Of a stretch of DNA of 64,000 nucleotides, positions 1 to 64,000 are shown one piece after another. Within the stretch, counting starts at the first letter, position 1, and each line of letters starts with the position of its first letter. The notes below the pieces were generated by a model. It did no database searches. It saw only the letters and a program-made list of their open reading frames with translations, and was not told where the DNA came from. The stretch comes from Pseudomonas synxantha BG33R (GTDB lineage: Bacteria; Pseudomonadota; Gammaproteobacteria; Pseudomonadales; Pseudomonadaceae). The position numbers were made by a program, and so were the translations under genes. The stretch is from NCBI RefSeq assembly GCF_000263715.2, contig NZ_CM001514.1:2466936-2530935 (forward strand), written 5' to 3'.

Positions 1-120
1 TTCATTAAGGCTATAAACCAGAAACTGTCGGTTGATGCGGGTTGCGGTGAAGCCACACAGGACCACTGCGTTGAGTAGCTGGCCTTGGGTATCGGGTACT
101 TCAAGCGTTCGAAATAACAT
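1..120 (-). CDS. Partial unknown protein, N-terminal 40 residues only
   Basis: An open frame on the minus strand starts with ATG at 120 and stays open to the window edge, giving 40 residues beginning MLFRTLEVPD. A GGAG about 11 bases upstream of the ATG could be a ribosome binding site. The visible part has no signal peptide and no recognisable motif, so I cannot name it. It would be divergent from the ABC transporter operon that starts at 361. It could be a chance open frame, because only 120 bases are visible. Confidence 0.35.
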   Translation of the reverse strand, partial: MLFRTLEVPDTQGQLLNAVVLCGFTATRINRQFLVYSLNE

Positions 121-360
121 GGGAAAGATGGCTCCGCTAGCATGGGCGGTTGGTTGAGGGGCGGTAGCGTAACCGCTGGAAGATGGAGGTGTCGTAAGAC
201 AATTCGTGCTTTCCGGCAGACACTTCGACTTGCGCCAAGGAACAATCGGATTTTCCGTTAATGAGGTTTCAGTATCCGTACCCTATCGATAAGGTGCGTC
301 GCGAAACGAAGCGTGCACTCTCAGACGCTTCGCCGCGTCTGAGCAGGTAACTGGGCAACC
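121..360. promoter_or_regulatory. Intergenic region before the ABC export operon
   Basis: No gene is seen in these 240 bases. They contain a near-perfect 16-base palindrome at 280-295 (ACCCTATCGATAAGGT, one mismatched pair) about 65 bases before the ATG of the ABC transporter gene, where an operator could lie. No convincing -35/-10 pair was identified by eye. Confidence 0.3.
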
Positions 361-1284
361 ATGATCGATATAACGCATTTGACCAAACGTTTCGGCAAAG
401 CCCTGGCAGTAGACGATGTGTCTTTCAAGGCCACCTCGGGTGAGGTACTGGGGATGCTCGGCCCCAACGGTGCGGGAAAGTCCACCACCCTGCGTATGCT
501 CACCGGGTTCATGGCGCCCACCTCAGGCACCGCCAACCTCTTTGGTTTTGATATACGCCGTCAGACACGCCACGCTCAACGTCTGATCGGCTACGTTCCT
601 GAAACAGCTGCTTGCTATAACGAAATGTCCGTCGCAAGTTTTTTGGGTTTTATTGCTCAAGTGCGTGGCTTTCGTGGGCGCGAAAAGACGGCGCGGGTCA
701 CGGCCATGCTTGAGCAATTCGAGCTGATGGAAGTACGTGGCCAGACCATCGACACCCTATCCAAGGGTTTCCAGCGCCGGGTCGGATTGGCGCAAGCGAT
801 TCTGCATGATCCAAAGATACTGATTCTCGATGAGCCCACCGATGGCCTGGACCCGAATCAGAAGTACCGCGTGCGCGAGCAAGTCAAGGAGTTGGCCCGC
901 GACAAAATCGTCATCATTTCTACCCACATCCTCGAAGAGGTTACTGCATTGTGCGGCCGCGTGCTGGTCATGGATAAAGGTCGGCTGTTGGTCGACAGCA
1001 CCCCTCTGGAACTGGAAGGTCGTTCGCGCTATCACCAGGCTGTTACGTTGTACGCCACCCGGCCTCTGGATGTAATGACGCTTGGCATGCTGCCCGGCGT
1101 TGCAGGCATAGAGGCGGGGCCTGAACCCTATAGCGTGCGGGTGCTGGCGCGCACGGGAACGGTCATATTACCGGCCATCAATTCGTTGATCCTGAGTCGC
1201 GGTTGGGATGTACCGCGCCAGGAAGTCGAGCGAGGCTCACTGGGGGAGGTCTTCCGGTTGCTGACGCGGGAGCAACAACCATGA
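361..1284 (+). CDS. ABC transporter ATP-binding protein, GldA-like
   Basis: Cytoplasmic ATPase of an ABC-2 export system, 307 residues. Walker A is GPNGAGKST at about 34-42, Walker B is ILILDEP at about 153-159, and the switch histidine is His189 in STHILEEV. The usual LSGGQ signature is replaced by LSKGF (about 133-137), a drift common in the GldA/NatA branch. The last 90 residues are the variable C-terminal extension of that branch. Its stop overlaps the start of the permease gene by four bases (ATGA), so the two are translationally coupled, and a GldG-like gene follows. The substrate is unknown; GldAFG-type systems are linked to gliding or surface export in Bacteroidetes, but in pseudomonads the role is not established. 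Confidence 0.9.
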   Translation: MIDITHLTKRFGKALAVDDVSFKATSGEVLGMLGPNGAGKSTTLRMLTGFMAPTSGTANLFGFDIRRQTRHAQRLIGYVPETAACYNEMSVASFLGFIAQVRGFRGREKTARVTAMLEQFELMEVRGQTIDTLSKGFQRRVGLAQAILHDPKILILDEPTDGLDPNQKYRVREQVKELARDKIVIISTHILEEVTALCGRVLVMDKGRLLVDSTPLELEGRSRYHQAVTLYATRPLDVMTLGMLPGVAGIEAGPEPYSVRVLARTGTVILPAINSLILSRGWDVPRQEVERGSLGEVFRLLTREQQP

Positions 1285-2015
1285 GGACGTTCTGGCCGGT
1301 GTTCAAGCGCGAACTGTGCAGTTATTTCGTCACTCCCGTCGCGTATGTGTTTACCCTCTTGCTACTGCTGCTCAGCGGTATCAGCACGTTTTACCTGGGT
1401 GACTTCTACCAGCGTAACCAGGCCGACCTGGCACCGTTCTTCGACTATCTGCCGTGGCTATATGCGTTGCTGCTGCCGGCCCTTGCCATGCGCATGTGGT
1501 CCATCGAGCGGCAGAGCGGATCTATCGAGCTGTTGATGTGCCTGGCGGTGGGTACGGCTGAGGCGGTTGTAGCCAAGTTCCTCGCCGCCTGGGTGGTCAG
1601 CGGGTTGGCGCTGGCGTTGACGTTTCCACTGGTGATTACAGTCAACTACCTGGGGGCGCCAGACAACGGCGTCATCCTTTGTGGTTATATGGCCAGTTGG
1701 CTACTGGCCGGCAGTTGCCTGGCTATTGGCGGGTGCCTGTCGGCACTGACCAAGAACCCACTGATTGCCTTCCTTACTGCAATGGCGTTATGTCTGGCAT
1801 TCATGGCCTGTGGCTTCCCGGTGGTATTGGATGTCTTGCGTGATTGGTCAAGTTTGCCGTGGCTCGATGGGGTGGCTTCGTTGAGTTTTCTCACACATTT
1901 CGAAGGACTATGCCGAGGTGTAATCGACCCGCAGGACGTGCTGTATTTTTTCAGCCAGATCATTGGCTGGCTCGCCGTCACCGTGATTGCGGTTGAATTG
2001 AAAAAGGCAGTATGA
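1281..2015 (+). CDS. ABC-2 type permease, GldF-like
   Basis: Inner-membrane partner of the ATPase just upstream, 244 residues with about six hydrophobic helices; the first (near 20-40) contains a run of leucines. I start it at the ATG at 1281, which overlaps the upstream stop codon by four bases; a start further upstream in the same frame would run deep into the ATPase gene. The motif pattern FKRELCSYF at the N-terminus followed by six helices is typical of ABC-2 permeases of the GldF family. The next gene begins four bases after its stop, so ATPase, permease and GldG-like protein are one operon. Confidence 0.88.
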   Translation: MRTFWPVFKRELCSYFVTPVAYVFTLLLLLLSGISTFYLGDFYQRNQADLAPFFDYLPWLYALLLPALAMRMWSIERQSGSIELLMCLAVGTAEAVVAKFLAAWVVSGLALALTFPLVITVNYLGAPDNGVILCGYMASWLLAGSCLAIGGCLSALTKNPLIAFLTAMALCLAFMACGFPVVLDVLRDWSSLPWLDGVASLSFLTHFEGLCRGVIDPQDVLYFFSQIIGWLAVTVIAVELKKAV

Positions 2016-2019
2016 CGCC

Positions 2020-3855
2020 ATGTCATTCAAATCGGTGACGCGCACTTGCTTGCGCCTAATGGTCATTATCGCTGGGTTCGTGGCGGTCAACTTCGAGTTG
2101 GCACCACGTTTGGCGTCCATGCGGTTGGACCTTACCGAGCAGCAGCTTTACACCCTGAGCCCGGGGTCGCGTCAGATCATTCAGGCCTTGTTGGAACCCA
2201 CCGACCTGTACTTCTACTTTTCCAGCCAGGCCGCCAGGGACCTTACGGTCATGCGCGGTTACGCGGTGCGCATCAAAGCATTGCTGCGTGAATATGAACG
2301 TGTGTCAAATGGCCGACTACGGGTGCACATGATTGACCCTGCGCCGTTTTCAGCAGACGAAGCCCGCGCAGTCGAACTTGGCCTGCAACCTGCCCCTATC
2401 GGCAAGGCGGGTGCTGCGGTTTTCTTTGGGTTGGCCATCGTTGACGCCCAGGCGCACCACGCCAGCATTGGGTTCTTTGCGCTTGAACAACAAACGTTCC
2501 TTGAGTACGACATCAGCCGCACATTGCAGAAGTTGACTCGGCCTGCGCGGCCCGTGATTGGGCTGATGTCTTCGTTGCCATTGGCAGGTGGCTTCGATGT
2601 GCAGTCGGGGCGAACCCGGCAGCCGTGGCGCATTATGCAGGAGATCAACAATGCGTTTGAAGTGCGCGAATTGGCGTCCGATGTCGACACCATCGACAGT
2701 GCACTCAATGTCTTGATGCTCGTGCATCCCAAACGGTTACCTGTGACGACACTGCGCGCTATTGACCAGTTTGTGCTGCGTGGTGGACGTTTGTTGGTGT
2801 TCGTCGACCCCTATAGTGAGCAGGATCGTGGCGATTACTATTTTGGGATACCCAGCAAAGACAAGTCTTCTGACCTCGCGCTTTTGTTCAAGGCGTGGGG
2901 CATCAAGCTTCTACCCGATAGCGTGTTAGGCGACAGCCGCTACGGTCAGTTTGTGGCATTGGCACAAGGCGCAGAGCCGGTCTGGCAACCGACCGCCCTG
3001 GGGCTGTCACCCTCTGCGATGAATGAACAGGATGTGATTACTGCTGGTATTGGCAGCCTTAACCTCACAACCGTCGGTATCTTGAGCGCCTTGCCGGGTG
3101 CAACAACTACTCTGACACCGCTGTTGCACAGTTCGGAGCAGGCTATGCCCTACAAGACGGCGCTTCTGAATCATCTGGAAAAGCCTGATGAGTTGTCCAA
3201 GAGCTTCAAGGCTACCGGCGAGCGTTACCTGATCGCGGTACGCCTGCAAGGGGCGGCACGCTCGGCTTTCCTGGACTCTCCGGGAGCGCTTACCGAGGCG
3301 CAGAATATCAACGTTGTGGTGGTGGCGGATACAGACGTATTGAGCGACAACCTGTGGGCGGATGTGCAGCAGCAAGGGGGGCGGCCAGTCACGGAGCCAT
3401 GGGCCGACAATGCGGTGTTGGTGCTCAATGCGCTGGACAGCCTGTCCGGATCGGATGCCTTGATCAGCTTACGCTCGCGGGGGCATTACAGCCGAACGTT
3501 CACTGTGGTCGAACAGTTGCAGCAGCAAGCCCGCGAGCGTTATCGCGACATGAGACGCGAGCTGCAAGATAAGCTCGATCTGGTTGAAAAGCGTCTCGTT
3601 GCGTTGGCCGCTGAACAGGGCCGTGATATGCCTCGGACGGCAGAGCAGCAAGCGACTTTTGATCAGTTCAGCAATGAAAAAGATGCGATAGACAAGGAGA
3701 TGCGTCAGGTCGCGCGCCATCTTAACTTTCAGATTGAGCAATTGGGTGTGCGTATGAGATGGCTCAATCTTGTATCTGTCCCCGTGGTGATTACTTGTTT
3801 GTTGTTGTGTGTGGCCTTCTTAAGAAAGCGAGCGCAACGCCAGCGCAATATTTAA
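2020..3855 (+). CDS. GldG-like ABC transporter auxiliary protein
   Basis: Large periplasmic auxiliary component of an ABC-2 exporter, 611 residues. A transmembrane helix near residues 8-25 is followed by a long extracytoplasmic region with the GldG-family pattern (DLTEQQLYTLSPGS near 34-47, then a Rossmann-like part with LLVFVDPYSEQ near 260). A charged coiled-coil segment lies near 500-575 and a C-terminal transmembrane helix near 583-602. This matches the ABC_transp_aux/GldG architecture, anchored at both ends. It is the third gene of the operon and lies only 16 bases before an adhesin gene, which suggests co-transcription. The transported substrate cannot be deduced from sequence. Confidence 0.85.
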   Translation: MSFKSVTRTCLRLMVIIAGFVAVNFELAPRLASMRLDLTEQQLYTLSPGSRQIIQALLEPTDLYFYFSSQAARDLTVMRGYAVRIKALLREYERVSNGRLRVHMIDPAPFSADEARAVELGLQPAPIGKAGAAVFFGLAIVDAQAHHASIGFFALEQQTFLEYDISRTLQKLTRPARPVIGLMSSLPLAGGFDVQSGRTRQPWRIMQEINNAFEVRELASDVDTIDSALNVLMLVHPKRLPVTTLRAIDQFVLRGGRLLVFVDPYSEQDRGDYYFGIPSKDKSSDLALLFKAWGIKLLPDSVLGDSRYGQFVALAQGAEPVWQPTALGLSPSAMNEQDVITAGIGSLNLTTVGILSALPGATTTLTPLLHSSEQAMPYKTALLNHLEKPDELSKSFKATGERYLIAVRLQGAARSAFLDSPGALTEAQNINVVVVADTDVLSDNLWADVQQQGGRPVTEPWADNAVLVLNALDSLSGSDALISLRSRGHYSRTFTVVEQLQQQARERYRDMRRELQDKLDLVEKRLVALAAEQGRDMPRTAEQQATFDQFSNEKDAIDKEMRQVARHLNFQIEQLGVRMRWLNLVSVPVVITCLLLCVAFLRKRAQRQRNI

Positions 3856-3871
3856 TAAAGGCACTAAGTAT

Positions 3872-4882
3872 ATGTGGGGTTTTCGCAGGTGCAGAAGAAG
3901 TCTCTGGATTGTTGTTGTAGGTCTACTGATTGCATTGCCGGGCTCTGCATTGGCAGGTTGTGTAATCAGCGGAAATAAAATCTATCCAAAAATTACGGAT
4001 GTACCATACGACAGTGGGGGTGTGATATCTACTGTTTGGCATACGGGTACCATGATGCTCAAGTGTGTTCGAATGACCAATGATGACTATACTAACGTCA
4101 TGAGTACGGTTGGTGCCTTTGCCGGCACTTCAGTGATGTTTGAAGGGGTTAATTACAAGCTTTATAAAACAAATGTTAATGATGTTTTCTATTTTGGTAC
4201 TTTTGCAGTAGATAGTGGAGCGGAACAGCAGTTCGGTTCGGTTCCCTACGTAAGTTTAAAAGAAGTAACGGGTCCCGCGACCTCGGCATTTGATATGAAA
4301 GCTTTAGTTAGAGTAAGGTTTTATAGCCCCGGCAAGAGTCTGTCTTCCGGTGTGCGCAATATAGAGCTTTTAGATCTTGTTCGAGGTGATATTAACTCTT
4401 TGAAGCCCGGCGTCTATTCTGGTAGATGGATTATGCAAAGTGAAGGTTTTTCGTTTGTGGCAAAAGGTACGTCGTGCGTACTGACAACGCCCGCCACCGT
4501 CAAATTGAAACAGGTAAGCATCGTTTCTATTCCTGCGATAGGTTCAATGGTGGAAGGGGGGGCGTTCACCTTAAGTTTAGCCTGTAATGCTAGCGCCCCC
4601 TCATTCAAGGTCAGCTACGCGATGACTGACGTTTACAACCCAGCGAATACATCTACTGTCTTAACCCTGGCTGATGAACCTTTGAAGGCGAACGGCATAG
4701 CATTGCAATTATCGGACGAGGGCCGGGCCGTTATTTTTTCTCCACCGGTGAAATCTTCAATGGGTAGTTTGACGCATGGAGCTCTTAGTAAGGCGATGAA
4801 TGTTCAGTACATTCGAACGGAAAAAGTCGCCACGCCCGGAAAAATAACCGCGGCGGTCAGTGTGACTTTTACGTACGACTAG
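3872..4882 (+). CDS. Two-domain fimbrial tip adhesin (copy 1)
   Basis: Secreted protein of 336 residues with a signal peptide of about 28 residues ending SALA before the first mature cysteine. The N-terminal half has the family marks seen in the other adhesins here: GGVIS..WH near 47-55 and FEGVNYKLY followed by DVFYFG. The C-terminal half is a pilin domain with a cysteine pair and the strand VSYAMTDVYNP, ending in an aromatic VTFTYD expected for chaperone recognition. It closely resembles the products at 12994 and, less closely, 37593. It has no chaperone or usher beside it; instead it follows a GldG-like gene by 16 bases. It may use the chaperone-usher genes 5 kb downstream. Its base composition is richer in A and T than the upstream operon. 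Confidence 0.75.
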   Translation: MWGFRRCRRSLWIVVVGLLIALPGSALAGCVISGNKIYPKITDVPYDSGGVISTVWHTGTMMLKCVRMTNDDYTNVMSTVGAFAGTSVMFEGVNYKLYKTNVNDVFYFGTFAVDSGAEQQFGSVPYVSLKEVTGPATSAFDMKALVRVRFYSPGKSLSSGVRNIELLDLVRGDINSLKPGVYSGRWIMQSEGFSFVAKGTSCVLTTPATVKLKQVSIVSIPAIGSMVEGGAFTLSLACNASAPSFKVSYAMTDVYNPANTSTVLTLADEPLKANGIALQLSDEGRAVIFSPPVKSSMGSLTHGALSKAMNVQYIRTEKVATPGKITAAVSVTFTYD

Positions 4883-5027
4883 TCAGTGGCTCGCGTCAAT
4901 TATCAATGTGCGGTTTGTCAGCTGGACGATCAAAGAGCTTTTCTGGAGCATTGGCTATTAACCGGTTCCCCACATCCTCTTAAGCTGGATTCACTGAGTT
5001 TCAGCCAGCAACAGAAAGGAAGTGAAC

Positions 5028-5777
5028 ATGAAAAGGTTGCACAAGAAAGTCGCGCTGGTGACCGGCGCCTCCAAGGGCATTGGCGCGGCCATTGCCAAAC
5101 AATTGGCCCAGGATGGCGCCACTGTCATCGTTAATTATGCCAACAGCCGCGAGGACGCTGACCGGGTGGTTGAACATATCCTGCAAACCGGCGCGAGAGC
5201 ACATGCAGTGCAGGCCGATGTGTCCAACAGCGCCGACCTCAAGGCGCTGTTCAAGACCATTGTGCATGAGCATGGTCACCTCGATATTTTGGTCAATAAT
5301 GCCGGCGTTTACTCGACCAGCGCGTTGGCCGACATCACCGAGGCGGAGTTTCACCGCCAGTTCAACCTCAATGTCCTGGGTCTGATCCAGTGCACGCAAG
5401 CAGCCGTTGAAGTGTTCAACCCTCAGGGTGGCAGCATCGTCAATATCAGTTCCAGCGTCACCTCGTTCACACCTGCCAACTCGGCGGTGTACACCGCCTC
5501 CAAGGCTGCGGTTGACGCTATCACTCGTACTCTGGCAAACGAGTTAGGGCCTAGAAATATCCGCGTTAACTCGGTCAATCCTGGGTTGGTCGTGACCGAG
5601 GGTGTGCACGCCAGTGGCTTTTTCGAAGAGGCGTTCCGGCAAAAAATTGAAGCTATTACACCGCTGGGGCGCATCGGTCTGCCCGAGGATATTGCACCCG
5701 CCGTCGCCTTCCTGGCGTCGTCGGATGCAGGCTGGATCACCGGTGAAACCCTGATAATCGGCGGCGGGCTGCACTAA
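5028..5777 (+). CDS. SDR-family oxidoreductase, FabG-like
   Basis: Cytosolic NAD(P)-dependent short-chain dehydrogenase of 249 residues. The cofactor motif is TGASKGIG near residues 12-19, the NNAG motif follows near 88-91, the catalytic serine lies in NISSSV, and YTASK supplies the Tyr-Lys pair. I start it at ATG 5028, seven bases after AAAGGA; a GTG two codons earlier would overlap that ribosome binding site. Its stop overlaps the stop of the convergent AraC regulator by three bases. With the aldehyde dehydrogenase beyond the regulator it may oxidise an alcohol and then an aldehyde, but the substrate is unknown. Confidence 0.88.
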   Translation: MKRLHKKVALVTGASKGIGAAIAKQLAQDGATVIVNYANSREDADRVVEHILQTGARAHAVQADVSNSADLKALFKTIVHEHGHLDILVNNAGVYSTSALADITEAEFHRQFNLNVLGLIQCTQAAVEVFNPQGGSIVNISSSVTSFTPANSAVYTASKAAVDAITRTLANELGPRNIRVNSVNPGLVVTEGVHASGFFEEAFRQKIEAITPLGRIGLPEDIAPAVAFLASSDAGWITGETLIIGGGLH

Positions 5778-6694
5778 ACCTGGGCGGCATGCTCGCGCAC
5801 ATAGTGGCGGGGCGACTGCAACATGACGCGCTTGAATGCCGTGCTGAATGCGCTTTCGGACTCATAACCTAATGAGAACGCAATGGTGGACACCGAGTCA
5901 TCGGAGTTCTTCAACCGATCACTGGCCAGCAACATGCGCCAGTACGTCAGGTACTCCATGGGGGCTGCGCCGACCACCTGCTTGAAGCGCAACGCGAACG
6001 CCGAGCGCGACATGGTTGCCAGTTGCGCCAGTTCCTGGACGCTCCAGCGATGGGCTGGGTCGGCGTGCATCGCGCTCAAGGCAACACTGAGGTTGCGGTC
6101 GGCCAAACCGTAAAACCACCCGATGCCGCTGCTTTCCAGGGTCGCCAAGTGAGTGCGCAAAACTTCGACCAGCATCAGGTGCGCCAAGTGTTCGTTCATC
6201 AGCGAGCGGCCTGGGCGCTTCTGCTGCAACTCCGAGGTGAACCGCTCCAGCGCCCAGCGCAGGACCGAGGCCTGCGGTTCATTGCCTTGTACGTGAACCA
6301 GCGAGGGCAGGCCGCTGAGTAGCAATTGAGTAGGGACACCGGTGAAGTCAAAGCGGCCACCGACCAACTGAGTTTCATCGCCGCCGTAATGCAGGGCCAG
6401 TTCGTCCGCCGCAAGGGTTTGAAAGTGACCGTCGGAATTCATCACCGGCTGGGACATATCACTGTAGAGCGAAAAAGGCATGCCTCTGGTCATCAGAAAG
6501 CAATCGCCCTGATGCAGTCGCTGCGGTTGCTGTTCTCCATCCACTTGCAGCCAGCAACTGCCCTTGACCACCGCGGTGAACTTGATGCCTTCGCGTTCAG
6601 GAAAGGTGAAGGCCCAATCACCGCCCAAGGACAGCGTGGCGGAGTGGTAATTACGGATTCTCAACAATGAAAGGACGTCGGACAGAGGATCCAT
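5774..6694 (-). CDS. AraC-family regulator with N-terminal cupin
   Basis: Transcription factor of 306 residues. The N-terminal part is a cupin-like ligand domain of the AraC_binding_2/cupin_6 type (GDCFLMTRGMPFSLYSD near 64-80). The C-terminal 100 residues hold two helix-turn-helix motifs; the second, STIAFSLGYESESAFSTAF, is the AraC signature. It is divergent from the aldehyde dehydrogenase at 6781 with an 86-base gap and convergent with the SDR gene, so control of the aldehyde dehydrogenase is likely. The family commonly activates an adjacent oxidoreductase in response to its substrate. The inducer cannot be read from sequence. Confidence 0.88.
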   Translation of the reverse strand: MDPLSDVLSLLRIRNYHSATLSLGGDWAFTFPEREGIKFTAVVKGSCWLQVDGEQQPQRLHQGDCFLMTRGMPFSLYSDMSQPVMNSDGHFQTLAADELALHYGGDETQLVGGRFDFTGVPTQLLLSGLPSLVHVQGNEPQASVLRWALERFTSELQQKRPGRSLMNEHLAHLMLVEVLRTHLATLESSGIGWFYGLADRNLSVALSAMHADPAHRWSVQELAQLATMSRSAFALRFKQVVGAAPMEYLTYWRMLLASDRLKNSDDSVSTIAFSLGYESESAFSTAFKRVMLQSPRHYVREHAAQV

Positions 6695-6780
6695 GCAGCA
6701 CCTGATTGGACGAAAAATAAAGTAATTGCAATTTTATATCAGGGTTCATCCAGATTTCACCTTTAAATATGAGGTTCTCC

Positions 6781-8256
6781 ATGCATATCCATTTTGATGC
6801 GTCTTATGGTCCACTGATCAACGGGGTGTTTGAAACTGACGATAAATCGCGCTCGTTTGCCGCAGTCGACCCCGCCACGGGCAGGCACTTGGCCTATATC
6901 CGCTATTGCGATGCCACGGACGTCGACCGCGCCGTTAATGCAGCGCATGCAGCGTTTCCAGCCTGGCGTGCCATGGGCCAGCAGATGCGCGCACGTTTGG
7001 TAAATCTGCTGGCGGACGAGATAGAAGAGCACAGTGAACGCCTGGCCATGATCGATGCCCATGACGTGGGCCGTTGCATCAGCGAAGTACGCAAGGACTA
7101 CCTTACCGCCGTCCGGCACTATCGCTATTTCGCCTCAGTGATCATGGCTCATGAAGACACTGGTCGGGAAATCGACGGTGGTTACGCTATTGCCAAGCGT
7201 GAACCCTTGGGTGTGTGCGGACAGATCATTCCCTGGAACGCGCCGGCGATTATGGCTGCGTTCAAGCTCGCTCCGGCATTGGTAGCCGGCAATACCGTTG
7301 TCCTGAAGCCCGATGAAAACGCTTCTTTATCGACGCTTGAATTAGGCAAGCTGATTAACAAGATCTTCCCAGCCGGGGTGGTAAACATGGTCACCGGGTT
7401 GGGTGAGGTAGTCGGTGCGGCGTTGAGCGAGCATCCTCTGGTCAGGAAGCTGTCATTTACTGGCAGTACGCAAGTCGGTCGCACCGTGGCCGGTGTGGCC
7501 GCCCGGCGTCTGGTGCCCGCGACACTCGAACTGGGGGGCAAGAGCGCCAATATTGTGTTCCCCGATATCGACGACATTGATGCGGTGGTCGATAACGCCA
7601 CCTTCGCAGCTATTCATAACAACGGGCAGTCATGCCTGGCCGGCACCCGCTTGTTTGTGCATGCCGCGATTTTTGAAGTGTTCAAGCAAAAGCTGATTGC
7701 CGCGTTCAATCGTGTGAAAGTGGGGTCTCCGCTGTCCGAAGAGTCGCGGGTCAGTTGCCTGATCAACGCGCAACAAGGTGAGCGTGTGTTGAGCTACATC
7801 ACTATGGGCTTAGAGGAGGGCGCCGAGCTGCTCGCGGGGGGCGGTCGCGCAGTCGTATCAGGTAGTGAATACGGTTACTTCATCCAGCCAACCTTGTTAC
7901 TAACGCATAATGACATGAGCATCTGCCAGGAAGAGATTTTTGGCCCGGTACTCTCGCTGATCGTGTGGGATGATTATGAAACGATGATCGCCCAGGCCAA
8001 TGACACCGAATACGGTTTGGCGTCCGGAATCTATACCAGTAACTTGCAGCACGCTATGGAAACCGCAGCAAGGTTGGAGGCGGGATCGGTGTGGGTCAAT
8101 CGTTATTCGAACATTACCGATGGCACCGCCTTTGGCGGCTATAAAAATAGTGGTATTGGCCGAGAGTTCTGTCGGGAGACCCTGAATGCCTACACGCAGA
8201 TCAAAACTGTGACGGTACAAGCAAGGTTGCCGAATGTATGGTTCGCCGAAAGATAA
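6781..8256 (+). CDS. NAD-dependent aldehyde dehydrogenase
   Basis: Oxidises an aldehyde to the acid with NAD(P)+. The protein has 491 residues from ATG 6781, which is preceded by GAGG at six bases; an ATG four codons upstream has no ribosome binding site. The general base Glu250 lies in LELGGKS, the nucleophile Cys285 in NNGQSCLAG, and the cofactor loop FTGSTQVG is near 226-233. The sequence is of the betaine/phenylacetaldehyde dehydrogenase type (IIPWNAP, KNSGIGRE), but I cannot assign the substrate. It is divergent from the AraC regulator, and the SDR gene beyond that may supply its aldehyde. A terminator-like hairpin follows 115 bases after the stop. Confidence 0.9.
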   Translation: MHIHFDASYGPLINGVFETDDKSRSFAAVDPATGRHLAYIRYCDATDVDRAVNAAHAAFPAWRAMGQQMRARLVNLLADEIEEHSERLAMIDAHDVGRCISEVRKDYLTAVRHYRYFASVIMAHEDTGREIDGGYAIAKREPLGVCGQIIPWNAPAIMAAFKLAPALVAGNTVVLKPDENASLSTLELGKLINKIFPAGVVNMVTGLGEVVGAALSEHPLVRKLSFTGSTQVGRTVAGVAARRLVPATLELGGKSANIVFPDIDDIDAVVDNATFAAIHNNGQSCLAGTRLFVHAAIFEVFKQKLIAAFNRVKVGSPLSEESRVSCLINAQQGERVLSYITMGLEEGAELLAGGGRAVVSGSEYGYFIQPTLLLTHNDMSICQEEIFGPVLSLIVWDDYETMIAQANDTEYGLASGIYTSNLQHAMETAARLEAGSVWVNRYSNITDGTAFGGYKNSGIGREFCRETLNAYTQIKTVTVQARLPNVWFAER

Positions 8257-8370
8257 AAACAGGCAATTCATTTGGGTAGTTGATTTTTTTGCGCCCACCA
8301 GCGCCTTGCGCATGTTGAGTGCTTTAGAATCGATAAAAACATGCAAGGTTAAAATGTAGAAGTTTAGGTT

Positions 8371-8403
8371 GGCGTTGCCTCACAGAGGCACGCCAATTTT
8401 TTT
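8371..8403 (+). terminator. Rho-independent terminator
   Basis: An inverted repeat (GGCGTTGCCTC, loop ACA, GAGGCACGCC) with one unpaired base is followed by AA and seven T residues. It lies 115 bases downstream of the aldehyde dehydrogenase and separates that gene from the fimbrial region. Confidence 0.8.
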
Positions 8404-8767
8404 GTCTCGGTGCGGTCGAGTTTCTTTTCCACTGATGATGTGACTCACTTCATGCCTGAATGTGAATCGTGTTAGAAATATCAATGATCCCTCTCGGTGT
8501 GTGATTGGTTTTCCGCTATCGGAATTCCCGTCAGAATATATTTCATCATATTTTATATGCTCTAATTCATCATGTTTTGTTAGGGTTGATGTCGGCAGAG
8601 AAAAATTATTTATACGGTGTAGGAATAGTCCTACAGCGTCTGAGGATCTATCTTTGGTCTGTGTGGATCGCTGCGGTTGGCTGCTTGTGTGAGATGGGTA
8701 GAATTCGGGAACTCTTAAGCAGAGTGAACTTATCTATTTGTTGTTGCCAACCTAGAGGTACACAGTC
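8404..8767 (+). promoter_or_regulatory. AT-rich control region of the fimbrial operon
   Basis: No convincing gene is seen in these 364 bases; short open frames lack a ribosome binding site and coding character. The stretch is rich in A and T and ends at the GTG of the fimbrin gene. It contains the palindrome described separately at 8618-8635. A possible sigma-70 promoter follows, with TTGGCT at 8677-8682 and TAGAAT at 8699-8704 (16-base spacer). Confidence 0.45.
8618..8635 (+). promoter_or_regulatory. RcsB-box-like palindrome before fimbrin gene
   Basis: TGTAGGAATAGTCCTACA has perfect 7-base arms around ATAG. Its 14-base core TAGGAATAGTCCTA matches 12 of 14 positions of the enterobacterial RcsB/RcsA box as I know it (TAAGAATATTCCTA). 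It sits 43 bases before a possible -35 hexamer and 133 bases before the fimbrin start, a plausible activator position. An RcsB-like regulator is encoded 5.5 kb downstream. Confidence 0.6.
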
Positions 8768-9355
8768 GTGTCTATTCCATTCAAACTAATTCTCGCGTCG
8801 TCCATCGTTGGGCTTTTCGCTACATCTGCTATGGCTGCTGACGGTACTATCAATTTTACCGGTGAAGTGACTGCGGCTTCTTGCGGTATCAGTGCCGGTG
8901 CCGGTACCGGTGTCACGGGTACCACCCAGAAAGTTATTGACGTAAAAATGGGTAAGGTGAGCATCGACTCGTTGAAAAATAGCCAGACAGGAATCGTTGC
9001 GGGCTCGGCGATCAATATCAATCTTGATTGCGGTAATACCGCTGCTGGCTTGACCACAGTTAAGGTGAAATTCGATCCGAATTCGGGTAGCGGTGTAGAT
9101 CTTAAAAATAACAATTTGCTGAAAACTACGGGCACTGCTACTGGCGTGGGGATCGGTCTGTATGACGCCAGCAATAACCTGATTAATTTGGCCGGTAACG
9201 GTTCGTTTGACTCCCCTTTGATCAAGGCCGGTACTGATCCAGATATTAAATACTCGGCTAACTTGAACTTGCGTGCTTCTTATGTCGCCAACGGTGACGT
9301 AGTCGTACCGGGTACGGCCAATGGCAACCTGCCGTTTACGCTGACCTACGAGTAA
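8768..9355 (+). CDS. Major fimbrial subunit, chaperone-usher type
   Basis: Structural pilin of 195 residues, secreted through Sec and polymerised on the surface. A signal peptide of 23 residues ends AMA before ADGTINFTG. The mature start is classical for type 1 pilins: INFTGEVTAASCG with the first cysteine, the second in LDCGN, and a C-terminal LPFTLTYE ending for chaperone strand donation. The GTG at 8768 is supported by GAGG ten bases upstream. It heads the order fimbrin, chaperone, usher, adhesin, and a strong stem-loop follows its stop, as expected if it must be made in excess. It resembles P. aeruginosa CupA1/CupD1-type fimbrins, but I do not assign a specific Cup name. Confidence 0.92.
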   Translation: MSIPFKLILASSIVGLFATSAMAADGTINFTGEVTAASCGISAGAGTGVTGTTQKVIDVKMGKVSIDSLKNSQTGIVAGSAININLDCGNTAAGLTTVKVKFDPNSGSGVDLKNNNLLKTTGTATGVGIGLYDASNNLINLAGNGSFDSPLIKAGTDPDIKYSANLNLRASYVANGDVVVPGTANGNLPFTLTYE

Positions 9356-9364
9356 GTCATTTGT

Positions 9365-9390
9365 TGGAGAAGCACGTAAGTGCTTCTCCA
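9365..9390 (+). promoter_or_regulatory. Intercistronic stem-loop after fimbrin gene
   Basis: An 11-base-pair perfect stem (TGGAGAAGCAC / GTGCTTCTCCA) is closed by the loop GTAA, a GNRA-type tetraloop. No T-run follows, so it is not a standard terminator. Placed between fimbrin and chaperone genes, it probably protects the 3' end of the fimbrin mRNA or attenuates downstream expression. Confidence 0.75.
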
Positions 9391-9412
9391 GCTTCTGCAC
9401 AGGCAAAATATA

Positions 9413-10132
9413 ATGAAGCTGCTATCCAAATGTTTTTTGGCGGGATGTGTGTTGCTGTTCAGTGGTGTTTCAAGTGCGGGTATTACATTGGGTGGTACAC
9501 GTGTTGTTTATCAGGAGAAGCTTAAAGAAACCTCAATCATGGTCAAGAATGATGGTGATAAAGACATCATGGTTCAGTCATGGATAGAGCCAGCGGCCAA
9601 TGTTTCAGAACAAGATGTGCCTTTCGCTTTAACCCCTGCACTTAGTCGTCTCGGGGCCAGTAAACAACAAAGTTTGCGCATTTTTTATGCGGGCAAAGGC
9701 TTGCCAGCGGATAAAGAGTCTGTGTTCTGGCTAAACGTACAAGAAATACCGCAAAAATCAGAATCGGATAATACGTTACAGATCGCCATTCGCCAACGTA
9801 TCAAGATTTTCTACCGTCCTACAGGCCTTATAGGTTCGGAGGAGGAGTCCGCCAAGCAACTGAAGTGGCAGCTGATTCATGAGTCCGGAAAGGCGTGGCT
9901 TGTCGCAAGTAATACATCGCCATTTTATATCTCATTTGGAGAGGTTTATTTAAAGCAGTCAGGCAAGCGCTATACGGTTCAAGCAGAAATGATCAGCCCT
10001 GGCGCAACGTTAAAATTCCCGGTTGATTCGGGAGGCATATTGGCCTCCAAAGAGCGGTTTAGCGTTGAGTATAAAGCCATTAACGATTATGGGGCACCAA
10101 TAGCTTATGTGGGTGAAGGGGCTGCTGGTTAA
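9413..10132 (+). CDS. Periplasmic fimbrial chaperone (PapD/FimC family)
   Basis: Binds fimbrial subunits in the periplasm and delivers them to the usher; 239 residues. A signal peptide of about 21 residues ends SSAG. The first domain shows the family marks GITLGGTRVVYQ, the R near the start of strand A, and FWLNVQEIPQK. The conserved RIKIFYRPTGL follows, then the second immunoglobulin-like domain. I choose ATG 9413, which has AGG nine bases upstream and a clean signal peptide; the frame continues upstream without better sites. It is the only chaperone in the window, so all adhesins here probably depend on it. Confidence 0.92.
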   Translation: MKLLSKCFLAGCVLLFSGVSSAGITLGGTRVVYQEKLKETSIMVKNDGDKDIMVQSWIEPAANVSEQDVPFALTPALSRLGASKQQSLRIFYAGKGLPADKESVFWLNVQEIPQKSESDNTLQIAIRQRIKIFYRPTGLIGSEEESAKQLKWQLIHESGKAWLVASNTSPFYISFGEVYLKQSGKRYTVQAEMISPGATLKFPVDSGGILASKERFSVEYKAINDYGAPIAYVGEGAAG

Positions 10133-10197
10133 TCTTTCAGGTTTTCTGTTTGGTTGCCGCTTAAGAGTAAGCGTTGATAGTTGTGAGGCATAATCTT

Positions 10198-12693
10198 ATG
10201 TGGGTGTTTCGATCAGGGAGTCGGCGCACGATGACGCTGCTCGGGAGTCTTGGGTCGACGGGTTTTTTTGCCCTCGGCGCCTCGGTTCCCTCGGTTGCGT
10301 CTGCGGTCGAATTCAATAGTGCATTTCTGAGTAAGCAGGGTGCGCCGGTTGAGTTGAAGTATTTCGAGCAGGGAAGTTCGGTTGCCCCTGGTCACTACAA
10401 TGTCGATATTTATCTAAACCAGCAACTCATCCTGCGCCAGCGTATTGAGTTTGCTACCAATGGTAAAGACAATGAGGTCAAGCCGCTCATACCTCTCTCG
10501 GTGCTCAAGGCAGTGGGCGTCAACGTCGTTCGCCTGGAGCAGGAAAAGCTGATTGCCGCGAAGGCAGATGATAAAACATTGATTGACGTAGAGTCGCTTG
10601 CGCCTGGTGCGGGCGTGGAGTTCGACGTCACGGCACTGGCTTTGCAGATCAGCATGCCTCAAGCGTATATCCAGCGCCAGTCTCGTGGGTATGTTGATCC
10701 GTCATTATGGGATGACGGTATTACTGCGTTCTACTCAAATTACCAGACCAATTTCAGCCGCAATATCAACCAGGGCTACAATAGCGATTACCGCTATGTC
10801 GGTCTGCGCAACGGCTTGAATATTGGCGCATGGCGCCTGCGCAATGAGTCGTCGATTTCAGGTTCTACGGGGGTACGTGACAAATTCACCAGCAACCGTA
10901 CTTATGTAGAGCGCGACATTCGCAGCCTTAAAGGTAAGCTCGCGGCGGGGGAGTTGTACAGCCAGGGTGAAATCTTTGACAGCGTGAGATTCAAAGGCGC
11001 GCAGCTATCCTCGGAATTGGGCATGTTGACCGATGATGAGGTGGGCTTTGCTCCGGTGGTGCGAGGTATTGCGGAAACGAATGCGACGGTTGAAATCAGC
11101 CAGAACAACTACGTCATCTATTCGGCCACTGTCCCTGCGGGCGCATTTGAGATCAGCGATATCTACCCCAGTGGGTCCAACGGCGACCTGAGCATCAAGA
11201 TCATTGAGGCTGACGGGCGCGAGCGCCAATACTCCCAGGCCTATTCTTATCTCCCGGTCATGACCCGTCGTGGTAACACGCGCTACAGTCTGGCGGCAGG
11301 TGAATATTCTAATGAAGGCCAAGCAGCGCCTAAGTTTACCCAAGGTACCTTGGTGTACGGGGTGACGGATAATTTCACTGGCTACGGTGGCCTGATAGCG
11401 GCCCAGGCGTATAAGGCATTAAACTTGGGGGTGGGGGTTAACTCTCCGTGGGGTGGATTATCCTTTGACGTCACCAACAGCAGTTCGCAAGAGCGTTCCG
11501 GGCGTAAAAACGTCGGCCAGAGTGCGCGATTCCTTTATTCCAAGACACTTAGCCAGACCGATACCACCTTTACGATGGTCGGTTATCGCTACTCCACTGA
11601 GTCCTATCGCACCTTCAGTCAACATGTTGAAGAACAAGAGCACGTAGCTACACCTTATTATGGCCGACAGAAAAGTCGCTTTGATGTGAACGTCAACCAA
11701 TCTCTGGACGGACGTGGCTCATTGTTTTTGAGCCTCGGCGAAACCAGTTATTGGAACAGGCAAGGCAGTACCCGGCGCTGGCAGTTCGGCTACAACGGTA
11801 ACTATTCGGATATCAGCTACAGCTTTGCGGTATCCCGTACCGAAGGGCAGGCTGGGAGCCAAGGTGCCGATAATCAGATGACGGCATCGTTCAGCATTCC
11901 GTTTGGCGACACTCGCCGCTCGCAGCGTCTGTACACCAGCGTTACCACCTCAAACCAGGGTGAGTCTGCGATTCAGACAGGACTGTCCGGTAACTTGAAT
12001 GATGAAAACACTCTAAATTATTCAGCGCAAGGCAGCCACAGTAAAACCAGCGGCAGCTCTGCCAGTTTCGGTGTCAACTGGGATACGCCGACTGCAAAAG
12101 TCAGCGGTAACTATGGGCAGGGACGTGATAACAAGCATTTGGATGTCGGCGCGTCAGGTTCGGTTGTCGTTCACAGCGGTGGTGTCACGTTGGGGCAGCC
12201 CGTGGGTGAAACATTTGCCTTGGTCGAAATACCTGATACCAAAGGTATCGGTATTGATTCATCCAATGCGGTAAGAACCGATAGCAAGGGTTATGCGGTT
12301 GTGCCTTATGCGCAGCCCTATCGTTATAACTGGATTAATTTGGATACCAGTACGATGGGCAGCAGTATCGAAGTGGCGGAAAGTTCGAAGAAAGTAGTGC
12401 CGACTCGCGGCGCAGTTGTTAAAACTCACTTTGAGGTCGAGTCAGGGCGTAGACTTCAATTTAACTTAACGGACGGCAAAGGTGCGCATTTACCATTTGG
12501 CGCGCAGGCATATGACGATGAAGGGAAGGTTCTTGGGTTGGTGGATAACGCTTCGAAACTACTTGTTTTTGGTTTGAAAGATGTGGGCACATTCAAAGTC
12601 AAATGGGGTAGTCTGGCGTGTGAAGTTAGATATGATCTGCCGCCGGTTAATAAAGAGTTGATGTACGAGCAGTACAGCGGTGTGTGTTTGTAG
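10198..12693 (+). CDS. Fimbrial outer-membrane usher (PapC/FimD family)
   Basis: Outer-membrane pore that assembles chaperone-subunit complexes into fimbriae; 831 residues from ATG 10198, supported by GAGG ten bases upstream. A signal peptide ends near SVASA. VEFNSAFLSKQG starts the N-terminal chaperone-binding domain. The barrel region contains the family signature LGMLTDDEVGFAPVVRGIA (near 280-298), and the C-terminal domains include GAVVKTHFEVESGR and a terminal cysteine pair. ATG 10231 is an alternative start giving a shorter signal peptide. The length agrees with ushers (800-870 residues). Confidence 0.93.
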   Translation: MWVFRSGSRRTMTLLGSLGSTGFFALGASVPSVASAVEFNSAFLSKQGAPVELKYFEQGSSVAPGHYNVDIYLNQQLILRQRIEFATNGKDNEVKPLIPLSVLKAVGVNVVRLEQEKLIAAKADDKTLIDVESLAPGAGVEFDVTALALQISMPQAYIQRQSRGYVDPSLWDDGITAFYSNYQTNFSRNINQGYNSDYRYVGLRNGLNIGAWRLRNESSISGSTGVRDKFTSNRTYVERDIRSLKGKLAAGELYSQGEIFDSVRFKGAQLSSELGMLTDDEVGFAPVVRGIAETNATVEISQNNYVIYSATVPAGAFEISDIYPSGSNGDLSIKIIEADGRERQYSQAYSYLPVMTRRGNTRYSLAAGEYSNEGQAAPKFTQGTLVYGVTDNFTGYGGLIAAQAYKALNLGVGVNSPWGGLSFDVTNSSSQERSGRKNVGQSARFLYSKTLSQTDTTFTMVGYRYSTESYRTFSQHVEEQEHVATPYYGRQKSRFDVNVNQSLDGRGSLFLSLGETSYWNRQGSTRRWQFGYNGNYSDISYSFAVSRTEGQAGSQGADNQMTASFSIPFGDTRRSQRLYTSVTTSNQGESAIQTGLSGNLNDENTLNYSAQGSHSKTSGSSASFGVNWDTPTAKVSGNYGQGRDNKHLDVGASGSVVVHSGGVTLGQPVGETFALVEIPDTKGIGIDSSNAVRTDSKGYAVVPYAQPYRYNWINLDTSTMGSSIEVAESSKKVVPTRGAVVKTHFEVESGRRLQFNLTDGKGAHLPFGAQAYDDEGKVLGLVDNASKLLVFGLKDVGTFKVKWGSLACEVRYDLPPVNKELMYEQYSGVCL

Positions 12694-12993
12694 ATCGGAG
12701 AGATAAGCTGGTATTTTTATATGGAAGATATAGGGGATAGGATATCAATATTCTTTTGGTATTGGATATAGGGAGGTAGGTATCAATACGTATTGATAAT
12801 GCGCCAAATGACGACTAGGCACTCGGCAAATTTAGGAGTGTCTACTTTATTCATAAGGCGTTAGATTGTAGTTCGGTCTGTTCATGCAGGGTTTAGTTGA
12901 GACGCTTTTTGTAAGTGATATTTATAGTTTAAGCAATTCTTAGTGAAGGAGGTAGCGCGAAAGTCGACGATTCATTATGTTGGGAGTAAATAA
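12694..12993. promoter_or_regulatory. AT-rich spacer with 18-base palindrome
   Basis: There is no gene in these 300 bases between usher and adhesin. An 18-base perfect palindrome, TATCAATACGTATTGATA, lies at 12781-12798. Several GATAT/GGATAT repeats lie just before it, and a weaker palindrome TTAAGCAATTCTTAG lies near 12928-12942. The length, AT content and palindromes suggest that the adhesin at 12994 has its own regulated promoter. Confidence 0.4.
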
Positions 12994-13977
12994 ATGAAAT
13001 TTCTCAAAGCTATTATTGTATTGCTGGCCGCATATGCTCCATTCGTAGTGGCGGCTGGGTGTGTGCAAGAGTCGGGGTTTAGCCTCGCTCCATGGATCCC
13101 ACCTATAGCCAATAACACGGGAGGCATGTTGTCGAAATCATGGCACACTGCAGAGCTTCAAGTTAGCTGCAATGGTATGAGCGGTTCTTATCTCTTGAGA
13201 AATGAGATAACGCCGGCGGGCAACGATTCCGGCAAGACGCAGTTGTTCGAGGGCGTTTCTTACAAGCTATACACGACGAGCGAGCGTGATGTTTTTTATT
13301 TTGGCGGTGTGGCAGGGCCTGACGGAGTTCTTCGCCCGTTTGGTACATCATACTCCCACGCTATATACCCCCCCGTGATTACCGAATTCAAGCTTCCTGC
13401 TACTGTGAGAATCAAGTTCTATTCTCCGTCAAAATCGATGACGCCTGGTGTGTACACAATTAATAGCGCTGGGTTAGTCAAAGGTAAGATTACCTCTGTG
13501 GGGTTCGTTGCCGAATCAGGCATGAATCTTTCGGCCTTCTCATTTATTGTGAATGGTCCTTCATGCACACTGGCAATTCCTGCTGAGTTAAAGCTGAAAT
13601 CAGTAAATCTCTCGGCAATTCCTATGCCAGGGGATAGCAACGAGGCTGCCAGCTTTCAACTAGGGTTAACCTGTGCCGGTAGTACACCAGCTTATCAGGT
13701 CAGCTATTCGATGAGCGATGTTAACGATTCAGCCAACCAGTCCTCGACGCTCACATTAGCTGATGCGGCGAAAAAGGCCTCGGGTGTCTCATTACAGGTG
13801 GTCGATGGCATGACACCAGTTAACTTCGGTTCTACGTCGAAACGCCTGCTCGGGAGTATGCCAAATGGCGGCGGCATGATAAGCAAATCCATGAGCGTTC
13901 GCTATATACGAACCTCGACCATCGCGCGCCCTGGTTCAGTGAGGGCAGGTGTGACAGTTACGTTGTCCTACAAATAA
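12994..13977 (+). CDS. Two-domain fimbrial tip adhesin (copy 2)
   Basis: Probable receptor-binding tip protein of 327 residues. A 20-residue signal peptide ends VVAA before GCVQ. The N-terminal domain has GGMLSKSWH, then FEGVSYKLYTTSERDVFYFG, almost the same block as in the protein at 3872. The C-terminal pilin domain has a cysteine pair (PSCTL, LTCAG) and VSYSMSDVNDS, ending VTVTLSYK for strand exchange. GGGAG lies eight bases before the ATG. It is the last structural gene of the chaperone-usher cluster, but a 300-base spacer separates it from the usher. The receptor is unknown; the N-terminal halves of the adhesins here differ much more than the C-terminal halves. Confidence 0.82.
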   Translation: MKFLKAIIVLLAAYAPFVVAAGCVQESGFSLAPWIPPIANNTGGMLSKSWHTAELQVSCNGMSGSYLLRNEITPAGNDSGKTQLFEGVSYKLYTTSERDVFYFGGVAGPDGVLRPFGTSYSHAIYPPVITEFKLPATVRIKFYSPSKSMTPGVYTINSAGLVKGKITSVGFVAESGMNLSAFSFIVNGPSCTLAIPAELKLKSVNLSAIPMPGDSNEAASFQLGLTCAGSTPAYQVSYSMSDVNDSANQSSTLTLADAAKKASGVSLQVVDGMTPVNFGSTSKRLLGSMPNGGGMISKSMSVRYIRTSTIARPGSVRAGVTVTLSYK

Positions 13978-14125
13978 TGCTTGTTCTTGGGTACGCTTTA
14001 TTTTATTCCCTAAATAGTTCAAGTTTAGCCAGCAGGCTTTCTTTGCGTTTGTGCGTATAATCCTTTGTTTTGCTCTGCATGCAAGGCATTATCTATGAAT
14101 ATATTACCTCAGGAATAACCAGACC

Positions 14126-14755
14126 ATGGGCAACATAGTCATCGTCGACGACCACCCCCTGATGCGCATGGCTGTGCGCGTGATGCTCGAGCAAGAAGGC
14201 CACTCGATTGTCGCCGAAGTCGACAACGGCGTGGACGCGGTGGAAATTATCCGAAAATTGCTTCCAGATCTGATCGTTCTTGACCTGAGTATTCCGAAAA
14301 TGGATGGCCTCTCCGTCATCGCGCACTTGAAGGCTATCGGCATTTCCACCCGTGTGTTGATCCTCACCTCTGGTGACACTCGCAACTTCGCCATGCGCTC
14401 CTTACAAGCCGGTGCGGCAGGTTTTGTCTGCAAAGATGACAATCTGGACGAACTGATAGGCGCGGTGAAGGCAGTGCTGTCGGGTTACAGCTATTTCCCG
14501 GCCAATACCATCCACCAGTTACGCGACAATACCCAGGCCGCCAGCGAGGAAAGCCAGCTGATTGCGCAACTGTCCGATCGTGAGATCACCGTGTTGAAAC
14601 TGCTGGCGCGGGGTATGGGCAACCAGGCCATTGCCGATGAGTTGATGATCAACCACAAGACGGTGAGCACATACAAAATCCGCCTGCAACGCAAGCTGAG
14701 TGTAGAAAACCTGATTGCCCTGGGTGAGTTGGCCAAGCGCAATGGCTTGGCGTAG
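14126..14755 (+). CDS. rcsB: RcsB/RocA-like response regulator
   Basis: DNA-binding response regulator of 209 residues. The receiver domain has the acidic pair Asp8-Asp9, the phospho-acceptor Asp53 in VLDLSIP, Thr81 and Lys103. A LuxR/NarL-type helix-turn-helix follows near 146-205 (LSDREITVLKLLARGM, HKTVSTYKIRLQRKL). It lies between the fimbrial genes and two hybrid kinases with HPt domains, an arrangement that recalls P. aeruginosa RcsB beside cupD and RocA1 beside cupB. It is the expected final acceptor of the phosphorelay and the expected reader of the palindromes at 8618, 19440 and 36691. That DNA link is an inference. A frameshifted paralogue lies at 36915. Confidence 0.85.
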   Translation: MGNIVIVDDHPLMRMAVRVMLEQEGHSIVAEVDNGVDAVEIIRKLLPDLIVLDLSIPKMDGLSVIAHLKAIGISTRVLILTSGDTRNFAMRSLQAGAAGFVCKDDNLDELIGAVKAVLSGYSYFPANTIHQLRDNTQAASEESQLIAQLSDREITVLKLLARGMGNQAIADELMINHKTVSTYKIRLQRKLSVENLIALGELAKRNGLA

Positions 14756-14766
14756 TCGTTCACAGC

Positions 14767-17700
14767 CTAGGGTTCGAGCATATTTTGAATGCGCCGTAAC
14801 TCCTTCTTCACCTGCCTGACCCGCGCCGGTACGTCCTCGGCGCCGGTTCGGCAGCCATGCTCTAGTTCCTTGCACAACCCAAGCAAATAATCATTGCGCA
14901 TCAATGCCGCGCTACCCCTCAAACGGTGAGCCAGCTCGGCAATGCCGGCGAGGTCCCGTGTCTCACTGAAGTCACGCAACTGTTCGATATCCTGTTGATT
15001 GCTGCGCATCAATTCAGCTTGCAGTTGTTGAATGATTGCCGGGTTGCCACCGGTAATCGGCTGGAGCAGATTCATGTCGAATTCAGGCCCATGCAGCGTC
15101 GGTTTGGCGCCTTTATAGGCTGGCTTATCCGCTGGCTCCAGTGATGCCAGGCGCTGTTCGAGGATGGCCAGGCTGATGGGTTTGATCAGACAGTCGCCCA
15201 TGCCAGCATTAAGACAGCGGTCCATTTCTTCCTGCTGGGCGTCGGCTGTCAGCCCCAGAATCGTCAATGCACTGGCGTTGCGTTGCTGTTCTTCCTTGCG
15301 GATCGCCAGTGTCAGTTCTACTCCGTCCATGACCGGCATGTGGTAATCCGTGATAAGCCAGTCAACCGGAAAGGCACGCCAGGCCTCCAACGCCTCCAGT
15401 CCATTACTGGCTTCAATCACCTTGCAGCCCAGGTACTCCAGCTGCGCGCGCAGCATTTGACGGTTCAAGGTGTTGTCGTCTGCGATCAGCACTCGCATGG
15501 CCCAGCTCGGAGTAGCCTCGGAGGACGCGGGCAATGGCAGTTCTTCTTCAGGCAGCGGTTCCAGAAGCTTGAGCTTGAGCGTTACATTGACCGTAGTGCC
15601 TTGCCCCGGCGTGCTGGTAAGTTCCAGGCGGCCACCCATCATCTCGCACAGCGACCGCGACACAACCAACCCGAGGCCGCTCCCGCCATGGACCGAGAGG
15701 TCCGACTGAATCACTTGCGCAAAGGGGCGAAACAGCGTCTGCCGGTCTGCCTCACTGATGCCTATGCCGGTATCCTGAACTTGCAGATGCATGTTGAGTG
15801 TCTGCCCGTTCAACACGCGGCATACCAAGCGGATGACGATACGGCCGCGCTCAGTGAACTTGATCGCATTGCTCACCAAATTCGACAGTACTTGCTTGAA
15901 GCGCAGAGGGTCGATAGAGACGTCCAGGGTGGTACCGGCGTCGATTTCCAGAATCAGGTCCAGTTTCTTCTTTCTCGCCAGCCCTTCGAATACCCGCGCC
16001 ACCATCTCCACCAGATTCTTGAGGTTGGCCCGGCGTGGTGAGAAGCTCAAGTGCCCGGATTCAATGCGTACGATATCCAGCGTATTGCCCAACAGTTCAA
16101 GCAGGTTCTTGGCGGCCGTGTAGGCCACGTCGATGTTCACCCGATCCAGTACGCCATGATCAGCGCGTTTGAGCGCTAACTCTAATGTGCCTATCACCGC
16201 GCTCATGGGCGTGCGGATTTCGTGGCTCATGGTCGCAAGAAATTGGGTTTTGGCGCGGCTGGCCTCGTCAGCCTGGGTTTTAGCCTGCTGCAGTTGCTCA
16301 ATCAGTTGATGATGTTGCGAGATGTCCTGCCAGCCGCAGATCACTCCGGCGATCGTGCCATTAGAGTCACGAAACGGCTGAATCCAATGCTCGATGAAGT
16401 GGGGTTGTCCCTCGATGGTGATCTGCAGTTGCTGTTCGATGGCGTTGCCATCCTCCATCGCTTGCAGATAACTCTGGTGAAGCGAGGGCGCAAGTTCGAT
16501 ATCACCGTGGTTCGTTTGCAACGCGGTTTTACCCAGCACTTGGGATTGGCAGAGCTTCATGACATGTTCATAGCTGCGGCTGCATGACAGCAGGCGTCCT
16601 TCGCGGTCGCGTACATATACCGGCACGGGCATGGCATGGTTCAAGGTTTGCAGAAACTCCAACTGATCATTCAGGGCTTTTTCAGCGGTGACTCGGCGCC
16701 GTATCTGACGGCGTAATTGCACGATTCGAATGATCGAAACCAGCAGCACCAGCAATGCGCAGCAAATGATCTGCAGGATTACCAGTTTGTAGTCACGCCA
16801 GTTCTGGCCACTCATGGCCGCATTGGCACGCCAGCGAATGGTGATTGCATTAAGCTCGTCAGGTGGGATGCTCAGCAGGGCTTTATCCATGATCGACTGC
16901 AGCTCGGTTTCGCCTCGGCGCATGGCGAAGTTGGCGGTGGCCGCCTGGCCGTCGACGACACCAGCCACGCGCAGTTCTTTTTCATAGAGGCGCGCGGTGT
17001 AGTAACGAGCCATGGATAAGGTCATCAACACAGCGTCGGCGTCGCCATTAACCACCATGCGCATGGCCTCCAGGTTGTTTGCCGGGGTAATCAACTGCAC
17101 CGTGGGAAAGCCTTTGCGAATGCTGTCGATCAGCACATGCCCCTGGACAATGGCCAGGCGCTTGCCGGCCAAAGCATTGAGACTCGAACGCTCTCGGCCC
17201 GATTCAGCCGTCGGCGCGACCAGCGCAAACGAGCTGGTTGCGAATGGATGGCTGAAACGAATATGGTTCAAGCGCTCCGGGCTGGCCGTCAACACGGCTA
17301 AATCAGTATCGCCGTCGCGTAAAGCGTCCTGAATGCCTTCAAAACTCGAGGCGCGTTGAATCTCGAACTTGAGCCCGGTGCGTTGGGTGATGATCTCGAA
17401 CAAATCGGATATCACACCGTTGAAGCGGCCCTTGGCGTCAAAAAATGCCGAGGGTGCCATGTCATCGTTGATCATGAAGCGCGCCACTGGGTGCTGGGCC
17501 AGCCAGCGTTTTTCCTGGGCGGTGAGGTGTACATTATCGTCCGGCATCACCGTGCCGCCACCGGTCCAGCGCTTGATCAGGTAGCTCATGCGCAGTTGGC
17601 CAAATGTGGTCAGTGAAGCATTGAGAATGCGTAGCAGGCGTTGATCTTCCTGCTTGAGTAGAAACCCATAGCCACCTGAGTCGATTTTCACAAACTGGAT

Positions 17701-18399
17701 AAATTTGAGATAGCTGAAAAAGCTATGGTTGACCAGATAGTGGGTGGTTACCGAGTCGCCCAGAAACACGTCGACGTTCTGGAACGCGACGGCGGCCAGG
17801 GCTTGCGCGGTGGTGCCGTAGGTAAAAAACTGTGCATGAGGATAGCGGTCGGTCAGTAGCGCGTATGGCAGGTAGTCCTTGGAGACTGCTACGGTTAGTC
17901 CATTGAGATCTGAGGGAACCGCAATGTCGCTGTCCTGGCGTTGATAGAGTACGGGGGCATTGACGCTGTACGGCAGCGTCACCACCGTGTCAGAAGAGTC
18001 GCGATCATAGTCGCTGGACCGGCTGATCAAGTCGATTTCGCCGGCTCGCAAGGCGGCCATCGCTTGCCCTCGGTCAGCAAACCCGACGACTTTGATATCC
18101 AAGCCCAGTTGCTGCTTGAGCATTGTCGCCACGTCAGCGCTGATGCCCTCGTAATCACCGTTGCCGTAGACCATGTCGAAGGGCAGGGTGAACGGTGCGA
18201 CCACGCCCAGGGTGAGGACACGCCGTTGGCGCAACCAGGCCCAGTCTGCTTCCGGTAATTGCAGCTTTTGTGGTTCCTGACTCACTTGGCTAAGCAAGTG
18301 AAGGGGCTGTTGCGGCATGGGTATCGTTGCGGCACCGCCGTACGATACAGCCGGCAGCAGTACGGTGAAGAAAGCCACGAAGGCTTTGAGCGTGGACAT
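14767..18399 (-). CDS. pvrS: BvgS-type unorthodox sensor kinase, PvrS/RocS1-like
   Basis: Membrane sensor of 1210 residues that starts a phosphorelay. In order: signal peptide (1-22), two periplasmic SBP_bac_3 venus-flytrap domains (about 45-275 and 290-520), a transmembrane helix (about 532-552), a PAS domain (575-690), HisKA with the phospho-histidine in ATMSHEIRTP near 724, an ATPase domain with NAIKF and GGSGLGL, a receiver with Asp in ITDYHMP, and an HPt domain with AHRLRGSA near 1156. I start it at ATG 18399 because a signal peptide begins there; an in-frame GTG lies 21 codons upstream. The order matches BvgS/EvgS and P. aeruginosa PvrS and RocS1. The gene is convergent with rcsB, its likely partner. 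The ligand is unknown. Confidence 0.87.
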   Translation of the reverse strand: MSTLKAFVAFFTVLLPAVSYGGAATIPMPQQPLHLLSQVSQEPQKLQLPEADWAWLRQRRVLTLGVVAPFTLPFDMVYGNGDYEGISADVATMLKQQLGLDIKVVGFADRGQAMAALRAGEIDLISRSSDYDRDSSDTVVTLPYSVNAPVLYQRQDSDIAVPSDLNGLTVAVSKDYLPYALLTDRYPHAQFFTYGTTAQALAAVAFQNVDVFLGDSVTTHYLVNHSFFSYLKFIQFVKIDSGGYGFLLKQEDQRLLRILNASLTTFGQLRMSYLIKRWTGGGTVMPDDNVHLTAQEKRWLAQHPVARFMINDDMAPSAFFDAKGRFNGVISDLFEIITQRTGLKFEIQRASSFEGIQDALRDGDTDLAVLTASPERLNHIRFSHPFATSSFALVAPTAESGRERSSLNALAGKRLAIVQGHVLIDSIRKGFPTVQLITPANNLEAMRMVVNGDADAVLMTLSMARYYTARLYEKELRVAGVVDGQAATANFAMRRGETELQSIMDKALLSIPPDELNAITIRWRANAAMSGQNWRDYKLVILQIICCALLVLLVSIIRIVQLRRQIRRRVTAEKALNDQLEFLQTLNHAMPVPVYVRDREGRLLSCSRSYEHVMKLCQSQVLGKTALQTNHGDIELAPSLHQSYLQAMEDGNAIEQQLQITIEGQPHFIEHWIQPFRDSNGTIAGVICGWQDISQHHQLIEQLQQAKTQADEASRAKTQFLATMSHEIRTPMSAVIGTLELALKRADHGVLDRVNIDVAYTAAKNLLELLGNTLDIVRIESGHLSFSPRRANLKNLVEMVARVFEGLARKKKLDLILEIDAGTTLDVSIDPLRFKQVLSNLVSNAIKFTERGRIVIRLVCRVLNGQTLNMHLQVQDTGIGISEADRQTLFRPFAQVIQSDLSVHGGSGLGLVVSRSLCEMMGGRLELTSTPGQGTTVNVTLKLKLLEPLPEEELPLPASSEATPSWAMRVLIADDNTLNRQMLRAQLEYLGCKVIEASNGLEALEAWRAFPVDWLITDYHMPVMDGVELTLAIRKEEQQRNASALTILGLTADAQQEEMDRCLNAGMGDCLIKPISLAILEQRLASLEPADKPAYKGAKPTLHGPEFDMNLLQPITGGNPAIIQQLQAELMRSNQQDIEQLRDFSETRDLAGIAELAHRLRGSAALMRNDYLLGLCKELEHGCRTGAEDVPARVRQVKKELRRIQNMLEP

Positions 18400-18508
18400 G
18401 AAAACGTATACCTGACTGCAAAATGCCAAGTACGCCGCGCTGGCCGGCTCAAGGTCGACCACGGACGTGGCGGGTGGGGTAGGAAGTTAGAGCGATGTGA
18501 ATGGGCGT

Positions 18509-19357
18509 TCAGACTGACGTCAGCACCACCTGTGAGCCCGCAATGTATTCAAGGATGTACGGCAGCAGCGCGGTATCCGCCATCGGCGGGGCGATGGCAT
18601 ATCCCTGCACAATGGATACGCCCAGGGTTTTGAGCCGCTTGAGCTGGGCCGGGGTCTCGACACCCTCGATCACCAGCGACACACCCAGGCTGGCTGCCAG
18701 GCTGACGGTATGGGCGACAATGGCGGTGCAGGCCGAGTGCGTGTCGAGTTTGTGTACGAAACCGGCGTCGAGTTTGAGCTCGGTGAAAGGCACATCACAC
18801 AAGCGCTCCAGTGACGAGAAACCGGTGCCAAAGTCATCCATGGACAAACCGCAGCCCAGCAGCTTGAGTTGCAAGAGGTTGTTCATGGCGACACTGCACG
18901 GATTGAGCGTGCCGGTTTCGGTGATCTCGAAGATGATGCTTCGGGCAGGGCACTCATGTGCACGCAGCAGCACTTTAATCGCCTGGCTCAGTATGGGGTT
19001 GCTGAGTTGAGACGGTTGAAGGTTGAATGACATCGTCAATGGCAGGTTCAGACTGGCCAGTTTCTGGCGCAGGATCAGCCCTTGCTCGAAGAGGCGCAGG
19101 AACAGCTCATCCATCAGGTCATGGCGTTCCAGGGCCTGTAGAAAATAACCGGGCGTCAACAGGCCGTTGTGAGGGTGCCGCCAGCGGGCGAGAACTTCCA
19201 AGCCGCTAATCGTACCCGTTTTCAACGAAAGCTGAGGTTGGTAAAAACCCACAAACGCGTGATCCGCCAACCCTTGGCGCAGCTCCTGGGCGTCGGGCTC
19301 TTGAACCTTGGGGGCGGCTGGAATCTGACTTAGGCTGAGTGCGGCTGAGGTTTTCAT
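18509..19357 (-). CDS. EAL-domain c-di-GMP phosphodiesterase, PvrR/RocR-like without receiver
   Basis: Predicted enzyme of 282 residues that hydrolyses cyclic di-GMP. All expected catalytic residues are visible: Glu54 in GLEVLARW (EVL in place of EAL, tolerated in active enzymes), Asn112 in FNLQPSQL, Glu144 in FEITET, Asp174-Asp175 in DDFGTGFSS, Lys195, Glu231 in EGVET and Gln251. PvrR and RocR, which accompany PvrS and RocS1, carry an N-terminal receiver domain; here only about 30 residues precede the EAL domain. The start ATG has AGGG eight bases upstream, and no receiver domain is encoded in any frame before it. The gene lies 110 bases downstream of the sensor gene start on the same strand and is divergent from rcsC. 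Confidence 0.9.
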   Translation of the reverse strand: MKTSAALSLSQIPAAPKVQEPDAQELRQGLADHAFVGFYQPQLSLKTGTISGLEVLARWRHPHNGLLTPGYFLQALERHDLMDELFLRLFEQGLILRQKLASLNLPLTMSFNLQPSQLSNPILSQAIKVLLRAHECPARSIIFEITETGTLNPCSVAMNNLLQLKLLGCGLSMDDFGTGFSSLERLCDVPFTELKLDAGFVHKLDTHSACTAIVAHTVSLAASLGVSLVIEGVETPAQLKRLKTLGVSIVQGYAIAPPMADTALLPYILEYIAGSQVVLTSV

Positions 19358-19439
19358 GTAATGCCCTGCAAGGGATGACCATGAGTCAATTTTGCGGGAT
19401 ATGCGTAACCATAAACGTCAGCTCTTTCGAGCGTGTGCG

Positions 19440-19453
19440 TAGGACTAATCTTA
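19440..19453 (+). promoter_or_regulatory. RcsB-box-like sequence between EAL gene and rcsC
   Basis: TAGGACTAATCTTA matches the palindromic pattern of the box at 8620-8633 in the outer TAGGA and C(C/T)TA positions and agrees with the enterobacterial RcsB box at about 10 of 14 positions. It lies in the 195-base divergent spacer, 83 bases from the EAL start and 100 bases from the rcsC start, so it could control either gene. Confidence 0.42.
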
Positions 19454-19552
19454 CCAACTAATGAAAAGCCTATAGACTCACCCGAGCGGACGGTTGTCCG
19501 GTAACCGCACATGAACTTTCAAAGGCTCAAAGCACCCTCATGAACGCTGCAA

Positions 19553-22500
19553 ATGGCACCGCGTATGCGCTATAGGCAATCGAGCGTCGGTAAACTTGAA
19601 AAAGTCTCGCTGCGCCTGGGTTTCGGCCTGTTGGTGTCTTTTTTGTTGCTAGTGTTCTTCGCCGTGGCCGGCTATTGGGTGACCTACAAGGTCATTCGCG
19701 GGGAAGTGCTTAAAGTCGATTATCATTTTATGCGTTTCGTGGGTCGTGCTTACGACCATGAAATATTTCTGTTGCGGGCCATTAAGGCCAGCAGCCAATT
19801 GGAATACAAACCGGTATTTAACCCTGAAGCCTATGTGGTCAAGCATACGACGCAGGGCAACATGCGCATTTATGAAGGCCAGGCGTCCCAGGTCGCCACA
19901 ACGTTTTCGGCGGCATTGCCTATCAAGGCCGCCGACGCGCATGACGGTGTATTGAGCCAACAGTTGCAATTGGGGGGTGCGCTGGCAAATGTGTATGGCG
20001 ACTTCTGGAGCGGTTCAACCTTCGCGTCGCCGCAAATGTTCGTGTTTGATCTGTCGAGCGATTTCGACATCGCGATTCCTGCGATCAGCCCCCAGCCTCA
20101 TCCAGGCCAGCGCAATTTTTCCCAAGTCTTGAACGAGGTCAAGCAATCTGCGCGTCAGCTGCCGCCCTTGAGCAGTGACTTGCTGGTGCGCTGGCGGCCC
20201 AGTCATTTCTTTTTGGGCGGTGAGGACATTCAACAAATACTGGGCTACGTCTCCGGTCGCATTGAAGAGGACCAGTGGGAACGAAAGGGCCCCCCCAGGG
20301 AATTGGTGGCCGCTACCTTGCTGTATTGGGACGAATTTGACACGCCCGGGGTAAGGATAGAAAAGCAGTTTTTTGATCTGCCGCTGTACAGCAATGTCGA
20401 CATCGTCGCGCCGGACGGCACGCGTGTAGTGGGCGGCAAGTCGCCACAGATCTACCAATATGAAAGCGGCTTCCATTTCACTACTTCAGGGCTGCTGATC
20501 AAGCGCAGTGCCGGGGATATGGGCGCCTGGCAGGCCCTGTATCGTATCCCCTATAAACAACTGATCCTGGATGCACGTTGGCAGTTGCTTGGGCTGGTCG
20601 GCTTGTTGGGTTTATGCGTCATCAGTGGCTGGTCGGTCATCCGATGGTATCGACGGCGCATCGTGGTGCCGGCGAGTAATGACTTTCGGGAGTTATTGGT
20701 CAACCATGACTTCAACCTGTCTTTGTTGCAAACGGTGCCGCTGGCGTTGTGTGTGGTCAAGGGGCCGCAGATCGAACTGGTGACGCAGAACAGTTTGTAT
20801 ACGCAATGGTTGGGCGAGCCGACCGAGTTTGCACAAATGATGGCGCTATGGCCGCTGTTTGAGCAAAATAAACCCCTTACCGGTGAAGGCTGCCTGCTGG
20901 TCAATCAGCGGGTCTTGCACGTGCGCTATACACCCACCGAATATCTGGGCGATAGCGTGTTGCTGTGTACCTTCACTGATATTTCTTCCCACCGCGAAGC
21001 ATCTGCATCGTTGCTCCTCGCCCGCCAGGCGGCGGATGCGGCTAATGAACAGAAAAGCAACTTCGTCGCCACCCTGAGCCACGAGCTACGCACGCCGTTG
21101 TACGGTGTGCTGGGCACGCTGGAGCTGTTGGGCATGACCTCTCTGGATGAACGCCAACGTGGCTACCTGCGCACCATTGATAGTTCGTCCGCGGTATTGA
21201 TGCACTTGATCAGCGATGTGCTGGACCTGTCCAAGATAGAGGCGGGCCAGTTGGTTCTGGAGTCCGTCGCGTTCCAGCCACTGGAAATGCTCGAAGAAAC
21301 TGTACGCGGGTTCTCGGCGATGGCTGCGAATAAAGGGCTGGCGCTTTACTGCTGTGTTGACCCTCGCGTGCCGAACCTGGTGCAGGGCGACCGCCTGCGT
21401 ATTCAGCAGATCGTCGGCAACCTGCTCAATAATGCGATCAAGTTCACCCAGAGCGGGCATGTCGCAGTCTTCCTGTCGCCTATCGGAGTCTGCGCAGGCG
21501 AGGTGAGCCTGCAATGGCGCGTGGTCGATAGCGGCCCAGGGATGTGCGAAGTGGTGCAGGCGCAACTGTTCGAGCGTTTTTACCAGGCCGACAGCAAACA
21601 TCACACCGTCGCAGGCACCGGGCTTGGGCTGCCTATCTGCGCCCACCTCAGCCAGATGATGGGAGGTGCGTTGACCGTGGACAGTGCGCCGGGTGAGGGC
21701 AGTACATTCATATTTGAGTTGAGCCTTGAAACGCTAGAGGCCCCCCGATCTTTATTGCCCCAGTTATCAGGCAAGTGCATCGATGTTCGTACGCCCTATG
21801 CAACCTTGACCGATAACCTGTGCGCCTGGCTGGAGTGGCACGGTGCACACACTACCGTAATGGGCGATGACGCGGGCGCAGTACCTGATGCCATCTTGAC
21901 GGTAATGCCGCAAGAGGTCGAGGTGGGACGCTCAGGCGCGACCAACGTCTTTGCTCAGCATGATTTCAGTAGCACGCCGCAGTTCATCGGCCAGGACCTG
22001 ATGGTCAACCAGAACAGTGTCGGGTCCATGTGCCGTGCATTGGCGATGGCGATCAGCGGTGAACCGGAGGTTGCGTTGGAGCAGACTCCGGTGACGCACC
22101 TGCAGCTCGGTCTGAAAGTGCTGGTTGCGGAAGACAACCCGGTCAACCAGGTGCTGATGAAGGAGCAACTGGAGCGCATCGGCTGTGCGGTAGATGTTGT
22201 GCCCGATGGTGTCCAGGCGTTGCGGCAGTTGGAACTCAAGACCTACGACGTATTGTTGACGGATGTGAACATGCCGCTCATGGACGGCTATGAACTTGCC
22301 GATACGTTGCGCCAGCGCGATGTGGATATGCCGATTATCGGCGTCACCGCCAATGCGCTGCGTGAAGAGGGCGAGCATTGCATCCGCGTGGGCATGAACA
22401 ACTGGTTGTCCAAACCGATGAATATCCAGGGGCTTTATCTGTGTTTGCGCAGTGTGCTTGATCCTACGGTATACCGAGTCTGCGAGATCGCGGCACAGGC

Positions 22501-22831
22501 AAGCGATGCGGGCGGGATAAACGTGCCTGAACGCATGCTCGAACTGTTCATTGAAACTATCACGCGAGATTTAAGTGAGCTTAAAGCGCTGGATCCTGAT
22601 CAGGGCAGTCATCAGGCTGTCCAGTTATTGCATCGGATTCGAGGTGCATTGGCTGTCGGCAAAGCTAAAACACTGATTCTGGTGTGCCGTGAGTTGGAGG
22701 CATTAGTTGCGCGGAATGGGTTGGCCCGCACCCATGAAGATGTCGAGGTGTTCGTCGGGCGAGTCGAAGTAGCAATTCTGGTTTATAAGCGCGCCACTGC
22801 CATAACGGATAAAATGGAGGATCAGTCATGA
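19553..22831 (+). CDS. rcsC: RcsC-like hybrid histidine kinase with HPt domain
   Basis: Inner-membrane sensor of 1092 residues. A transmembrane helix lies near 22-48, a periplasmic domain of about 300 residues follows, and a second helix lies near 346-366. HisKA has its histidine in ATLSHELRTP near 508, the ATPase domain shows NNAIKF and GTGLGLP, the receiver has VLVAEDN near 855 and Asp near 902 in LLTDVNMP, and a C-terminal HPt-like domain has LLHRIRGA near 1026. Enterobacterial RcsC lacks the HPt, which there sits on RcsD; here both are fused. ATG 19553 lacks a clear ribosome binding site; two tiny open frames precede it (19511-19543 and 19540-19575). Likely target: the RcsB-like protein at 14126. 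Confidence 0.87.
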   Translation: MAPRMRYRQSSVGKLEKVSLRLGFGLLVSFLLLVFFAVAGYWVTYKVIRGEVLKVDYHFMRFVGRAYDHEIFLLRAIKASSQLEYKPVFNPEAYVVKHTTQGNMRIYEGQASQVATTFSAALPIKAADAHDGVLSQQLQLGGALANVYGDFWSGSTFASPQMFVFDLSSDFDIAIPAISPQPHPGQRNFSQVLNEVKQSARQLPPLSSDLLVRWRPSHFFLGGEDIQQILGYVSGRIEEDQWERKGPPRELVAATLLYWDEFDTPGVRIEKQFFDLPLYSNVDIVAPDGTRVVGGKSPQIYQYESGFHFTTSGLLIKRSAGDMGAWQALYRIPYKQLILDARWQLLGLVGLLGLCVISGWSVIRWYRRRIVVPASNDFRELLVNHDFNLSLLQTVPLALCVVKGPQIELVTQNSLYTQWLGEPTEFAQMMALWPLFEQNKPLTGEGCLLVNQRVLHVRYTPTEYLGDSVLLCTFTDISSHREASASLLLARQAADAANEQKSNFVATLSHELRTPLYGVLGTLELLGMTSLDERQRGYLRTIDSSSAVLMHLISDVLDLSKIEAGQLVLESVAFQPLEMLEETVRGFSAMAANKGLALYCCVDPRVPNLVQGDRLRIQQIVGNLLNNAIKFTQSGHVAVFLSPIGVCAGEVSLQWRVVDSGPGMCEVVQAQLFERFYQADSKHHTVAGTGLGLPICAHLSQMMGGALTVDSAPGEGSTFIFELSLETLEAPRSLLPQLSGKCIDVRTPYATLTDNLCAWLEWHGAHTTVMGDDAGAVPDAILTVMPQEVEVGRSGATNVFAQHDFSSTPQFIGQDLMVNQNSVGSMCRALAMAISGEPEVALEQTPVTHLQLGLKVLVAEDNPVNQVLMKEQLERIGCAVDVVPDGVQALRQLELKTYDVLLTDVNMPLMDGYELADTLRQRDVDMPIIGVTANALREEGEHCIRVGMNNWLSKPMNIQGLYLCLRSVLDPTVYRVCEIAAQASDAGGINVPERMLELFIETITRDLSELKALDPDQGSHQAVQLLHRIRGALAVGKAKTLILVCRELEALVARNGLARTHEDVEVFVGRVEVAILVYKRATAITDKMEDQS

Positions 22832-22847
22832 CGGTCGTCTACCTGGC

Positions 22848-23823
22848 TCAGTGATAGCTGAGTGTGAAATTGGCCCGGCCGATGGCTGTCCCAGTAGTGG
22901 CTTTTGGCTTGGTTTGTATATAGCTGGCACGAAGTAGAATTCTAAATACAGACGCCCCAGTTTGTATGTCGCCAGCTTTCCACTGGTGATAGTTCCTATC
23001 GCGGTGGAGTCGGGGCCATACTTGACTATACCTCCATCTTTGCTTATCTGAATGCCGGGCCCTGATGCACTTGATTCATGGGGCAATGATAATATGTCAG
23101 AAATATTATTGAGGTTTGAGGTATCTGTGAGCGTGACGTACGAGGCAATACTGATTCCTGGATCCCCTCCTGAGCAAGACAGATTAATGGAAAACACTAC
23201 TGGGCTGGAGCGTCCGCCTACTCCATTGAAAGCAGTTGTAGAGATTTACTTAGAGGTACCGTTGATACGGGGCAGATAGCGAGCACTTCGGTGCAGCTGC
23301 TACTGAACTGGTACCAACAACAGATACTGCCCATTTTTTGTCGCAAGGACAGTAGTACACGACTTCGACATTTGATGTGATCGATAACGTCCCTTGCTTG
23401 ATTGGGCCCGTTTTTATAAGTTTCACCCAAATGGTTTGAGTATCTGTAAATCCCTTAATGTCACGGGCGGGTTCGATAATATTTCCTCCTCTTATTGGCT
23501 CGGTATAACCAGATGGAATTGATGGGCCCTTCCATGTGCCCCGCCACTTAATGCCAATGCCAGGAATATTGGTTTAATAAACGTCTTGTCCGTAAGAGGA
23601 TAGAACGCTGCTGTTCATCGTTGCATAAATCTCAGAACGGCTCCAGCTGGATTGGTTCAATGTGGCAGAAGTGGTGACGGGTATCGATTTCCATAGGGTT
23701 TGCCCTGTCGGGATATTGCCTGACACAATGAGTGTTTTGGGTAGTTTAATGATAGACGTTGAGGGGGTATAAAATCCGTCTGCTAAAACTATATTGGATA
23801 GCAAAATTAATAATAAAAAACAT
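22848..23823 (-). pseudogene. Broken FimH-like adhesin gene
   Basis: Reading the minus strand gives a complete two-domain adhesin of about 320 residues in pieces. The signal peptide (FLLLILLSNIVLA) is out of frame with the ATG at 23823 because of a run of six T; five would restore it. A TAA follows SSYGQDVY at 23574-23576, directly before the adhesin-typical block NIPGIGIKW. Single-base losses occur near 23270-23290 (before STVPLSK) and near 23250 (between STVPLSK and STTAFNGVGG). Another lies near 22935-22945, before LRASYI. The reading ends with NFTLSYH and TGA at 22848-22850, a normal pilin ending. With at least four disabling changes it cannot make an intact protein. It is convergent with rcsC. 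Confidence 0.8.
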
Positions 23824-23875
23824 ATTTTTTAATTATGAGTCAATCCCGACAAGAGTTCGGTAAGTATCCTACGGT

Positions 23876-24031
23876 TTAAAGCCTAGCTTTGTCGGAGGAT
23901 TCGGTTCTAGGTGTAGGGTTTCCGAGATGCCTTATAGGATGAATAATGGAGTTTGCAGGTGCGTACGCTCCGTTCGCTAGTATTTCGGTTGACAGTATTA
24001 ATGACATTAAAAATAGAATGACACGCGTCAT
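23876..24031 (-). pseudogene. Adhesin N-terminal stub (51 codons)
   Basis: A short open frame encodes 51 residues with a signal peptide (MTRVILFLMSLILSTEILA) and the mature start NGAYAPANSIIHPIRHLGN. This aligns with the start of the broken adhesin just downstream (DGFYTPSTSIIKLPKTLIVSGN), so it is probably the N-terminal remnant of a tandem duplicate whose body is lost. Only GAG precedes the ATG at a useful distance. It could still be made as a small secreted peptide, but descent from an adhesin explains it better. Confidence 0.55.
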
Positions 24032-24077
24032 ACGGCTCGGTGTAGGATAAATCGAATAGAAAAATGGCTTTGTCTCC

Positions 24078-24088
24078 GGGGGGGGGGG
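24078..24088 (+). repeat. Homopolymeric tract of 11 G
   Basis: Eleven consecutive G residues lie 78-88 bases before the adhesin-like gene at 24166 and 47 bases upstream of the divergent adhesin stub. Tracts of this length mutate by slippage and can switch a promoter on and off by changing spacing. Assembly error in the exact count is possible. Confidence 0.7.
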
Positions 24089-24165
24089 CGACTGCTGGTT
24101 GAATAGGTGGTTGAGTATGTTAGGGTTATGGCTGTTTTTAAAGTTCCCAAATAGGAGTTAGTGTT

Positions 24166-25185
24166 TTGAGGAGTTTGAGTTTTCAGTCGTGCCATCAACA
24201 AGATAAAGTTTTGCAAAAGCGAATCGCCTATGCAGCGCTTGTGGTGTTAGCCGCAGTTTGCAGTGCGGAATGCAGTGCTGTGACATGCGAGGGAACGGGG
24301 GACTCTACACATATGGCTATTATTAACCCTGCTCCAATTCCTAGTATCATGCCAAAAAACAATTTTGTTTGGAGGTCGGTGAGCCCGACAACCATCAGCC
24401 TGGAATGTTGGGCAGACAACCGCAACGAGGCTGAGTATATATACATTTATTTGAATCCCAAGGCGGTCGATCTGGGGGCGGAGATTGGCTTGGGCATCGA
24501 GTTTATGGGGCAATCTTACACGTATCCAGAAACCAAGAAAATCCAAACACCCATAATGGTGCCTAGGTGCATAAGTAGTTCGGGATGTCGTCAAGGTAAT
24601 CCTACGGTCCTGAGTTATTCGGTATTTCTATATAAAAAAACGCCATCAGCAGCGCTGAAAACAGGAAACCTATCCACGACAAATAATATGGTTGCATTTC
24701 AATTTGACGGTGCTGGTGGCGTGGGCGCCCCTAAGACAGTGGCGCCAACACTGAGTGGAATTGGCGGGCTAAAATACGAGCCTTGTGAGTCAAGGCTATC
24801 AATCAGTCCTAAGGATATTGACTTCGGAAAAGCGTATCTTAATAACTCAAAGCAGGGAGAAGTAGTTAAAAGCGTTGCATTCACGATTACTGAAAATCGC
24901 GCGTGCAGCTCTGCTTATGGTGTGGATTTGTCGATAAATGCTATTTCGGGCATCGTGCAGGATTTGAATGTGTTGGTGCCAATTAACAATAAGTCGGTTG
25001 GGATAGGTATTTTTGACGTTTCGGCGAATAAGCTAATAAATTATGGTCAGCGGTTTGTCTTTTCACCAAAAGAAACTGCTTTGTCAAGCTCTAAGGCTTA
25101 TGAGGCTCGGTTGAAATGGATCTCGCCTGCAGCAGCGCTCGGGAAGTTTTCTGCTGGTATAGTGGTTAATATTATCTATAATTAG
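24166..25185 (+). CDS. Fimbrial adhesin-like secreted protein
   Basis: Secreted protein of 339 residues, probably a minor fimbrial subunit or tip protein. It starts at a TTG supported by AGGAG about eight bases upstream; the hydrophobic signal (AYAALVVLAAVCSAECSA) begins about 20 residues in. The mature part is rich in paired cysteines (SLECW, PRCISSSGC, KYEPCESR, RACSSAY). The C-terminal part carries LSISPKDIDFGKAY, a common opening of pilin domains in CupB/CupC-type minor subunits, and ends IVVNIIYN. It differs from the three GG(V/M)..WH adhesins and may be a separate family. It is AT-rich and stands alone between the broken adhesins and the RND cluster. Confidence 0.65.
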   Translation: MRSLSFQSCHQQDKVLQKRIAYAALVVLAAVCSAECSAVTCEGTGDSTHMAIINPAPIPSIMPKNNFVWRSVSPTTISLECWADNRNEAEYIYIYLNPKAVDLGAEIGLGIEFMGQSYTYPETKKIQTPIMVPRCISSSGCRQGNPTVLSYSVFLYKKTPSAALKTGNLSTTNNMVAFQFDGAGGVGAPKTVAPTLSGIGGLKYEPCESRLSISPKDIDFGKAYLNNSKQGEVVKSVAFTITENRACSSAYGVDLSINAISGIVQDLNVLVPINNKSVGIGIFDVSANKLINYGQRFVFSPKETALSSSKAYEARLKWISPAAALGKFSAGIVVNIIYN

Positions 25186-25312
25186 CTTTACGGCATTTCA
25201 TGTTAAAAGTCTGTAGGTGACCCATTCTGAATGCTTGTTTATCGGTTTTTTCCCTAACGCAAATAATTACCGGATGAGTGCTGCCAACCAGGATGGATGG
25301 CAGCAGATTCTC

Positions 25313-26746
25313 TCAGTTCGATACGCTTGATTGAGGTGCACGCCATCCCCCACCCAACGCTTTATAAAGCTGCACCACATTGAGATACGACGCGGTCTCT
25401 GCCTGCGTCAGCGCGTCCTGAGCGTTCAGTTGCGTACGCTGCGCGTCCAGCTCTACCAGATACGCCGCACTACCTGCTTCATAACGCGCATGTGCCAGTC
25501 GAGCCGCACGCTCACTTTGCGCTGCTGCTTCAGCCAGGCTACGTACCCGTTGCTGCGACAAGCTATAGGTCGTCAGCGCGCCCTCGGTTTCCTCAATCGC
25601 ATTCAACACCACTTGCTCATAACGCGCCCGGCTGCCCACCTCACGCGCCTGCGCCTCTCGCTGCCTGGCCTTGACGCTGGCCAGGTGCAGCGCCGGCCAA
25701 CTGACCGAGGGCATCACGCTGAACGCGCGGCTGCCGCTGTCGCCCAAATCCCCACCGCGCAAGGCCACAAAGCCGAGAAAGCCGCCCAGGTCGATCCGTG
25801 GGTAAAGCTCGGCCGTCATCGCGCCAATGTCCGCATTCGACGCCGCCAAAGCGCGTTCGGCGCTGGCGACATCGGGACGCTGTCGCAGCAAGTCGCTGAC
25901 CTGGCCAATCGGCAGGCGTGTGACCAGTGCCGGCAAGGGTTTCAGGTCGGTCAGCGTTTGCAGGTCACTGGGCCTTGAACCTGTCAATACAGCGAGTCGA
26001 TAACGGCTGAGCGCTTGACGGGTTTCCAGACTCGGCAATGTGGCTTGTACCCGTGCGCGCTCGGCCAGGGCGCTGGCCAGTTCGTCGGCGGTGCCGCGCC
26101 CGGCATCCACGCGGCCCTGGACCAGCACCACGGTTTTTTCCTGATTACTCAGGTTGGCCTGGGCCACCGCTAACTGCCGTTGCGCGCCGCGCAGTTCGAA
26201 GTAGTGACGCGCCACGTCGGCGGTCACTACGATGCGGGTTTGCGCCAGGTCTGCCGCGACGGCCTCGGCGCGTGCCGAAGACGCTTGCGACAGGCGCTGC
26301 AACCTGCCGAACAGGTCCAGCTCCCACTGCGCATCCAGGCCGGCCTGATAGGTCTTGGCCAGGTTGCGCTCACCGCTCGGGCCGGGGTTGGCCTGGGACA
26401 GGCTACGGGAATAAGCCCCGCTGGCGGTCACCGTTGGCAGTTGGTCCAACTGACGCTGATCCAGCACCGCACGTGCCTCCAGCAACCGGGCCTGGGCGAT
26501 GCGCAGGTCATGGTTACGCGCCAGCGCTTGATCGATCAGCGCATCCAGTTGTGGGTCCTGGAATTGTCGCCACCAATCCTGTTGCACGCGGGTGCTGCTA
26601 TACAGCGCGGTATCGGGGCTTTGAGTCAGCTCTACTGCGGGCTCGTTACTGGCCCGGTAGTCCGGGCCAACGGTACAGCCCGTCATCCAGGCCGAGCAGA
26701 TCAGCAGCGCGAGCGGGCGAATCACGAAGGTATTAAAGGGGTGCAT
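25313..26746 (-). CDS. RND efflux outer-membrane lipoprotein (OprM/NodT family)
   Basis: Outer-membrane channel of a tripartite efflux pump, 477 residues. The lipoprotein signal ends WMTGC, so the cysteine near position 21 is lipidated. The two repeated halves of the TolC fold are visible, with YPRIDLGGFLGF in the second half and alpha-helical hairpins rich in Ala, Gln and Arg. I start it at ATG 26746, preceded by AAGGAG at six bases; the longer frame upstream overlaps the RND gene and has no signal. It follows the RND gene by 10 bases and is the last gene of that operon. Confidence 0.92.
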   Translation of the reverse strand: MHPFNTFVIRPLALLICSAWMTGCTVGPDYRASNEPAVELTQSPDTALYSSTRVQQDWWRQFQDPQLDALIDQALARNHDLRIAQARLLEARAVLDQRQLDQLPTVTASGAYSRSLSQANPGPSGERNLAKTYQAGLDAQWELDLFGRLQRLSQASSARAEAVAADLAQTRIVVTADVARHYFELRGAQRQLAVAQANLSNQEKTVVLVQGRVDAGRGTADELASALAERARVQATLPSLETRQALSRYRLAVLTGSRPSDLQTLTDLKPLPALVTRLPIGQVSDLLRQRPDVASAERALAASNADIGAMTAELYPRIDLGGFLGFVALRGGDLGDSGSRAFSVMPSVSWPALHLASVKARQREAQAREVGSRARYEQVVLNAIEETEGALTTYSLSQQRVRSLAEAAAQSERAARLAHARYEAGSAAYLVELDAQRTQLNAQDALTQAETASYLNVVQLYKALGGGWRAPQSSVSN

Positions 26747-26756
26747 ATGTGTCTCC

Positions 26757-29700
26757 TTACACCGTATGGGCCGTGGCGGCGGCGTCGGCTGCATCGGCAG
26801 CGGCCAGCTCACGGGCGCGGGGTGTGGTGGCCGCCATACGATGGTCGACGGCAATGAACGAATACATGGTCGGCAAAACCAGCAAAGTGAACAGCGTACC
26901 CACCAACATGCCCACCACGATCACCAGGCCCAGGTCATAACGGCTATGGGCACCGGCACCGGAGGCGAACAGCAGGGGAATCAAGCCCGCCACCATCGCC
27001 GCCGTGGTCATCAGGATCGGCCGCAAGCGCATCTTTGCCGAGTGCAGAATCGCTTCACGCCGGTCCAGGCCCTGCTTGACCTGCATCTCATTGGCGAACT
27101 CCACCATCAGGATGCCGTGCTTGCTGATCAGGCCGATCAGGGTCACCAGGCCGATCTGCGTGTAGATATTGATGGTCGCCATGCCCAGGGCCAGCGGTAT
27201 CAAGGCGCCGCAAATCGACATTGGCACGCTGATCAGGATGATCAACGGGTCACGCAGGCTTTCATACTGCGCAGCGAGTACCAGGTAGATCACGATGATT
27301 GCGAACAGGAACGCCATGACCAGCGCGCCGCTTTCCTGATGGTATTGGCGTGCATCCGAAAGCCAGTCGTAGGTGAAACCCGGCGGCAGCAGTTTGGCTC
27401 GCACCTCGAGGAACTTCACCGCGTCGCCCATGGCCACGCCTGGGTTGGGGATCGCCTGGAAGATCGCCGAATTGAGCTGGTCGAACTGGGTTAGTTGATT
27501 GGGCTCGACCCCGGTGGAGACGCTGACGAGGTTGGACAGCGGTACTTGCCCACCCGTGGTGCTGGTCACATAAAAGCGCGTCAGTGCTTCTGGCGTCAGG
27601 CGTTCACCACGCAGGCTCTGCGGGATCACATCATAGGAGCGGCCGTCCATGGCAAAGCGGTTGACGTAGTTTTCGCCCACCAGCACCGCCAGGGTGTCGC
27701 CCAGATCCTTCATGGTCACGCCCAGGCTATTGGCCTTGGTGCGGTCGACTTTGATCTTGATCACCGAGTTGTTGTAGTCCAGATCACTGTCGACCACCAT
27801 GAACAAGCCGCTTTCACGTGCAGCGTGCTTGAGTGCTTCCATCGCCTCATAGACCACGCTGTAGTCACCGGCGCTCTTGATCACCATCTGTACCGGCAGG
27901 CCACCGGTCGAGCCCGGCAGTGAAGGCAACTGGAAGGCAAAGACGTTGCTGCCCTCGATGGTGTTGGCGCGACTTTGCATATCGCCCTGGATCTGGTCGG
28001 CGTTGCGCTCGCGTTTTTCCCAATCGACGAAGTTGACCCCGCCGATGCTGTTGGATACGCCGTTGCTGCCGTTGATCAACCACAGGTTGCTCTGCTCCGG
28101 CAAGGTCACCATGACGTCGTTCCATTGCTTGCCGAACTTCTCGACGTAATCAATGTTGGCGTTCTGTGGTGACTTGATTGCGGTCAGGACGGTGGACTGG
28201 TCTTCGGTGGGCGCCAGTTCGGTTTGGGCACGGCTGTACAGCCACGGCACGCTGATCAACACAATGACCGCAATCGTGAACGTGACCCAACGGTGATGCA
28301 GCGACAGATCCAGCACGCGGCCGTAAGCGCTGCCGAGGCGATGGAAGAAGCCCTCGGCCTTGCGCGCCATCCAGCCTTCGTTCATCTGGCTGTTGAGCAG
28401 CAGTGAGCTCATGACCGGCGACAGCGTCAGCGCGATGATGCCCGAGACCACCACCGAGCCGGCCAAGGTAAAGGCGAACTCCTTGAATAGCGAGCCGGTC
28501 AGCCCGCCCATGAGGCCGATGGGGGCATATACCGCCGCCAGTGTCAGGGTCATCGCAATCACCGGCGCTGCCACCTCACGTGCGCCCAGCAGGGCTGCAT
28601 AAGTGGGAGACTTGCCTTCTTCGATATGACGGTGAACGTTCTCCACCACAATGATCGCGTCATCCACCACCAGGCCGATGGCCAATACCATCGCCAGCAA
28701 GGTCAGCAAGTTGATGCTGAACCCGAACATCGACATGAACGCGGCCGCACCCAACATCGACAGGGGAATGGTGACCACCGGAATGATCACTGCCCGCGCC
28801 GAGCCGAGGCTCAAGAAAATCACCAGTACCACGATGGCGATGGCTTCGCCCAGCGTACCGAGTACTTCATCAATCGATGCGCTGATAAAGCGTGCCAGCT
28901 CAAACGGCACAGCGACTTTCACGTCTGGTGGCAGATTGGCGCGGATGCCCGGCAGCAGTTCGTTGAGCTTCTTGACGATCACCAGAGGGTTGGCATTGGG
29001 GGCGGCATTCAAACCGAAAAACACCGCTTGCACGCCGTCCATGGTGGCGCTGGTGTCGGTGGACGCCGCGCCCAGTTCCACCGTGGCGATATCGTTCAGG
29101 TGTACCACCCCGGCAGGGCTGGACTTGACCACCAACTGGCGAAACTCGGCGACATCGACCAGGTCGGTGTTGATCTGGATATCCGATACCACATACAAAC
29201 CTTTGGCCTGGCCGGGCGCAGCCTGCACGTTGTTATTCAACAGGGCCTGGGCCACATCGCTGCCGGAAATGCCATGGGCGGCCATGCGATTGGCATCCAG
29301 CCAGATACGCATGGCCATCTTCTGCCCGCCGTTGAGGTCAATGCTGCCGACCCCTTCGATGGAAGACAGTTGCGGTTGCACCACGCGCTGCAAGTAGTCC
29401 GAGAGTGCAGCAGTGGACAGCGTTGGGCTGGAAAAACCCACATAGGCCACGGCTGTGGCTTCACCGGAGGATTTCACAATCACCGGGTCGTAAGCCTGCT
29501 CCGGCAAGCGATATTTGATCTCGTTGACCTTGGCCATCACCTGGGTCATGGCCTTGTTGGAGTCGGCGTTGAGCTTCATGCGCACGGTGATCACGCTTTT
29601 GCCCTGAGTCGACGTCGAGCTCATGTAATCGACGTCTTCCACCGTAGCAACAGATTGCGCGATGGCTTGGGTGACGAAGCCCTGCATCAGTTGCGGCGAA

Positions 29701-29861
29701 GCGCCGGGGTACTGGGTGGTGATCGTCAGCGTGGAGCTTTCCGTCAGGGGGTACTGACGAATCGGCAGGTTGTTTATGGCCAGCAACCCCATCAGTAAAA
29801 TCAGGGTGCTGACCACCAGCGCCAATACAGGGCGCCGCACGAACAAGTCGGTGAATTTCAT
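26757..29861 (-). CDS. RND multidrug efflux permease (HAE1 family)
   Basis: Proton-driven inner-membrane pump of 1034 residues, normal for the AcrB/MexB family. Twelve transmembrane helices are expected; the first is FVRRPVLALVVSTLILLMG. The proton-relay aspartates lie in GLVVDDAIIVVENV of helix 4. The two large periplasmic loops are present, the first with QYPGASPQLMQGFV. The N-terminus FTDLFVRRPVLA is of the MexK/MexW/MuxB kind rather than MexB/MexF, but I do not assign a name. Adaptor and channel genes flank it with 18- and 10-base gaps, forming a complete tripartite system. Substrates are unknown. Confidence 0.94.
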   Translation of the reverse strand: MKFTDLFVRRPVLALVVSTLILLMGLLAINNLPIRQYPLTESSTLTITTQYPGASPQLMQGFVTQAIAQSVATVEDVDYMSSTSTQGKSVITVRMKLNADSNKAMTQVMAKVNEIKYRLPEQAYDPVIVKSSGEATAVAYVGFSSPTLSTAALSDYLQRVVQPQLSSIEGVGSIDLNGGQKMAMRIWLDANRMAAHGISGSDVAQALLNNNVQAAPGQAKGLYVVSDIQINTDLVDVAEFRQLVVKSSPAGVVHLNDIATVELGAASTDTSATMDGVQAVFFGLNAAPNANPLVIVKKLNELLPGIRANLPPDVKVAVPFELARFISASIDEVLGTLGEAIAIVVLVIFLSLGSARAVIIPVVTIPLSMLGAAAFMSMFGFSINLLTLLAMVLAIGLVVDDAIIVVENVHRHIEEGKSPTYAALLGAREVAAPVIAMTLTLAAVYAPIGLMGGLTGSLFKEFAFTLAGSVVVSGIIALTLSPVMSSLLLNSQMNEGWMARKAEGFFHRLGSAYGRVLDLSLHHRWVTFTIAVIVLISVPWLYSRAQTELAPTEDQSTVLTAIKSPQNANIDYVEKFGKQWNDVMVTLPEQSNLWLINGSNGVSNSIGGVNFVDWEKRERNADQIQGDMQSRANTIEGSNVFAFQLPSLPGSTGGLPVQMVIKSAGDYSVVYEAMEALKHAARESGLFMVVDSDLDYNNSVIKIKVDRTKANSLGVTMKDLGDTLAVLVGENYVNRFAMDGRSYDVIPQSLRGERLTPEALTRFYVTSTTGGQVPLSNLVSVSTGVEPNQLTQFDQLNSAIFQAIPNPGVAMGDAVKFLEVRAKLLPPGFTYDWLSDARQYHQESGALVMAFLFAIIVIYLVLAAQYESLRDPLIILISVPMSICGALIPLALGMATINIYTQIGLVTLIGLISKHGILMVEFANEMQVKQGLDRREAILHSAKMRLRPILMTTAAMVAGLIPLLFASGAGAHSRYDLGLVIVVGMLVGTLFTLLVLPTMYSFIAVDHRMAATTPRARELAAADAADAAATAHTV

Positions 29862-29879
29862 TTTCAGATCCTTGGTGTA

Positions 29880-30995
29880 TCAGCGGCTCGAGGCCTGGTC
29901 GAGCCCTACGGTGTCCTTGAGCGCGATGCGTACCAGGGCGCCGCTGCTCAAGCGCAACTGACCGGAGGTGACCACGCGATCACCGGCCTTTACGCCGTCA
30001 TGCAGCACGACCCTGCCTTCGGAGCGCTCACCGGTCTTCACGTAGACCTGGCGTACCGTGTTGGTCAGCTGTGTATCGGCTCCCTCGACCACGTAGACAA
30101 AGTCACCGTAGGCGCTGTAGCTCACAGCCGTTTCGGGCACGCTGATGACATCTTTTTTGGCTGGCAGATGGACTTCGCCATTGGCGTACATGCCGGGTGA
30201 CAACAGGTTGTCCGGATTCGGAACCGTGGCCTGGACCAGCACCGTGCGGGTGCCCGGGTCGATACGCGGTTCGAGGGTACTGACGTGGCCTTTGAACAAG
30301 CGCTGTGGGTACGCGTCTACGCTGACGCTCATCTCCTGGCCCGTTTTGAGCTGTGCCAGGGCACGTTCGGGCAGGGTGATGTTGGCGTACAGCGTCTGTG
30401 CGTCGGTCAGCGACACCATGGCATCGCCGGCCTGCACAAACTGACCCAGGTTGACCTTGCGCACACCCAGCACGCCGGTGAAGGGCGCCTTGATGCGTTT
30501 TTGATCGATCAGCGCCTTGATCCGCACGATATCGGCCTGCGCCTGGGAGTAGGCGGACTGCACTTGATCCAGTTCCTCTTGCGTCGCCGCCTGCTGAGGC
30601 AGCAAACGCTGGGTTCGCAGTAACTGGGCCTTGGCGTTGGCGGCCTGGGCCTGAAGCCTGGCCAGTTCGCCTTGTTCCGGCGCATCGTTGAGCTGCACCA
30701 GGGTTTGCCCGGCTTTCACCCGCTCGCCGGGTTGGAATGCAATGGAACGTACCAGGCCGCCGCTTTCGGCGGTGACCATGACTTGGCGGGTGGCTTCCAG
30801 TTCGCCGATACCCGCCAGAGTGTTGGGCATATCGGCTTGCGTGGCGGTGGCGACGGCCACCTGGATGGCCGGCGCAGCCGTTCCGGCCGACGTTTGGGTA
30901 GGTTGGGCAGAGGTGGACTGCCGGTACAGGCCGACGGCGCCGCCAATGGCGAGCACCGCAGCAATCGTGACGCACAGTTTGAGTTTTTTATGCAT
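29880..30995 (-). CDS. RND efflux periplasmic adaptor
   Basis: Membrane fusion protein of 371 residues that links the pump to the outer-membrane channel. It has an N-terminal anchor (LCVTIAAVLAIGGAVGLY), a lipoyl-type half motif (TAESGGLVRSIAFQPGERV), a coiled-coil hairpin rich in Ala and Gln (near 105-150), the second half IKAPFTGVLGVRKVNLGQFV, and a beta-barrel domain (ITLPERALAQLKTGQEM). I start it at ATG 30995 because the anchor follows; an in-frame TTG lies eight codons upstream. It is first in the order adaptor, pump, channel, 62 bases after an MFS gene on the same strand. Confidence 0.92.
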   Translation of the reverse strand: MHKKLKLCVTIAAVLAIGGAVGLYRQSTSAQPTQTSAGTAAPAIQVAVATATQADMPNTLAGIGELEATRQVMVTAESGGLVRSIAFQPGERVKAGQTLVQLNDAPEQGELARLQAQAANAKAQLLRTQRLLPQQAATQEELDQVQSAYSQAQADIVRIKALIDQKRIKAPFTGVLGVRKVNLGQFVQAGDAMVSLTDAQTLYANITLPERALAQLKTGQEMSVSVDAYPQRLFKGHVSTLEPRIDPGTRTVLVQATVPNPDNLLSPGMYANGEVHLPAKKDVISVPETAVSYSAYGDFVYVVEGADTQLTNTVRQVYVKTGERSEGRVVLHDGVKAGDRVVTSGQLRLSSGALVRIALKDTVGLDQASSR

Positions 30996-31057
30996 GATTC
31001 CGGTACTGACGTAAGGCAAAAAATTAAGAGCCCTGATGGCTCAACGGTGACGAGCGC

Positions 31058-32275
31058 TCAACTGGACTGTTGATGCGCATGAGGGAGTCGGACCCGTGTA
31101 GCGAGAATCGCCAGCACGGCACCGAGCCCCAGAAAAAAGACCAAGGCGGCGAGCACACTCGGGGCAAGCCCCATCGCATCCACCAGCAGCCCAAGTGGAA
31201 TGGGCACAGCGTTGAACAAGTAGATAGTCATATAGAAATACGCCACCAACTTGGCGTGGCAGTTGGCGGGAGCCAGCTGATTGATCAGCCGCGCACTGCC
31301 GACAAAAATGGCGCCATAAGCGTAGCCGCCGATTACCAGGGCCAGCGCCGCGAGCGTCAGCGAATGGACCGAGAAGGCCGTCAGCAGGAGCAGGAAGGCG
31401 GCACACTGGGCGAGCAATCCAGAACGCAATGCACGCGCTGCATCCAGGCGTTTGCAATACAGCTGGCTGGCCCCGGCGATCAACAGGTACACCGCCATGC
31501 TGTAGCCAAACATCCCACGGTCACTCAAGCCCAGTTGCTGTTCGGCAGCGCCGGGGCCAATCACGAAGACGCAGGCCGTGAACGACCAGCTGAAAAACAC
31601 CGACCACGCGCACAAGTGGAAGGGCCGACCGATACCCCGCAGGCCTTCGCGTAACGACGATTGGTCGTGGTGGACGCGGCTGTCCGCCTGGGTGGCGTTA
31701 CGCGGCCAGAGCAGCAATACGCCGACGGCGGCGACAGTCACCAGTGTCATGATTAACCAAAAGGGCAGGCTGGCCGGGTACAGGTTCAGTTGCAACGCCA
31801 CGCCGCTGAGTACCGGGCCGAAAGCCAACCCCAGGATCATTGCCAAGGTGGCCAGCGTCGCCGCCAGCTTGCCGTTGTCGAGCGGGCCGAACCGTACCAG
31901 CGTTACGTTCACGGCAGTGGTCATGATTCCCGCACCAAGCCCCGAGATGGCGCGGGCCGCACATAGGGCCCACAACGAATCGCATTCGGCGCACAACCAG
32001 GCGCCGATCAGCACCAGTGCAATGGCTGGGAGCAGCAAAAAACGCTGGTCTTTGACATGGCCGGCGATGCGCGCCAGGGTGATCAAAGCCAGCAAAACAC
32101 CGGCACCGTAGGCGCCGAATATAAAGGTCAGGTCCACAGCGTTGATCTGCAGATGTTCTTGGTAAAACGGGTACAGCGGCGTGGGTGCGCTGCTGTTCAT
32201 GAGCGCTGCGGTCAGTGACAGCGCGAGAAAAAACAACAAGCCTTTTGAGCTGTGTTTAGTGATATCGACGGACAT
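31058..32275 (-). CDS. MFS transporter
   Basis: Major facilitator permease of 405 residues with about 12 hydrophobic helices. Typical features include the loop between helices 2 and 3 (ARIAGHVKDQR) and the helix-5-like GLGAGIMTTAVNVTLVR. The start ATG 32275 has GGGAG four bases upstream. Longer frames upstream run into the direct repeat at 32361 and lack a membrane start. The gene precedes the RND adaptor by 62 bases on the same strand, so MFS and RND exporters may be one transcript. The substrate is unknown. Confidence 0.87.
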   Translation of the reverse strand: MSVDITKHSSKGLLFFLALSLTAALMNSSAPTPLYPFYQEHLQINAVDLTFIFGAYGAGVLLALITLARIAGHVKDQRFLLLPAIALVLIGAWLCAECDSLWALCAARAISGLGAGIMTTAVNVTLVRFGPLDNGKLAATLATLAMILGLAFGPVLSGVALQLNLYPASLPFWLIMTLVTVAAVGVLLLWPRNATQADSRVHHDQSSLREGLRGIGRPFHLCAWSVFFSWSFTACVFVIGPGAAEQQLGLSDRGMFGYSMAVYLLIAGASQLYCKRLDAARALRSGLLAQCAAFLLLLTAFSVHSLTLAALALVIGGYAYGAIFVGSARLINQLAPANCHAKLVAYFYMTIYLFNAVPIPLGLLVDAMGLAPSVLAALVFFLGLGAVLAILATRVRLPHAHQQSS

Positions 32276-32360
32276 GTGTCTCCCAGCCCAGCGCTCAGGG
32301 CTTTTGCCGAGTGAATGTTTGCAAGCGGGATGTGAATGCGGTTTAGAGGGCTTTGCCCAT

Positions 32361-32429
32361 TGGCAAATGATACGGACCGGTGCGATTGGCACCATGCCCG
32401 AAACCCCAGGCTTCATTCGTCATCGTCCA
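32361..32429. repeat. Direct repeat copy 1, upstream of MFS gene
   Basis: These 69 bases match 38731-38799 at 66 positions in the same orientation. The unit contains GGTGCGATTGGCACC, an inverted repeat of GGTGC around five bases, suitable as an operator. In this copy the outer arm TGGCAAATGA is kept, but its partner reads TCATTCGTCA and no longer pairs fully. The copy lies 86 bases upstream of the MFS start. Confidence 0.9.
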
Positions 32430-32489
32430 GGCAGCAACGCTTGAGATGTGACCGGGCGGGTGTGGACCACCGCGCCCGGCTGGAGCGGT

Positions 32490-33782
32490 TTACCAGTAGC
32501 GTGGTTGCGGGAGGATGCGGGTCGGTTGTTTCAGGCTTGTCGCAGTGTTAAAGGCGAACGACGGATAGGCGCTCCAGTTGAACGCTGGGTAGCTCACCAC
32601 CGGCTTGCTCCATACAGGCGGCGCGACGACATAGGACGGGCGCGAAGCGATCGGTCGATTGATCACCACACCCGTACCATTTTGAGCGCCTGTGGCGGCG
32701 GCTCCGCCCGTCACAATAGTGCCAGGCTTGAGATTGTTAACCGACCCAGCCGTGCCGCCGAAGTGAATCGGTCCCTGGATATTGATGTTGCCGACCAAAC
32801 TCAACGGGCCACCATTACGCAGCACGCCCTGATTGTTCAGATCGCCAGCGATCGACAGCGCCTGCTTGGCGTCCAACACGCCCGTTGAAGCGATCTGTAC
32901 CTTGCCATCGGCGGTGACCTTCAAGTCGCCGGTCAGGGCCTTGACGTTGCCTTGAACGTTCACGCCTACGCCGGCCGACTTGCCGAGCAGACGGATCGAG
33001 TCGGCGTGCATGCTGCCCAATTGGGCCACGTCGATGGCGATATCGGCTTTGCCATCGGCGCCAAGGTGCTTGAGAACAGTGGTTGGGTCCATCGCGTCGA
33101 CTTCGCCTTTCAAGGCCACGGCGTTGAGCTTTTTGGCTTGCAGCTGCGCATTGATCTGCAGGGTGCGTGCGACCAGGTCGACCTCATTGGCACCGGACGC
33201 ATCAAGGCCGGCACCTTCCACGCGGATCTGGCCGTGGTCGGTTTGCAATCGAGCTACTTGGCCGTTGGCGTCCAATACCGCCGTGCCCGCTACCAACGAC
33301 ACGCGATTGGCGTTGATAAAGCCAGCGCCGCTGGCGGTGATGCCATTGGGGTTGGCGATGATTACACGAGCGCTCGGCCCCGCAACTTCAATCATGCCAT
33401 TGAGACTTGAGGCGGTTTTACCGGTGACTTCATTGAGAATGACGCTGGCGGAGGTCCCGTTGAGCAGGCTATTAGCGGCAATGGCGCCGCCCAGGGTGGT
33501 TTGGGCGCCTGCGGTGCTGTTGTTGAGGATCAGCCCGGCAGCGCCGACATTGAACTCGGTGAAGCGGTTGTGGGACACACCTGCGGCGTTCGCAGCGACG
33601 ATGTTGACCACGGGCGTGTCGTTGATCTGCGACAACGCGGCGTTTTGGGCTGCGCTTGGGTCCAGCGTCAGTGCGGGTTGCGCTTGGGCATTGTGTTGCA
33701 ACAGCGGCAGGCTGCCCATTAATGCGAGGGCCAGCAGCGTGCGCTTGGATGGGCGCCGAGTGGGTTGGATCATTGGGTTCAT
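32490..33782 (-). CDS. Two-partner secretion exoprotein (TpsA), short
   Basis: Predicted secreted protein of 430 residues exported by the TpsB transporter upstream. The signal peptide region ends NAQAQ near 35. The TPS/haemagglutination-activity domain follows, with SHNRFTEFNVGAAGLILNN near 70-90 and the diagnostic NPNGI within VIIANPNGITASGAGF near 135-150. After about residue 250 come beta-helix-like repeats, then a proline- and aromatic-rich tail ending PQPRYW. Most TpsA proteins exceed 1000 residues; this one is complete in frame with no clear toxin or adhesin tail, so it may be a small TpsA or a truncated remnant. The tpsB gene lies 112 bases upstream on the same strand. Confidence 0.85.
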   Translation of the reverse strand: MNPMIQPTRRPSKRTLLALALMGSLPLLQHNAQAQPALTLDPSAAQNAALSQINDTPVVNIVAANAAGVSHNRFTEFNVGAAGLILNNSTAGAQTTLGGAIAANSLLNGTSASVILNEVTGKTASSLNGMIEVAGPSARVIIANPNGITASGAGFINANRVSLVAGTAVLDANGQVARLQTDHGQIRVEGAGLDASGANEVDLVARTLQINAQLQAKKLNAVALKGEVDAMDPTTVLKHLGADGKADIAIDVAQLGSMHADSIRLLGKSAGVGVNVQGNVKALTGDLKVTADGKVQIASTGVLDAKQALSIAGDLNNQGVLRNGGPLSLVGNINIQGPIHFGGTAGSVNNLKPGTIVTGGAAATGAQNGTGVVINRPIASRPSYVVAPPVWSKPVVSYPAFNWSAYPSFAFNTATSLKQPTRILPQPRYW

Positions 33783-33812
33783 ACAAGACCTCGAGAGTTG
33801 AAGGTTAAAGAG

Positions 33813-33839
33813 GCGTCCCGCAGCTGTGACTGCGGGCGC
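33813..33839 (-). promoter_or_regulatory. Stem-loop between tpsB and tpsA
   Basis: A hairpin with CCCGCAG / CTGCGGG arms (33817-33836), extended by GCG/CGC beyond one bulged base, lies in the 112-base tpsB-tpsA spacer. There is no T-run, so an mRNA-stability or attenuation role is more likely than termination. Confidence 0.55.
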
Positions 33840-33894
33840 CGGGTGAGCGCACTGGGTGGCACTCGGATTCCCATCCCTGGGAAAAAGCGTTCGC

Positions 33895-35604
33895 CTAGAA
33901 ACGGCTGCTCAGAGAGAAATCGACGGTGGGCGTGGCGGTGTTCATCTCGTCGGTGCTTTTGATCGGCATGCCCAGGGCCAGGTCGTAACCAAAGCGACTG
34001 ACATTGCCACGCAAGCCCACAGCTGCGCCGATCAATGGCTGCCGACCTCGCCGCTGGCCGCCCACCGGCGACACCGCCCCGGCATCGAATGCCGCATACG
34101 CCTGGCTGCCACTGAAGGTGGGGATGGACAGCTCATTGCGCAGGGTCCAGCCAGTGGGGCCGGCGAGGGTGGTGTTACCGTCAAAGCCGCGCACGCTGTA
34201 GCGCCCGCCGATCTGCATGTATTCGGTCGACGGCACCGGCACCGGCGCATATTGGTAGACCAGCGCGTTGCGATAGCCCAAACGCATTGCGCCCAGGTCA
34301 AACGGAATCTCAAACGCCGCCTTGGCAGTGAACAGGTGATAGCGACCGTTCCAGTCCTGTTGCTCATAGAGCGCGCCGGGCGTCTTGCTGAGTCCGGGCA
34401 GTGAGCCGCGCACTCCAGCCTGTGCCGTCAACTTGCCAAAGCGCAGGTTGGCTCGGTGGGTCAGGCCAAGTTCATAGCTGGTGATCTGCCGGTGCAATTG
34501 CTGCAGTTCGGTGGAGGCTACCCAGGCGCGATCCTCACGATTGACCAGGCGAGCGTTGAGCACACTTTTGCTGCGATTGGAGCGACTCACCACGTAGTCC
34601 AGCCCGGCATCTATACGTCGGGTGCGGGAGCTGAATGTAATGCTTCGTCCGCCGGGGTCTTTGAATAAGGCTTGCTTGCTGGTCCACTCGCTGGCACCGA
34701 ACGACAGCAGGGCATAGCCTGCGGGTACGTTCCAGGCCAGGCTTTTAGCCGAAGACCCACGGGTGTGGTTATTGAAGTCGGTGTCGGTGCTGTAGGTCAG
34801 CAGCAGTTGGTCGTAAAGCCCGGTCGGAGAATCGACGGCGACAATCCCACCGAGCTGGTGACGGCCCGTGGCGTCGATACCACTGTTATCGGCAGTCAGC
34901 AAGCCAAACACCCGGCGCGCCTGCGGCGCTTGCTGGATGATCACATCGCTTTCACCCAGGTCAGCACCCGGAATCAGATTCAACGCCGTTGTCGCCTGGC
35001 CTGGCAGGCGGCGCACATTTTCCAGTGCCTGATCCAGGTCACGCACGTTCAACAGTTCGCCTTTTGCTGCGGGAAAGGCCATGCCTGGCCAGCCAAGCGA
35101 TGCCGGTTGCTGATCAATCTTGCCCATGCGCCCAGGGATAAGTTGGACGATCAAGTGCCCGCTACTCAGGTCTTGAGCCGGTATCAGCACCTGGGTGGTG
35201 ATGTATCCGCTCGCCATCAGTTGCGCCGCTACCCAGCGACGATAAATCGTCAACCCTTCACCGCCCACACATTGCCCCAGGATCGCCGGCGCGCGCTCCA
35301 GCCAGTCGAAATCATCTGCACCTTTCCACTCCACCGTGCGGATAACGAAACAGGGTGATTCTTCCGGCAGCTTCAGCGCATTGGCGAAGGGCAGGGGCGT
35401 TGCGGTCAGTGCATCCGGGGTTCCAAGTGCCTGGGATTGCAAGCTTTTCAGTTGGAGGTCTTGCAGGCGTTGAGTGCTGGTGACGGTATCGATCGGGCTG
35501 GCCGCTCGCGCGACCTGAATCGCCGTAAACAGCCATAGTGTCGTTACATACAGGGTGGTCGTTATACAGGCGTGGAAGCCGAGCGTGCCGGGCGTTGATT
35601 TCAT
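33895..35604 (-). CDS. Two-partner secretion transporter (TpsB, FhaC/ShlB family)
   Basis: Outer-membrane protein of 569 residues that exports the TpsA partner. The signal peptide ends QVARA near 34. A short periplasmic helix region (QRLQDLQLKSLQSQ) is followed by two POTRA-type domains (about 70-220) and a 16-strand barrel. The barrel carries YSVRGFDG near 470, the VRGF motif needed for secretion in FhaC. The sequence ends with a C-terminal phenylalanine (FSLSSRF), as usual for barrel assembly. The order tpsB-tpsA is common in pseudomonads. The gene abuts the relic zone at 35.6-36.7 kb. Confidence 0.92.
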   Translation of the reverse strand: MKSTPGTLGFHACITTTLYVTTLWLFTAIQVARAASPIDTVTSTQRLQDLQLKSLQSQALGTPDALTATPLPFANALKLPEESPCFVIRTVEWKGADDFDWLERAPAILGQCVGGEGLTIYRRWVAAQLMASGYITTQVLIPAQDLSSGHLIVQLIPGRMGKIDQQPASLGWPGMAFPAAKGELLNVRDLDQALENVRRLPGQATTALNLIPGADLGESDVIIQQAPQARRVFGLLTADNSGIDATGRHQLGGIVAVDSPTGLYDQLLLTYSTDTDFNNHTRGSSAKSLAWNVPAGYALLSFGASEWTSKQALFKDPGGRSITFSSRTRRIDAGLDYVVSRSNRSKSVLNARLVNREDRAWVASTELQQLHRQITSYELGLTHRANLRFGKLTAQAGVRGSLPGLSKTPGALYEQQDWNGRYHLFTAKAAFEIPFDLGAMRLGYRNALVYQYAPVPVPSTEYMQIGGRYSVRGFDGNTTLAGPTGWTLRNELSIPTFSGSQAYAAFDAGAVSPVGGQRRGRQPLIGAAVGLRGNVSRFGYDLALGMPIKSTDEMNTATPTVDFSLSSRF

Positions 35605-35715
35605 CCGCCTATGCTAAGAAGGCCGAGCGCAAGAAAAAATAAGATGAAGCTCGGCGACCCAAGGACGTTACTGACGATGGGGAGGTCGCTGTCGTATGGG
35701 TGCTGCGATAAATCG

Positions 35716-36136
35716 TACGTCCATCATCGAGCCGCGCCCGGTCGCGGCCCATTTGGCGCCGTGTTTCGCTGGCGTTCACGTACTCAACGGCAACGGTGAC
35801 GCCACCGGTCTGAAGTGGATTCGCGAAGCAGGTTTGCTGACCACCCCAATCGCCTACACCAACACCCATAGCGTTGGTGTGGTGCGTGATGCACTAGTGG
35901 GATTGTTACATCGTCTCGCGTGCTGAACGCCGAAGAGGGCGGCTGGACGGTGGGCGCATTGGTGCAGGTACGGCGTGCGCAGCGCCTTGCGCGTTACCCG
36001 GTGGGCAGCGTATTGCAAGACACGCCTTCGCCTTATGACGGGCCGGTTAATGTCGGCGTGCCTGGCATGGGTTCTATCGTGATCACCATCGCCACCGATG
36101 CGCCCTTGCTGCCCCATCAATGCACGCGCCTGGCAC
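35716..36136 (+). pseudogene. Deleted copy of the bapF/DmpA peptidase gene
   Basis: Two blocks are nearly identical to the intact gene at 38910. Bases 35716-35903 correspond to about 39046-39233, and 35904-36136 to about 39437-39687. The about 200 bases between are missing and the junction is out of frame (a TGA follows soon after). The first 45 codons and the last 110 codons are also absent. The conserved GMGSIVITIATDAPL block with the autocleavage site remains. It cannot encode a working enzyme. Confidence 0.9.
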
Positions 36137-36297
36137 ACGGCCATGAGCAGACCGACCGCGCTGAGCGGCCAGGCCAGGGGGGCGGTTAAAACGCCCGCCA
36201 GATGGGCTCCCAGCAGTCACAGCAGTGCGCCGCCCCAGGCCATGGCCGCGTACAGTTCATAGGCGCGACGCCAGGGCATTTCATAGGGACGCAACAT
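36137..36297 (-). pseudogene. Relic of conjugative coupling protein TraD N-terminus
   Basis: From ATG 36297 the minus strand reads MLRPYEMPWRRAYELYAAMA, then an in-frame TGA, then LLGAHLAGVLTAPLAWPLSA up to the bapF relic. The RPYE...YELYAA opening followed by two hydrophobic helices resembles the N-terminus of SXT/TOL-type TraD coupling proteins. The start lies one base after the stop of the TraI-like fragment, matching the traI-traD order of SXT-like elements. The identification is from memory of the family and is tentative. Confidence 0.5.
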
Positions 36298-36298
36298 G

Positions 36299-36652
36299 TC
36301 ATGAGCCCGCTTGCGCTGGGGTCATCGGCGTCAATCCCGCGATAGGCCGTGGGTCGAGAATCACACCAGTGGTGGTATGGCCATCGACTTCGCGCGTATG
36401 AGTGGGCGTTTGGTGCTGCGTCGAGCGAATCAGCATCGACACCTCACGCAGGGCGCGGATAGCGGTGGCGGCCTTTATGCCCTGGCTTTTGAGTACGTGC
36501 AATGGCACAAACATGCCTTCGGCGACGGGGCAGGACTGAGCAGTGTAGAGGGTGTTGATCACGGCATGCTGCACGGCCGGGTTAAGGCGCAGTGGGGCAT
36601 GTAGCGTCAACGGTGCTGGGCTTTCAGCCTGTTTACAGCATGAGCTGCTCAT
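36299..36652 (-). pseudogene. Relic of conjugative relaxase TraI/MobH C-terminus
   Basis: The minus-strand open frame encodes 117 residues, including LTLHAPLRLNPAVQHAVI, CPVAEGMFVPLHVLKSQGI and TTTGVILDPRPIAGL. The pattern agrees with the TraI_2_C domain at the end of MobH-type relaxases of SXT/TOL-like integrative elements. Everything upstream of this domain is gone. Together with the TraD-like start beside it, this is the only trace of a conjugative element in the window. Confidence 0.5.
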
Positions 36653-36914
36653 GTCTGGAGGTCTGCGGGTAGTATCTGGAATTATTATGAGTAGGATTAA
36701 TCCTACGCCGATTATGGTTATATCTGGTGCGCTACTAAGATTCCTGCGGTGGTAGCAGTCGCTGATTCGGGTAGACTTTTCGAACTCTTTGACCGATGGT
36801 TTTTTATTGTCTTTTTACACAGTGCAAGAGAATGCAATATTCCACCGTGCAGCATGTTTGGTGGCAGGGTATCAAGTTTGTTTTGTTATCGGCATCTCTT
36901 TGAAAGGTAAAGTA
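36653..36914 (+). promoter_or_regulatory. Control region of the second rcsB-like gene
   Basis: This is an AT-rich, non-coding stretch before the ATG at 36915. It contains the 16-base perfect palindrome GTAGGATTAATCCTAC at 36691-36706, an RcsB-box-like site (core TAGGATTAATCCTA). The palindrome lies about 210 bases before the start codon. Confidence 0.5.
36691..36706 (+). promoter_or_regulatory. RcsB-box-like perfect palindrome
   Basis: GTAGGATTAATCCTAC is a perfect palindrome. It shares TAGGA...TCCTA with the site at 8618-8635 and differs mainly in the central bases. It lies upstream of rcsB copy 2, which suggests autoregulation or cross-regulation by the RcsB-like protein. Confidence 0.55.
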
Positions 36915-37543
36915 ATGGGTAACATAGTCGTTGTCGACGATCATCCATTGATGCGCATGGCAGTAAGGGTAATGCTCGAGGGGAAGGGCACAGCATCCTG
37001 GCTGAAGCCGATAGCGGTGTTAACGCGCTGGAGGTCATTCGTAAATTACTGCCTGAACTTGTCGTACTGGATTTAAGTATTCCCGAAATGGGCGGTTTGT
37101 CGGTCATCTCTAATCTGAAATTGATTGTTGTTTCCAGCAAGGTGCTGATTCTGACCTCTGGTGAGTCACGTAATTTTGCAATTCTGGCGTTGCAAGCAGA
37201 TGCCGACGGGTTTGTATGCAAGGACGATAATCTCGATGAACTGATTGGAGCCGTAAAAGCGGTACTATCGGGTTATAACTATTTTCCGGCCAATACGATT
37301 CATATACTGCGCGATAACTCAGAGGCTGCCAGCCATGAAAGTATGCAGCTGAGCCTGTTGTCAGACCGCGAGATCACGGCCCTTAAACTATTGGTCTGTG
37401 GTTTGGGTAATCAGGATGTCGCCGGGCAATTGATGCTTAGCCACAAGACCGTCAGTATTTATAAAGTCCGCTTGCGGCGCAAGTTGAATGTGGCCAATCT
37501 CATTCATCTGGTTGAGCTGGCCAAACGAAATGGTCTTGTGTGA
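36915..37543 (+). pseudogene. Frameshifted second copy of the RcsB-like regulator
   Basis: The gene opens like copy 1 (MGNIVVVDDHPLMRMAVRVM) with AAAGG eight bases before the ATG. After LEGKG near 36986-36990 the frame is lost by one base; restoring one C in GGGCACAGC recovers HSILAEADSGVNALEVIRKL, then VLDLSIPEM with the phospho-acceptor Asp. The rest is intact to the end, including DGFVCKDDN and the LuxR helix-turn-helix (LSDREITALKLL, HKTVSIYKVRLRRKL). A single lesion suggests recent decay, a sequencing error or slippage near a G-rich run. If repaired, it would be a 209-residue RcsB paralogue adjacent to an adhesin. Confidence 0.85.
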
Positions 37544-37592
37544 ATTTTTAGTGTTCGCCTGAGGGCTGTAAAACTTAATAAGGAGCTTCCTC

Positions 37593-38588
37593 GTGACAAT
37601 TATACAACTGTGTATCGGCCTGGCTTTAATTATGTTCGGCTGGCAAGTCAAGGCAGATACGAGCTGCACTTACAGTAGCTTGAGTTTAACATTGCCCGTC
37701 AGCTTCGCTCATGACTCCGGCCAGCCGGGGATGATCTCGTCGAGCTGGCACGAAGCAAGTAGTCCAACGCTTATGACTTGCACTTTGACGAGCTCCGGGC
37801 CGTACTCCGTCACGACTAGCAGTGCTCTGACGGTGAATGGTACGTTTTCCTTTGAAAATACACTCTATGCGCTACTCAATACTTCAGTCCCGGGTATATC
37901 ATTGATTATGGCGGTGGCGGATACCAATGGGAAGTGGCTGCCTTATCAGGGCATAGAGTTGACTCAGTATAAGGGCAATGCCCCTGTATTCAGCACATAT
38001 GGAATTAAAGTCAGGGTCCGCCTGGTAGCGACAACAAGGCTGGACTCGGGTTCGTATAATGTCTCTGCCGAGACGCTGCTGAGTACCGGCATTACTAAGG
38101 ATGCAGTGTACACAGGGTCGGCACTTACATCGTTAAGTGGAACAGTTGTCACTGCAAAAAGTCCAACGTGCAAGTTGTTTTTGTCCGCCACGACGATTGC
38201 ACTTCCTAAAATAAAACTCGCTGATATTCCTGTGGTTGGCGCGATTGCCGGCACAACGCCGGTGGTGGTTGCTGCCGTGTGCGAGGGTGCTTCCTCTGCT
38301 TACAATGTAAAATATTCTCTCGTTGATATGAATGACTGGTCGGCAACCGACAAGTATGTCGCGCTCCGCCCTGCATCGGGTGGTGACAATATCGGTTCAG
38401 TTGCTCTACAGATTGCCGAGGGTTCGACGGTTATGAATATGGGTACTTTCTATTCCCTGGGGCTGGTTCAATCCCAGGGTGGCTATTTTTCAAAGACCCT
38501 GGACGTCAGCTATGTACGCCGCTCCATGGTAGCCATTAACCCTGGAAAGTTTGTAGGCGAAGTAGTGATTCTTCTATCTTATAATTGA
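37593..38588 (+). CDS. Two-domain fimbrial tip adhesin (copy 3)
   Basis: Secreted protein of 331 residues starting at GTG 37593 with AGGAG seven bases upstream. The signal peptide ends WQVKA before DTSCTYSS. The N-terminal domain keeps GMISSSWHE and FENTLYALL, but the DVFYFG block seen in copies 1 and 2 has become ISLIMAV, so it is the most diverged of the three. The C-terminal pilin domain has the cysteine pair (PTCKL, AVCEG) and VKYSLVDMNDW, ending VVILLSYN. It follows rcsB copy 2 by 50 bases, mirroring the adhesin beside rcsB copy 1 in the opposite order. It has no chaperone or usher of its own. Confidence 0.75.
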   Translation: MTIIQLCIGLALIMFGWQVKADTSCTYSSLSLTLPVSFAHDSGQPGMISSSWHEASSPTLMTCTLTSSGPYSVTTSSALTVNGTFSFENTLYALLNTSVPGISLIMAVADTNGKWLPYQGIELTQYKGNAPVFSTYGIKVRVRLVATTRLDSGSYNVSAETLLSTGITKDAVYTGSALTSLSGTVVTAKSPTCKLFLSATTIALPKIKLADIPVVGAIAGTTPVVVAAVCEGASSAYNVKYSLVDMNDWSATDKYVALRPASGGDNIGSVALQIAEGSTVMNMGTFYSLGLVQSQGGYFSKTLDVSYVRRSMVAINPGKFVGEVVILLSYN

Positions 38589-38730
38589 TGTCGAGTAGAT
38601 GTGCAATCTTAGCGTTGTGCTCGAATCTTTTGATTTCTCGTGCGTGGTATTTCTGCAAGTTTCAGTCATGTATATGGGGCTGTTGAGTTGTAAGTGGTGG
38701 TGCGTCAGATAAGTCGTCAGCCGCACTCCT

Positions 38731-38799
38731 TGGCAAATGATACGGACCGGTGCGATTGGCACCATGCCCGAAACCCCGGGCTTCATTTGCCATCGTCCA
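38731..38799. repeat. Direct repeat copy 2, upstream of bapF
   Basis: This partner of 32361-32429 is in the same orientation with three differences. The long inverted repeat is perfect here: TGGCAAATGA at 38731-38740 and TCATTTGCCA at about 38782-38791. Inside them lies GGTGCGATTGGCACC. It is about 110-180 bases before the bapF start, so it is a likely regulatory region of the peptidase gene. Confidence 0.9.
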
Positions 38800-38909
38800 A
38801 AGCGGGGCCGACCTAACTCATCGGGGGTAACAACTGTGGGTTATCGTCAACGGCCGGCCGACTACCTAGACTTGAGCCAATTCTTCACGGGCTTATCGAG
38901 AGAAAAAAC

Positions 38910-40019
38910 ATGCGCTTACGAGACCTGGGCATCACCATTGGCACGGGCACACCCGGGGCGTTCAACGCCATCACCGACGTGCCCGGCGTTCGCGTCGGCC
39001 ATCACACCCTCAATGCCGAAAGCTTGGAGGGTTCAACGCATACCGGCGTGACCATCATCGAGCCGCGGCCGGTCGCGGCCCATCTGGCCCCGTGTTTCGC
39101 CGGCGTTCACGTACTCAACGGCAACGGTGACGCCACCGGTCTGGAGTGGATTCGCGAAGCAGGTTTGCTGACCACCCCAATCGCCTACACCAATACCCAC
39201 AGTGTCGGCGTGGTACGTGACGCACTGGTGGCCGCCGAGCGTGAAATGGGCAAGCAGCACACCTACTGGTGCATGCCGGTGGTGCTGGAAACCTACGATG
39301 GCATTTTGAGCGATATCTGGGACCAGCACGTCACCGCCGAGCATGTGCACGCCGCATTGGCGGATGCACGCAGCGGGCCGGTGCAGGAGGGCTGCGTGGG
39401 CGGTGGCAACGGCATGATCTGCCATGAATTCAAGGGCGGGATTGGTACGTCGTCTCGCGTGCTGAGCACCGAAGAGGGCGGCTGGACCGTGGGCGCACTG
39501 GTGCAGGCCAACTACGGCGTACGCAGCGCCTTGCGCGTGGCGGGTTACCCGGTGGGCAGCGTATTGCAGGACACGCCTTCGCCTTATGACGGGCCGGTGA
39601 ACGTCGGCGTGCCTGGCATGGGTTCCATCGTGATCACCATCGCCACCGACGCGCCCTTGCTGCCCCATCAATGCACGCGCCTGGCACAGCGCGCGAGTAT
39701 CGGTTTGGCGCGGGTCGGTGGCGGCACCGAGGACGACAGCGGCGACATCTTCATCGCGTTTTCGGTGGGCAATACCGGCCTGCCGGTTGCCAATCTCGGG
39801 CAACCCGGCCCGCCGACCACGGCCTTACAGATGGTCAACAACGACTACATCTCTGCGTTATTCGTTGCCGCAGCAGACGCCGTCGAAGAGGCAATCCTCA
39901 ACGCTCTGTTGGCCGCCAACGACCTGCAGGGCCGTGGCCGACAAGCACTGGCGCTCAAGCCTGAACAATTGCTGGCAGCAATGGCAAAAGTGGGCTGGAC
40001 GGCCCCGGTTCACTCCTGA
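38910..40019 (+). CDS. bapF: DmpA-family beta-alanyl dipeptidase/aminopeptidase
   Basis: P1-family (DmpA) N-terminal nucleophile hydrolase of 369 residues. The proenzyme should cleave itself between Gly238 and Ser239 in VPGMGSIVITIATDAPL, freeing Ser239 as the nucleophile; that block is the hallmark of the family. Also conserved are ITDVPGVRVGH, HVLNGNGDATG and FKGGIGTSSR. The neighbouring amidase closely matches RamA of Pseudomonas sp. MCI3434, the strain from which the beta-alanyl dipeptidase BapF was described, so this is probably the BapF orthologue. The reaction would be release of beta-alanine or another N-terminal amino acid from dipeptides in the cytosol. It overlaps the end of the convergent LuxR gene by 10 bases. 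Confidence 0.85.
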   Translation: MRLRDLGITIGTGTPGAFNAITDVPGVRVGHHTLNAESLEGSTHTGVTIIEPRPVAAHLAPCFAGVHVLNGNGDATGLEWIREAGLLTTPIAYTNTHSVGVVRDALVAAEREMGKQHTYWCMPVVLETYDGILSDIWDQHVTAEHVHAALADARSGPVQEGCVGGGNGMICHEFKGGIGTSSRVLSTEEGGWTVGALVQANYGVRSALRVAGYPVGSVLQDTPSPYDGPVNVGVPGMGSIVITIATDAPLLPHQCTRLAQRASIGLARVGGGTEDDSGDIFIAFSVGNTGLPVANLGQPGPPTTALQMVNNDYISALFVAAADAVEEAILNALLAANDLQGRGRQALALKPEQLLAAMAKVGWTAPVHS

Positions 40020-40825
40020 GCCTGGAGGAACAGCAGGAACAGCTCGGACTGGGATTTGATCCCCAGCTTGTTGTACATGTGCTTGCGGTGCACCTTGACC
40101 GTTTCGGCAGAGATCGCCAGCTTGCGGGCGATCTCTTTGTTCGAGCAGCCACTGAGCATCAACTGCGCTACCTCGGCTTCACGGCTCGACAACGCCGAGC
40201 TGATCTGCAGCGTTGGGGACAACAGGCGCTCTTGCCAGTCCGTTGACGGCTCCGCTGCCGGTACGCTGCTCGATGCCTGTTCAAACACGCAGCGCTGACG
40301 CATCAGGCCGGCCACCCAGGGCTGGATCAATCGCAGCAGTGCCAGTTGCTCCTGGCTGAAGCGGCAACGGCTGCCCAACGACAGGCTCAGGGTGCGCTGA
40401 GGATCGAGTTGCACATTCAGATGTATCTCATCGGCAACCACGTTCAGGCGAAAGTAGCGCTGGTAATAATCGGTCTGCTCAAAACACTCAGGGGCAACGT
40501 CGTCCAGTTGAAACAGCCCACTTCGCGGTGATTCACGATTGGCCAGGTAAAAGGGGTCGAGCAGGTAAAGCCCCTTGAGGTAGTCCTGGAACAGCGAGTC
40601 AGTGCCGCCTTCCTCCGTAGGCGATTCAGCCAGTACCAGTGGCCTGCCAGGGTTGAAGATCAGCACCACCCAGCTGTCCACCGGCACATAACGCCCGAGC
40701 AAACGCGTCATGGAGGCCCAGAAGTGTGGTTCGTCGAGGTTTTCGATCAACCGCCCCACCGCGTCATGCCAGGCCACATCCTGCAAGGTCAGATTGGTTC
40801 CACTACCCATTGCGGGGTACCCCAT
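40010..40825 (-). CDS. LuxR-family transcriptional regulator
   Basis: Regulator of up to 271 residues. The N-terminal 180 residues are a sensor region without the usual acyl-homoserine-lactone binding motifs. The C-terminal helix-turn-helix is clear (LSSREAEVAQLMLSGCSNKE, then SAETVKVHRKHMYNKLGI). An ATG at 40825 and another at 40810 are possible starts; neither has a strong ribosome binding site, and a GGGGTACCCC palindrome lies at 40814-40823. It is convergent with bapF and divergent from the amidase with about 90 bases between, so local control of amide or peptide use is likely. The signal is unknown. Confidence 0.85.
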   Translation of the reverse strand: MGYPAMGSGTNLTLQDVAWHDAVGRLIENLDEPHFWASMTRLLGRYVPVDSWVVLIFNPGRPLVLAESPTEEGGTDSLFQDYLKGLYLLDPFYLANRESPRSGLFQLDDVAPECFEQTDYYQRYFRLNVVADEIHLNVQLDPQRTLSLSLGSRCRFSQEQLALLRLIQPWVAGLMRQRCVFEQASSSVPAAEPSTDWQERLLSPTLQISSALSSREAEVAQLMLSGCSNKEIARKLAISAETVKVHRKHMYNKLGIKSQSELFLLFLQAQE

Positions 40826-40913
40826 TGAAGTGATTTTTTCCCATTGCGCTGCACCCCATACTCATTTGAAGGCCCGGGTAAATTCGGGTTTCCACTTTGC
40901 CCAAGGACCTGCC

Positions 40914-41729
40914 ATGAACATCGAACTCTTGCAGTTAGCCGGCCGCGACGGTGATACCGCTTATAACCTGGGACGCACCTTGGAGGCCATCGCCAACTGC
41001 AACGCGGATACCGACCTGCTGGTATTTCCGGAAACCCATTTGATGGGCTTCGTCGGTGGCGAACAGTTGGCCAAGGTCGCCGAGCCCCTGGACGGCACGA
41101 CGCTGCAAGCCGTGCAACAGGCGGTGCGCCAACGCAATGTGTCGGTTGTGATTGGCTTGGTCGAACGGGATGGGGGCGTCTATTACAACACCTCGGTATT
41201 GATCACACCCGAGGGTATCGCCCTGCGCTATCGCAAAACCCATTTGTGGCCCTCCGAGCGCGCTGACATTACACCGGGTGATCGCTTTGTCACCACGCTA
41301 TTGAACGGCGTGCGTGTCGGCCTGCTGATCTGCTACGACATCGAGCTGCCGGAAACGGCGCGGGCACTGGCGCAGTTGGGGGCCGAGTTAATCATCGTTA
41401 CCAACGGCAACATGGACCCCTACGGCCAGGTTCATCGCACCGCGATCATGGCCAGGGCCCAGGAAAATCAGCTGTTCAGCGTGATGGTCAATCGCGCAGG
41501 GCAGGGCGATGACGGCTTGGTGTTTGCTGGCGGAAGCGCCGTGGTCGACCCGTTTGGTCGCCTGCTGTACGAAGCCGGGCGCGAAGAAACCCGTCATGCG
41601 ATCAGTCTGGACCTTGCTCAAATCAAGGCGGCCCGCAGGGATTATCACTACCTCAATGATCGTCGGCTGCTGCTGCAAGGCGAGACTGTCGAGCATCCCA
41701 ATGGCCGCCGTGAACTGCTGATTCGCTGA
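40914..41729 (+). CDS. ramA: R-stereoselective amidase, nitrilase superfamily
   Basis: Carbon-nitrogen hydrolase of 271 residues. The catalytic triad is visible as Glu40 (FPETH), Lys108 (YRKTHLW) and Cys140 (LICYDIELPE). The sequence matches what I recall of RamA, the R-stereoselective amidase of Pseudomonas sp. MCI3434, nearly throughout (QLAGRDGDTAYNL at the N-terminus). It would cleave R-configured amides such as piperazine-2-carboxamide derivatives to acid and ammonia. ATG 40914 is preceded by AAGGA at about seven bases; the longer frame upstream overlaps the divergent LuxR gene. A periplasmic binding protein gene follows after 63 bases. Confidence 0.88.
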   Translation: MNIELLQLAGRDGDTAYNLGRTLEAIANCNADTDLLVFPETHLMGFVGGEQLAKVAEPLDGTTLQAVQQAVRQRNVSVVIGLVERDGGVYYNTSVLITPEGIALRYRKTHLWPSERADITPGDRFVTTLLNGVRVGLLICYDIELPETARALAQLGAELIIVTNGNMDPYGQVHRTAIMARAQENQLFSVMVNRAGQGDDGLVFAGGSAVVDPFGRLLYEAGREETRHAISLDLAQIKAARRDYHYLNDRRLLLQGETVEHPNGRRELLIR

Positions 41730-41792
41730 CTGCGTTTGTACCCTCCATAACAATAATCAGCTGGCGCGCAGGTGCCGGCCCAGGAGTTCGTG

Positions 41793-42893
41793 ATGATCGC
41801 TATTCGATGCATGCAATGGGGGCTGGCTGCCATTGTCAGCGGCGCAATGGCTTGCGCCCAAGCGGCGGAGCCGAAGGTCAATATCTATAACTGGTATGAC
41901 TTCATCGCGCCCACCACGCTGAAGGATTTTCAGGCGCAGACCGGCATTCAGTCGGCCTACGATGTGTTCGACAACAGCGAGGTCATGCAAAGCAAACTTA
42001 TGGCCGGGCGTAGCGGCTATGACGTGGTAGTCGCTACCGGCGACCTGTTGCCGAACCTGATCAAGGCCGGTGTACTCAAGGAACTGGATCGCTCGCAACT
42101 GACCAACCTGTCACATCTGGATCCGGATATCCTGGCAAAGGTCAGCAGCAATGACCCCGGTAATCGCTTCGCAGTGCCTTATCTGTGGGGCACCACCGGC
42201 ATCGGCTACGACGTGGCCAAAGTCCACGCGCTCCTGGGTGACAACGCACCGGTAGATTCCTGGGACCTGATTTTCAAGGAAGAAAACCTCGCCAGGCTGG
42301 GCGAGTGCGGCGTGGCGATGCTGGATGCGCCCGCTGAAATCATCCCGATCGCCTTGCACTATCTGGGGCTGCCCTATAACAGCCAGAACCCGGACGACTA
42401 TGTGAAGGCCCAGGCCCTGCTGTTGAAACTGCGCCCACACATCCGCTACTTCGACTCCTCGCGCTTTATCACCGATCTGGCCAACGGTGATATCTGCGCC
42501 GTCGTCGGCTGGGCGGGTGGCGTGATGGACGCACGCAAAGCGGCCGACGCAGCCGGTAATGGTCGCCGGATCCAGTACAGCATTCCCAAGGAAGGCGCGC
42601 CGATCTGGGTGGAAAACCTGGTACTGCTCAACGATGCACCGAATCCCCAGCAGGGCTTGGCGTTCATCGATTACATGCTGCGCCCGCCGGTGATTGCCGC
42701 GTCGTCCAACTACCTCAGCTATGCCAATGCCAACAAGGACGCCAAAGCGCTGGTTGATGAGAAGGTGCGCGATAATTCGGGGGTTTATCCTTCCAAGGCA
42801 GTGCTGGATACGCTGTTTGCGCTGGAGCCGCTGCCGTTGAAGTTGGAGCGCGTGCGCACGCGGGTCTGGAGCAAGGTCAAGAGTGGGACCTGA
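41793..42893 (+). CDS. Periplasmic polyamine-type binding protein (PotF/SpuD family)
   Basis: ABC-transporter substrate-binding protein of 366 residues. The signal peptide ends ACAQAAE. The mature start VNIYNWYDFIAP is the PotD/PotF signature, followed by YDVVVATGDLLPNLI and the family block VPYLWGTTGIGYDV. ATG 41793 has AGGAG six bases upstream. No permease or ATPase genes accompany it, so it is an orphan binding protein that must share a transporter or act as a sensor ligand carrier. Its place after ramA and bapF suggests uptake of an amine or amide, but putrescine or spermidine are the family's usual ligands. Confidence 0.9.
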   Translation: MIAIRCMQWGLAAIVSGAMACAQAAEPKVNIYNWYDFIAPTTLKDFQAQTGIQSAYDVFDNSEVMQSKLMAGRSGYDVVVATGDLLPNLIKAGVLKELDRSQLTNLSHLDPDILAKVSSNDPGNRFAVPYLWGTTGIGYDVAKVHALLGDNAPVDSWDLIFKEENLARLGECGVAMLDAPAEIIPIALHYLGLPYNSQNPDDYVKAQALLLKLRPHIRYFDSSRFITDLANGDICAVVGWAGGVMDARKAADAAGNGRRIQYSIPKEGAPIWVENLVLLNDAPNPQQGLAFIDYMLRPPVIAASSNYLSYANANKDAKALVDEKVRDNSGVYPSKAVLDTLFALEPLPLKLERVRTRVWSKVKSGT

Positions 42894-42961
42894 TCGTATG
42901 GCGGTTTTTTTGAATGTACCGGCGTTGTTTACCGCTCACAGATCTGAAATCTATGCGGCGA

Positions 42962-43996
42962 TTACGGAGCACCCTGGGCGGCCAAATTGAGCTTGCGTAG
43001 CCAGGTGCTTATGGCTTCAACGAGTTCTACCTTGCATTCCACCGGCAACCAATGACCGCCGGGTAGGCTTGCCACGGTGAGATCTACGCAGGCCGCCCGC
43101 ATTGGATCGCCCAGCTGATTACCTTTGATGGTGTTCATCTGATCGTAGTCGCCGTTCACAAACAGTACGGGCAATGACAAGAGGCCGCCATTTAACGCCC
43201 GGTGCGCATATTCAATGTTGGCATCGTCGTTTAAATACCAGGCGCAGGGAGCGCGGAAACCCTGCGCCTGGAAACTGCGCACCAATTGCGCGAAGTCTGC
43301 CGGCGGCCAGAGTGCAAGGTCTGGCTGGGTGAGGGGGGCCCGGTGCGCTTGGCCGAACCGCCCGCCTTTGCGGGTCACTTCGGCATTCGCTGCAATCTTG
43401 CCGATATTCGCCGGATCGCCTCGGCGATAAATCGACGCCAGCGATGCGGCTTTATCCGCATCAAGGTCAGCGACAGCGCACGCAAAGTGTGTGTTGTAGT
43501 AGCGGTAATAATCCCATTGACCGTCCGGATACGTGTCCGCCGGGTAGATTGAGCGGTCAACCAGTGGGACGAGCGTTGGCAGCGCGTTAGTGGCGGGGAA
43601 GTACGGGACCGAAATCAATACAACACCGCGACTGCGCTGAGGCTCATGAGCGACCAGTTCACCCGCCACGACGCTGCCCCAATCGTGGCCTACCCAAATG
43701 GCGGGCCTGCCGCCGAGATGGTCGTGAAGTTCTGCCATGTCGGCCACGATGTTTTCAAGGGTGTACGCCTGCGTGGGCGCGGGTGCAGAAGAACGACCAT
43801 AACCGCGCATGTCGGGTGCAACGCAGTGCCAGCCTTGTGCTGCGAATGCTTGTATCTGTGCGCGCCAGATCAGACTGAGCTCCGGCCAACCGTGCAGGAA
43901 CAGCATCAATGGCCCATCTGCCGGCCCCATCTCTACATAGTGCGTCGTATGGCGCGGCGTATTGAGAACACGCGAGGTCAGCTTGGAAGTGGACAC
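42962..43996 (-). CDS. Alpha/beta hydrolase, epoxide-hydrolase-like
   Basis: Cytosolic hydrolase of 344 residues. The oxyanion motif is HGWPE near 35-39 and the nucleophile elbow is VGHDWGS near 102-108, with Asp as nucleophile. This is the pattern of soluble epoxide hydrolases and haloalkane or fluoroacetate dehalogenases rather than of serine esterases. A cap domain follows, with the tyrosine-rich block GQWDYYRYYNT, and the distal histidine lies in PGGHWLPVE near 320. The lid tyrosines favour epoxide hydrolase. The gene stands alone, convergent with the binding-protein gene. The substrate is unknown. Confidence 0.85.
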   Translation of the reverse strand: MSTSKLTSRVLNTPRHTTHYVEMGPADGPLMLFLHGWPELSLIWRAQIQAFAAQGWHCVAPDMRGYGRSSAPAPTQAYTLENIVADMAELHDHLGGRPAIWVGHDWGSVVAGELVAHEPQRSRGVVLISVPYFPATNALPTLVPLVDRSIYPADTYPDGQWDYYRYYNTHFACAVADLDADKAASLASIYRRGDPANIGKIAANAEVTRKGGRFGQAHRAPLTQPDLALWPPADFAQLVRSFQAQGFRAPCAWYLNDDANIEYAHRALNGGLLSLPVLFVNGDYDQMNTIKGNQLGDPMRAACVDLTVASLPGGHWLPVECKVELVEAISTWLRKLNLAAQGAP

Positions 43997-44324
43997 AGTC
44001 TCTCCTCATGCTACGTCGGCGGATAAACTCGAAGCGGCAACACTATACTGAGCGGTAGGCTTCATGTTTCGTTCCCATTCAGCGCTTCCAGCGTTCGAGG
44101 CAAGGTCTTGCGTGTGAATGAAATTTATCCAAGGTGGAATGCTTTTTCAGTACATACACTCAGGGAAGAGCGAAAGGCGGCAATAGCAGTCGCGTTTTTC
44201 AACACAGGTGCATTGAGGATCAAGTATGTTGAATGTTGACCAGCCCCCCACAACCACACGCGAACCCAGTGAATACGGAGGGCGTTCACTGCCGCTTCTC
44301 GTTTATGCTCGCTGAGAACCAGAT
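43997..44324. other. Intergenic stretch without recognised feature
   Basis: These 328 bases lie between the divergent hydrolase and receiver-protein genes. Short frames in it lack ribosome binding sites, and no repeat or hairpin with a T-run was noticed. It probably holds promoters for both genes. Confidence 0.4.
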
Positions 44325-44687
44325 ATGACCACGTTCCCAGGCACCAGAGTGCTCCTGGTTGAAGACGAGGGCACCATCGCCATGTTGATCGAGGAAATGC
44401 TCGAAGACCTGGAGTGCACCGTAGTCGCCTCCGTGGCCCAACTCGCAAAGGCGATACACGTGGCAGGGGTGGTGGATGTCGACTTGGCGATCCTCGACGT
44501 GAACCTGGCTGGAGAATATGTCTTCCCAGTGGCGCGGATTCTGCGCGCACGCCACATTCCGTTTTTGTTCAGTACGGGCTACGGCGGCAGTGGCCTGCCG
44601 GAAGAGTTCAGGGGCTGTCCGGTGTTGCATAAGCCATTTGCGGAACAGGATCTGCGGTTGAAAATTGCGCTGACGCTGGAGTCTTAG
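44325..44687 (+). CDS. Stand-alone response-regulator receiver protein
   Basis: Single receiver domain of 120 residues with no output domain. Acidic residues lie in LLVEDEG (about 10-16), the phospho-acceptor in AILDVNLAGE (Asp near 58), a threonine-type switch position at FSTGYG, and the conserved lysine in LHKPF near 102. Such CheY-like proteins relay phosphate or bind targets directly. No kinase is adjacent, so the partner is elsewhere. Its stop overlaps the stop of the convergent AraC gene by four bases. Confidence 0.85.
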   Translation: MTTFPGTRVLLVEDEGTIAMLIEEMLEDLECTVVASVAQLAKAIHVAGVVDVDLAILDVNLAGEYVFPVARILRARHIPFLFSTGYGGSGLPEEFRGCPVLHKPFAEQDLRLKIALTLES

Positions 44688-45472
44688 GTAAGACCCACGG
44701 TATTGCGCAGGTAACGGGCCGGTGAGGTGCCCAGGGTTTTACGAAACATCGTGATGAACGAGCTGACTGACTCGTAGCCGAGCGCTTCAGCGGTTCTCTG
44801 CACTGATTGCCCTTCGGCCAGGCTTTGCAGGGCGACGATGATCTGCCATTGCTTGCGCCATTGTCCGAAGGTCAGGCCGGTTTCGGCTTTTACCAGGCGG
44901 GCCAGCGAGCGTTCACTCATGGCCACGTGGCTTGCCCAGTTCGCCATGGTGGCGCGGTTGGCGGGATCTCGCGCCAGGGCTCGGGCGATGGTACGCAACG
45001 GGTTTGAGGCGGGTAGAGGCAGGTAGAGTTGTTCGGTGGGGGCCAGTTCAAGCGCTTCGAGCAGTACGTGGGCCAATCGAGCAGTGCGTGAATCGGCCGG
45101 GTAATCCTGAGCCTGGCCGCTCAGGTGCAGTATCAGCTCAAGGATCAATGGCGACAGCGCCAAGGTACAGCAGCGATCCGGCAGCGATGCAGCGCCGGGC
45201 TCCACGAACAGAAAACACACCTGCCCGTTGGCTGTCACGCGGTTGCTATGGGCGACGCCCCCCGGAATCCACACGCCGAACCCTGACGGCACCATCCACA
45301 CGCCATCTTCCACCGTACACACAATGCCACCGCAACACGCCACCACCAGTTGCCCCTTGCGGTGCTTGTGTACGGCAGACTCGCTGTCGTTGCGCTGGGG
45401 TTCCAGCATCAGCGCTACGGCGGGCTGGGACAGGGTGTCGTACTCAAACTGATCGACGTGGATTTCGGCCAT
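44684..45472 (-). CDS. AraC-family regulator with cupin domain
   Basis: Transcription factor of 262 residues: N-terminal cupin ligand domain (KHRKGQLVVACCG, near 37-50) and two C-terminal helix-turn-helix motifs (MSERSLARLVKAETGLTFGQ, then AEALGYESVSSFITMFRK). It is divergent from the DUF1656/HlyD/FUSC exporter genes with a 147-base gap and so probably controls them. It is convergent with the receiver-protein gene. Confidence 0.87.
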   Translation of the reverse strand: MAEIHVDQFEYDTLSQPAVALMLEPQRNDSESAVHKHRKGQLVVACCGGIVCTVEDGVWMVPSGFGVWIPGGVAHSNRVTANGQVCFLFVEPGAASLPDRCCTLALSPLILELILHLSGQAQDYPADSRTARLAHVLLEALELAPTEQLYLPLPASNPLRTIARALARDPANRATMANWASHVAMSERSLARLVKAETGLTFGQWRKQWQIIVALQSLAEGQSVQRTAEALGYESVSSFITMFRKTLGTSPARYLRNTVGLT

Positions 45473-45619
45473 GCAAGGTCATCCAAGGTTGTCCGGATTT
45501 GATTATATTTTGGCAGTGTACTCAATATCGGCAGTGGCAGTAATTCCCTAGCATCACCTACAAGCCTTGCCTTCCTTGGGCGGGCGACTGCTAGAACCTT
45601 CCGAATCCCGGTGCTTGCC

Positions 45620-45808
45620 ATGCTTAGCGAAATCTCGATTGCCAACCTCTACTTTCCACCCTTGTTGATCTACCTCGGTGCGTCCCTCCTGGCCTACCGG
45701 CTGCTCGAACGCCTGGCCGGTCGCTGGCTGGACCGAGCGTGGCACCCGGCGCTGGCGCGTTTTTTCGTCTCGCTCATCGTCGTGTCGACGATGGTCGTCC
45801 ATTGCTGA
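45620..45808 (+). CDS. DUF1656 inner-membrane protein, AaeX-like
   Basis: Small membrane protein of 62 residues with two hydrophobic helices (near 11-28 and 45-60). The N-terminal EISIANLYFPPLL is the DUF1656 signature seen in AaeX and YtcA. A GTG three codons upstream is an alternative start; neither has a strong ribosome binding site. It heads a three-gene exporter with HlyD and FUSC proteins, spaced 12 bases from the next gene. Its role in aromatic-acid exporters is not established. Confidence 0.88.
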   Translation: MLSEISIANLYFPPLLIYLGASLLAYRLLERLAGRWLDRAWHPALARFFVSLIVVSTMVVHC

Positions 45809-45820
45809 GCGAGGCCGCGC

Positions 45821-46729
45821 ATGTCTATCGTCAAACTGCTTAAAACTGCCGCCACCGTGGGGCTTGGCGTGCTGGCCCTGGTGTTTTGCCTGCAACTCTG
45901 GCGGGCTTACGTGCTGGCGCCCTGGACGCGGGATGGGCGGGTGAGTGCGCAGGTGATCCGCATTGCGCCCGAGGTGTCCGGCCAAATCGATCAGTTATGG
46001 GTCAGCGACAACCAATGGGTAGCAAAGGGTGCTTTGCTCTATCGCATCGATACGCGTGCTTATCGATTGACCCAGCAGCAGCGCGCAGCGCAATTCGCAG
46101 AAGCGCGGAGTGTGTTCGAGCAGCGCAGTGCGCAGTTCAAGCGGCGCGCGCAACTGGGCGGCGCCATCGCCCGGGAAGAGATCGACAACGCAGCGCGTGA
46201 CTTGGCCGTGGCCCAAGCACGTTTGGACGCGGCACGCAGCCAGTTGGCCCAGGCCCAGCTCGACCTTGACCGAACGACTGTGCGTTCGCCAGTGGACGGC
46301 TACGTCACGCAACTGCGGTTGCAGCCTGGTGACTATGCGCAGGCGGGTGCTACCAACCTGTTCGTGGTCGACGCTCATAGTTTCTGGATCACGGGCTATT
46401 TTGAAGAGACCAAGCTGCCGGGTGTACTCATCGGCGCACCGGTGTCGATCAAGCTGATGGGCTTTGACCCGCTGCTGCAAGGCCACGTAACAAGCCTGGG
46501 CAGAGGCATTGCCGACACCAATGAGTTGCGCAACGACAGCGGCTTGCCCCAGGTGAGCCCGACCTTCAGTTGGATTCGTCTGGCCCAGCGAGTGCCCGTG
46601 CGCATCGAGTTGGACAAGGTGCCGGACGGGGTAGAGTTGGCGGCGGGCATGACCGCCAGTGTCGAAGTGACGCAGCCGGGCGCCGCAGCGCGCTGGCGAC
46701 TCACCCAATGGTTGCAGGCGTTCATGTGA
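45821..46729 (+). CDS. HlyD/EmrA-type membrane fusion protein, AaeA-like
   Basis: Periplasmic adaptor of 302 residues anchored by one N-terminal helix (ATVGLGVLALVFCLQLW). The lipoyl half motifs VIRIAPEVSGQIDQLWVSDN and TTVRSPVDGYVTQLRLQPGD flank a short alanine- and arginine-rich hairpin (about 85-150), typical of AaeA rather than of RND adaptors. Its stop overlaps the start of the FUSC gene (TGATG). It would link the FUSC permease to an outer-membrane channel for export of aromatic acids. Confidence 0.9.
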   Translation: MSIVKLLKTAATVGLGVLALVFCLQLWRAYVLAPWTRDGRVSAQVIRIAPEVSGQIDQLWVSDNQWVAKGALLYRIDTRAYRLTQQQRAAQFAEARSVFEQRSAQFKRRAQLGGAIAREEIDNAARDLAVAQARLDAARSQLAQAQLDLDRTTVRSPVDGYVTQLRLQPGDYAQAGATNLFVVDAHSFWITGYFEETKLPGVLIGAPVSIKLMGFDPLLQGHVTSLGRGIADTNELRNDSGLPQVSPTFSWIRLAQRVPVRIELDKVPDGVELAAGMTASVEVTQPGAAARWRLTQWLQAFM

Positions 46730-48684
46730 TGACTGGCCTGGCGACACGCTTGTTCGCGGCGATACCTCGGCCCTGGACGTCTGCGACGTTGGCCTACGTG
46801 CTGCGCAGTATCCTGGCGGCAAGCCTGGCACTCTGGCTTGGCTTCCAACTGCATCTGGATTCGCCATTCTCGGGTGCGTCCACGGTGTTGTTGCTGGTGC
46901 AGCCCATCCAAGGGGCAGTGCGAGGCAAGGGTGTGTACCGGATGCTGGGCACCCTGGTCGGCATGGTCGCAGCCTTTGTGCTGATGGGGCTGTTCGCGCA
47001 ACAGATGCTGTTGTTCATACTGGGCGTCGGTATATGGCTGGGCCTGTGCGTCGGTGCAATGACGGTTTTGCGTCATTACCAGGCCACCGCAGCAGTGGTG
47101 GCGGGCTATACGGTGTGTTTGGCGCTGGGCCCTGCCATCGTCGCCCCGGAGCAGGGCTTCGACCACATCATCACCCGTGGCACGGCGGTAGCGCTCGGCG
47201 TGCTCAGCTTGAGCCTGGTAGCGACGCTGTTCAGCGCCAAGACCATGGCGCATAAAGTTCGAAGCTCGCTCGTCGACGCCTGCGCGCGCAGTGCCCGGTT
47301 GCTCGCGGCAAGCCTTGTGGGCGAAGAGCCTGCGCAGCTGGCGACACAACGGCACCAGCTCGCGATCGATATCAGCAAGGTGGACGACCAGCTTGGGCTC
47401 GGCCGTGGCGAATCGTCGCTGATCCGCTCGCGGCAGCTGGCGATTCAGGCCGGCCTGGCGCATCTGCAGTCGGCTGTGCTCGACGTGCACCCGGACGACC
47501 CCGACCCCGCAATCGACCCCGCGTTGCGCGCCCGCATAAGCACAGGCTTGCAGCAACTGAGTGAATGCCTGGCGCAGGCTCGCTGCGACTTTCGCGCCGC
47601 GGCCGCGACACTGGAGCAACTGCGTCGCTGGGTGGAGGATTGCGCCCACTCAAGCCCACACCTGCGGTTGCGCAGCGAACGCTTGGACGACCAACTGGCG
47701 GACTTGGGCGAGGCCCTGTTGAACTTCGCCAGCCTCGACCAGGCTCGCCGCGCACCGGTACGCGCCGTGGGGTATCACCGCCATTACGCGGATGCGGCGC
47801 GAAACGGCATCCGGGCACTGCTCGCCATACTGAGTGCGGGTGCGATCTGGTATTTCAGCGGCTGGGATCAAGGGCCCACATTACTGGCGGTGCTGGGGCC
47901 GTACTGCACCTTGGTGGCGACAGCTGCCGCGCCAGCCCAAGGTATCAGCGGTTTTATCCGCGGCACGCTCTACGCGATTGTGGCGGCGGCGCTGTGCAAA
48001 TTCCTGTTGATGCCACAGATCAACGGCTTCCCTCTGTTGTTGCTGGTCATGGCAGGCTTCTGGTCGTTCGGCATCCATGCCACGAGCCAGCCGCGCCATG
48101 CCCTGCAAGGGGTTGCCTACCTGATCGGCTTCAACACCTTGGTCAGCACCGGCATGACCGCCACCTACGATTTCGTCGGTTTCGCCAACCAGGCGCTGGC
48201 CTGGATCGTGGCGATGATTGTGTGCCTCCTGGCGTTTCAGATCCTGCCCAAAGATCCAGCCAGGCAGATACGCGCATTGACACGTGCGCTGCACCGGCAC
48301 ACACGCCTGCTGTTACGCCAGGCACGTACAATCGATCATGCTCAATGGCAAGCGGAGCAACAACACCGGTTAGTTACGTTGAAGAGTTTGCTTGGCGCTG
48401 ATCACCCGCACGCTGACCCGGCGGGCTACTTGTCGCTGCAACTGAGCAAGCAATTGAATCGGCTACAGCGCAAAGCCAGCGGTATTGAGCCGGCATCTCC
48501 CGTGGCCCGATGCGTGCAAAGCGGTGCGCGGCGGGTTGCACGATATGCCCATCATCCCGCGATCGGCGCCGCACAGGCGCGGCGCACATCCCGGTCGTTG
48601 AGCAGGCTTGGTGCGCCTCATCTGGCGAGCGGATATCAGCACTTGGCGCAGCTGCTGGAGCAATACGCGAACCTGGTGCTTTAG
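46729..48684 (+). CDS. FUSC-family exporter, AaeB-like
   Basis: Inner-membrane permease of 651 residues. Two blocks of about five hydrophobic helices (near 15-175 and 355-505) are separated by a soluble region, with a C-terminal cytoplasmic tail, the FUSC/AaeB architecture. The start ATG 46729 shares one base with the stop of the adaptor gene, so translation is coupled. The longer frame upstream lies within the adaptor gene. The family exports p-hydroxybenzoate and related acids in E. coli; similar pseudomonad systems confer tolerance to aromatic acids. The exact substrate is unknown. Confidence 0.9.
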   Translation: MTGLATRLFAAIPRPWTSATLAYVLRSILAASLALWLGFQLHLDSPFSGASTVLLLVQPIQGAVRGKGVYRMLGTLVGMVAAFVLMGLFAQQMLLFILGVGIWLGLCVGAMTVLRHYQATAAVVAGYTVCLALGPAIVAPEQGFDHIITRGTAVALGVLSLSLVATLFSAKTMAHKVRSSLVDACARSARLLAASLVGEEPAQLATQRHQLAIDISKVDDQLGLGRGESSLIRSRQLAIQAGLAHLQSAVLDVHPDDPDPAIDPALRARISTGLQQLSECLAQARCDFRAAAATLEQLRRWVEDCAHSSPHLRLRSERLDDQLADLGEALLNFASLDQARRAPVRAVGYHRHYADAARNGIRALLAILSAGAIWYFSGWDQGPTLLAVLGPYCTLVATAAAPAQGISGFIRGTLYAIVAAALCKFLLMPQINGFPLLLLVMAGFWSFGIHATSQPRHALQGVAYLIGFNTLVSTGMTATYDFVGFANQALAWIVAMIVCLLAFQILPKDPARQIRALTRALHRHTRLLLRQARTIDHAQWQAEQQHRLVTLKSLLGADHPHADPAGYLSLQLSKQLNRLQRKASGIEPASPVARCVQSGARRVARYAHHPAIGAAQARRTSRSLSRLGAPHLASGYQHLAQLLEQYANLVL

Positions 48685-48745
48685 GGCTAACATGAGTCAA
48701 TGCTCATGCTCAGCGCTTACTGCTAACTTGCCGGACACCCTATCT

Positions 48746-49651
48746 ATGAGAGATCTGCCGCCCACCGCGACCTTGCGCGCTTTCGAAGCCGCCACTCGCC
48801 ACCCGACCTTTACCGCGGCCGCGCAGGAGTTGCACGTGACCCAGAGCGCGGTCAGCCACCAGCTCAAACACCTGGAAGCGCTGTGGGGCCTGGCGTTGTT
48901 CGAGCGTGGCCAGTCGTTACGCCTGACCCCGGCGGGGGCTACGCTGGCGCCCATCGTGCGCGAATTCTTCATGAGCCTGGAGGCGACCCTGGCCGACCTG
49001 CGCGAGCAAAAGGGCAGGGTACGGCTCAAGGTCAGCACCACTTATTCCTTTGCCTTGAAATGGCTGCTGCCACGCTTGCCGAACCTCGCTCGCCAGCACC
49101 CCGAGCTGCTGGTTGCGCTGGACACCACGGACGACGTCATCCACTTTTCCGACGCCCAAGCGGATGTCGCGGTCCGGCTGGGCAAGGGGAATTACCCGGG
49201 CCTGTATTCGGAGTTTTTGTTCGGCGAGCAGGTGTTTCCCGTGGCCAGCCCCGAACTGTTGCGGCGCCTTGGCACCCCGGGCAGCCCCGCCCATTTATTG
49301 GACTTCCCGCTGCTGGCCCGCGATGGCGCCGAGCTGGCACCGAAATGGGAGGTCTGGTTTCAAGCCGTGGGGCTGGCCTTTACGCCGCTCAGGGAAAGCG
49401 TCAGGTTTGGCGATACCAACATGACCGTCGAGGCGGCCTTGCTCGGCCATGGCATCGCGTTGGTGCGCAGCGGGCATGTGGAGCAGGAAATAAGTGACGG
49501 ACGCCTGGTGCGCCTGTTCGATGTGCCGTTCCCGTCACCGCTTGCCTACTATTTTGTGTGCCCCAAGGGCATCGAAACCCAGCCGCATATCCTCAGCTTT
49601 CGTCAATGGCTGATGAGCGAGGCGCTGAAAGTACAACGGGCGGATCAATGA
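48746..49651 (+). CDS. LysR-type regulator, GcvA-like
   Basis: DNA-binding regulator of 301 residues. The winged helix is FEAATRHPTFTAAAQELHVT followed by QSAVSHQLKHLE (near 12-45), the GcvA-branch signature. The effector domain has QADVAVRLGKGNYPGLYSEF. ATG 48746 is chosen because the DNA-binding domain begins about eight residues later; the frame is open further upstream but overlaps the exporter gene. It lies 61 bases after that gene on the same strand, and an EamA permease gene follows after 75 bases. Which of the two it controls is not clear. Confidence 0.88.
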   Translation: MRDLPPTATLRAFEAATRHPTFTAAAQELHVTQSAVSHQLKHLEALWGLALFERGQSLRLTPAGATLAPIVREFFMSLEATLADLREQKGRVRLKVSTTYSFALKWLLPRLPNLARQHPELLVALDTTDDVIHFSDAQADVAVRLGKGNYPGLYSEFLFGEQVFPVASPELLRRLGTPGSPAHLLDFPLLARDGAELAPKWEVWFQAVGLAFTPLRESVRFGDTNMTVEAALLGHGIALVRSGHVEQEISDGRLVRLFDVPFPSPLAYYFVCPKGIETQPHILSFRQWLMSEALKVQRADQ

Positions 49652-49726
49652 GGTATGAGTATCTGTTCATGCTGTGATGAGCAGACTTCGCTGTAAGCCG
49701 GGGGCTTGGCTTGCCTAAGATGGCGC

Positions 49727-50554
49727 ATGCCTACTCATATCATCTTCCTGGTGCTGTTCGCCGCACTGCTTCATGCCAGCTGGAACGCGCTATTGCGTGG
49801 TGGTGCCGACCGGCTATGGTCGATGACTGTCATGTGCATGGCCATTGCCTTCACCAGTCTCATCGCCGCTACGTTCATGGTGACGCCGGCGATTGAGAGC
49901 TGGGGCTATGGAGTGCTTTCGGCGTTGCTGCATGTTGGTTACAACCTGTTCCTGGTGCGCAGCTACCGGGTGGGCGACCTGGGGCAGATCTATCCGATTT
50001 CCCGGGGCTCGTCGCCGGCGCTGATTACCCTGGGGGCTGCGGTATTTGCCGGAGAACGCATCGCCCCCGACGAGTTGCTGGGGATTGCACTGGTGTCAGG
50101 CGCGATTATTTCCTTGGCTTTCAGCGGGCGTCGGTTATCGGTTCCCAGCCTGCCTTATGCGCTGGGAACGGGCTGTTTCATCGCGGCCTATAGCGTTGTC
50201 GACGGCATTGGCGCCAGGCTCTCCGGTGCGCCGCTGGCCTATACCGTATGGATGTGTGCACTGTGGGGCGTGATGATGCCTGCGGTGTACATCGGCCTGC
50301 GCGATGCCCGCAGCTTATGGAGCGCTCGGCCCGGTACATTGGCCGCAGTGGTCGGCGGGCTGGTGTCTTTGCTGGCCTATGCAATTGTGATCTACGCGAT
50401 GAACGAAGCGCCGTTGGGCGCGGTATCGGCATTGCGCGAAACCAGCGTGTTGTTCGCGATGTTGATTGGCTACTTTTTTCTTGGCGAAACCCTTACCGCG
50501 CGCAGGGTCCTGGCGTGCGTGGTGATCGCCAGCGGCACCCTCATCATCGGCTGA
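49727..50554 (+). CDS. EamA-family (DMT) permease
   Basis: Inner-membrane transporter of 275 residues with about ten hydrophobic helices arranged as two EamA repeats; LYPISRGSSPALITL-like and ALRETSVLFAMLIGYFFLGE blocks end each repeat. The second is the classic DMT motif. ATG 49727 is chosen since the first helix begins at once (IIFLVLFAALLHASWNALLR). The family exports metabolites such as amino acids or amines. An SDR gene fragment follows after 29 bases and was probably once in the same operon. Confidence 0.88.
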   Translation: MPTHIIFLVLFAALLHASWNALLRGGADRLWSMTVMCMAIAFTSLIAATFMVTPAIESWGYGVLSALLHVGYNLFLVRSYRVGDLGQIYPISRGSSPALITLGAAVFAGERIAPDELLGIALVSGAIISLAFSGRRLSVPSLPYALGTGCFIAAYSVVDGIGARLSGAPLAYTVWMCALWGVMMPAVYIGLRDARSLWSARPGTLAAVVGGLVSLLAYAIVIYAMNEAPLGAVSALRETSVLFAMLIGYFFLGETLTARRVLACVVIASGTLIIG

Positions 50555-50583
50555 TACAGCCATCTCCCAAGGAGGTATTTTCA

Positions 50584-50800
50584 ATGATTGACGTCTCGCA
50601 GGCACCGCTGATCCTGATCACCGGAGGCAGTCGCGGAGTGGGTGCCGCGACCGCCCGGCCATCGACCGCAGGTTCGGGCGCCTCGACGTACTGGTCAATA
50701 ATGCCGGCGTGCTGGCGACTCAGTCGCGTCCGGAGGATCTGAGCCTGGAGCGCATGCAGCGCATCTTCGCGGTCAACGCCATCGGCCCGCTGCCCGTGTG
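50584..50800 (+). pseudogene. SDR dehydrogenase gene fragment
   Basis: A strong ribosome binding site (AAGGAGG) precedes ATG 50584, which opens MIDVSQAPLILITGGSRGVG with the SDR cofactor motif. After ATA the sequence jumps in another frame to AIDRRFGRLDVLVNNAGVLA with the NNAG motif, so about 60 codons between are missing. The similarity ends near AVNAIGPLP around 50795, where an unrelated sequence begins. The serine and Tyr-Lys active-site region is absent. Confidence 0.85.
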
Positions 50801-50962
50801 GTTAAAGGTGAGCAACTGGTAGAACGGTGCCGGGCCCTGGAGGTTGCTTACACTGGCCCTGAAGCCTCGGTTGTTTCACTTGAGGCGAGTGTGGCAGAGG
50901 TTGAACGCGCGATAGATGATCTTGAGCAGGCGCTGTTGAGTTTTCAGCAGGGTGGGGCGTGA
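50801..50962 (+). pseudogene. C-terminal fragment of an HPt or hybrid-kinase gene
   Basis: An open stretch without start codon reads VKGEQLVERCRALEVAY, then ASVVSLEASVAEVERAIDDL, ending FQQGGA and TGA at 50960-50962. The pattern of a helix with ERCRALE followed by a second helix with regularly spaced acidic and hydrophobic residues fits the C-terminal half of an HPt domain, as in hybrid sensor kinases. The phospho-histidine region is lost. It is joined directly to the SDR fragment, so one deletion probably removed the end of one gene and the start of the other. The assignment is tentative. Confidence 0.5.
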
Positions 50963-51140
50963 GCCGTATGGTCTGGTTCAAGCGGAGGTGAGGCAGTTGG
51001 TGTAGGAAATTTCTGTGGGTGCTATTGCTGCAGTGCAGGCAGAGTGCTTGTATGCTTGCGCCCAGAAACCGGTGGCCTCTGTAAGTGCCGACGTTCGAAT
51101 GATGGCTGGACTGGAAACCGGACTTCCTTAAGGTGCTGAC

Positions 51141-52649
51141 GTGAAGCGCGATACCCGCCTTGTGATGCTTTTGCTGTTGGTGATTGGTTGCTCCCTGACC
51201 TCGTTGACGATCTGGAAGGTTCTGTCTTCGCGTGAGCGCGCGCTGGCGGAAGTGGATGTGCATGGTTTGAACCTGACCCAGGCACTCAATACCTATACCG
51301 AAGGTATCGTCCGGCAAAGCGCGCTGTTGTTGCTGGGCCTGGTCGAGCGCCTCGAAACCGAAGGCAGTGGCCCGGTGCAAATCGAGCGTATCCATGCGCT
51401 GATCAACCGCCAGCAGCCGCTGATGCCGCAGCTCAGTGGCATCACGGTGTATGACCGTCAGGGCGGCTGGTTGATGTCCTCCAACCGGCGGATTCCAGAG
51501 GGGGCCAATAGCAGCGATCGCGCCTATTTCATTCATCATCGTGACGATCCGAGCCCCGAGCCGTTCATTGGCCCACCGATTCAGAGCCGTGCCAATCAGG
51601 AATGGGTGGTTACCGTCAGCCGTCGATTCAATGATGCATCGGGCAATTTTGCCGGGGTGGTCGCGGTGACGCTGGGGGTGGAAAACTTTCTGCGCGTGTT
51701 CGGCAAGCTTGACGTTGGCCAGGAGGGTGCCATCGGCTTGTCCTATACCGACGGCACGTTGCTGGTGCGCTATCCCTTCCGTGAACAGGACATGGGGCGC
51801 AATTTTTCCAAGTCGCCTATCTACGCCAAGTATTTCGATCAGCCTTTTGGCACCACCGCGCATACCTCCAGCCTGGATGGTGTGGAGCGGTTGTATGCCT
51901 TTCGCAAAAGCGAAACGCTGCCGTTGATTACCACCGTCGCGCTGGGCAAGCATGAAGCCCTCGCGGCGTGGCGCATCGAGGCGGTACTGTCAGCCGTCGT
52001 GGTGGCGGGCTTGCTGGGGCTGACCGGGCTGATCGGCTGGTTCCTGATCCTGGATATTCGCCGGCGAACCGCGGCGGAAGAGGCGCTGCGCGTCGCCCAG
52101 CAACAGTTGCTCGATTCCAATCGTCAATTGGCGTTCCTGGCGATGAAGGACGCGTTGACCGGTTTGGCGAACCGCCGTTGTTTCGATGAAACACTGGCCC
52201 TGGAAGCACGCCGGACGCAGCGTGAAGGTACCTCGCTGGCGTTGCTGATGATCGATATCGACCATTTCAAACGCTACAACGATGCCTTCGGTCACGTGGT
52301 TGGCGACACTTGCTTGCAGAAGGTCAGCAGGCTATTGGAACGATGCGCGCGACGGCCGTCAGACCTGGTGGCGCGGTATGGCGGTGAGGAAATGGCGATC
52401 ATCATGCCCGGCACCGACAGCCAAGGCGCGGCGGTGGTCGCGCAACGGATCCTTGACTCGCTGCAGCACGAAAACATCACGCACCCAGGCAGCCCGTTCG
52501 GTTACGTCAGTGTGAGTATCGGCATTGCCACGGGCACGGGTTCGCGTCTGGAGCCGGCGCTCGGATTGATCGAGGCGGCTGATCAGGCGCTTTACTCAGC
52601 GAAGGCTGCGGGACGCAATGGATTGTCCTTGCACGCCACGGGGCCTTGA
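51141..52649 (+). CDS. Membrane-bound diguanylate cyclase (dCache-GGDEF)
   Basis: Makes cyclic di-GMP from GTP. It has 502 residues from GTG 51141 with AAGG upstream. An N-terminal helix (about 6-25), a periplasmic dCache-like sensory domain (about 35-275, with the DRAYFIHHRDD block), a second helix (about 283-308), a short coiled coil, and a GGDEF domain follow. The active site reads GGEEM at 414-418 instead of GGEEF or GGDEF; the catalytic acidic pair is kept. An inhibitory RxxD site is present at Arg405-Asp408. The gene stands alone. It supplies the second messenger that the EAL protein at 18509 would degrade, though a link is speculative. Confidence 0.9.
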   Translation: MKRDTRLVMLLLLVIGCSLTSLTIWKVLSSRERALAEVDVHGLNLTQALNTYTEGIVRQSALLLLGLVERLETEGSGPVQIERIHALINRQQPLMPQLSGITVYDRQGGWLMSSNRRIPEGANSSDRAYFIHHRDDPSPEPFIGPPIQSRANQEWVVTVSRRFNDASGNFAGVVAVTLGVENFLRVFGKLDVGQEGAIGLSYTDGTLLVRYPFREQDMGRNFSKSPIYAKYFDQPFGTTAHTSSLDGVERLYAFRKSETLPLITTVALGKHEALAAWRIEAVLSAVVVAGLLGLTGLIGWFLILDIRRRTAAEEALRVAQQQLLDSNRQLAFLAMKDALTGLANRRCFDETLALEARRTQREGTSLALLMIDIDHFKRYNDAFGHVVGDTCLQKVSRLLERCARRPSDLVARYGGEEMAIIMPGTDSQGAAVVAQRILDSLQHENITHPGSPFGYVSVSIGIATGTGSRLEPALGLIEAADQALYSAKAAGRNGLSLHATGP

Positions 52650-52664
52650 TTGTCTGCTCTAACC

Positions 52665-52814
52665 TCACATCCCCAGCGTCGGAATCATCACTTCACCACA
52701 CTCCATGAGTTGGCCCGCCGTCACTTCCAACTGCGCAGTGGGCTTGGCCGCATAGCCAGCGATGAAGCCGGCGCTTAGCAGTACAAGGTATAGGGCGGCT
52801 TTTCTCAGAATCAT
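52665..52814 (-). CDS. Small hypothetical protein with N-terminal signal/anchor
   Basis: Open frame of 49 codons: MILRKAALYLVLLSAGFIAG then a short polar tail ending MIPTLGM. A basic start and a 15-residue hydrophobic stretch indicate export or membrane anchoring. There is no strong ribosome binding site. It is convergent with the diguanylate cyclase. I do not recognise a family; coding status is uncertain. Confidence 0.45.
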   Translation of the reverse strand: MILRKAALYLVLLSAGFIAGYAAKPTAQLEVTAGQLMECGEVMIPTLGM

Positions 52815-52990
52815 GCGAGTGGTGCTCAAGTCAGGTCGAAAGGTGATGCACAGATTGTGTATTCAAGAAAAGGTTCCTGAACAAGGCGTCAACGCGTTAA
52901 CTGATCGCCAATAGGCAAGCGCCGAACACGCATGCCGGTGGCCGCCGCAAGGGCATTTCAACTCCTGGCCGATGCGCCGGGTTGGAGTAA

Positions 52991-53440
52991 TCAGGGCAGT
53001 GGGTCAAATAAGCCATCAGGCGCCCAGCCCATCACTGTTTCAAGGTGATCGGTGTGTTCGTCCCGTTGCTCTCTGAGTGCGATAAAACCGTGCTTCTTGT
53101 AGAAGTGGAGGCTGGGAACATTCTGCGAATACACGCTCAGTTGAAGTGAGGTTCTGGCTGCCTGCGCGTCCTTGAGCAGTTGTGTACCGATACCACTGCC
53201 CTGATGCTCAGGCGCGACAAACAGCGCCGCCAGGGTGTCTTGATATACGCAACTGAAGCCCAGCACTTTCCCGTCGGCTTCAAACACACGGGTCACGGCG
53301 CTGGGCAGGTAGACCTCGCGCATGGCGCCCAGTTGGTCATGCCAGAAGGCGGGGTCGATAAAGTGGTGGGCCAGGACGGACGCGTGCAGCCAAATATCCA
53401 GGACGGGTTCCAGGTCGGCAGGTTGAAAGTGGCGAATCAT
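52991..53440 (-). CDS. GNAT-family N-acetyltransferase
   Basis: Acetyl-CoA-dependent transferase of 149 residues. The opening MIRHFQPADLEPVLDIW, the acetyl-CoA loop VAPEHQGSGIGTQLL near 75-90 and the final LHFYKKHGF motif are those of GNAT enzymes, close to YjaB/PhnO-type proteins. Its ATG overlaps the stop of the MerR gene by four bases, so the two are co-translated from the MerR side. The substrate is unknown. Confidence 0.87.
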   Translation of the reverse strand: MIRHFQPADLEPVLDIWLHASVLAHHFIDPAFWHDQLGAMREVYLPSAVTRVFEADGKVLGFSCVYQDTLAALFVAPEHQGSGIGTQLLKDAQAARTSLQLSVYSQNVPSLHFYKKHGFIALREQRDEHTDHLETVMGWAPDGLFDPLP

Positions 53441-53886
53441 AGTGCCTCAGTGTTTGAGTGAGCAGGCCGAACCCTGGCGAGGCCGGCGCCGCCGCGCTTG
53501 AAGGCTCCCGCTGCTGCGATGGTGAGTAGGCGGCGAAAAGTCGGGCATTGTGCGTGGTTGGGGGCAGGGCAGGCGGCCGCATGGCGCAAGCCCCGGCTCA
53601 TCGCCTGCAGGTGTTTGACCGTGGCATCAATCTCGTCGGCCTTGGTCAGCAGCACCGCTCTATCCACATTGGCTTGGCCATTGGGTGACAGCATGGCGTG
53701 TATCTCGTCCAGCGACAGGCCACCCGCCTGCCCGAGGGCGATGACCGCCAACTGCTCAACGACCGCTGCTGCGAAATGACGGCGAGCACCGGGCGGGCTG
53801 GTCGATGTAATCAACCCCTTCTTTTCATAAAAACGCAGCGTATGGGCAGCGATGCCCGTGCGTTTGACGACCTCGGTGATATCCAT
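53437..53886 (-). CDS. MerR-family regulator
   Basis: Regulator of 149 residues. The DNA-binding start MDITEVVKRTGIAAHTLRFY with EKKGLI is the MerR signature. A dimerisation helix follows, and the C-terminus has two cysteines in CPAPNHAQC, which could bind a metal or sense thiol state. The overlapping gene downstream is a GNAT enzyme, and the divergent gene encodes a DUF2938 membrane protein behind a promoter with a 19-base spacer. Confidence 0.9.
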   Translation of the reverse strand: MDITEVVKRTGIAAHTLRFYEKKGLITSTSPPGARRHFAAAVVEQLAVIALGQAGGLSLDEIHAMLSPNGQANVDRAVLLTKADEIDATVKHLQAMSRGLRHAAACPAPNHAQCPTFRRLLTIAAAGAFKRGGAGLARVRPAHSNTEAL

Positions 53887-53896
53887 AGACAGACCA

Positions 53897-53927
53897 TTGA
53901 CTTGAAGTTGACTTCAACTTCTATGAT
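53897..53927 (+). promoter_or_regulatory. MerR-type promoter with 19-base spacer and operator
   Basis: TTGACT (53897-53902) and TATGAT (53922-53927) are separated by 19 bases. The spacer holds TTGAAGTTGACTTCAA (53902-53917), with 7-base arms around TG. The overlong spacer and central operator are diagnostic of MerR-family activation by DNA untwisting. It reads towards the DUF2938 gene at 53968 and overlaps the upstream region of the divergent merR gene. Confidence 0.88.
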
Positions 53928-53967
53928 GCCTGCGCAGGTTGAATGGGTCCATGACTAAGAGGTAGGT

Positions 53968-54462
53968 ATGACAGCGCTGGAAGGGGTTGCACAGGTGGTG
54001 TTGTTGGGGGCAGGGGCCACCGTGGTGATGGATGTGTGGATGCTGCTGATGAAGGTGCTTGGCGTTCCGACCCTGAATTTTGCGTTCGTAGGCCGTTGGG
54101 TCGGCCATGCGTGCCGGGGGCGATTTGCGCATTCAAGCATTGGGCAAGCGCATCCCGTTCGAGGTGAAGCAGCCCTGGGTTGGATCGCGCACTACGTCAC
54201 CGGAGTGGTGTTCGCGTGGGTGCTGGTGTGGATTGAAGGCGATGCCTGGTTGCTGGCGCCGACCTTTGTACCTGCACTGGCGTGGGGTGTGGTGACAGTG
54301 GCCGTTCCGCTGTTTGTGATACAGCCGGCCATGGGGGCCGGGTTTGCGTCGTCCAGGACGCCGACGCCAGGCAAGAACCGACTGCGCAGCCTGATCAACC
54401 ATGGCGTGTTTGGTGTGGGCCTTTACCTGGCGGCGTGGGTGATCGCCTGGGCCTGGGCCTGA
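53968..54462 (+). CDS. DUF2938 family membrane protein
   Basis: Inner-membrane protein of 164 residues with about four hydrophobic helices. The conserved start (GAGATVVMDVWMLLMKVLGV) and HPVRGEAALGWIAHYVTGV match my recollection of DUF2938. Function is unknown. It is the likely target of the divergent MerR regulator through the promoter at 53897-53927, which predicts induction by the regulator's signal. A GNAT gene is convergent with it after six bases. Confidence 0.87.
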   Translation: MTALEGVAQVVLLGAGATVVMDVWMLLMKVLGVPTLNFAFVGRWVGHACRGRFAHSSIGQAHPVRGEAALGWIAHYVTGVVFAWVLVWIEGDAWLLAPTFVPALAWGVVTVAVPLFVIQPAMGAGFASSRTPTPGKNRLRSLINHGVFGVGLYLAAWVIAWAWA

Positions 54463-54468
54463 TGCAGA

Positions 54469-54921
54469 TCAGCGCAGGAATTTGACGTACACGCACTCGG
54501 GGTCGTCTTCGTCGAGGTTCTCGATCTGCCCGCTGGGTATGAATCCAGCCTTTGTCATCAATGCCTGGGAAGCGCGGTTGGAGGCATTGGTGGAGGCGAA
54601 CAACTTCGGCGTCTTGCAGGCCGCCTCGGCCGCCGCCAGCAGGCGCAGGGCCACACCCTGGCGCTGGCAGGTCGGTGATACCACCACAAGGGCAATAAAG
54701 CCGTGATCGAAGAAGTCGTGGGTGAGCACCAGGTACCCGGCGCACGCGTGGTCGCTGACTGCCACCAGGCATTGCTGGTTAACCACGGCGTCGTGGATAA
54801 ATACGCGGCGGTGGGCATGGGCAGCCGCGTAGGCGTCCAGTTCAACCAGGGCGTGTACGTCGTCGGGTTGGGCCTGGCGGATCAGCCACTCTGTGGCGGT
54901 GGGGGGGCGGTGTTCAGTCAT
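54469..54921 (-). CDS. GNAT-family N-acetyltransferase
   Basis: Acetyltransferase of 150 residues. The acetyl-CoA loop VVSPTCQRQGVALRLLAAAE lies near 80-100 and the GNAT end motif SQALMTKAGFIPSG near 120-133. I start it at ATG 54921; a GTG eight codons upstream is an alternative, and neither has a strong ribosome binding site. The substrate is unknown. It is monocistronic. Confidence 0.82.
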   Translation of the reverse strand: MTEHRPPTATEWLIRQAQPDDVHALVELDAYAAAHAHRRVFIHDAVVNQQCLVAVSDHACAGYLVLTHDFFDHGFIALVVVSPTCQRQGVALRLLAAAEAACKTPKLFASTNASNRASQALMTKAGFIPSGQIENLDEDDPECVYVKFLR

Positions 54922-55019
54922 GGGCGTTCTGGTTTTTTCTTCCACGTGGCGAGTGCCGGCTTCACGTTCATGTATGAGTCCCTAGCGCATAGGGATAGCA
55001 CATTTTTATTACGCAACGG

Positions 55020-55116
55020 TAGGCGCGTGCTTGCTCGTGAAAAACTCTCAGGCGCCGTGTTCATTCAGAAAGTACGCGTCAGCGTTGACGATTTTCGCGA
55101 GCAAGCTCGCTTCTAC
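55020..55116. repeat. Diverged REP pair (GAGCAAGCTCGC type)
   Basis: Two inverted arms, TGCTTGCTCGTGAA at the left and CGCGAGCAAGCTCGCTTCT at the right, flank the middle segment GGCGCCGTGTTCATTCAG. The same layout is present with better arms at 56671-56766. This is a typical pseudomonad REPIN, slightly decayed on the left. Confidence 0.75.
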
Positions 55117-55226
55117 AACAAAAAGGGAAATCTGTCGGCAACGGTTATCCGATTTTATGAAAATTGCTCTGAACTATCGCGCTCGGCACGCCCTCGCAAC
55201 AGTATCCATACACAGGAGGGAATCCG

Positions 55227-56084
55227 ATGAACCACTACCCAAAACCACCCTTCAATCCCCAGCAGCAGCCCGTTCCGGGCGACCAGCGCAAGATGGACCC
55301 GGTGCCGGATTGCGGTGAGAAAAGCTACAAAGGCTCGGGGCGCCTGGCCAACAAGATTGCGTTGATCACCGGCGCCGACAGCGGTATCGGGCGTGCGGTG
55401 GCGATTGCCTTTGCTCGCGAAGGCGCGGACGTCGCGGTGTCGTACCTGGACGAGCATGAGGACGCCAAGGAGACCGCTCGCTGGGTCGAAGCGGCAGGGC
55501 GCCAATGCCTGTTGCTGCCCGGCGACCTGGGCGATGCGGCGCAGTGTAGGGCGATCGTCAATGACACCGTCGAGAAGTTCGGTCGTATCGATGTGCTGGT
55601 CAATAACGCTGCGTTCCAGATGACCTATAAATCCCTGGAAGATATTCCCGACGAGGATTGGGTGAAAACCTTCAACGTCAATATCACGGCGATGTTTCGC
55701 ATCTGCAAGGCAGCGCTGCCGCATATGGCGCAAGGCAGTTCGATCATCAACACCTCGTCGGTCAATTCCGATATGCCCAACCCGACTCTGTTGCCCTATG
55801 CGGCCACCAAGGGTGCCATTGCCAACTTCACCGCCGGCCTTGCGCAGATGCTGGGCGAGCGTGGAATTCGGGTGAACAGCGTAGCGCCGGGGCCGATCTG
55901 GACGCCGTTGATCGTGTCGACCATGCCCGAGGAGTCGGTGAAGGATTTCGGTGGCAACACGCCACTGGGCCGCCCAGGCCAACCGGTGGAAGTGGCGCCC
56001 ATCTATGTGTTGCTGGCGTCGGATGAAGGCAGTTACATCTCTGGCGAACGCTATGGCGTGACGGGGGGCAAGCCGATTCTTTGA
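55227..56084 (+). CDS. SDR-family oxidoreductase, YghA/YhdF-like
   Basis: NAD(P)-dependent short-chain dehydrogenase of 285 residues. It has an N-terminal extension of about 42 residues rich in proline and glutamine (NPQQQPVPGDQRK), common in the YghA/YhdF branch. TGADSGIG near 50-57 binds the cofactor, NNAAFQ is the NNAG equivalent, the catalytic serine lies in NTSSVNS, and YAATKGA holds Tyr and Lys. GGAGGGAATCCG precedes the ATG. It is monocistronic and followed by repeats. The substrate is unknown; family members are stress-inducible. Confidence 0.9.
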   Translation: MNHYPKPPFNPQQQPVPGDQRKMDPVPDCGEKSYKGSGRLANKIALITGADSGIGRAVAIAFAREGADVAVSYLDEHEDAKETARWVEAAGRQCLLLPGDLGDAAQCRAIVNDTVEKFGRIDVLVNNAAFQMTYKSLEDIPDEDWVKTFNVNITAMFRICKAALPHMAQGSSIINTSSVNSDMPNPTLLPYAATKGAIANFTAGLAQMLGERGIRVNSVAPGPIWTPLIVSTMPEESVKDFGGNTPLGRPGQPVEVAPIYVLLASDEGSYISGERYGVTGGKPIL

Positions 56085-56125
56085 ATCGGCACATCCCCCT
56101 GATTCAAGCAGCGTTAAAATGTGAA

Positions 56126-56144
56126 AGGGGGCTTGCCCCCGATA
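56126..56144. repeat. REP half-site
   Basis: GGGGGCTTGCCCCCGATAG is one arm of the fluorescens REP family, 41 bases after the SDR gene. No paired arm is nearby before the long repeat. Confidence 0.75.
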
Positions 56145-56174
56145 GCCATGGGTATCTACACAACTTTTTTAGCC

Positions 56175-56523
56175 ACTGCCGACGCTAACCACGATGCGAA
56201 GCGAGCCGCTCTTGATCTTGCTCTTGATCTGCTTTTGATCTGAGGCGCCCCGTTAAACCACGCTGGCCGGAATTCGACAGGGATTTGGGGGGTAAACCGG
56301 CAGGGATGCCGGTTTAGCCGCCCCGCGCCATGGATGGCGCGTGGCGGCGGCCCCCCAAATCCATGGCGGATTACGGGCACACCGAGCCTAAGCGAGGTGC
56401 CGAGTGGTGGGGCAAGAGCGTTTGGTTACTTTGCGCTTTTCAAAGTGACCCGCTGTAAAAGCGGAACCAATAGCAGCCGTTACCTAAATAACGGATATGT
56501 ACTCGGTCTGATCCAACATCCTG
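56175..56523. repeat. Long fluorescens-type intergenic repeat
   Basis: This stretch runs from repeated GATCT(T/G) hexamers near 56210-56240, through GGCGCCCCGTTAAACCACGC and a CCGGCAGGGATGCCGG hairpin, to CACACCGAGCCTAAGCGAGG and CTCGGTCTGATCCAA. I recognise it as a long repeat present many times in fluorescens-group genomes. Open frames in it are not genes. Its function is unknown. Confidence 0.7.
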
Positions 56524-56539
56524 GTCAACTGTCAGGTCG

Positions 56540-56614
56540 CCATCGGGGGCAAGCCCCCTCCCACAGGTCCGGCGTCACACCAAAGGTGTGTAGACACCCA
56601 TGCCCCCGATAGCG
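56540..56614. repeat. REPIN (GGGGGCAAGCCCCC type)
   Basis: The left arm CCATCGGGGGCAAGCCCC and the right arm TGCCCCCGATAGCG are inverted relative to each other with about 35 bases between. Confidence 0.8.
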
Positions 56615-56640
56615 ACAAACCAGTCCACGCTTTGTTGACT

Positions 56641-56670
56641 GACACGCCCCGGACGGGGCGTGTCTTTTTT
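56641..56670 (+). terminator. Strong rho-independent terminator
   Basis: A perfect 10-base-pair stem (GACACGCCCC / GGGGCGTGTC) with loop GGAC is followed by six T residues. It is placed for plus-strand transcripts, the nearest being the SDR gene ending at 56084, and lies between two REPINs. Confidence 0.88.
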
Positions 56671-56766
56671 GTAGGAGCGAGCTTGCTCGCGAAAGACTCA
56701 CAAGCGCCACGTCCCTTCAGGTTTACGCATTATCGTTGACGTTTTTCGCGAGCAAGCTCGCTCCTA
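56671..56766. repeat. REPIN (GTAGGAGCGAGC type)
   Basis: GTAGGAGCGAGCTTGCTCGC at the left end is mirrored by GCGAGCAAGCTCGCTCCTAC at the right end around a middle part of about 55 bases. The right arm touches the last codon region of the small gene ending at 56764. Confidence 0.88.
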
Positions 56767-57003
56767 CGTTCTCATCGCCCGCCGTATACGCATCCACTCT
56801 CGATAAGCCGCAGTCCGCTGCGCATCCGCAAGCTTCTTCGCCTCCGTGAAGCGCGCCCAGGTCGTTGCATCGCCGCTGTAGTGTTCGATGATGTTATACG
56901 CCTGCGCATCCAGTCGATCCGCTTCGAAAAACATCTGGGTGTTCTGCGCAATCTCCTCATCCCACCTTTGACTGATTGTGTAATCCAGCACCTGACTGTT
57001 CAT
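56764..57003 (-). CDS. Small hypothetical protein, 79 residues
   Basis: Cytosolic, highly charged protein opening MNSQVLDYTISQRWDEEI and ending RIRRAMRT, with no membrane segment. I do not recognise a family. Its ATG overlaps the stop of the DUF6555 gene by four bases, so the two are co-translated. Its 3' end meets a REPIN arm, which may supply mRNA protection. Confidence 0.65.
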   Translation of the reverse strand: MNSQVLDYTISQRWDEEIAQNTQMFFEADRLDAQAYNIIEHYSGDATTWARFTEAKKLADAQRTAAYREWMRIRRAMRT

Positions 57004-57257
57004 TGTGTGACACCCTCCGCCCACTGAATTTCTTCTGCCCCGCACCAGCGCACATCGGTAATGCCGTATTTTTCCGCCATCGGCTTGGACACGCGCTTGA
57101 GGTTGTTTTGACCGAACCTGGGAATGACCGCCACGCCGGCATCGCAACTGGCCCAATGCCATGCTTCAGCATTGTTCATGCGTGCCGTACGCACGATAAA
57201 GGACCTCGGCTCGCCGTGAAGTTGATACTTGATGGTAAATAGCTCGTTGGTTTTCAT
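57000..57257 (-). CDS. DUF6555 family protein
   Basis: Small cytosolic protein of 85 residues with YQLHGEPRSFIVRTARM and NNAEAWHWASCDAGV, blocks typical of the pseudomonad orphan family DUF6555. Function is unknown. It is the first gene of a two-gene unit with the 79-residue protein. Confidence 0.75.
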   Translation of the reverse strand: MKTNELFTIKYQLHGEPRSFIVRTARMNNAEAWHWASCDAGVAVIPRFGQNNLKRVSKPMAEKYGITDVRWCGAEEIQWAEGVTQ

Positions 57258-57356
57258 GAGGCCTCCCTATGCTCATGAACTACAGATAATTGACGTCAAA
57301 AAAAATTCAAAGAACTTGTCGGGCAATTCGATGGGGGGCTGGCAGCGCTGTGGAAG

Positions 57357-57638
57357 TCAGTCATCCACGGTAAATTTTACCCACCCAGCTCCGTCAGCTG
57401 GCCGCTCTATTTCAGCGATTACACCGCCGAAAGAGGTGCCGTCTGGCAAGTTCACCATGACGAAATTGGGATGGCCGGGCCACTCCAGTGGAGTGTCAAA
57501 GTCCAGGCGAACCAGGGTTGGTTTACCACTCCCTGTCAGATTTACGTCAACGTGTTCGTTGAGGCGTTCATCTGCTTGGGTTCCGAGGTGACGCGAAGCC
57601 GTGATGATGCTGGCGGGGCCTTGATAATCGTAAGACAT
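57357..57638 (-). CDS. Small hypothetical protein, 93 residues
   Basis: Opens MSYDYQGPASIITASRHLG and has a beta-rich pattern (VDVNLTGSGKPTLV, EWPGHPNFVMV). There is no signal peptide or known motif. ATG 57638 has GAGG nine bases upstream; the longer frame has none. The pattern could be a PilZ-like or small barrel fold, but the RxxxR and (D/N)xSxxG marks of PilZ are not evident, so I leave it unnamed. Confidence 0.6.
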   Translation of the reverse strand: MSYDYQGPASIITASRHLGTQADERLNEHVDVNLTGSGKPTLVRLDFDTPLEWPGHPNFVMVNLPDGTSFGGVIAEIERPADGAGWVKFTVDD

Positions 57639-57791
57639 GTTGCAATACCTCATGCGAAGGGCGGCGGATGCAGCCGTGTTCCTGTGAGGCAAGCGCTGGT
57701 CAGTGATTGTTCAATCCAGATGACTCGGCATCAACGACAACGCCGTGATAGGTGCACCTTCGTGCATGGCAAGCCTCGTTGTGTTTTGCGT

Positions 57792-58046
57792 TTACTCCAC
57801 GGAGGAGAGGCGCGACGATTGTCGCGAAACCACCATGTCTTCCAGGATTTCCCGAACGAGCCGATTGATCCCTGGCTCGCCGTGATACTGGGCACGGTTG
57901 ATGTTGGCGATGGTGAACTGGTTGGCATCGGGCGCGAGCACCGTCACCGACAGGCTGTTATCCGGATTGATCGTGCAGGAGACACGGCAGTTGCACAGCC
58001 GCCTCGCAAGCGCGCGCTGGATTTGCGCTTTGGTCAATGTGTCCAT
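57792..58046 (-). CDS. DUF1652-like small protein, 84 residues
   Basis: Opens MDTLTKAQIQRALARRLCNC and has CTINPDNSLSVTVL and QFTIANI, resembling the pseudomonad family DUF1652 (helix, cysteine pair, NPDxSLxV, then IxxI). Function is unknown. It stands alone between two short intergenic stretches. The family match is from memory. Confidence 0.6.
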   Translation of the reverse strand: MDTLTKAQIQRALARRLCNCRVSCTINPDNSLSVTVLAPDANQFTIANINRAQYHGEPGINRLVREILEDMVVSRQSSRLSSVE

Positions 58047-58230
58047 GGGGTCACCGGATAGCAGGCCTTAACGGATCAAGGGTAGCTCAGATTGGTCGTG
58101 CGTAAAGGCTAGCGAGTTGATGGCAAGCCACTCGTCAGTCGCTGAGGCTGCGCGTTGAACATATGGGCGGTTGCGCCAGCCTGATACAGCATAGGCTGAT
58201 GCATCACCCAAACATCGCTAGGGGAATCTC

Positions 58231-58380
58231 ATGAAGAAGTTATATATGTGCCTGGGCTTGTGCAGTGTGTTCATGCTGCACGGTTGTTTTGACAGTTCCG
58301 ATAACACCACCAAAGACAACACCAGCGGCAGCAAGTCTTCGGTGCAGATGCAGGAAGGCAAGGCGGACGAAAGCAAGTAG
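58231..58380 (+). CDS. Small predicted lipoprotein, 49 residues
   Basis: MKKLYMCLGLCSVFMLHGC has a basic start, a hydrophobic stretch and the lipobox LHGC, so the cysteine near residue 19 should be lipidated. The mature tail of 30 residues is polar (DNTTKDNTSGSKSS). GGGGAA lies about six bases before the ATG. It is followed by a REPIN. Function is unknown; tiny lipoproteins of this form are common in pseudomonads. Confidence 0.75.
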   Translation: MKKLYMCLGLCSVFMLHGCFDSSDNTTKDNTSGSKSSVQMQEGKADESK

Positions 58381-58396
58381 AGGTCCCCGGGCCAAA

Positions 58397-58486
58397 TGTG
58401 AGAGGGGGCCTGCTGCCGATATAGGTGTGTCAGTCAATATAACTGTGACTGAGCCACCGCCATCGGGAGCAAGCCCCCTCCCACAG
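58397..58486. repeat. REPIN (GGGGGC..GCCCCC type)
   Basis: The arms GTGAGAGGGGGCCTGCTGCC and ATCGGGAGCAAGCCCCCTCC are inverted with about 40 bases between; the left arm has drifted. It lies between convergent genes. Confidence 0.8.
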
Positions 58487-58498
58487 TTCATGCATCAC

Positions 58499-59839
58499 TC
58501 AGCGCATATGCAGGATGATCGGGCTGCTGCTCGCCGGGTCTGTATGCCCGCGCAATTTGCTCACCGCTTTTGCATCGACCGCGCCACCGTTGTTGCCCCA
58601 GGTGCCACGCACGTAGCTCAGCACGTCGGCGATTTCCTGATCGGACAGCTGCTCACGAAACGCCGGCATCCGGTAGGCGTCCGGCATTCCGGCCGCCACC
58701 ACGCGCTGCGAGCCGTTGAGGGTGATGTTGATCGCCGAGGCGCTTTCCTTGGCCAGTGCCGACGTGGCGCCGGCCAGGGGCGGCATCCATTCGGGCTGGC
58801 CTTTGCCGTCGAGGCCGTGGCAGGAGGCGCAGCGGGTCGCGTAAGTGTGGGCGCCGGGCACATCCTGGCTCGCTGTCACCGCCTGATACTGCCAGGGGCT
58901 GCCATCACGCTGCGGGTCACCGGGCAGTGATTTGAGATAGCGGGCGATAGCAGCCAAGTCCTCGTCCTGCATGAACTGCGTGGAGTTGTTGAAGGCTTCG
59001 GTCATCGAGCCGTAGACCACAGCATGGGCATTGCGCCCAGTCTTGAGGAACTGCACGATCTGCGCTTCGCTCCAGCGGCCCAGGCCGGTGTTGGGGTCCT
59101 GGCGCAGGCTGGGTGCGTACCAGCCATCAAGCAGCGCTCCGGAGAGGAACGGCGCGCCGGATTCGTCCAGGGCTTTCTCGTTGAAGGCCAGGCCACGCGG
59201 TGTGTGGCAACTGCCGCAGTGGCCGGGGCCCTGGACAATGTAGGCGCCACGGTTCCACAGAGCGTCCTGGTCGGGCTTGGCGGCGTAAGTGGCAATGGGC
59301 GCAAACACGCCATTCCACAGGGCGATGGGCCAGCGCAGGTTGAGCGGCCAGGGAATATCGCTGGGGATGTTCGGCTGGTTGGCCGGTTGCACGCCCTTCA
59401 TGAAAAACGCATACAGCGCCTTCACATCGTCGTCGCTGAGCTTGACGTAAGACGGGTAGGGCATGGCCGGGTACAGCCGACGGCCGCCCGGTGCGACACC
59501 CTGGCGTACGGCGCGATCAAAGTCGGCCAGGCTGTAGGTGCCGATGCCATGCTCGCGGTCGGGGGTGATGTTGGTGGCGTGGATCGCCCCCAGAGGCGTG
59601 GCCATTTCCAGGCCACCGGCGAAAGGCTGCTTGCCGGCCAGGCTGTGGCAAGCCACGCAGTCACTCACCCGCGCGACGTATTCGCCGCGACTGACCAAGG
59701 CAGGGTCGAAACTGGTGGCCTGTTGCTGTTCAAACGGCGAGGCGGGCTCGCGGGTGACGTACCAGGCCAGCAGGCCTGCGGCGACCAGGCAGGGCAGCGC
59801 CAGCCAGCCTGCGGTTCTTGCGAATCGGCGGTTGTTCAT
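58499..59839 (-). CDS. Triheme cytochrome c subunit of aldehyde dehydrogenase
   Basis: Membrane-anchored periplasmic electron carrier of 446 residues. An N-terminal helix (WLALPCLVAAGLLAW) is followed by three heme sites: CVACH at 61-65, CGSCH at 208-212 and CASCH near 335-340. This is the gluconate/alcohol dehydrogenase cytochrome architecture. It follows the molybdenum subunit gene by 16 bases and should pass electrons from that enzyme to the ubiquinone pool or oxidase. Confidence 0.93.
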   Translation of the reverse strand: MNNRRFARTAGWLALPCLVAAGLLAWYVTREPASPFEQQQATSFDPALVSRGEYVARVSDCVACHSLAGKQPFAGGLEMATPLGAIHATNITPDREHGIGTYSLADFDRAVRQGVAPGGRRLYPAMPYPSYVKLSDDDVKALYAFFMKGVQPANQPNIPSDIPWPLNLRWPIALWNGVFAPIATYAAKPDQDALWNRGAYIVQGPGHCGSCHTPRGLAFNEKALDESGAPFLSGALLDGWYAPSLRQDPNTGLGRWSEAQIVQFLKTGRNAHAVVYGSMTEAFNNSTQFMQDEDLAAIARYLKSLPGDPQRDGSPWQYQAVTASQDVPGAHTYATRCASCHGLDGKGQPEWMPPLAGATSALAKESASAINITLNGSQRVVAAGMPDAYRMPAFREQLSDQEIADVLSYVRGTWGNNGGAVDAKAVSKLRGHTDPASSSPIILHMR

Positions 59840-59855
59840 GGGCGTTCCCTGTGGG

Positions 59856-62090
59856 TTAACTGAAGGTGTGGCGGCTCAACGGCAAGCTGCGGATGCGCTG
59901 GCCGGTCAACTGTGCCACCGCATTGACCACCGCCGGTGCCACGGCGGGCAATGGCGGTTCACCGATGCCTCCCATCTTTTCGCCGCTCTCGACGATCTTC
60001 ACGTGCACCTGCGCCATACGTGAGGGCGGCAGGATCGGATACAGGTCGTAGTTACGCGCCCGTGGCATACCGTCCACGTACACCGCTTCCTCCAGCAACG
60101 TTTGCGAGAGCCCCAAGGCTACCGCGCCGCTGACCTGGGCTTGAATGATCGCCGGGTTGACGATGCTGCCCGGGTCGATGGCCTCCCAGATATGGTGGAC
60201 CTTGACCTGGCCGTTCTCTATCGACACTTCGGCGACTACCGCCGCGTGAGAGCCAAAGGGCGAAGCCATGGCCACCCCGCGTGCACGGCGTGTGCCGTCT
60301 TCGGCGGTGTAGGGGCCACGCTTCCAGCCACCGGACAGCTCACCCACCGCTTGCAGCAAGGTGGTCAGCCGCGGGTTGTCGCGCAGCAGGTGCAGGCGCA
60401 ACTCATACGGGTCGTGGCCGCCCTTGTCCGCCAGCTCATCCAGGAATGATTCGTAGAAAAAATCGTTAAGGGAATTACCCACTGAACGCCAGTAGCCGAG
60501 CATGGGCGCGCCCTTGACGTAGATCTGCGCGATGCGCTTGTTGGGGATTGCATAACTCTTGCCCGACAGGCCTTCCAGGGCGGTGGGGTCGATCTGCTCG
60601 CCCTGTTTGCCACTGAGGGCTTCGGTAGGGCCTTCGGTGGCACTCACCGCTTCGATGGCTACCGGCAGGCCCTTGTCGTCCAGCGCGGCACGAAACTTCA
60701 CCACGGCGAGCGGGCGCAACACATCGCGCAGGAACTCTTCTTCACGGCTCCAGATCAGCTTGATCGGGCGGCCGACCGCCTTGGCCAGCGCGATAGCCTG
60801 CGGGTACGGATTAGCCGAGTCATACAGGAAATGCCGACCAAAAAAGCCCCCCAGCAGCGGGGAGTGCAGGGTGATTTGCTCGGTGGCGAGGCCGGTGCGC
60901 TTGGCAATGTCGGCGCGGAACATGTCCGGCGCCTGGTTGGGCAGCCACACCTCAAGCGTGCCGTCGGGGTTGAAGCGCGCCAAGGCTGAAGGCGGCTCCA
61001 GCTGGGCATGGTTGAGGTATTGGTTATGGTAGGTGGCTTCGACCCGAGTCTTGGCGCCAGCCAGGGCGCCGGCCACATCGCCCTGGTTTTCGTCATCGCG
61101 GGCCGGGCCCTGTTGGGCGGCGAGGAAGTCGCGGTATTTGTCGCTGGAAAAATCCGCCGGCATCGCCCGTACGGCCGAGTCGGCAGCGGCTTCCTGCCAT
61201 TCAACCTGGATGGCCTCCACCGCACGCTTGGCGTGCCACCAGCGTTCGGCCACCACCGCCACGGCGCCTGGCAAGGTATGAACCGAATGCACCCCCGGCA
61301 TGGCCTCGACCTGGGCCTGGTTACGCAGGCTGCCCACGCTCATGCCCAGGCGCGGCGCGTGCTGGACGGCGGCGTGGAGCATGTTGTCGAGTTTAAGGTC
61401 GATGGTGTAAAGCGCCTTGCCGGTGGATTTGTCATAGGCATCCAGGCGTTTGACCGGCTTGCCGATCCAACGGAACTGGCTAGGGTCGCGCAGGGTGATG
61501 GTAGCGGGGTCGGGCACCGGCATATCGAGGGCACGACCGGCCAGTTCACCGTAGCCCACGGAGCGGCCGGACGCGGCGTGTACCACGCGGCCAGGCTGGG
61601 TGGTCAGCTCGCTGAGCGGCACGCGCAGTTGCTCGGCGCCGGCCTGCATCAGCATGGCGCGGGCGAGGGCGCCGAGGCGGCGCATGGTCGGGTAGCTCAT
61701 GCGCACCGACATGCTGCCGCCGGTGATGCGCAGGCCGTTTTCCATTACCACGTAGGCTTCACCCGGCGGGGCCGCTTCGACGATAAAAGTGGCGGGGTCG
61801 GCATCCAACTCTTCGCCGATGATCTGTGCCATGGCGGTATGGGTGCCCTGGCCGCCTTCCATGAAGGGGCTGAGCAGGCGCACGCTACCGTCCGGGCGAA
61901 TTTCCAGGAACGCCGGCACTTGGGTGCCGCGTTCAGCAGCGCCGGTGGCGGCCTGCACCCGCGACGAGCCCAGGGGCAAGCCAAAGCCGATGACCAGCGC
62001 ACCTACGGCGGTACTGGCGAGAAAGCGCCGACGCGACAGGTTGATCGGCTCGTCCAATTTAACGCCGGGCAGAATCTCGGACATATTCAT
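59856..62090 (-). CDS. Molybdenum hydroxylase large subunit, aldehyde dehydrogenase type
   Basis: Large catalytic subunit of 744 residues of the xanthine-oxidase superfamily. A twin-arginine signal (LSRRRFLAS near 18-26) sends the folded protein to the periplasm. Cofactor-binding blocks include LLGGFFGRHF and the catalytic glutamate lies in GIGEPPLP near the C-terminus. The arrangement with an iron-sulfur subunit and a cytochrome c matches periplasmic aldehyde dehydrogenases (acetic-acid-bacteria AldFGH-like) and IorB-type oxidoreductases. ATG 62090 is chosen because the Tat signal follows; the longer frame overlaps the small-subunit gene. A molybdenum-pterin-cytosine cofactor is expected. 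Confidence 0.92.
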   Translation of the reverse strand: MNMSEILPGVKLDEPINLSRRRFLASTAVGALVIGFGLPLGSSRVQAATGAAERGTQVPAFLEIRPDGSVRLLSPFMEGGQGTHTAMAQIIGEELDADPATFIVEAAPPGEAYVVMENGLRITGGSMSVRMSYPTMRRLGALARAMLMQAGAEQLRVPLSELTTQPGRVVHAASGRSVGYGELAGRALDMPVPDPATITLRDPSQFRWIGKPVKRLDAYDKSTGKALYTIDLKLDNMLHAAVQHAPRLGMSVGSLRNQAQVEAMPGVHSVHTLPGAVAVVAERWWHAKRAVEAIQVEWQEAAADSAVRAMPADFSSDKYRDFLAAQQGPARDDENQGDVAGALAGAKTRVEATYHNQYLNHAQLEPPSALARFNPDGTLEVWLPNQAPDMFRADIAKRTGLATEQITLHSPLLGGFFGRHFLYDSANPYPQAIALAKAVGRPIKLIWSREEEFLRDVLRPLAVVKFRAALDDKGLPVAIEAVSATEGPTEALSGKQGEQIDPTALEGLSGKSYAIPNKRIAQIYVKGAPMLGYWRSVGNSLNDFFYESFLDELADKGGHDPYELRLHLLRDNPRLTTLLQAVGELSGGWKRGPYTAEDGTRRARGVAMASPFGSHAAVVAEVSIENGQVKVHHIWEAIDPGSIVNPAIIQAQVSGAVALGLSQTLLEEAVYVDGMPRARNYDLYPILPPSRMAQVHVKIVESGEKMGGIGEPPLPAVAPAVVNAVAQLTGQRIRSLPLSRHTFS

Positions 62091-62548
62091 CAGGCGGTCT
62101 CCTTCCCGGCGGCCAAGCCATCCATGGCAGCATGGATGGCGTTGTAAGTGCCGCAGCGGCACAGGTTGACCATTGCCGCATCGATCTGCGCTTGCGACGG
62201 AGCGGGGGTGTGCTTGAGCAGCGCGGTGGCCGCCATCACCTGCCCGGACTGGCAGTAGCCGCACTGCGCCACCTGATGCTCGACCCAGGCCGAGACCACG
62301 CGTTTGCCTACTTCATCGGCCTCGATGGCTTCGATGGTGGTGATCTCGAGACCGACCACCCCGGCTACCGGCGTCACGCACGAGCGCACCACATTGCCGT
62401 CCACCAGCACCGAACAGGCGCCGCACTGGGCCAGGCCGCAGCCGTACTTGGTGCCGGTCAGGCCCAGGTTGTCGCGGATCACCCACAACAACGGCGTGTC
62501 TGCCTCGGCCTCGACTTGATAGGCCTTTTGGTTAATACGTAATTCCAT
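62090..62548 (-). CDS. 2Fe-2S small subunit of molybdenum aldehyde dehydrogenase
   Basis: Iron-sulfur subunit of 152 residues. The N-terminal plant-type 2Fe-2S site is CGLAQCGAC plus a fourth cysteine, and the second cluster uses CGYCQSG and CRCGTY. It passes electrons from the molybdenum centre to the cytochrome. Its stop shares one base with the start of the large subunit (TGATG), so translation is coupled. It has no signal and probably travels with the Tat-borne large subunit. Confidence 0.93.
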   Translation of the reverse strand: MELRINQKAYQVEAEADTPLLWVIRDNLGLTGTKYGCGLAQCGACSVLVDGNVVRSCVTPVAGVVGLEITTIEAIEADEVGKRVVSAWVEHQVAQCGYCQSGQVMAATALLKHTPAPSQAQIDAAMVNLCRCGTYNAIHAAMDGLAAGKETA

Positions 62549-62718
62549 GGCTGGCTCACCTGCTGATCATCGGTTGGTGCTGCAAAATTCTTATAGGAAC
62601 GGTGCGACTGTACGTCGCCCATCGTCGAACTCTAGACCACCGCGCAACAGCTATCTATGCAATCGACTTCAAGTTCAGAGGATCAGGCAAGAATTCAACA
62701 GGATTGGGTCACTGTCCT

Positions 62719-62730
62719 CTGTAGGAGCGA
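62719..62730. repeat. Isolated REP half-arm
   Basis: TGTAGGAGCGAGC is the outer end of the GTAGGAGCGAGC REPIN family. The rest is missing, so it is a truncated relic directly before the end of the LysR gene. Confidence 0.55.
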
Positions 62731-62737
62731 GCCTTCA

Positions 62738-63679
62738 TCAGCCGCCAGTGAATTGAAACCCGCCCGACAGTTTTTCCTTCAAATACCCCACCAGCACCGT
62801 CACGGACCTGGGCACATGGGGCGAGTAGGGCCGAATCAGATAAATTTCATCGGCAAACGCGCCCTTGAGCGTCCAGCCCTTCAACACCTGTACTAACTTG
62901 CCGCTGGCCAGGGCAGCATGCGCGCTGAAGTCCGGCAGCAAGGCGACGCCCAGGTGATTGAGCGCCGCGTCGCGCAAGGCCTCGCTGTTGTTGGTGGAAA
63001 AGCTGCCGGCGATGGGCACGGTGGTGCGCTCGATATTTTTGCTGCCGCGCTCGAAGGTCCAGGCCGGCTGGTCGCTGCCCCGTGGGTAGTAAAGGCAGTT
63101 GTGGGCGCCCAGGTCTGCCGGGGTTCGCGGTTCACCGTGGCGTTGCAGGTAGTCCTGGGTAGCCACCAGCACTGAGGTGGTATCGCACAGCTTCCACGCC
63201 ACATGCGTCTCCGGCACCTGGAAACCGTGGCGCACCGCCAGGTCGTAGCCTTCGGCCGCCAGTGAGCTCAAGGCGTCGGACACGTCTAGCTGGATGCGCA
63301 CTTGCGGGTACTGCTGCAAAAAGCCGGAAAGGTGCGGCACCAGTTGTTGCCGGGCAAACGCCACGGGGGCGGTCAGGCGCACCAGGCCGCGAATTTCGCC
63401 GGCGGAGTCGCGCACCGACGAGAAGCTGCGGGCAATCTGCGCATAGGCACTGCGCACTTCGCGGGTCAAAGACAACCCGGCTTCGGTCAATCGCACGCTG
63501 CGGGTGGTGCGGGTCACCAGGCGCGTACCGGTGGCTTTCTCCAGATCGGAGATGCGCTGGCTGACCGCCGATTTGCTCACCCCCAACCGTGCCGCAGCGG
63601 CGGTGTAGGTGCCTTGTTCTTCCAGCACCGACAGCCAGTGGATATGGGTCCACAGCCCTTCGATCTCAGCCTTTTCCAT
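62738..63679 (-). CDS. LysR-type regulator
   Basis: Regulator of 313 residues. The winged helix near 12-50 includes QGTYTAAAARLGVSKSAVSQ. The effector domain has VRLTAPVAFARQQLVPHLSG, and the later residues follow the AaeR/DmlR-like subgroup pattern. ATG 63679 is chosen since the helix follows directly. It is divergent from the dehydrogenase gene at 63789 (109 bases apart) and probably controls it. On the other side it is separated from the molybdenum enzyme operon by 189 bases. Confidence 0.9.
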   Translation of the reverse strand: MEKAEIEGLWTHIHWLSVLEEQGTYTAAAARLGVSKSAVSQRISDLEKATGTRLVTRTTRSVRLTEAGLSLTREVRSAYAQIARSFSSVRDSAGEIRGLVRLTAPVAFARQQLVPHLSGFLQQYPQVRIQLDVSDALSSLAAEGYDLAVRHGFQVPETHVAWKLCDTTSVLVATQDYLQRHGEPRTPADLGAHNCLYYPRGSDQPAWTFERGSKNIERTTVPIAGSFSTNNSEALRDAALNHLGVALLPDFSAHAALASGKLVQVLKGWTLKGAFADEIYLIRPYSPHVPRSVTVLVGYLKEKLSGGFQFTGG

Positions 63680-63788
63680 GAGTGTATTGTTCGCATAAAA
63701 GGACAATAAGTTCTGGATTCTGCTCTGGTTTGGAACAAATCGAAAGCCTATCGTGTGTCCCAACGCTACCCACCTGGGATCCATTGCC

Positions 63789-64000
63789 ATGACCACGACC
63801 ATCGAGCACTACATCAACGACCAGCGCGTGAGCCGCGATGATCGCTATCAGGACGTCTATAACCCGGCCACCGGTGACGTCACCGCGCGCGTGGCCCTGG
63901 CCAGCCGCCAGACCGTAGGCGAAGCCGTCGCTGCCGCCCAGTCTGCATTCGCCGGCTGGGCCGACACCCCGCCGATCCGCCGCGCCCGCGTGTTGTTTGA
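63789..64000 (+). CDS. mmsA: Methylmalonate-semialdehyde-type dehydrogenase, partial
   Basis: The N-terminal 70 residues are visible; the gene runs off the window. The start MTTTIEHYINDQRVS and the block YNPATGDVTARVALASRQTV are those of CoA-acylating (methyl)malonate-semialdehyde dehydrogenases, MmsA or IolA. The reaction would be oxidation of malonate or methylmalonate semialdehyde to acetyl- or propionyl-CoA. It is divergent from a LysR gene, an arrangement seen near beta-alanine or valine pathways in pseudomonads. The catalytic cysteine is outside the window. Confidence 0.8.
   Translation, partial: MTTTIEHYINDQRVSRDDRYQDVYNPATGDVTARVALASRQTVGEAVAAAQSAFAGWADTPPIRRARVLF

Follow-up and report, generated by a model that had tools for sequence, protein, structure and literature searches.

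The palindrome at positions 8618-8635 of the window, that is, of the whole 64,000-nucleotide stretch of Pseudomonas synxantha BG33R DNA analysed here, is predicted to be an operator of a RocA/BvgA-type response regulator, most likely an activator operator, and we give this reading a probability of roughly 0.8. Somewhat less confidence is placed in the product of the regulator gene at 14126, rather than one of its paralogues, being the main binder. The site itself, its recurrence, its placement, a preference for a 22-bp spacing and the protein families involved are computed results. The palindrome, TGTAGGAATAGTCCTACA, has perfect 7-base arms flanking ATAG and lies 5' of a cup fimbrial operon, whose fimbrin ORF starts with GTG at 8768, 132 bases from the palindrome end. 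The sites and genes of the locus are as follows.

8618..8635 (14-bp core 8620-8633), no strand: predicted primary operator, TGTAGGA-ATAG-TCCTACA, based on pattern counts and on a block conserved among the five cup promoters that were aligned, of which three are nearly identical
8642..8655, forward strand: second, weaker site (predicted), GAGGATCTATCTTT, which matches at 7 of 10 arm bases and follows the primary core at an offset of exactly 22 bp
8677..8704, forward strand: predicted promoter, TTGGCT-16-TAGAAT
8768..9355, forward strand: fimbrin (PF00419), from the ORF list and a domain match
9380..10132, forward strand: fimbrial chaperone (PF00345/PF02753), start uncertain
10174..12693, forward strand: outer-membrane usher (PF00577), start uncertain
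12994..13977, forward strand: fimbrial adhesin-like protein (PF00419)
14126..14755, forward strand: EvgA/BvgA/RocA-type response regulator, the proposed operator binder
14767..18462, reverse strand: BvgS/EvgS/RocS-type hybrid kinase (two SBP_bac_3, PAS, HisKA, HATPase, REC, Hpt)
18509..19357, reverse strand: EAL protein lacking a receiver domain; PvrR is the nearest NCBIfam model, with a score under its cut-off
19440..19453, no strand: predicted second operator, TAGGACTAATCTTA, one mismatch, in the divergent EAL/hybrid-kinase promoter region, kept in P. paralactis (L016), P. khavaziana (L017) and genome G017 (L105)
19553..22831, forward strand: RcsC-like hybrid kinase with Hpt domain
36692..36705, no strand: predicted third operator, TAGGATTAATCCTA, exact, about 210 bases 5' of the second regulator gene
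36915..37543, forward strand: second regulator gene of the same type, frameshifted, sharing 72% identity with the first across its open portion

The enterobacterial RcsB box is TAAGAATATTCCTA, from which the palindrome core differs at two of 14 positions. A preliminary description of this DNA had reported the perfect 7-base arms, the 12/14 match to the RcsB box and the position 5' of fimbrin, all of which were borne out, and the regulator gene it had placed 5.5 kb away is present (14126-14755). Within the window, TAGGANNNNTCCTA occurs three times with at most one mismatch, compared to 0.36 expected from shuffled sequences; one of 100 shuffles reached three. The exact pattern was found at three places in the whole 6.30-Mb genome, two of them within the 64-kb window, and the backwards control at none. 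The third exact genomic copy (L042:11299, G000 position 11299) lies within a 1321-aa minus-strand ORF, and an Rfam search at this position gave no match. With one mismatch, 55 places were found genome-wide versus 89 for the backwards control, and thus the motif is without genome-wide enrichment. It is the placement of its good copies that distinguishes the palindrome. A genome-wide regulon drawn from the pattern alone was rejected as unusable, the one-mismatch matches being fewer than in the control. Also set aside was a one-mismatch pair 460 b apart (G000:C1:3272173): inspection of the adjoining ORFs by eye revealed no such regulator or fimbrial gene. Upstream of the 14126 regulator gene itself, no site with up to two mismatches was found within 1.5 kb.

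The family of the regulator was analyzed by comparison with PDB chains and NCBIfam models. Among the PDB chains the 14126 product matched EvgA with 123 bits and RcsB with 60 bits. The NCBIfam models gave the same order, with 159.6 bits for EvgA (cut-off 251), 157.8 for FimZ (cut-off 271) and 63.1 for RcsB (cut-off 235). All these scores are below the curated cut-offs. By the curated RcsB model the product is thus not placed in that family. EvgA and FimZ are the best characterised relatives found for it in these searches, but by the same test it is an orthologue of neither. Because EvgA scores far above RcsB in both comparisons, this NarL/FixJ-class protein is classified by sequence as belonging to an EvgA/BvgA/RocA-type system rather than to RcsB, a class that follows from EvgA ranking first, BvgA and RocA1 themselves having been outside the comparison. 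The RcsB-like label of the preliminary description is therefore withdrawn. The adjacent kinase (14767-18462) has the BvgS/EvgS architecture, with two periplasmic solute-binding domains, kinase, receiver and Hpt domains; EvgS is its best NCBIfam match (470 bits), under the equivalog cut-off of 1995. The EAL protein of the locus comprises 282 aa and an EAL domain only, rather than the REC-EAL architecture of RocR. The genome encodes five open RocA/BvgA-type regulators at 41% identity or more, in addition to the frameshifted one.

A comparison with RcsB loci bears directly on the first interpretation. The genome does possess an RcsB at another cup locus. At the usher locus at 4.09 Mb the regulator ranks as RcsB (PDB 159 bits; NCBIfam 181, below the cut-off of 235), its gene is preceded by kinase and EAL genes, and the fimbrial promoter carries TAAGAATCGTCTTA, which by eye agrees with the palindrome at 11 of 14 bases. 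This locus and the next 20 of 43 matches were compared. TAAGAATCGTCTTA precedes cup genes in five of the 21 loci, all close relatives, and a one-mismatch form was found in five more; among the other 11, some have two-mismatch forms (two with TAGGA at left) and some none. Two RcsB loci (L239, L240) carry TAGGAATCGTCTGA, indicating that one side of an RcsB-type box can accept TAGGA. TAGGA-N4-TCCTA, however, does not occur in the 18,333 intergenic bases of the 21 RcsB loci. Moreover, TAAGAATCGTCTTA has a fixed core, whereas orthologues of the window operon keep the arms and vary the centre, and the sequence at 8618-8635 differs from TAAGAATCGTCTTA in its arms. The 12/14 agreement with the RcsB box does not discriminate, since the BvgA site TAAGAAATTTCCTA and the RcsB box themselves share 12 of 14 bases. 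An RcsB box as originally named is rejected in view of the regulator family and the RcsB loci. In the broader form, a box bound by the RcsB of this genome or by an RcsB-like function of the 14126 protein, the reading is unlikely, as the neighbouring regulator does not rank as RcsB. Since the box at the RcsB loci differs and TAGGA-N4-TCCTA is absent there, two operator classes seem to serve the two cup operons of one genome, the palindrome belonging to the BvgA/RocA class.

Conservation was examined at eight loci whose regulator is at least 77% identical: the window and loci of P. paralactis (L016), P. khavaziana (L017), P. edaphica (L018), P. sp. Au-Pse12 (L019), P. chlororaphis (L020), P. spelaei (L021) and genome G017 (L105). 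An exact copy precedes the cup operon in all four loci having one (window, L016, L105 and L020). P. khavaziana and Au-Pse12 have no more than an adhesin-like gene there, preceded by an exact copy, and P. edaphica, represented by a short contig with no cup genes on it, has a one-mismatch copy. P. spelaei has no copy at the corresponding position. All six loci holding both the EAL and the RcsC-like gene carry a copy between them, with one mismatch in four loci, exact in Au-Pse12, and in P. spelaei as two one-mismatch copies at a distance of 22 bp. When five cup promoters were aligned, 16 of the 17 columns of the block TGTAGGA.TAGTCCTAC showed no variation. Three of these promoters are nearly the same over their whole length; those of G017 and P. 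chlororaphis are otherwise diverged. The palindrome centre varies among the cup-operon orthologues (ATAG, CTAG, CGAA) and the arms are constant. Absence of the motif at orthologous fimbrial operons had been named as an outcome that would speak against it; it is kept, and exact in 4/4 loci with a cup operon. Hence the operator-like palindrome beside response-regulator genes stands as described, while its RcsB label does not. In five other genomes with regulators 56-63% identical and away from cup genes (L108-L112), no site was found within 3.5 kb; in L111 an exact site lies 3.9 kb off. In P. khavaziana (L017:8289-8560), the cup promoter and operator are intact and the fimbrin reading frame breaks off early, no chaperone or usher being found between the broken fimbrin and the regulator gene.

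Further support is provided by loci that were selected independently of the motif. The BvgS-type kinase was searched in 59 Pseudomonas genomes, 51 of which gave a match, and the 60 best-scoring of 92 kinase matches were used (143,345 intergenic bases). The window's own kinase, its G017 orthologue, two loci of the same genome (L154, L155) and the 28 weakest matches were left out. Genes were called with a simple codon-usage caller and labelled by BLAST matches to the window proteins; as this caller missed the 1321-aa ORF, a few of the stretches counted as intergenic may be coding. In this DNA TAGGA-N4-TCCTA occurs 31 times as an exact match and is the commonest 5-base half-site at that spacing, followed by AATTG with 22 occurrences. 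The other 29 letter orders of TAGGA together account for 15 occurrences, and TAGGA at spacings of 0-3 and 5-10 for none. For all but one of the 31 exact sites, a gene start is no more than 300 bases away. When up to one mismatch is allowed, an intergenic site is present in 48 of the 60 loci, compared to a mean of 3.4 and a maximum of 9 for the 29 other letter orders. In 43 of these 48 loci a site is located 52-240 bases 5' of a regulator gene; other sites precede fimbrin, EAL or small receiver genes. Twelve loci, four of which have cup genes, lack a site at this threshold; ten of the twelve contain an intergenic 8-of-10 match, in five cases before a called regulator gene. After removal of look-alike contexts the 31 exact sites are reduced to 16, tied with AATTG-N4-CAATT (16). 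Of the 22 AATTG sites, however, 21 lie before a single conserved neighbouring gene. TAGGAAATTTCCTA was found exactly in four kinase loci (L169, L208, L217, L218). The two loci of the same genome outside the 60 carry a one-mismatch site (L154) and a two-mismatch site before the regulator (L155).

The absence of genome-wide enrichment among one-mismatch matches speaks for a palindrome arisen by chance. Such an origin is extremely improbable in view of three in-place copies in one window, the retention in relatives despite diverged flanks, and the kinase-selected loci with their letter-order controls.

Two other features of these loci were noticed. In 21 of the 60 kinase loci (L171:175, L174:19595 and 19 more), AATTG-N4-CAATT lies 44-52 bases 5' of the same conserved gene (MSDNLLSIPCTTIK...) and is probably the operator of another regulator. 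At L147:9960 (G295) an exact palindrome is located between a pair of regulator genes and a putative secretion operon, with a BvgS-type kinase after it; the palindrome may also serve non-fimbrial targets.

Of 482 plasmid records, six, all named loci retrieved with the regulator, were examined. Five of these carry a one- or two-mismatch site that lies 72-179 bases 5' of a gene for a regulator or fimbrin; they come from P. aeruginosa, Enterobacter, Pantoea (three regulator genes), Rahnella and Cupriavidus. On the P. aeruginosa plasmid a one-mismatch site lies between rocR and the regulator gene. The P. lurida plasmid locus has none near at up to two mismatches. At two mismatches the plasmid loci contain other, apparently stray matches too, up to seven in Cupriavidus, so that single plasmid cases are weak.

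In Bordetella the BvgA site of fhaB consists of inverted heptads, the 14-bp palindrome TAAGAAATTTCCTA, and BvgA binds as head-to-head dimers 22 bp apart, the last abutting the -35 element (PMC7250471). The spacing of sites was analyzed by scoring matches (out of 10) at 146 offsets, from -80 to +80 without -7 to +7. A first set of 80 sites, of which ten were hand-added (window-type loci, L143, L147) and in which tandem partners score each other, was thinned to 50 by filtering at 60% ungapped identity. In this set +22 was the best offset (mean 4.24/10, z 4.4; 18 of 50 sites scoring at least 6), with an all-offset mean of 2.48, and -22 the second (mean 3.88, z 3.5). The analysis was repeated with 37 of 67 sites, excluding hand-added sites and tandem partners. 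Here, +22 was still first (mean 4.38, z 4.4), ahead of +64 (z 3.2), with -22 in third place (z 2.7). In the window, 8642-8655 is the sole other position scoring at least 7 within 8257-8830, with a chance of about 0.0014 per position; the +44 position scores 3/10, no match. The promoter match (8677-8704) is weak on its own, one being found with 1.3 expected by chance. Its -10-like TAGAAT (8699-8704) is also kept in L016, L017 and L105 and absent in L020 (P. chlororaphis). Transcription would then start near 8711, with the two palindrome sites centred near -85 and -63. At Bordetella fhaB, BvgA has its strong site at -88.5, followed by another at -67.5 (PMC2225982).

A search for GTAGGANNNNTCCTAC across 298 genomes of the genus gave matches in 102, compared to 50 for the backwards control, about a twofold difference, and 30 loci were fetched. 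A LuxR-type gene with Autoind_bind and GerE domains lies downstream in nine of the 30 fetched palindrome loci, the largest class, and in this genome a LuxR relative (37% identical) has a one-mismatch TGTACGACGTGTCCTACA about 70 b upstream. The palindrome could on this account be the site of a solo LuxR-type regulator, autoinducer-binding and encoded beside fpr, that uses TGTAGGA-N4-TCCTACA. The LuxR set, of only nine non-redundant sites, has no peak at exactly +22 or -22, with -23 fifth among the offsets. Nor would a LuxR site explain why the palindrome recurs at kinase-selected loci and beside signalling genes in the window; we regard this account as quite unlikely. Cross-talk between LuxR-type and RocA/BvgA-type regulators at the palindrome is nevertheless possible. 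The global regulator GacA is likewise of the NarL/FixJ class. The GacA box is TGTAAG-N6-CTTACA, and the palindrome shares 10 of 12 positions with it. However, most variants at related loci retain GG/CC (TAGGA...TCCTA), and the sites go together with local genes of the EvgA/RocA type, which makes a GacA-type box read by GacA very unlikely.

For the favoured reading, a RocA/BvgA-type operator, the following mechanism is proposed. The palindrome would serve as the high-affinity operator for a RocA/EvgA/BvgA-type phosphorelay encoded in the locus itself. Phosphorylation of the regulator (14126-14755) would be controlled by the BvgS-type kinase (14767-18462), which might in turn be modulated by the RcsC-like kinase (19553-22831). 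Once phosphorylated, the regulator would bind 8618-8635 as a head-to-head dimer, and at least one more dimer would join it by cooperative binding 22 bp further downstream (8642-8655), in the direction of the -35 element. Together the bound dimers would recruit RNA polymerase and start transcription of the fimbrial operon, from putative centres (about -85 and -63) that resemble those at fhaB (-88.5 and -67.5). The copies at 19440 and 36692 could be bound by the 14126 protein or by paralogues, providing feedback on their own signalling genes. Binding, phosphorylation, activation rather than repression and the identity of the binding paralogue are what we infer here.

The closest parallel in site organization is Bordetella BvgA/fhaB. 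Nine of 10 arm bases of the palindrome equal the fhaB primary site, both are 14-bp inverted-heptad sites near a promoter, and an additional site follows at a 22-bp spacing, as in the family-wide +22 peak and, in the window, at 8642-8655, with no copy at +44; the estimated upstream position of about -85 compares with -88.5 (PMC2225982), and a BvgS-type kinase is the partner. Here, by contrast, genus and target are different, EAL and RcsC-like partners are present, and the sites are predicted from sequence. In gene content the locus resembles the Roc system of P. aeruginosa (RocS-RocA-RocR, cupB/cupC), where a BvgS-type kinase, a RocA-like regulator, an EAL protein and a cup operon likewise occur together, except that the EAL protein of the window has no receiver domain. 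The RocS kinases have been termed BvgS homologues (PMC3083521). With the cupD RcsB box of P. aeruginosa PA14 and enterobacteria the palindrome shares a similar 14-bp form before a cup fimbrin gene; the regulator family differs, and RcsB loci of the genus use TAAGAATCGTCTTA or close forms.

The preliminary description knew of no defined operator in pseudomonads. This needs amending: mutations have been used to test an RcsB site in cupD1 of PA14 (PMC3842833), and consensus motifs for RocA1/2/3 were derived from DAP-seq (data set GSE179001), with their letters in a supplementary figure (PMC12051241). An operator of the family is thus partly in print. The letters of the RocA motif were not found in our literature search and may still be published, the 2021 DAP-seq paper not having been retrieved; a text search of papers for TAGGAAATTTCCTA returned none. 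We infer that the window palindrome and the published RocA motif are the same. To this the present analysis contributes the palindrome spelled out in letters, the finding that it recurs across Pseudomonas, a preferred spacing of 22 bp, and its distinction from the box of the RcsB loci.

The adhesion regulators concerned form a widespread Pseudomonas family, for which these data provide a letter-level candidate operator; they also suggest that the BvgA rule of inverted heptads with 22-bp phasing holds outside Bordetella. Separating the operator classes, TAGGA-N4-TCCTA with a RocA/BvgA-type regulator and TAAGAATCGTCTTA with RcsB, would allow targets to be predicted at such loci and corrects a likely mislabelling. 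A more far-reaching idea, which we consider doubtful, is that a single palindrome is read by every RocA/BvgA-type regulator in a Pseudomonas genome and also by a LuxR-type regulator that binds an autoinducer, making adhesin promoters hubs of competition. If so, several phosphorelays and a receptor for cell density or plant signals would compete for the same 18 bases at adhesin promoters, and 22-bp satellite sites would give the phosphorelays selectivity.

Two further fimbrial features of the window were noted. A lone fimbrial adhesin-like ORF (PF00419) with a weak coding signal lies at 3872-4882 behind ABC-transporter-like genes. The second regulator gene (36915-37543) is frameshifted about 25 codons in, and the P. 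paralactis copy (L022) breaks in the same way, so the frameshift is old or shared. Downstream of it lies a fimbrial adhesin-like gene (37593-38588), and the two together look like the remnant of a second cup locus.
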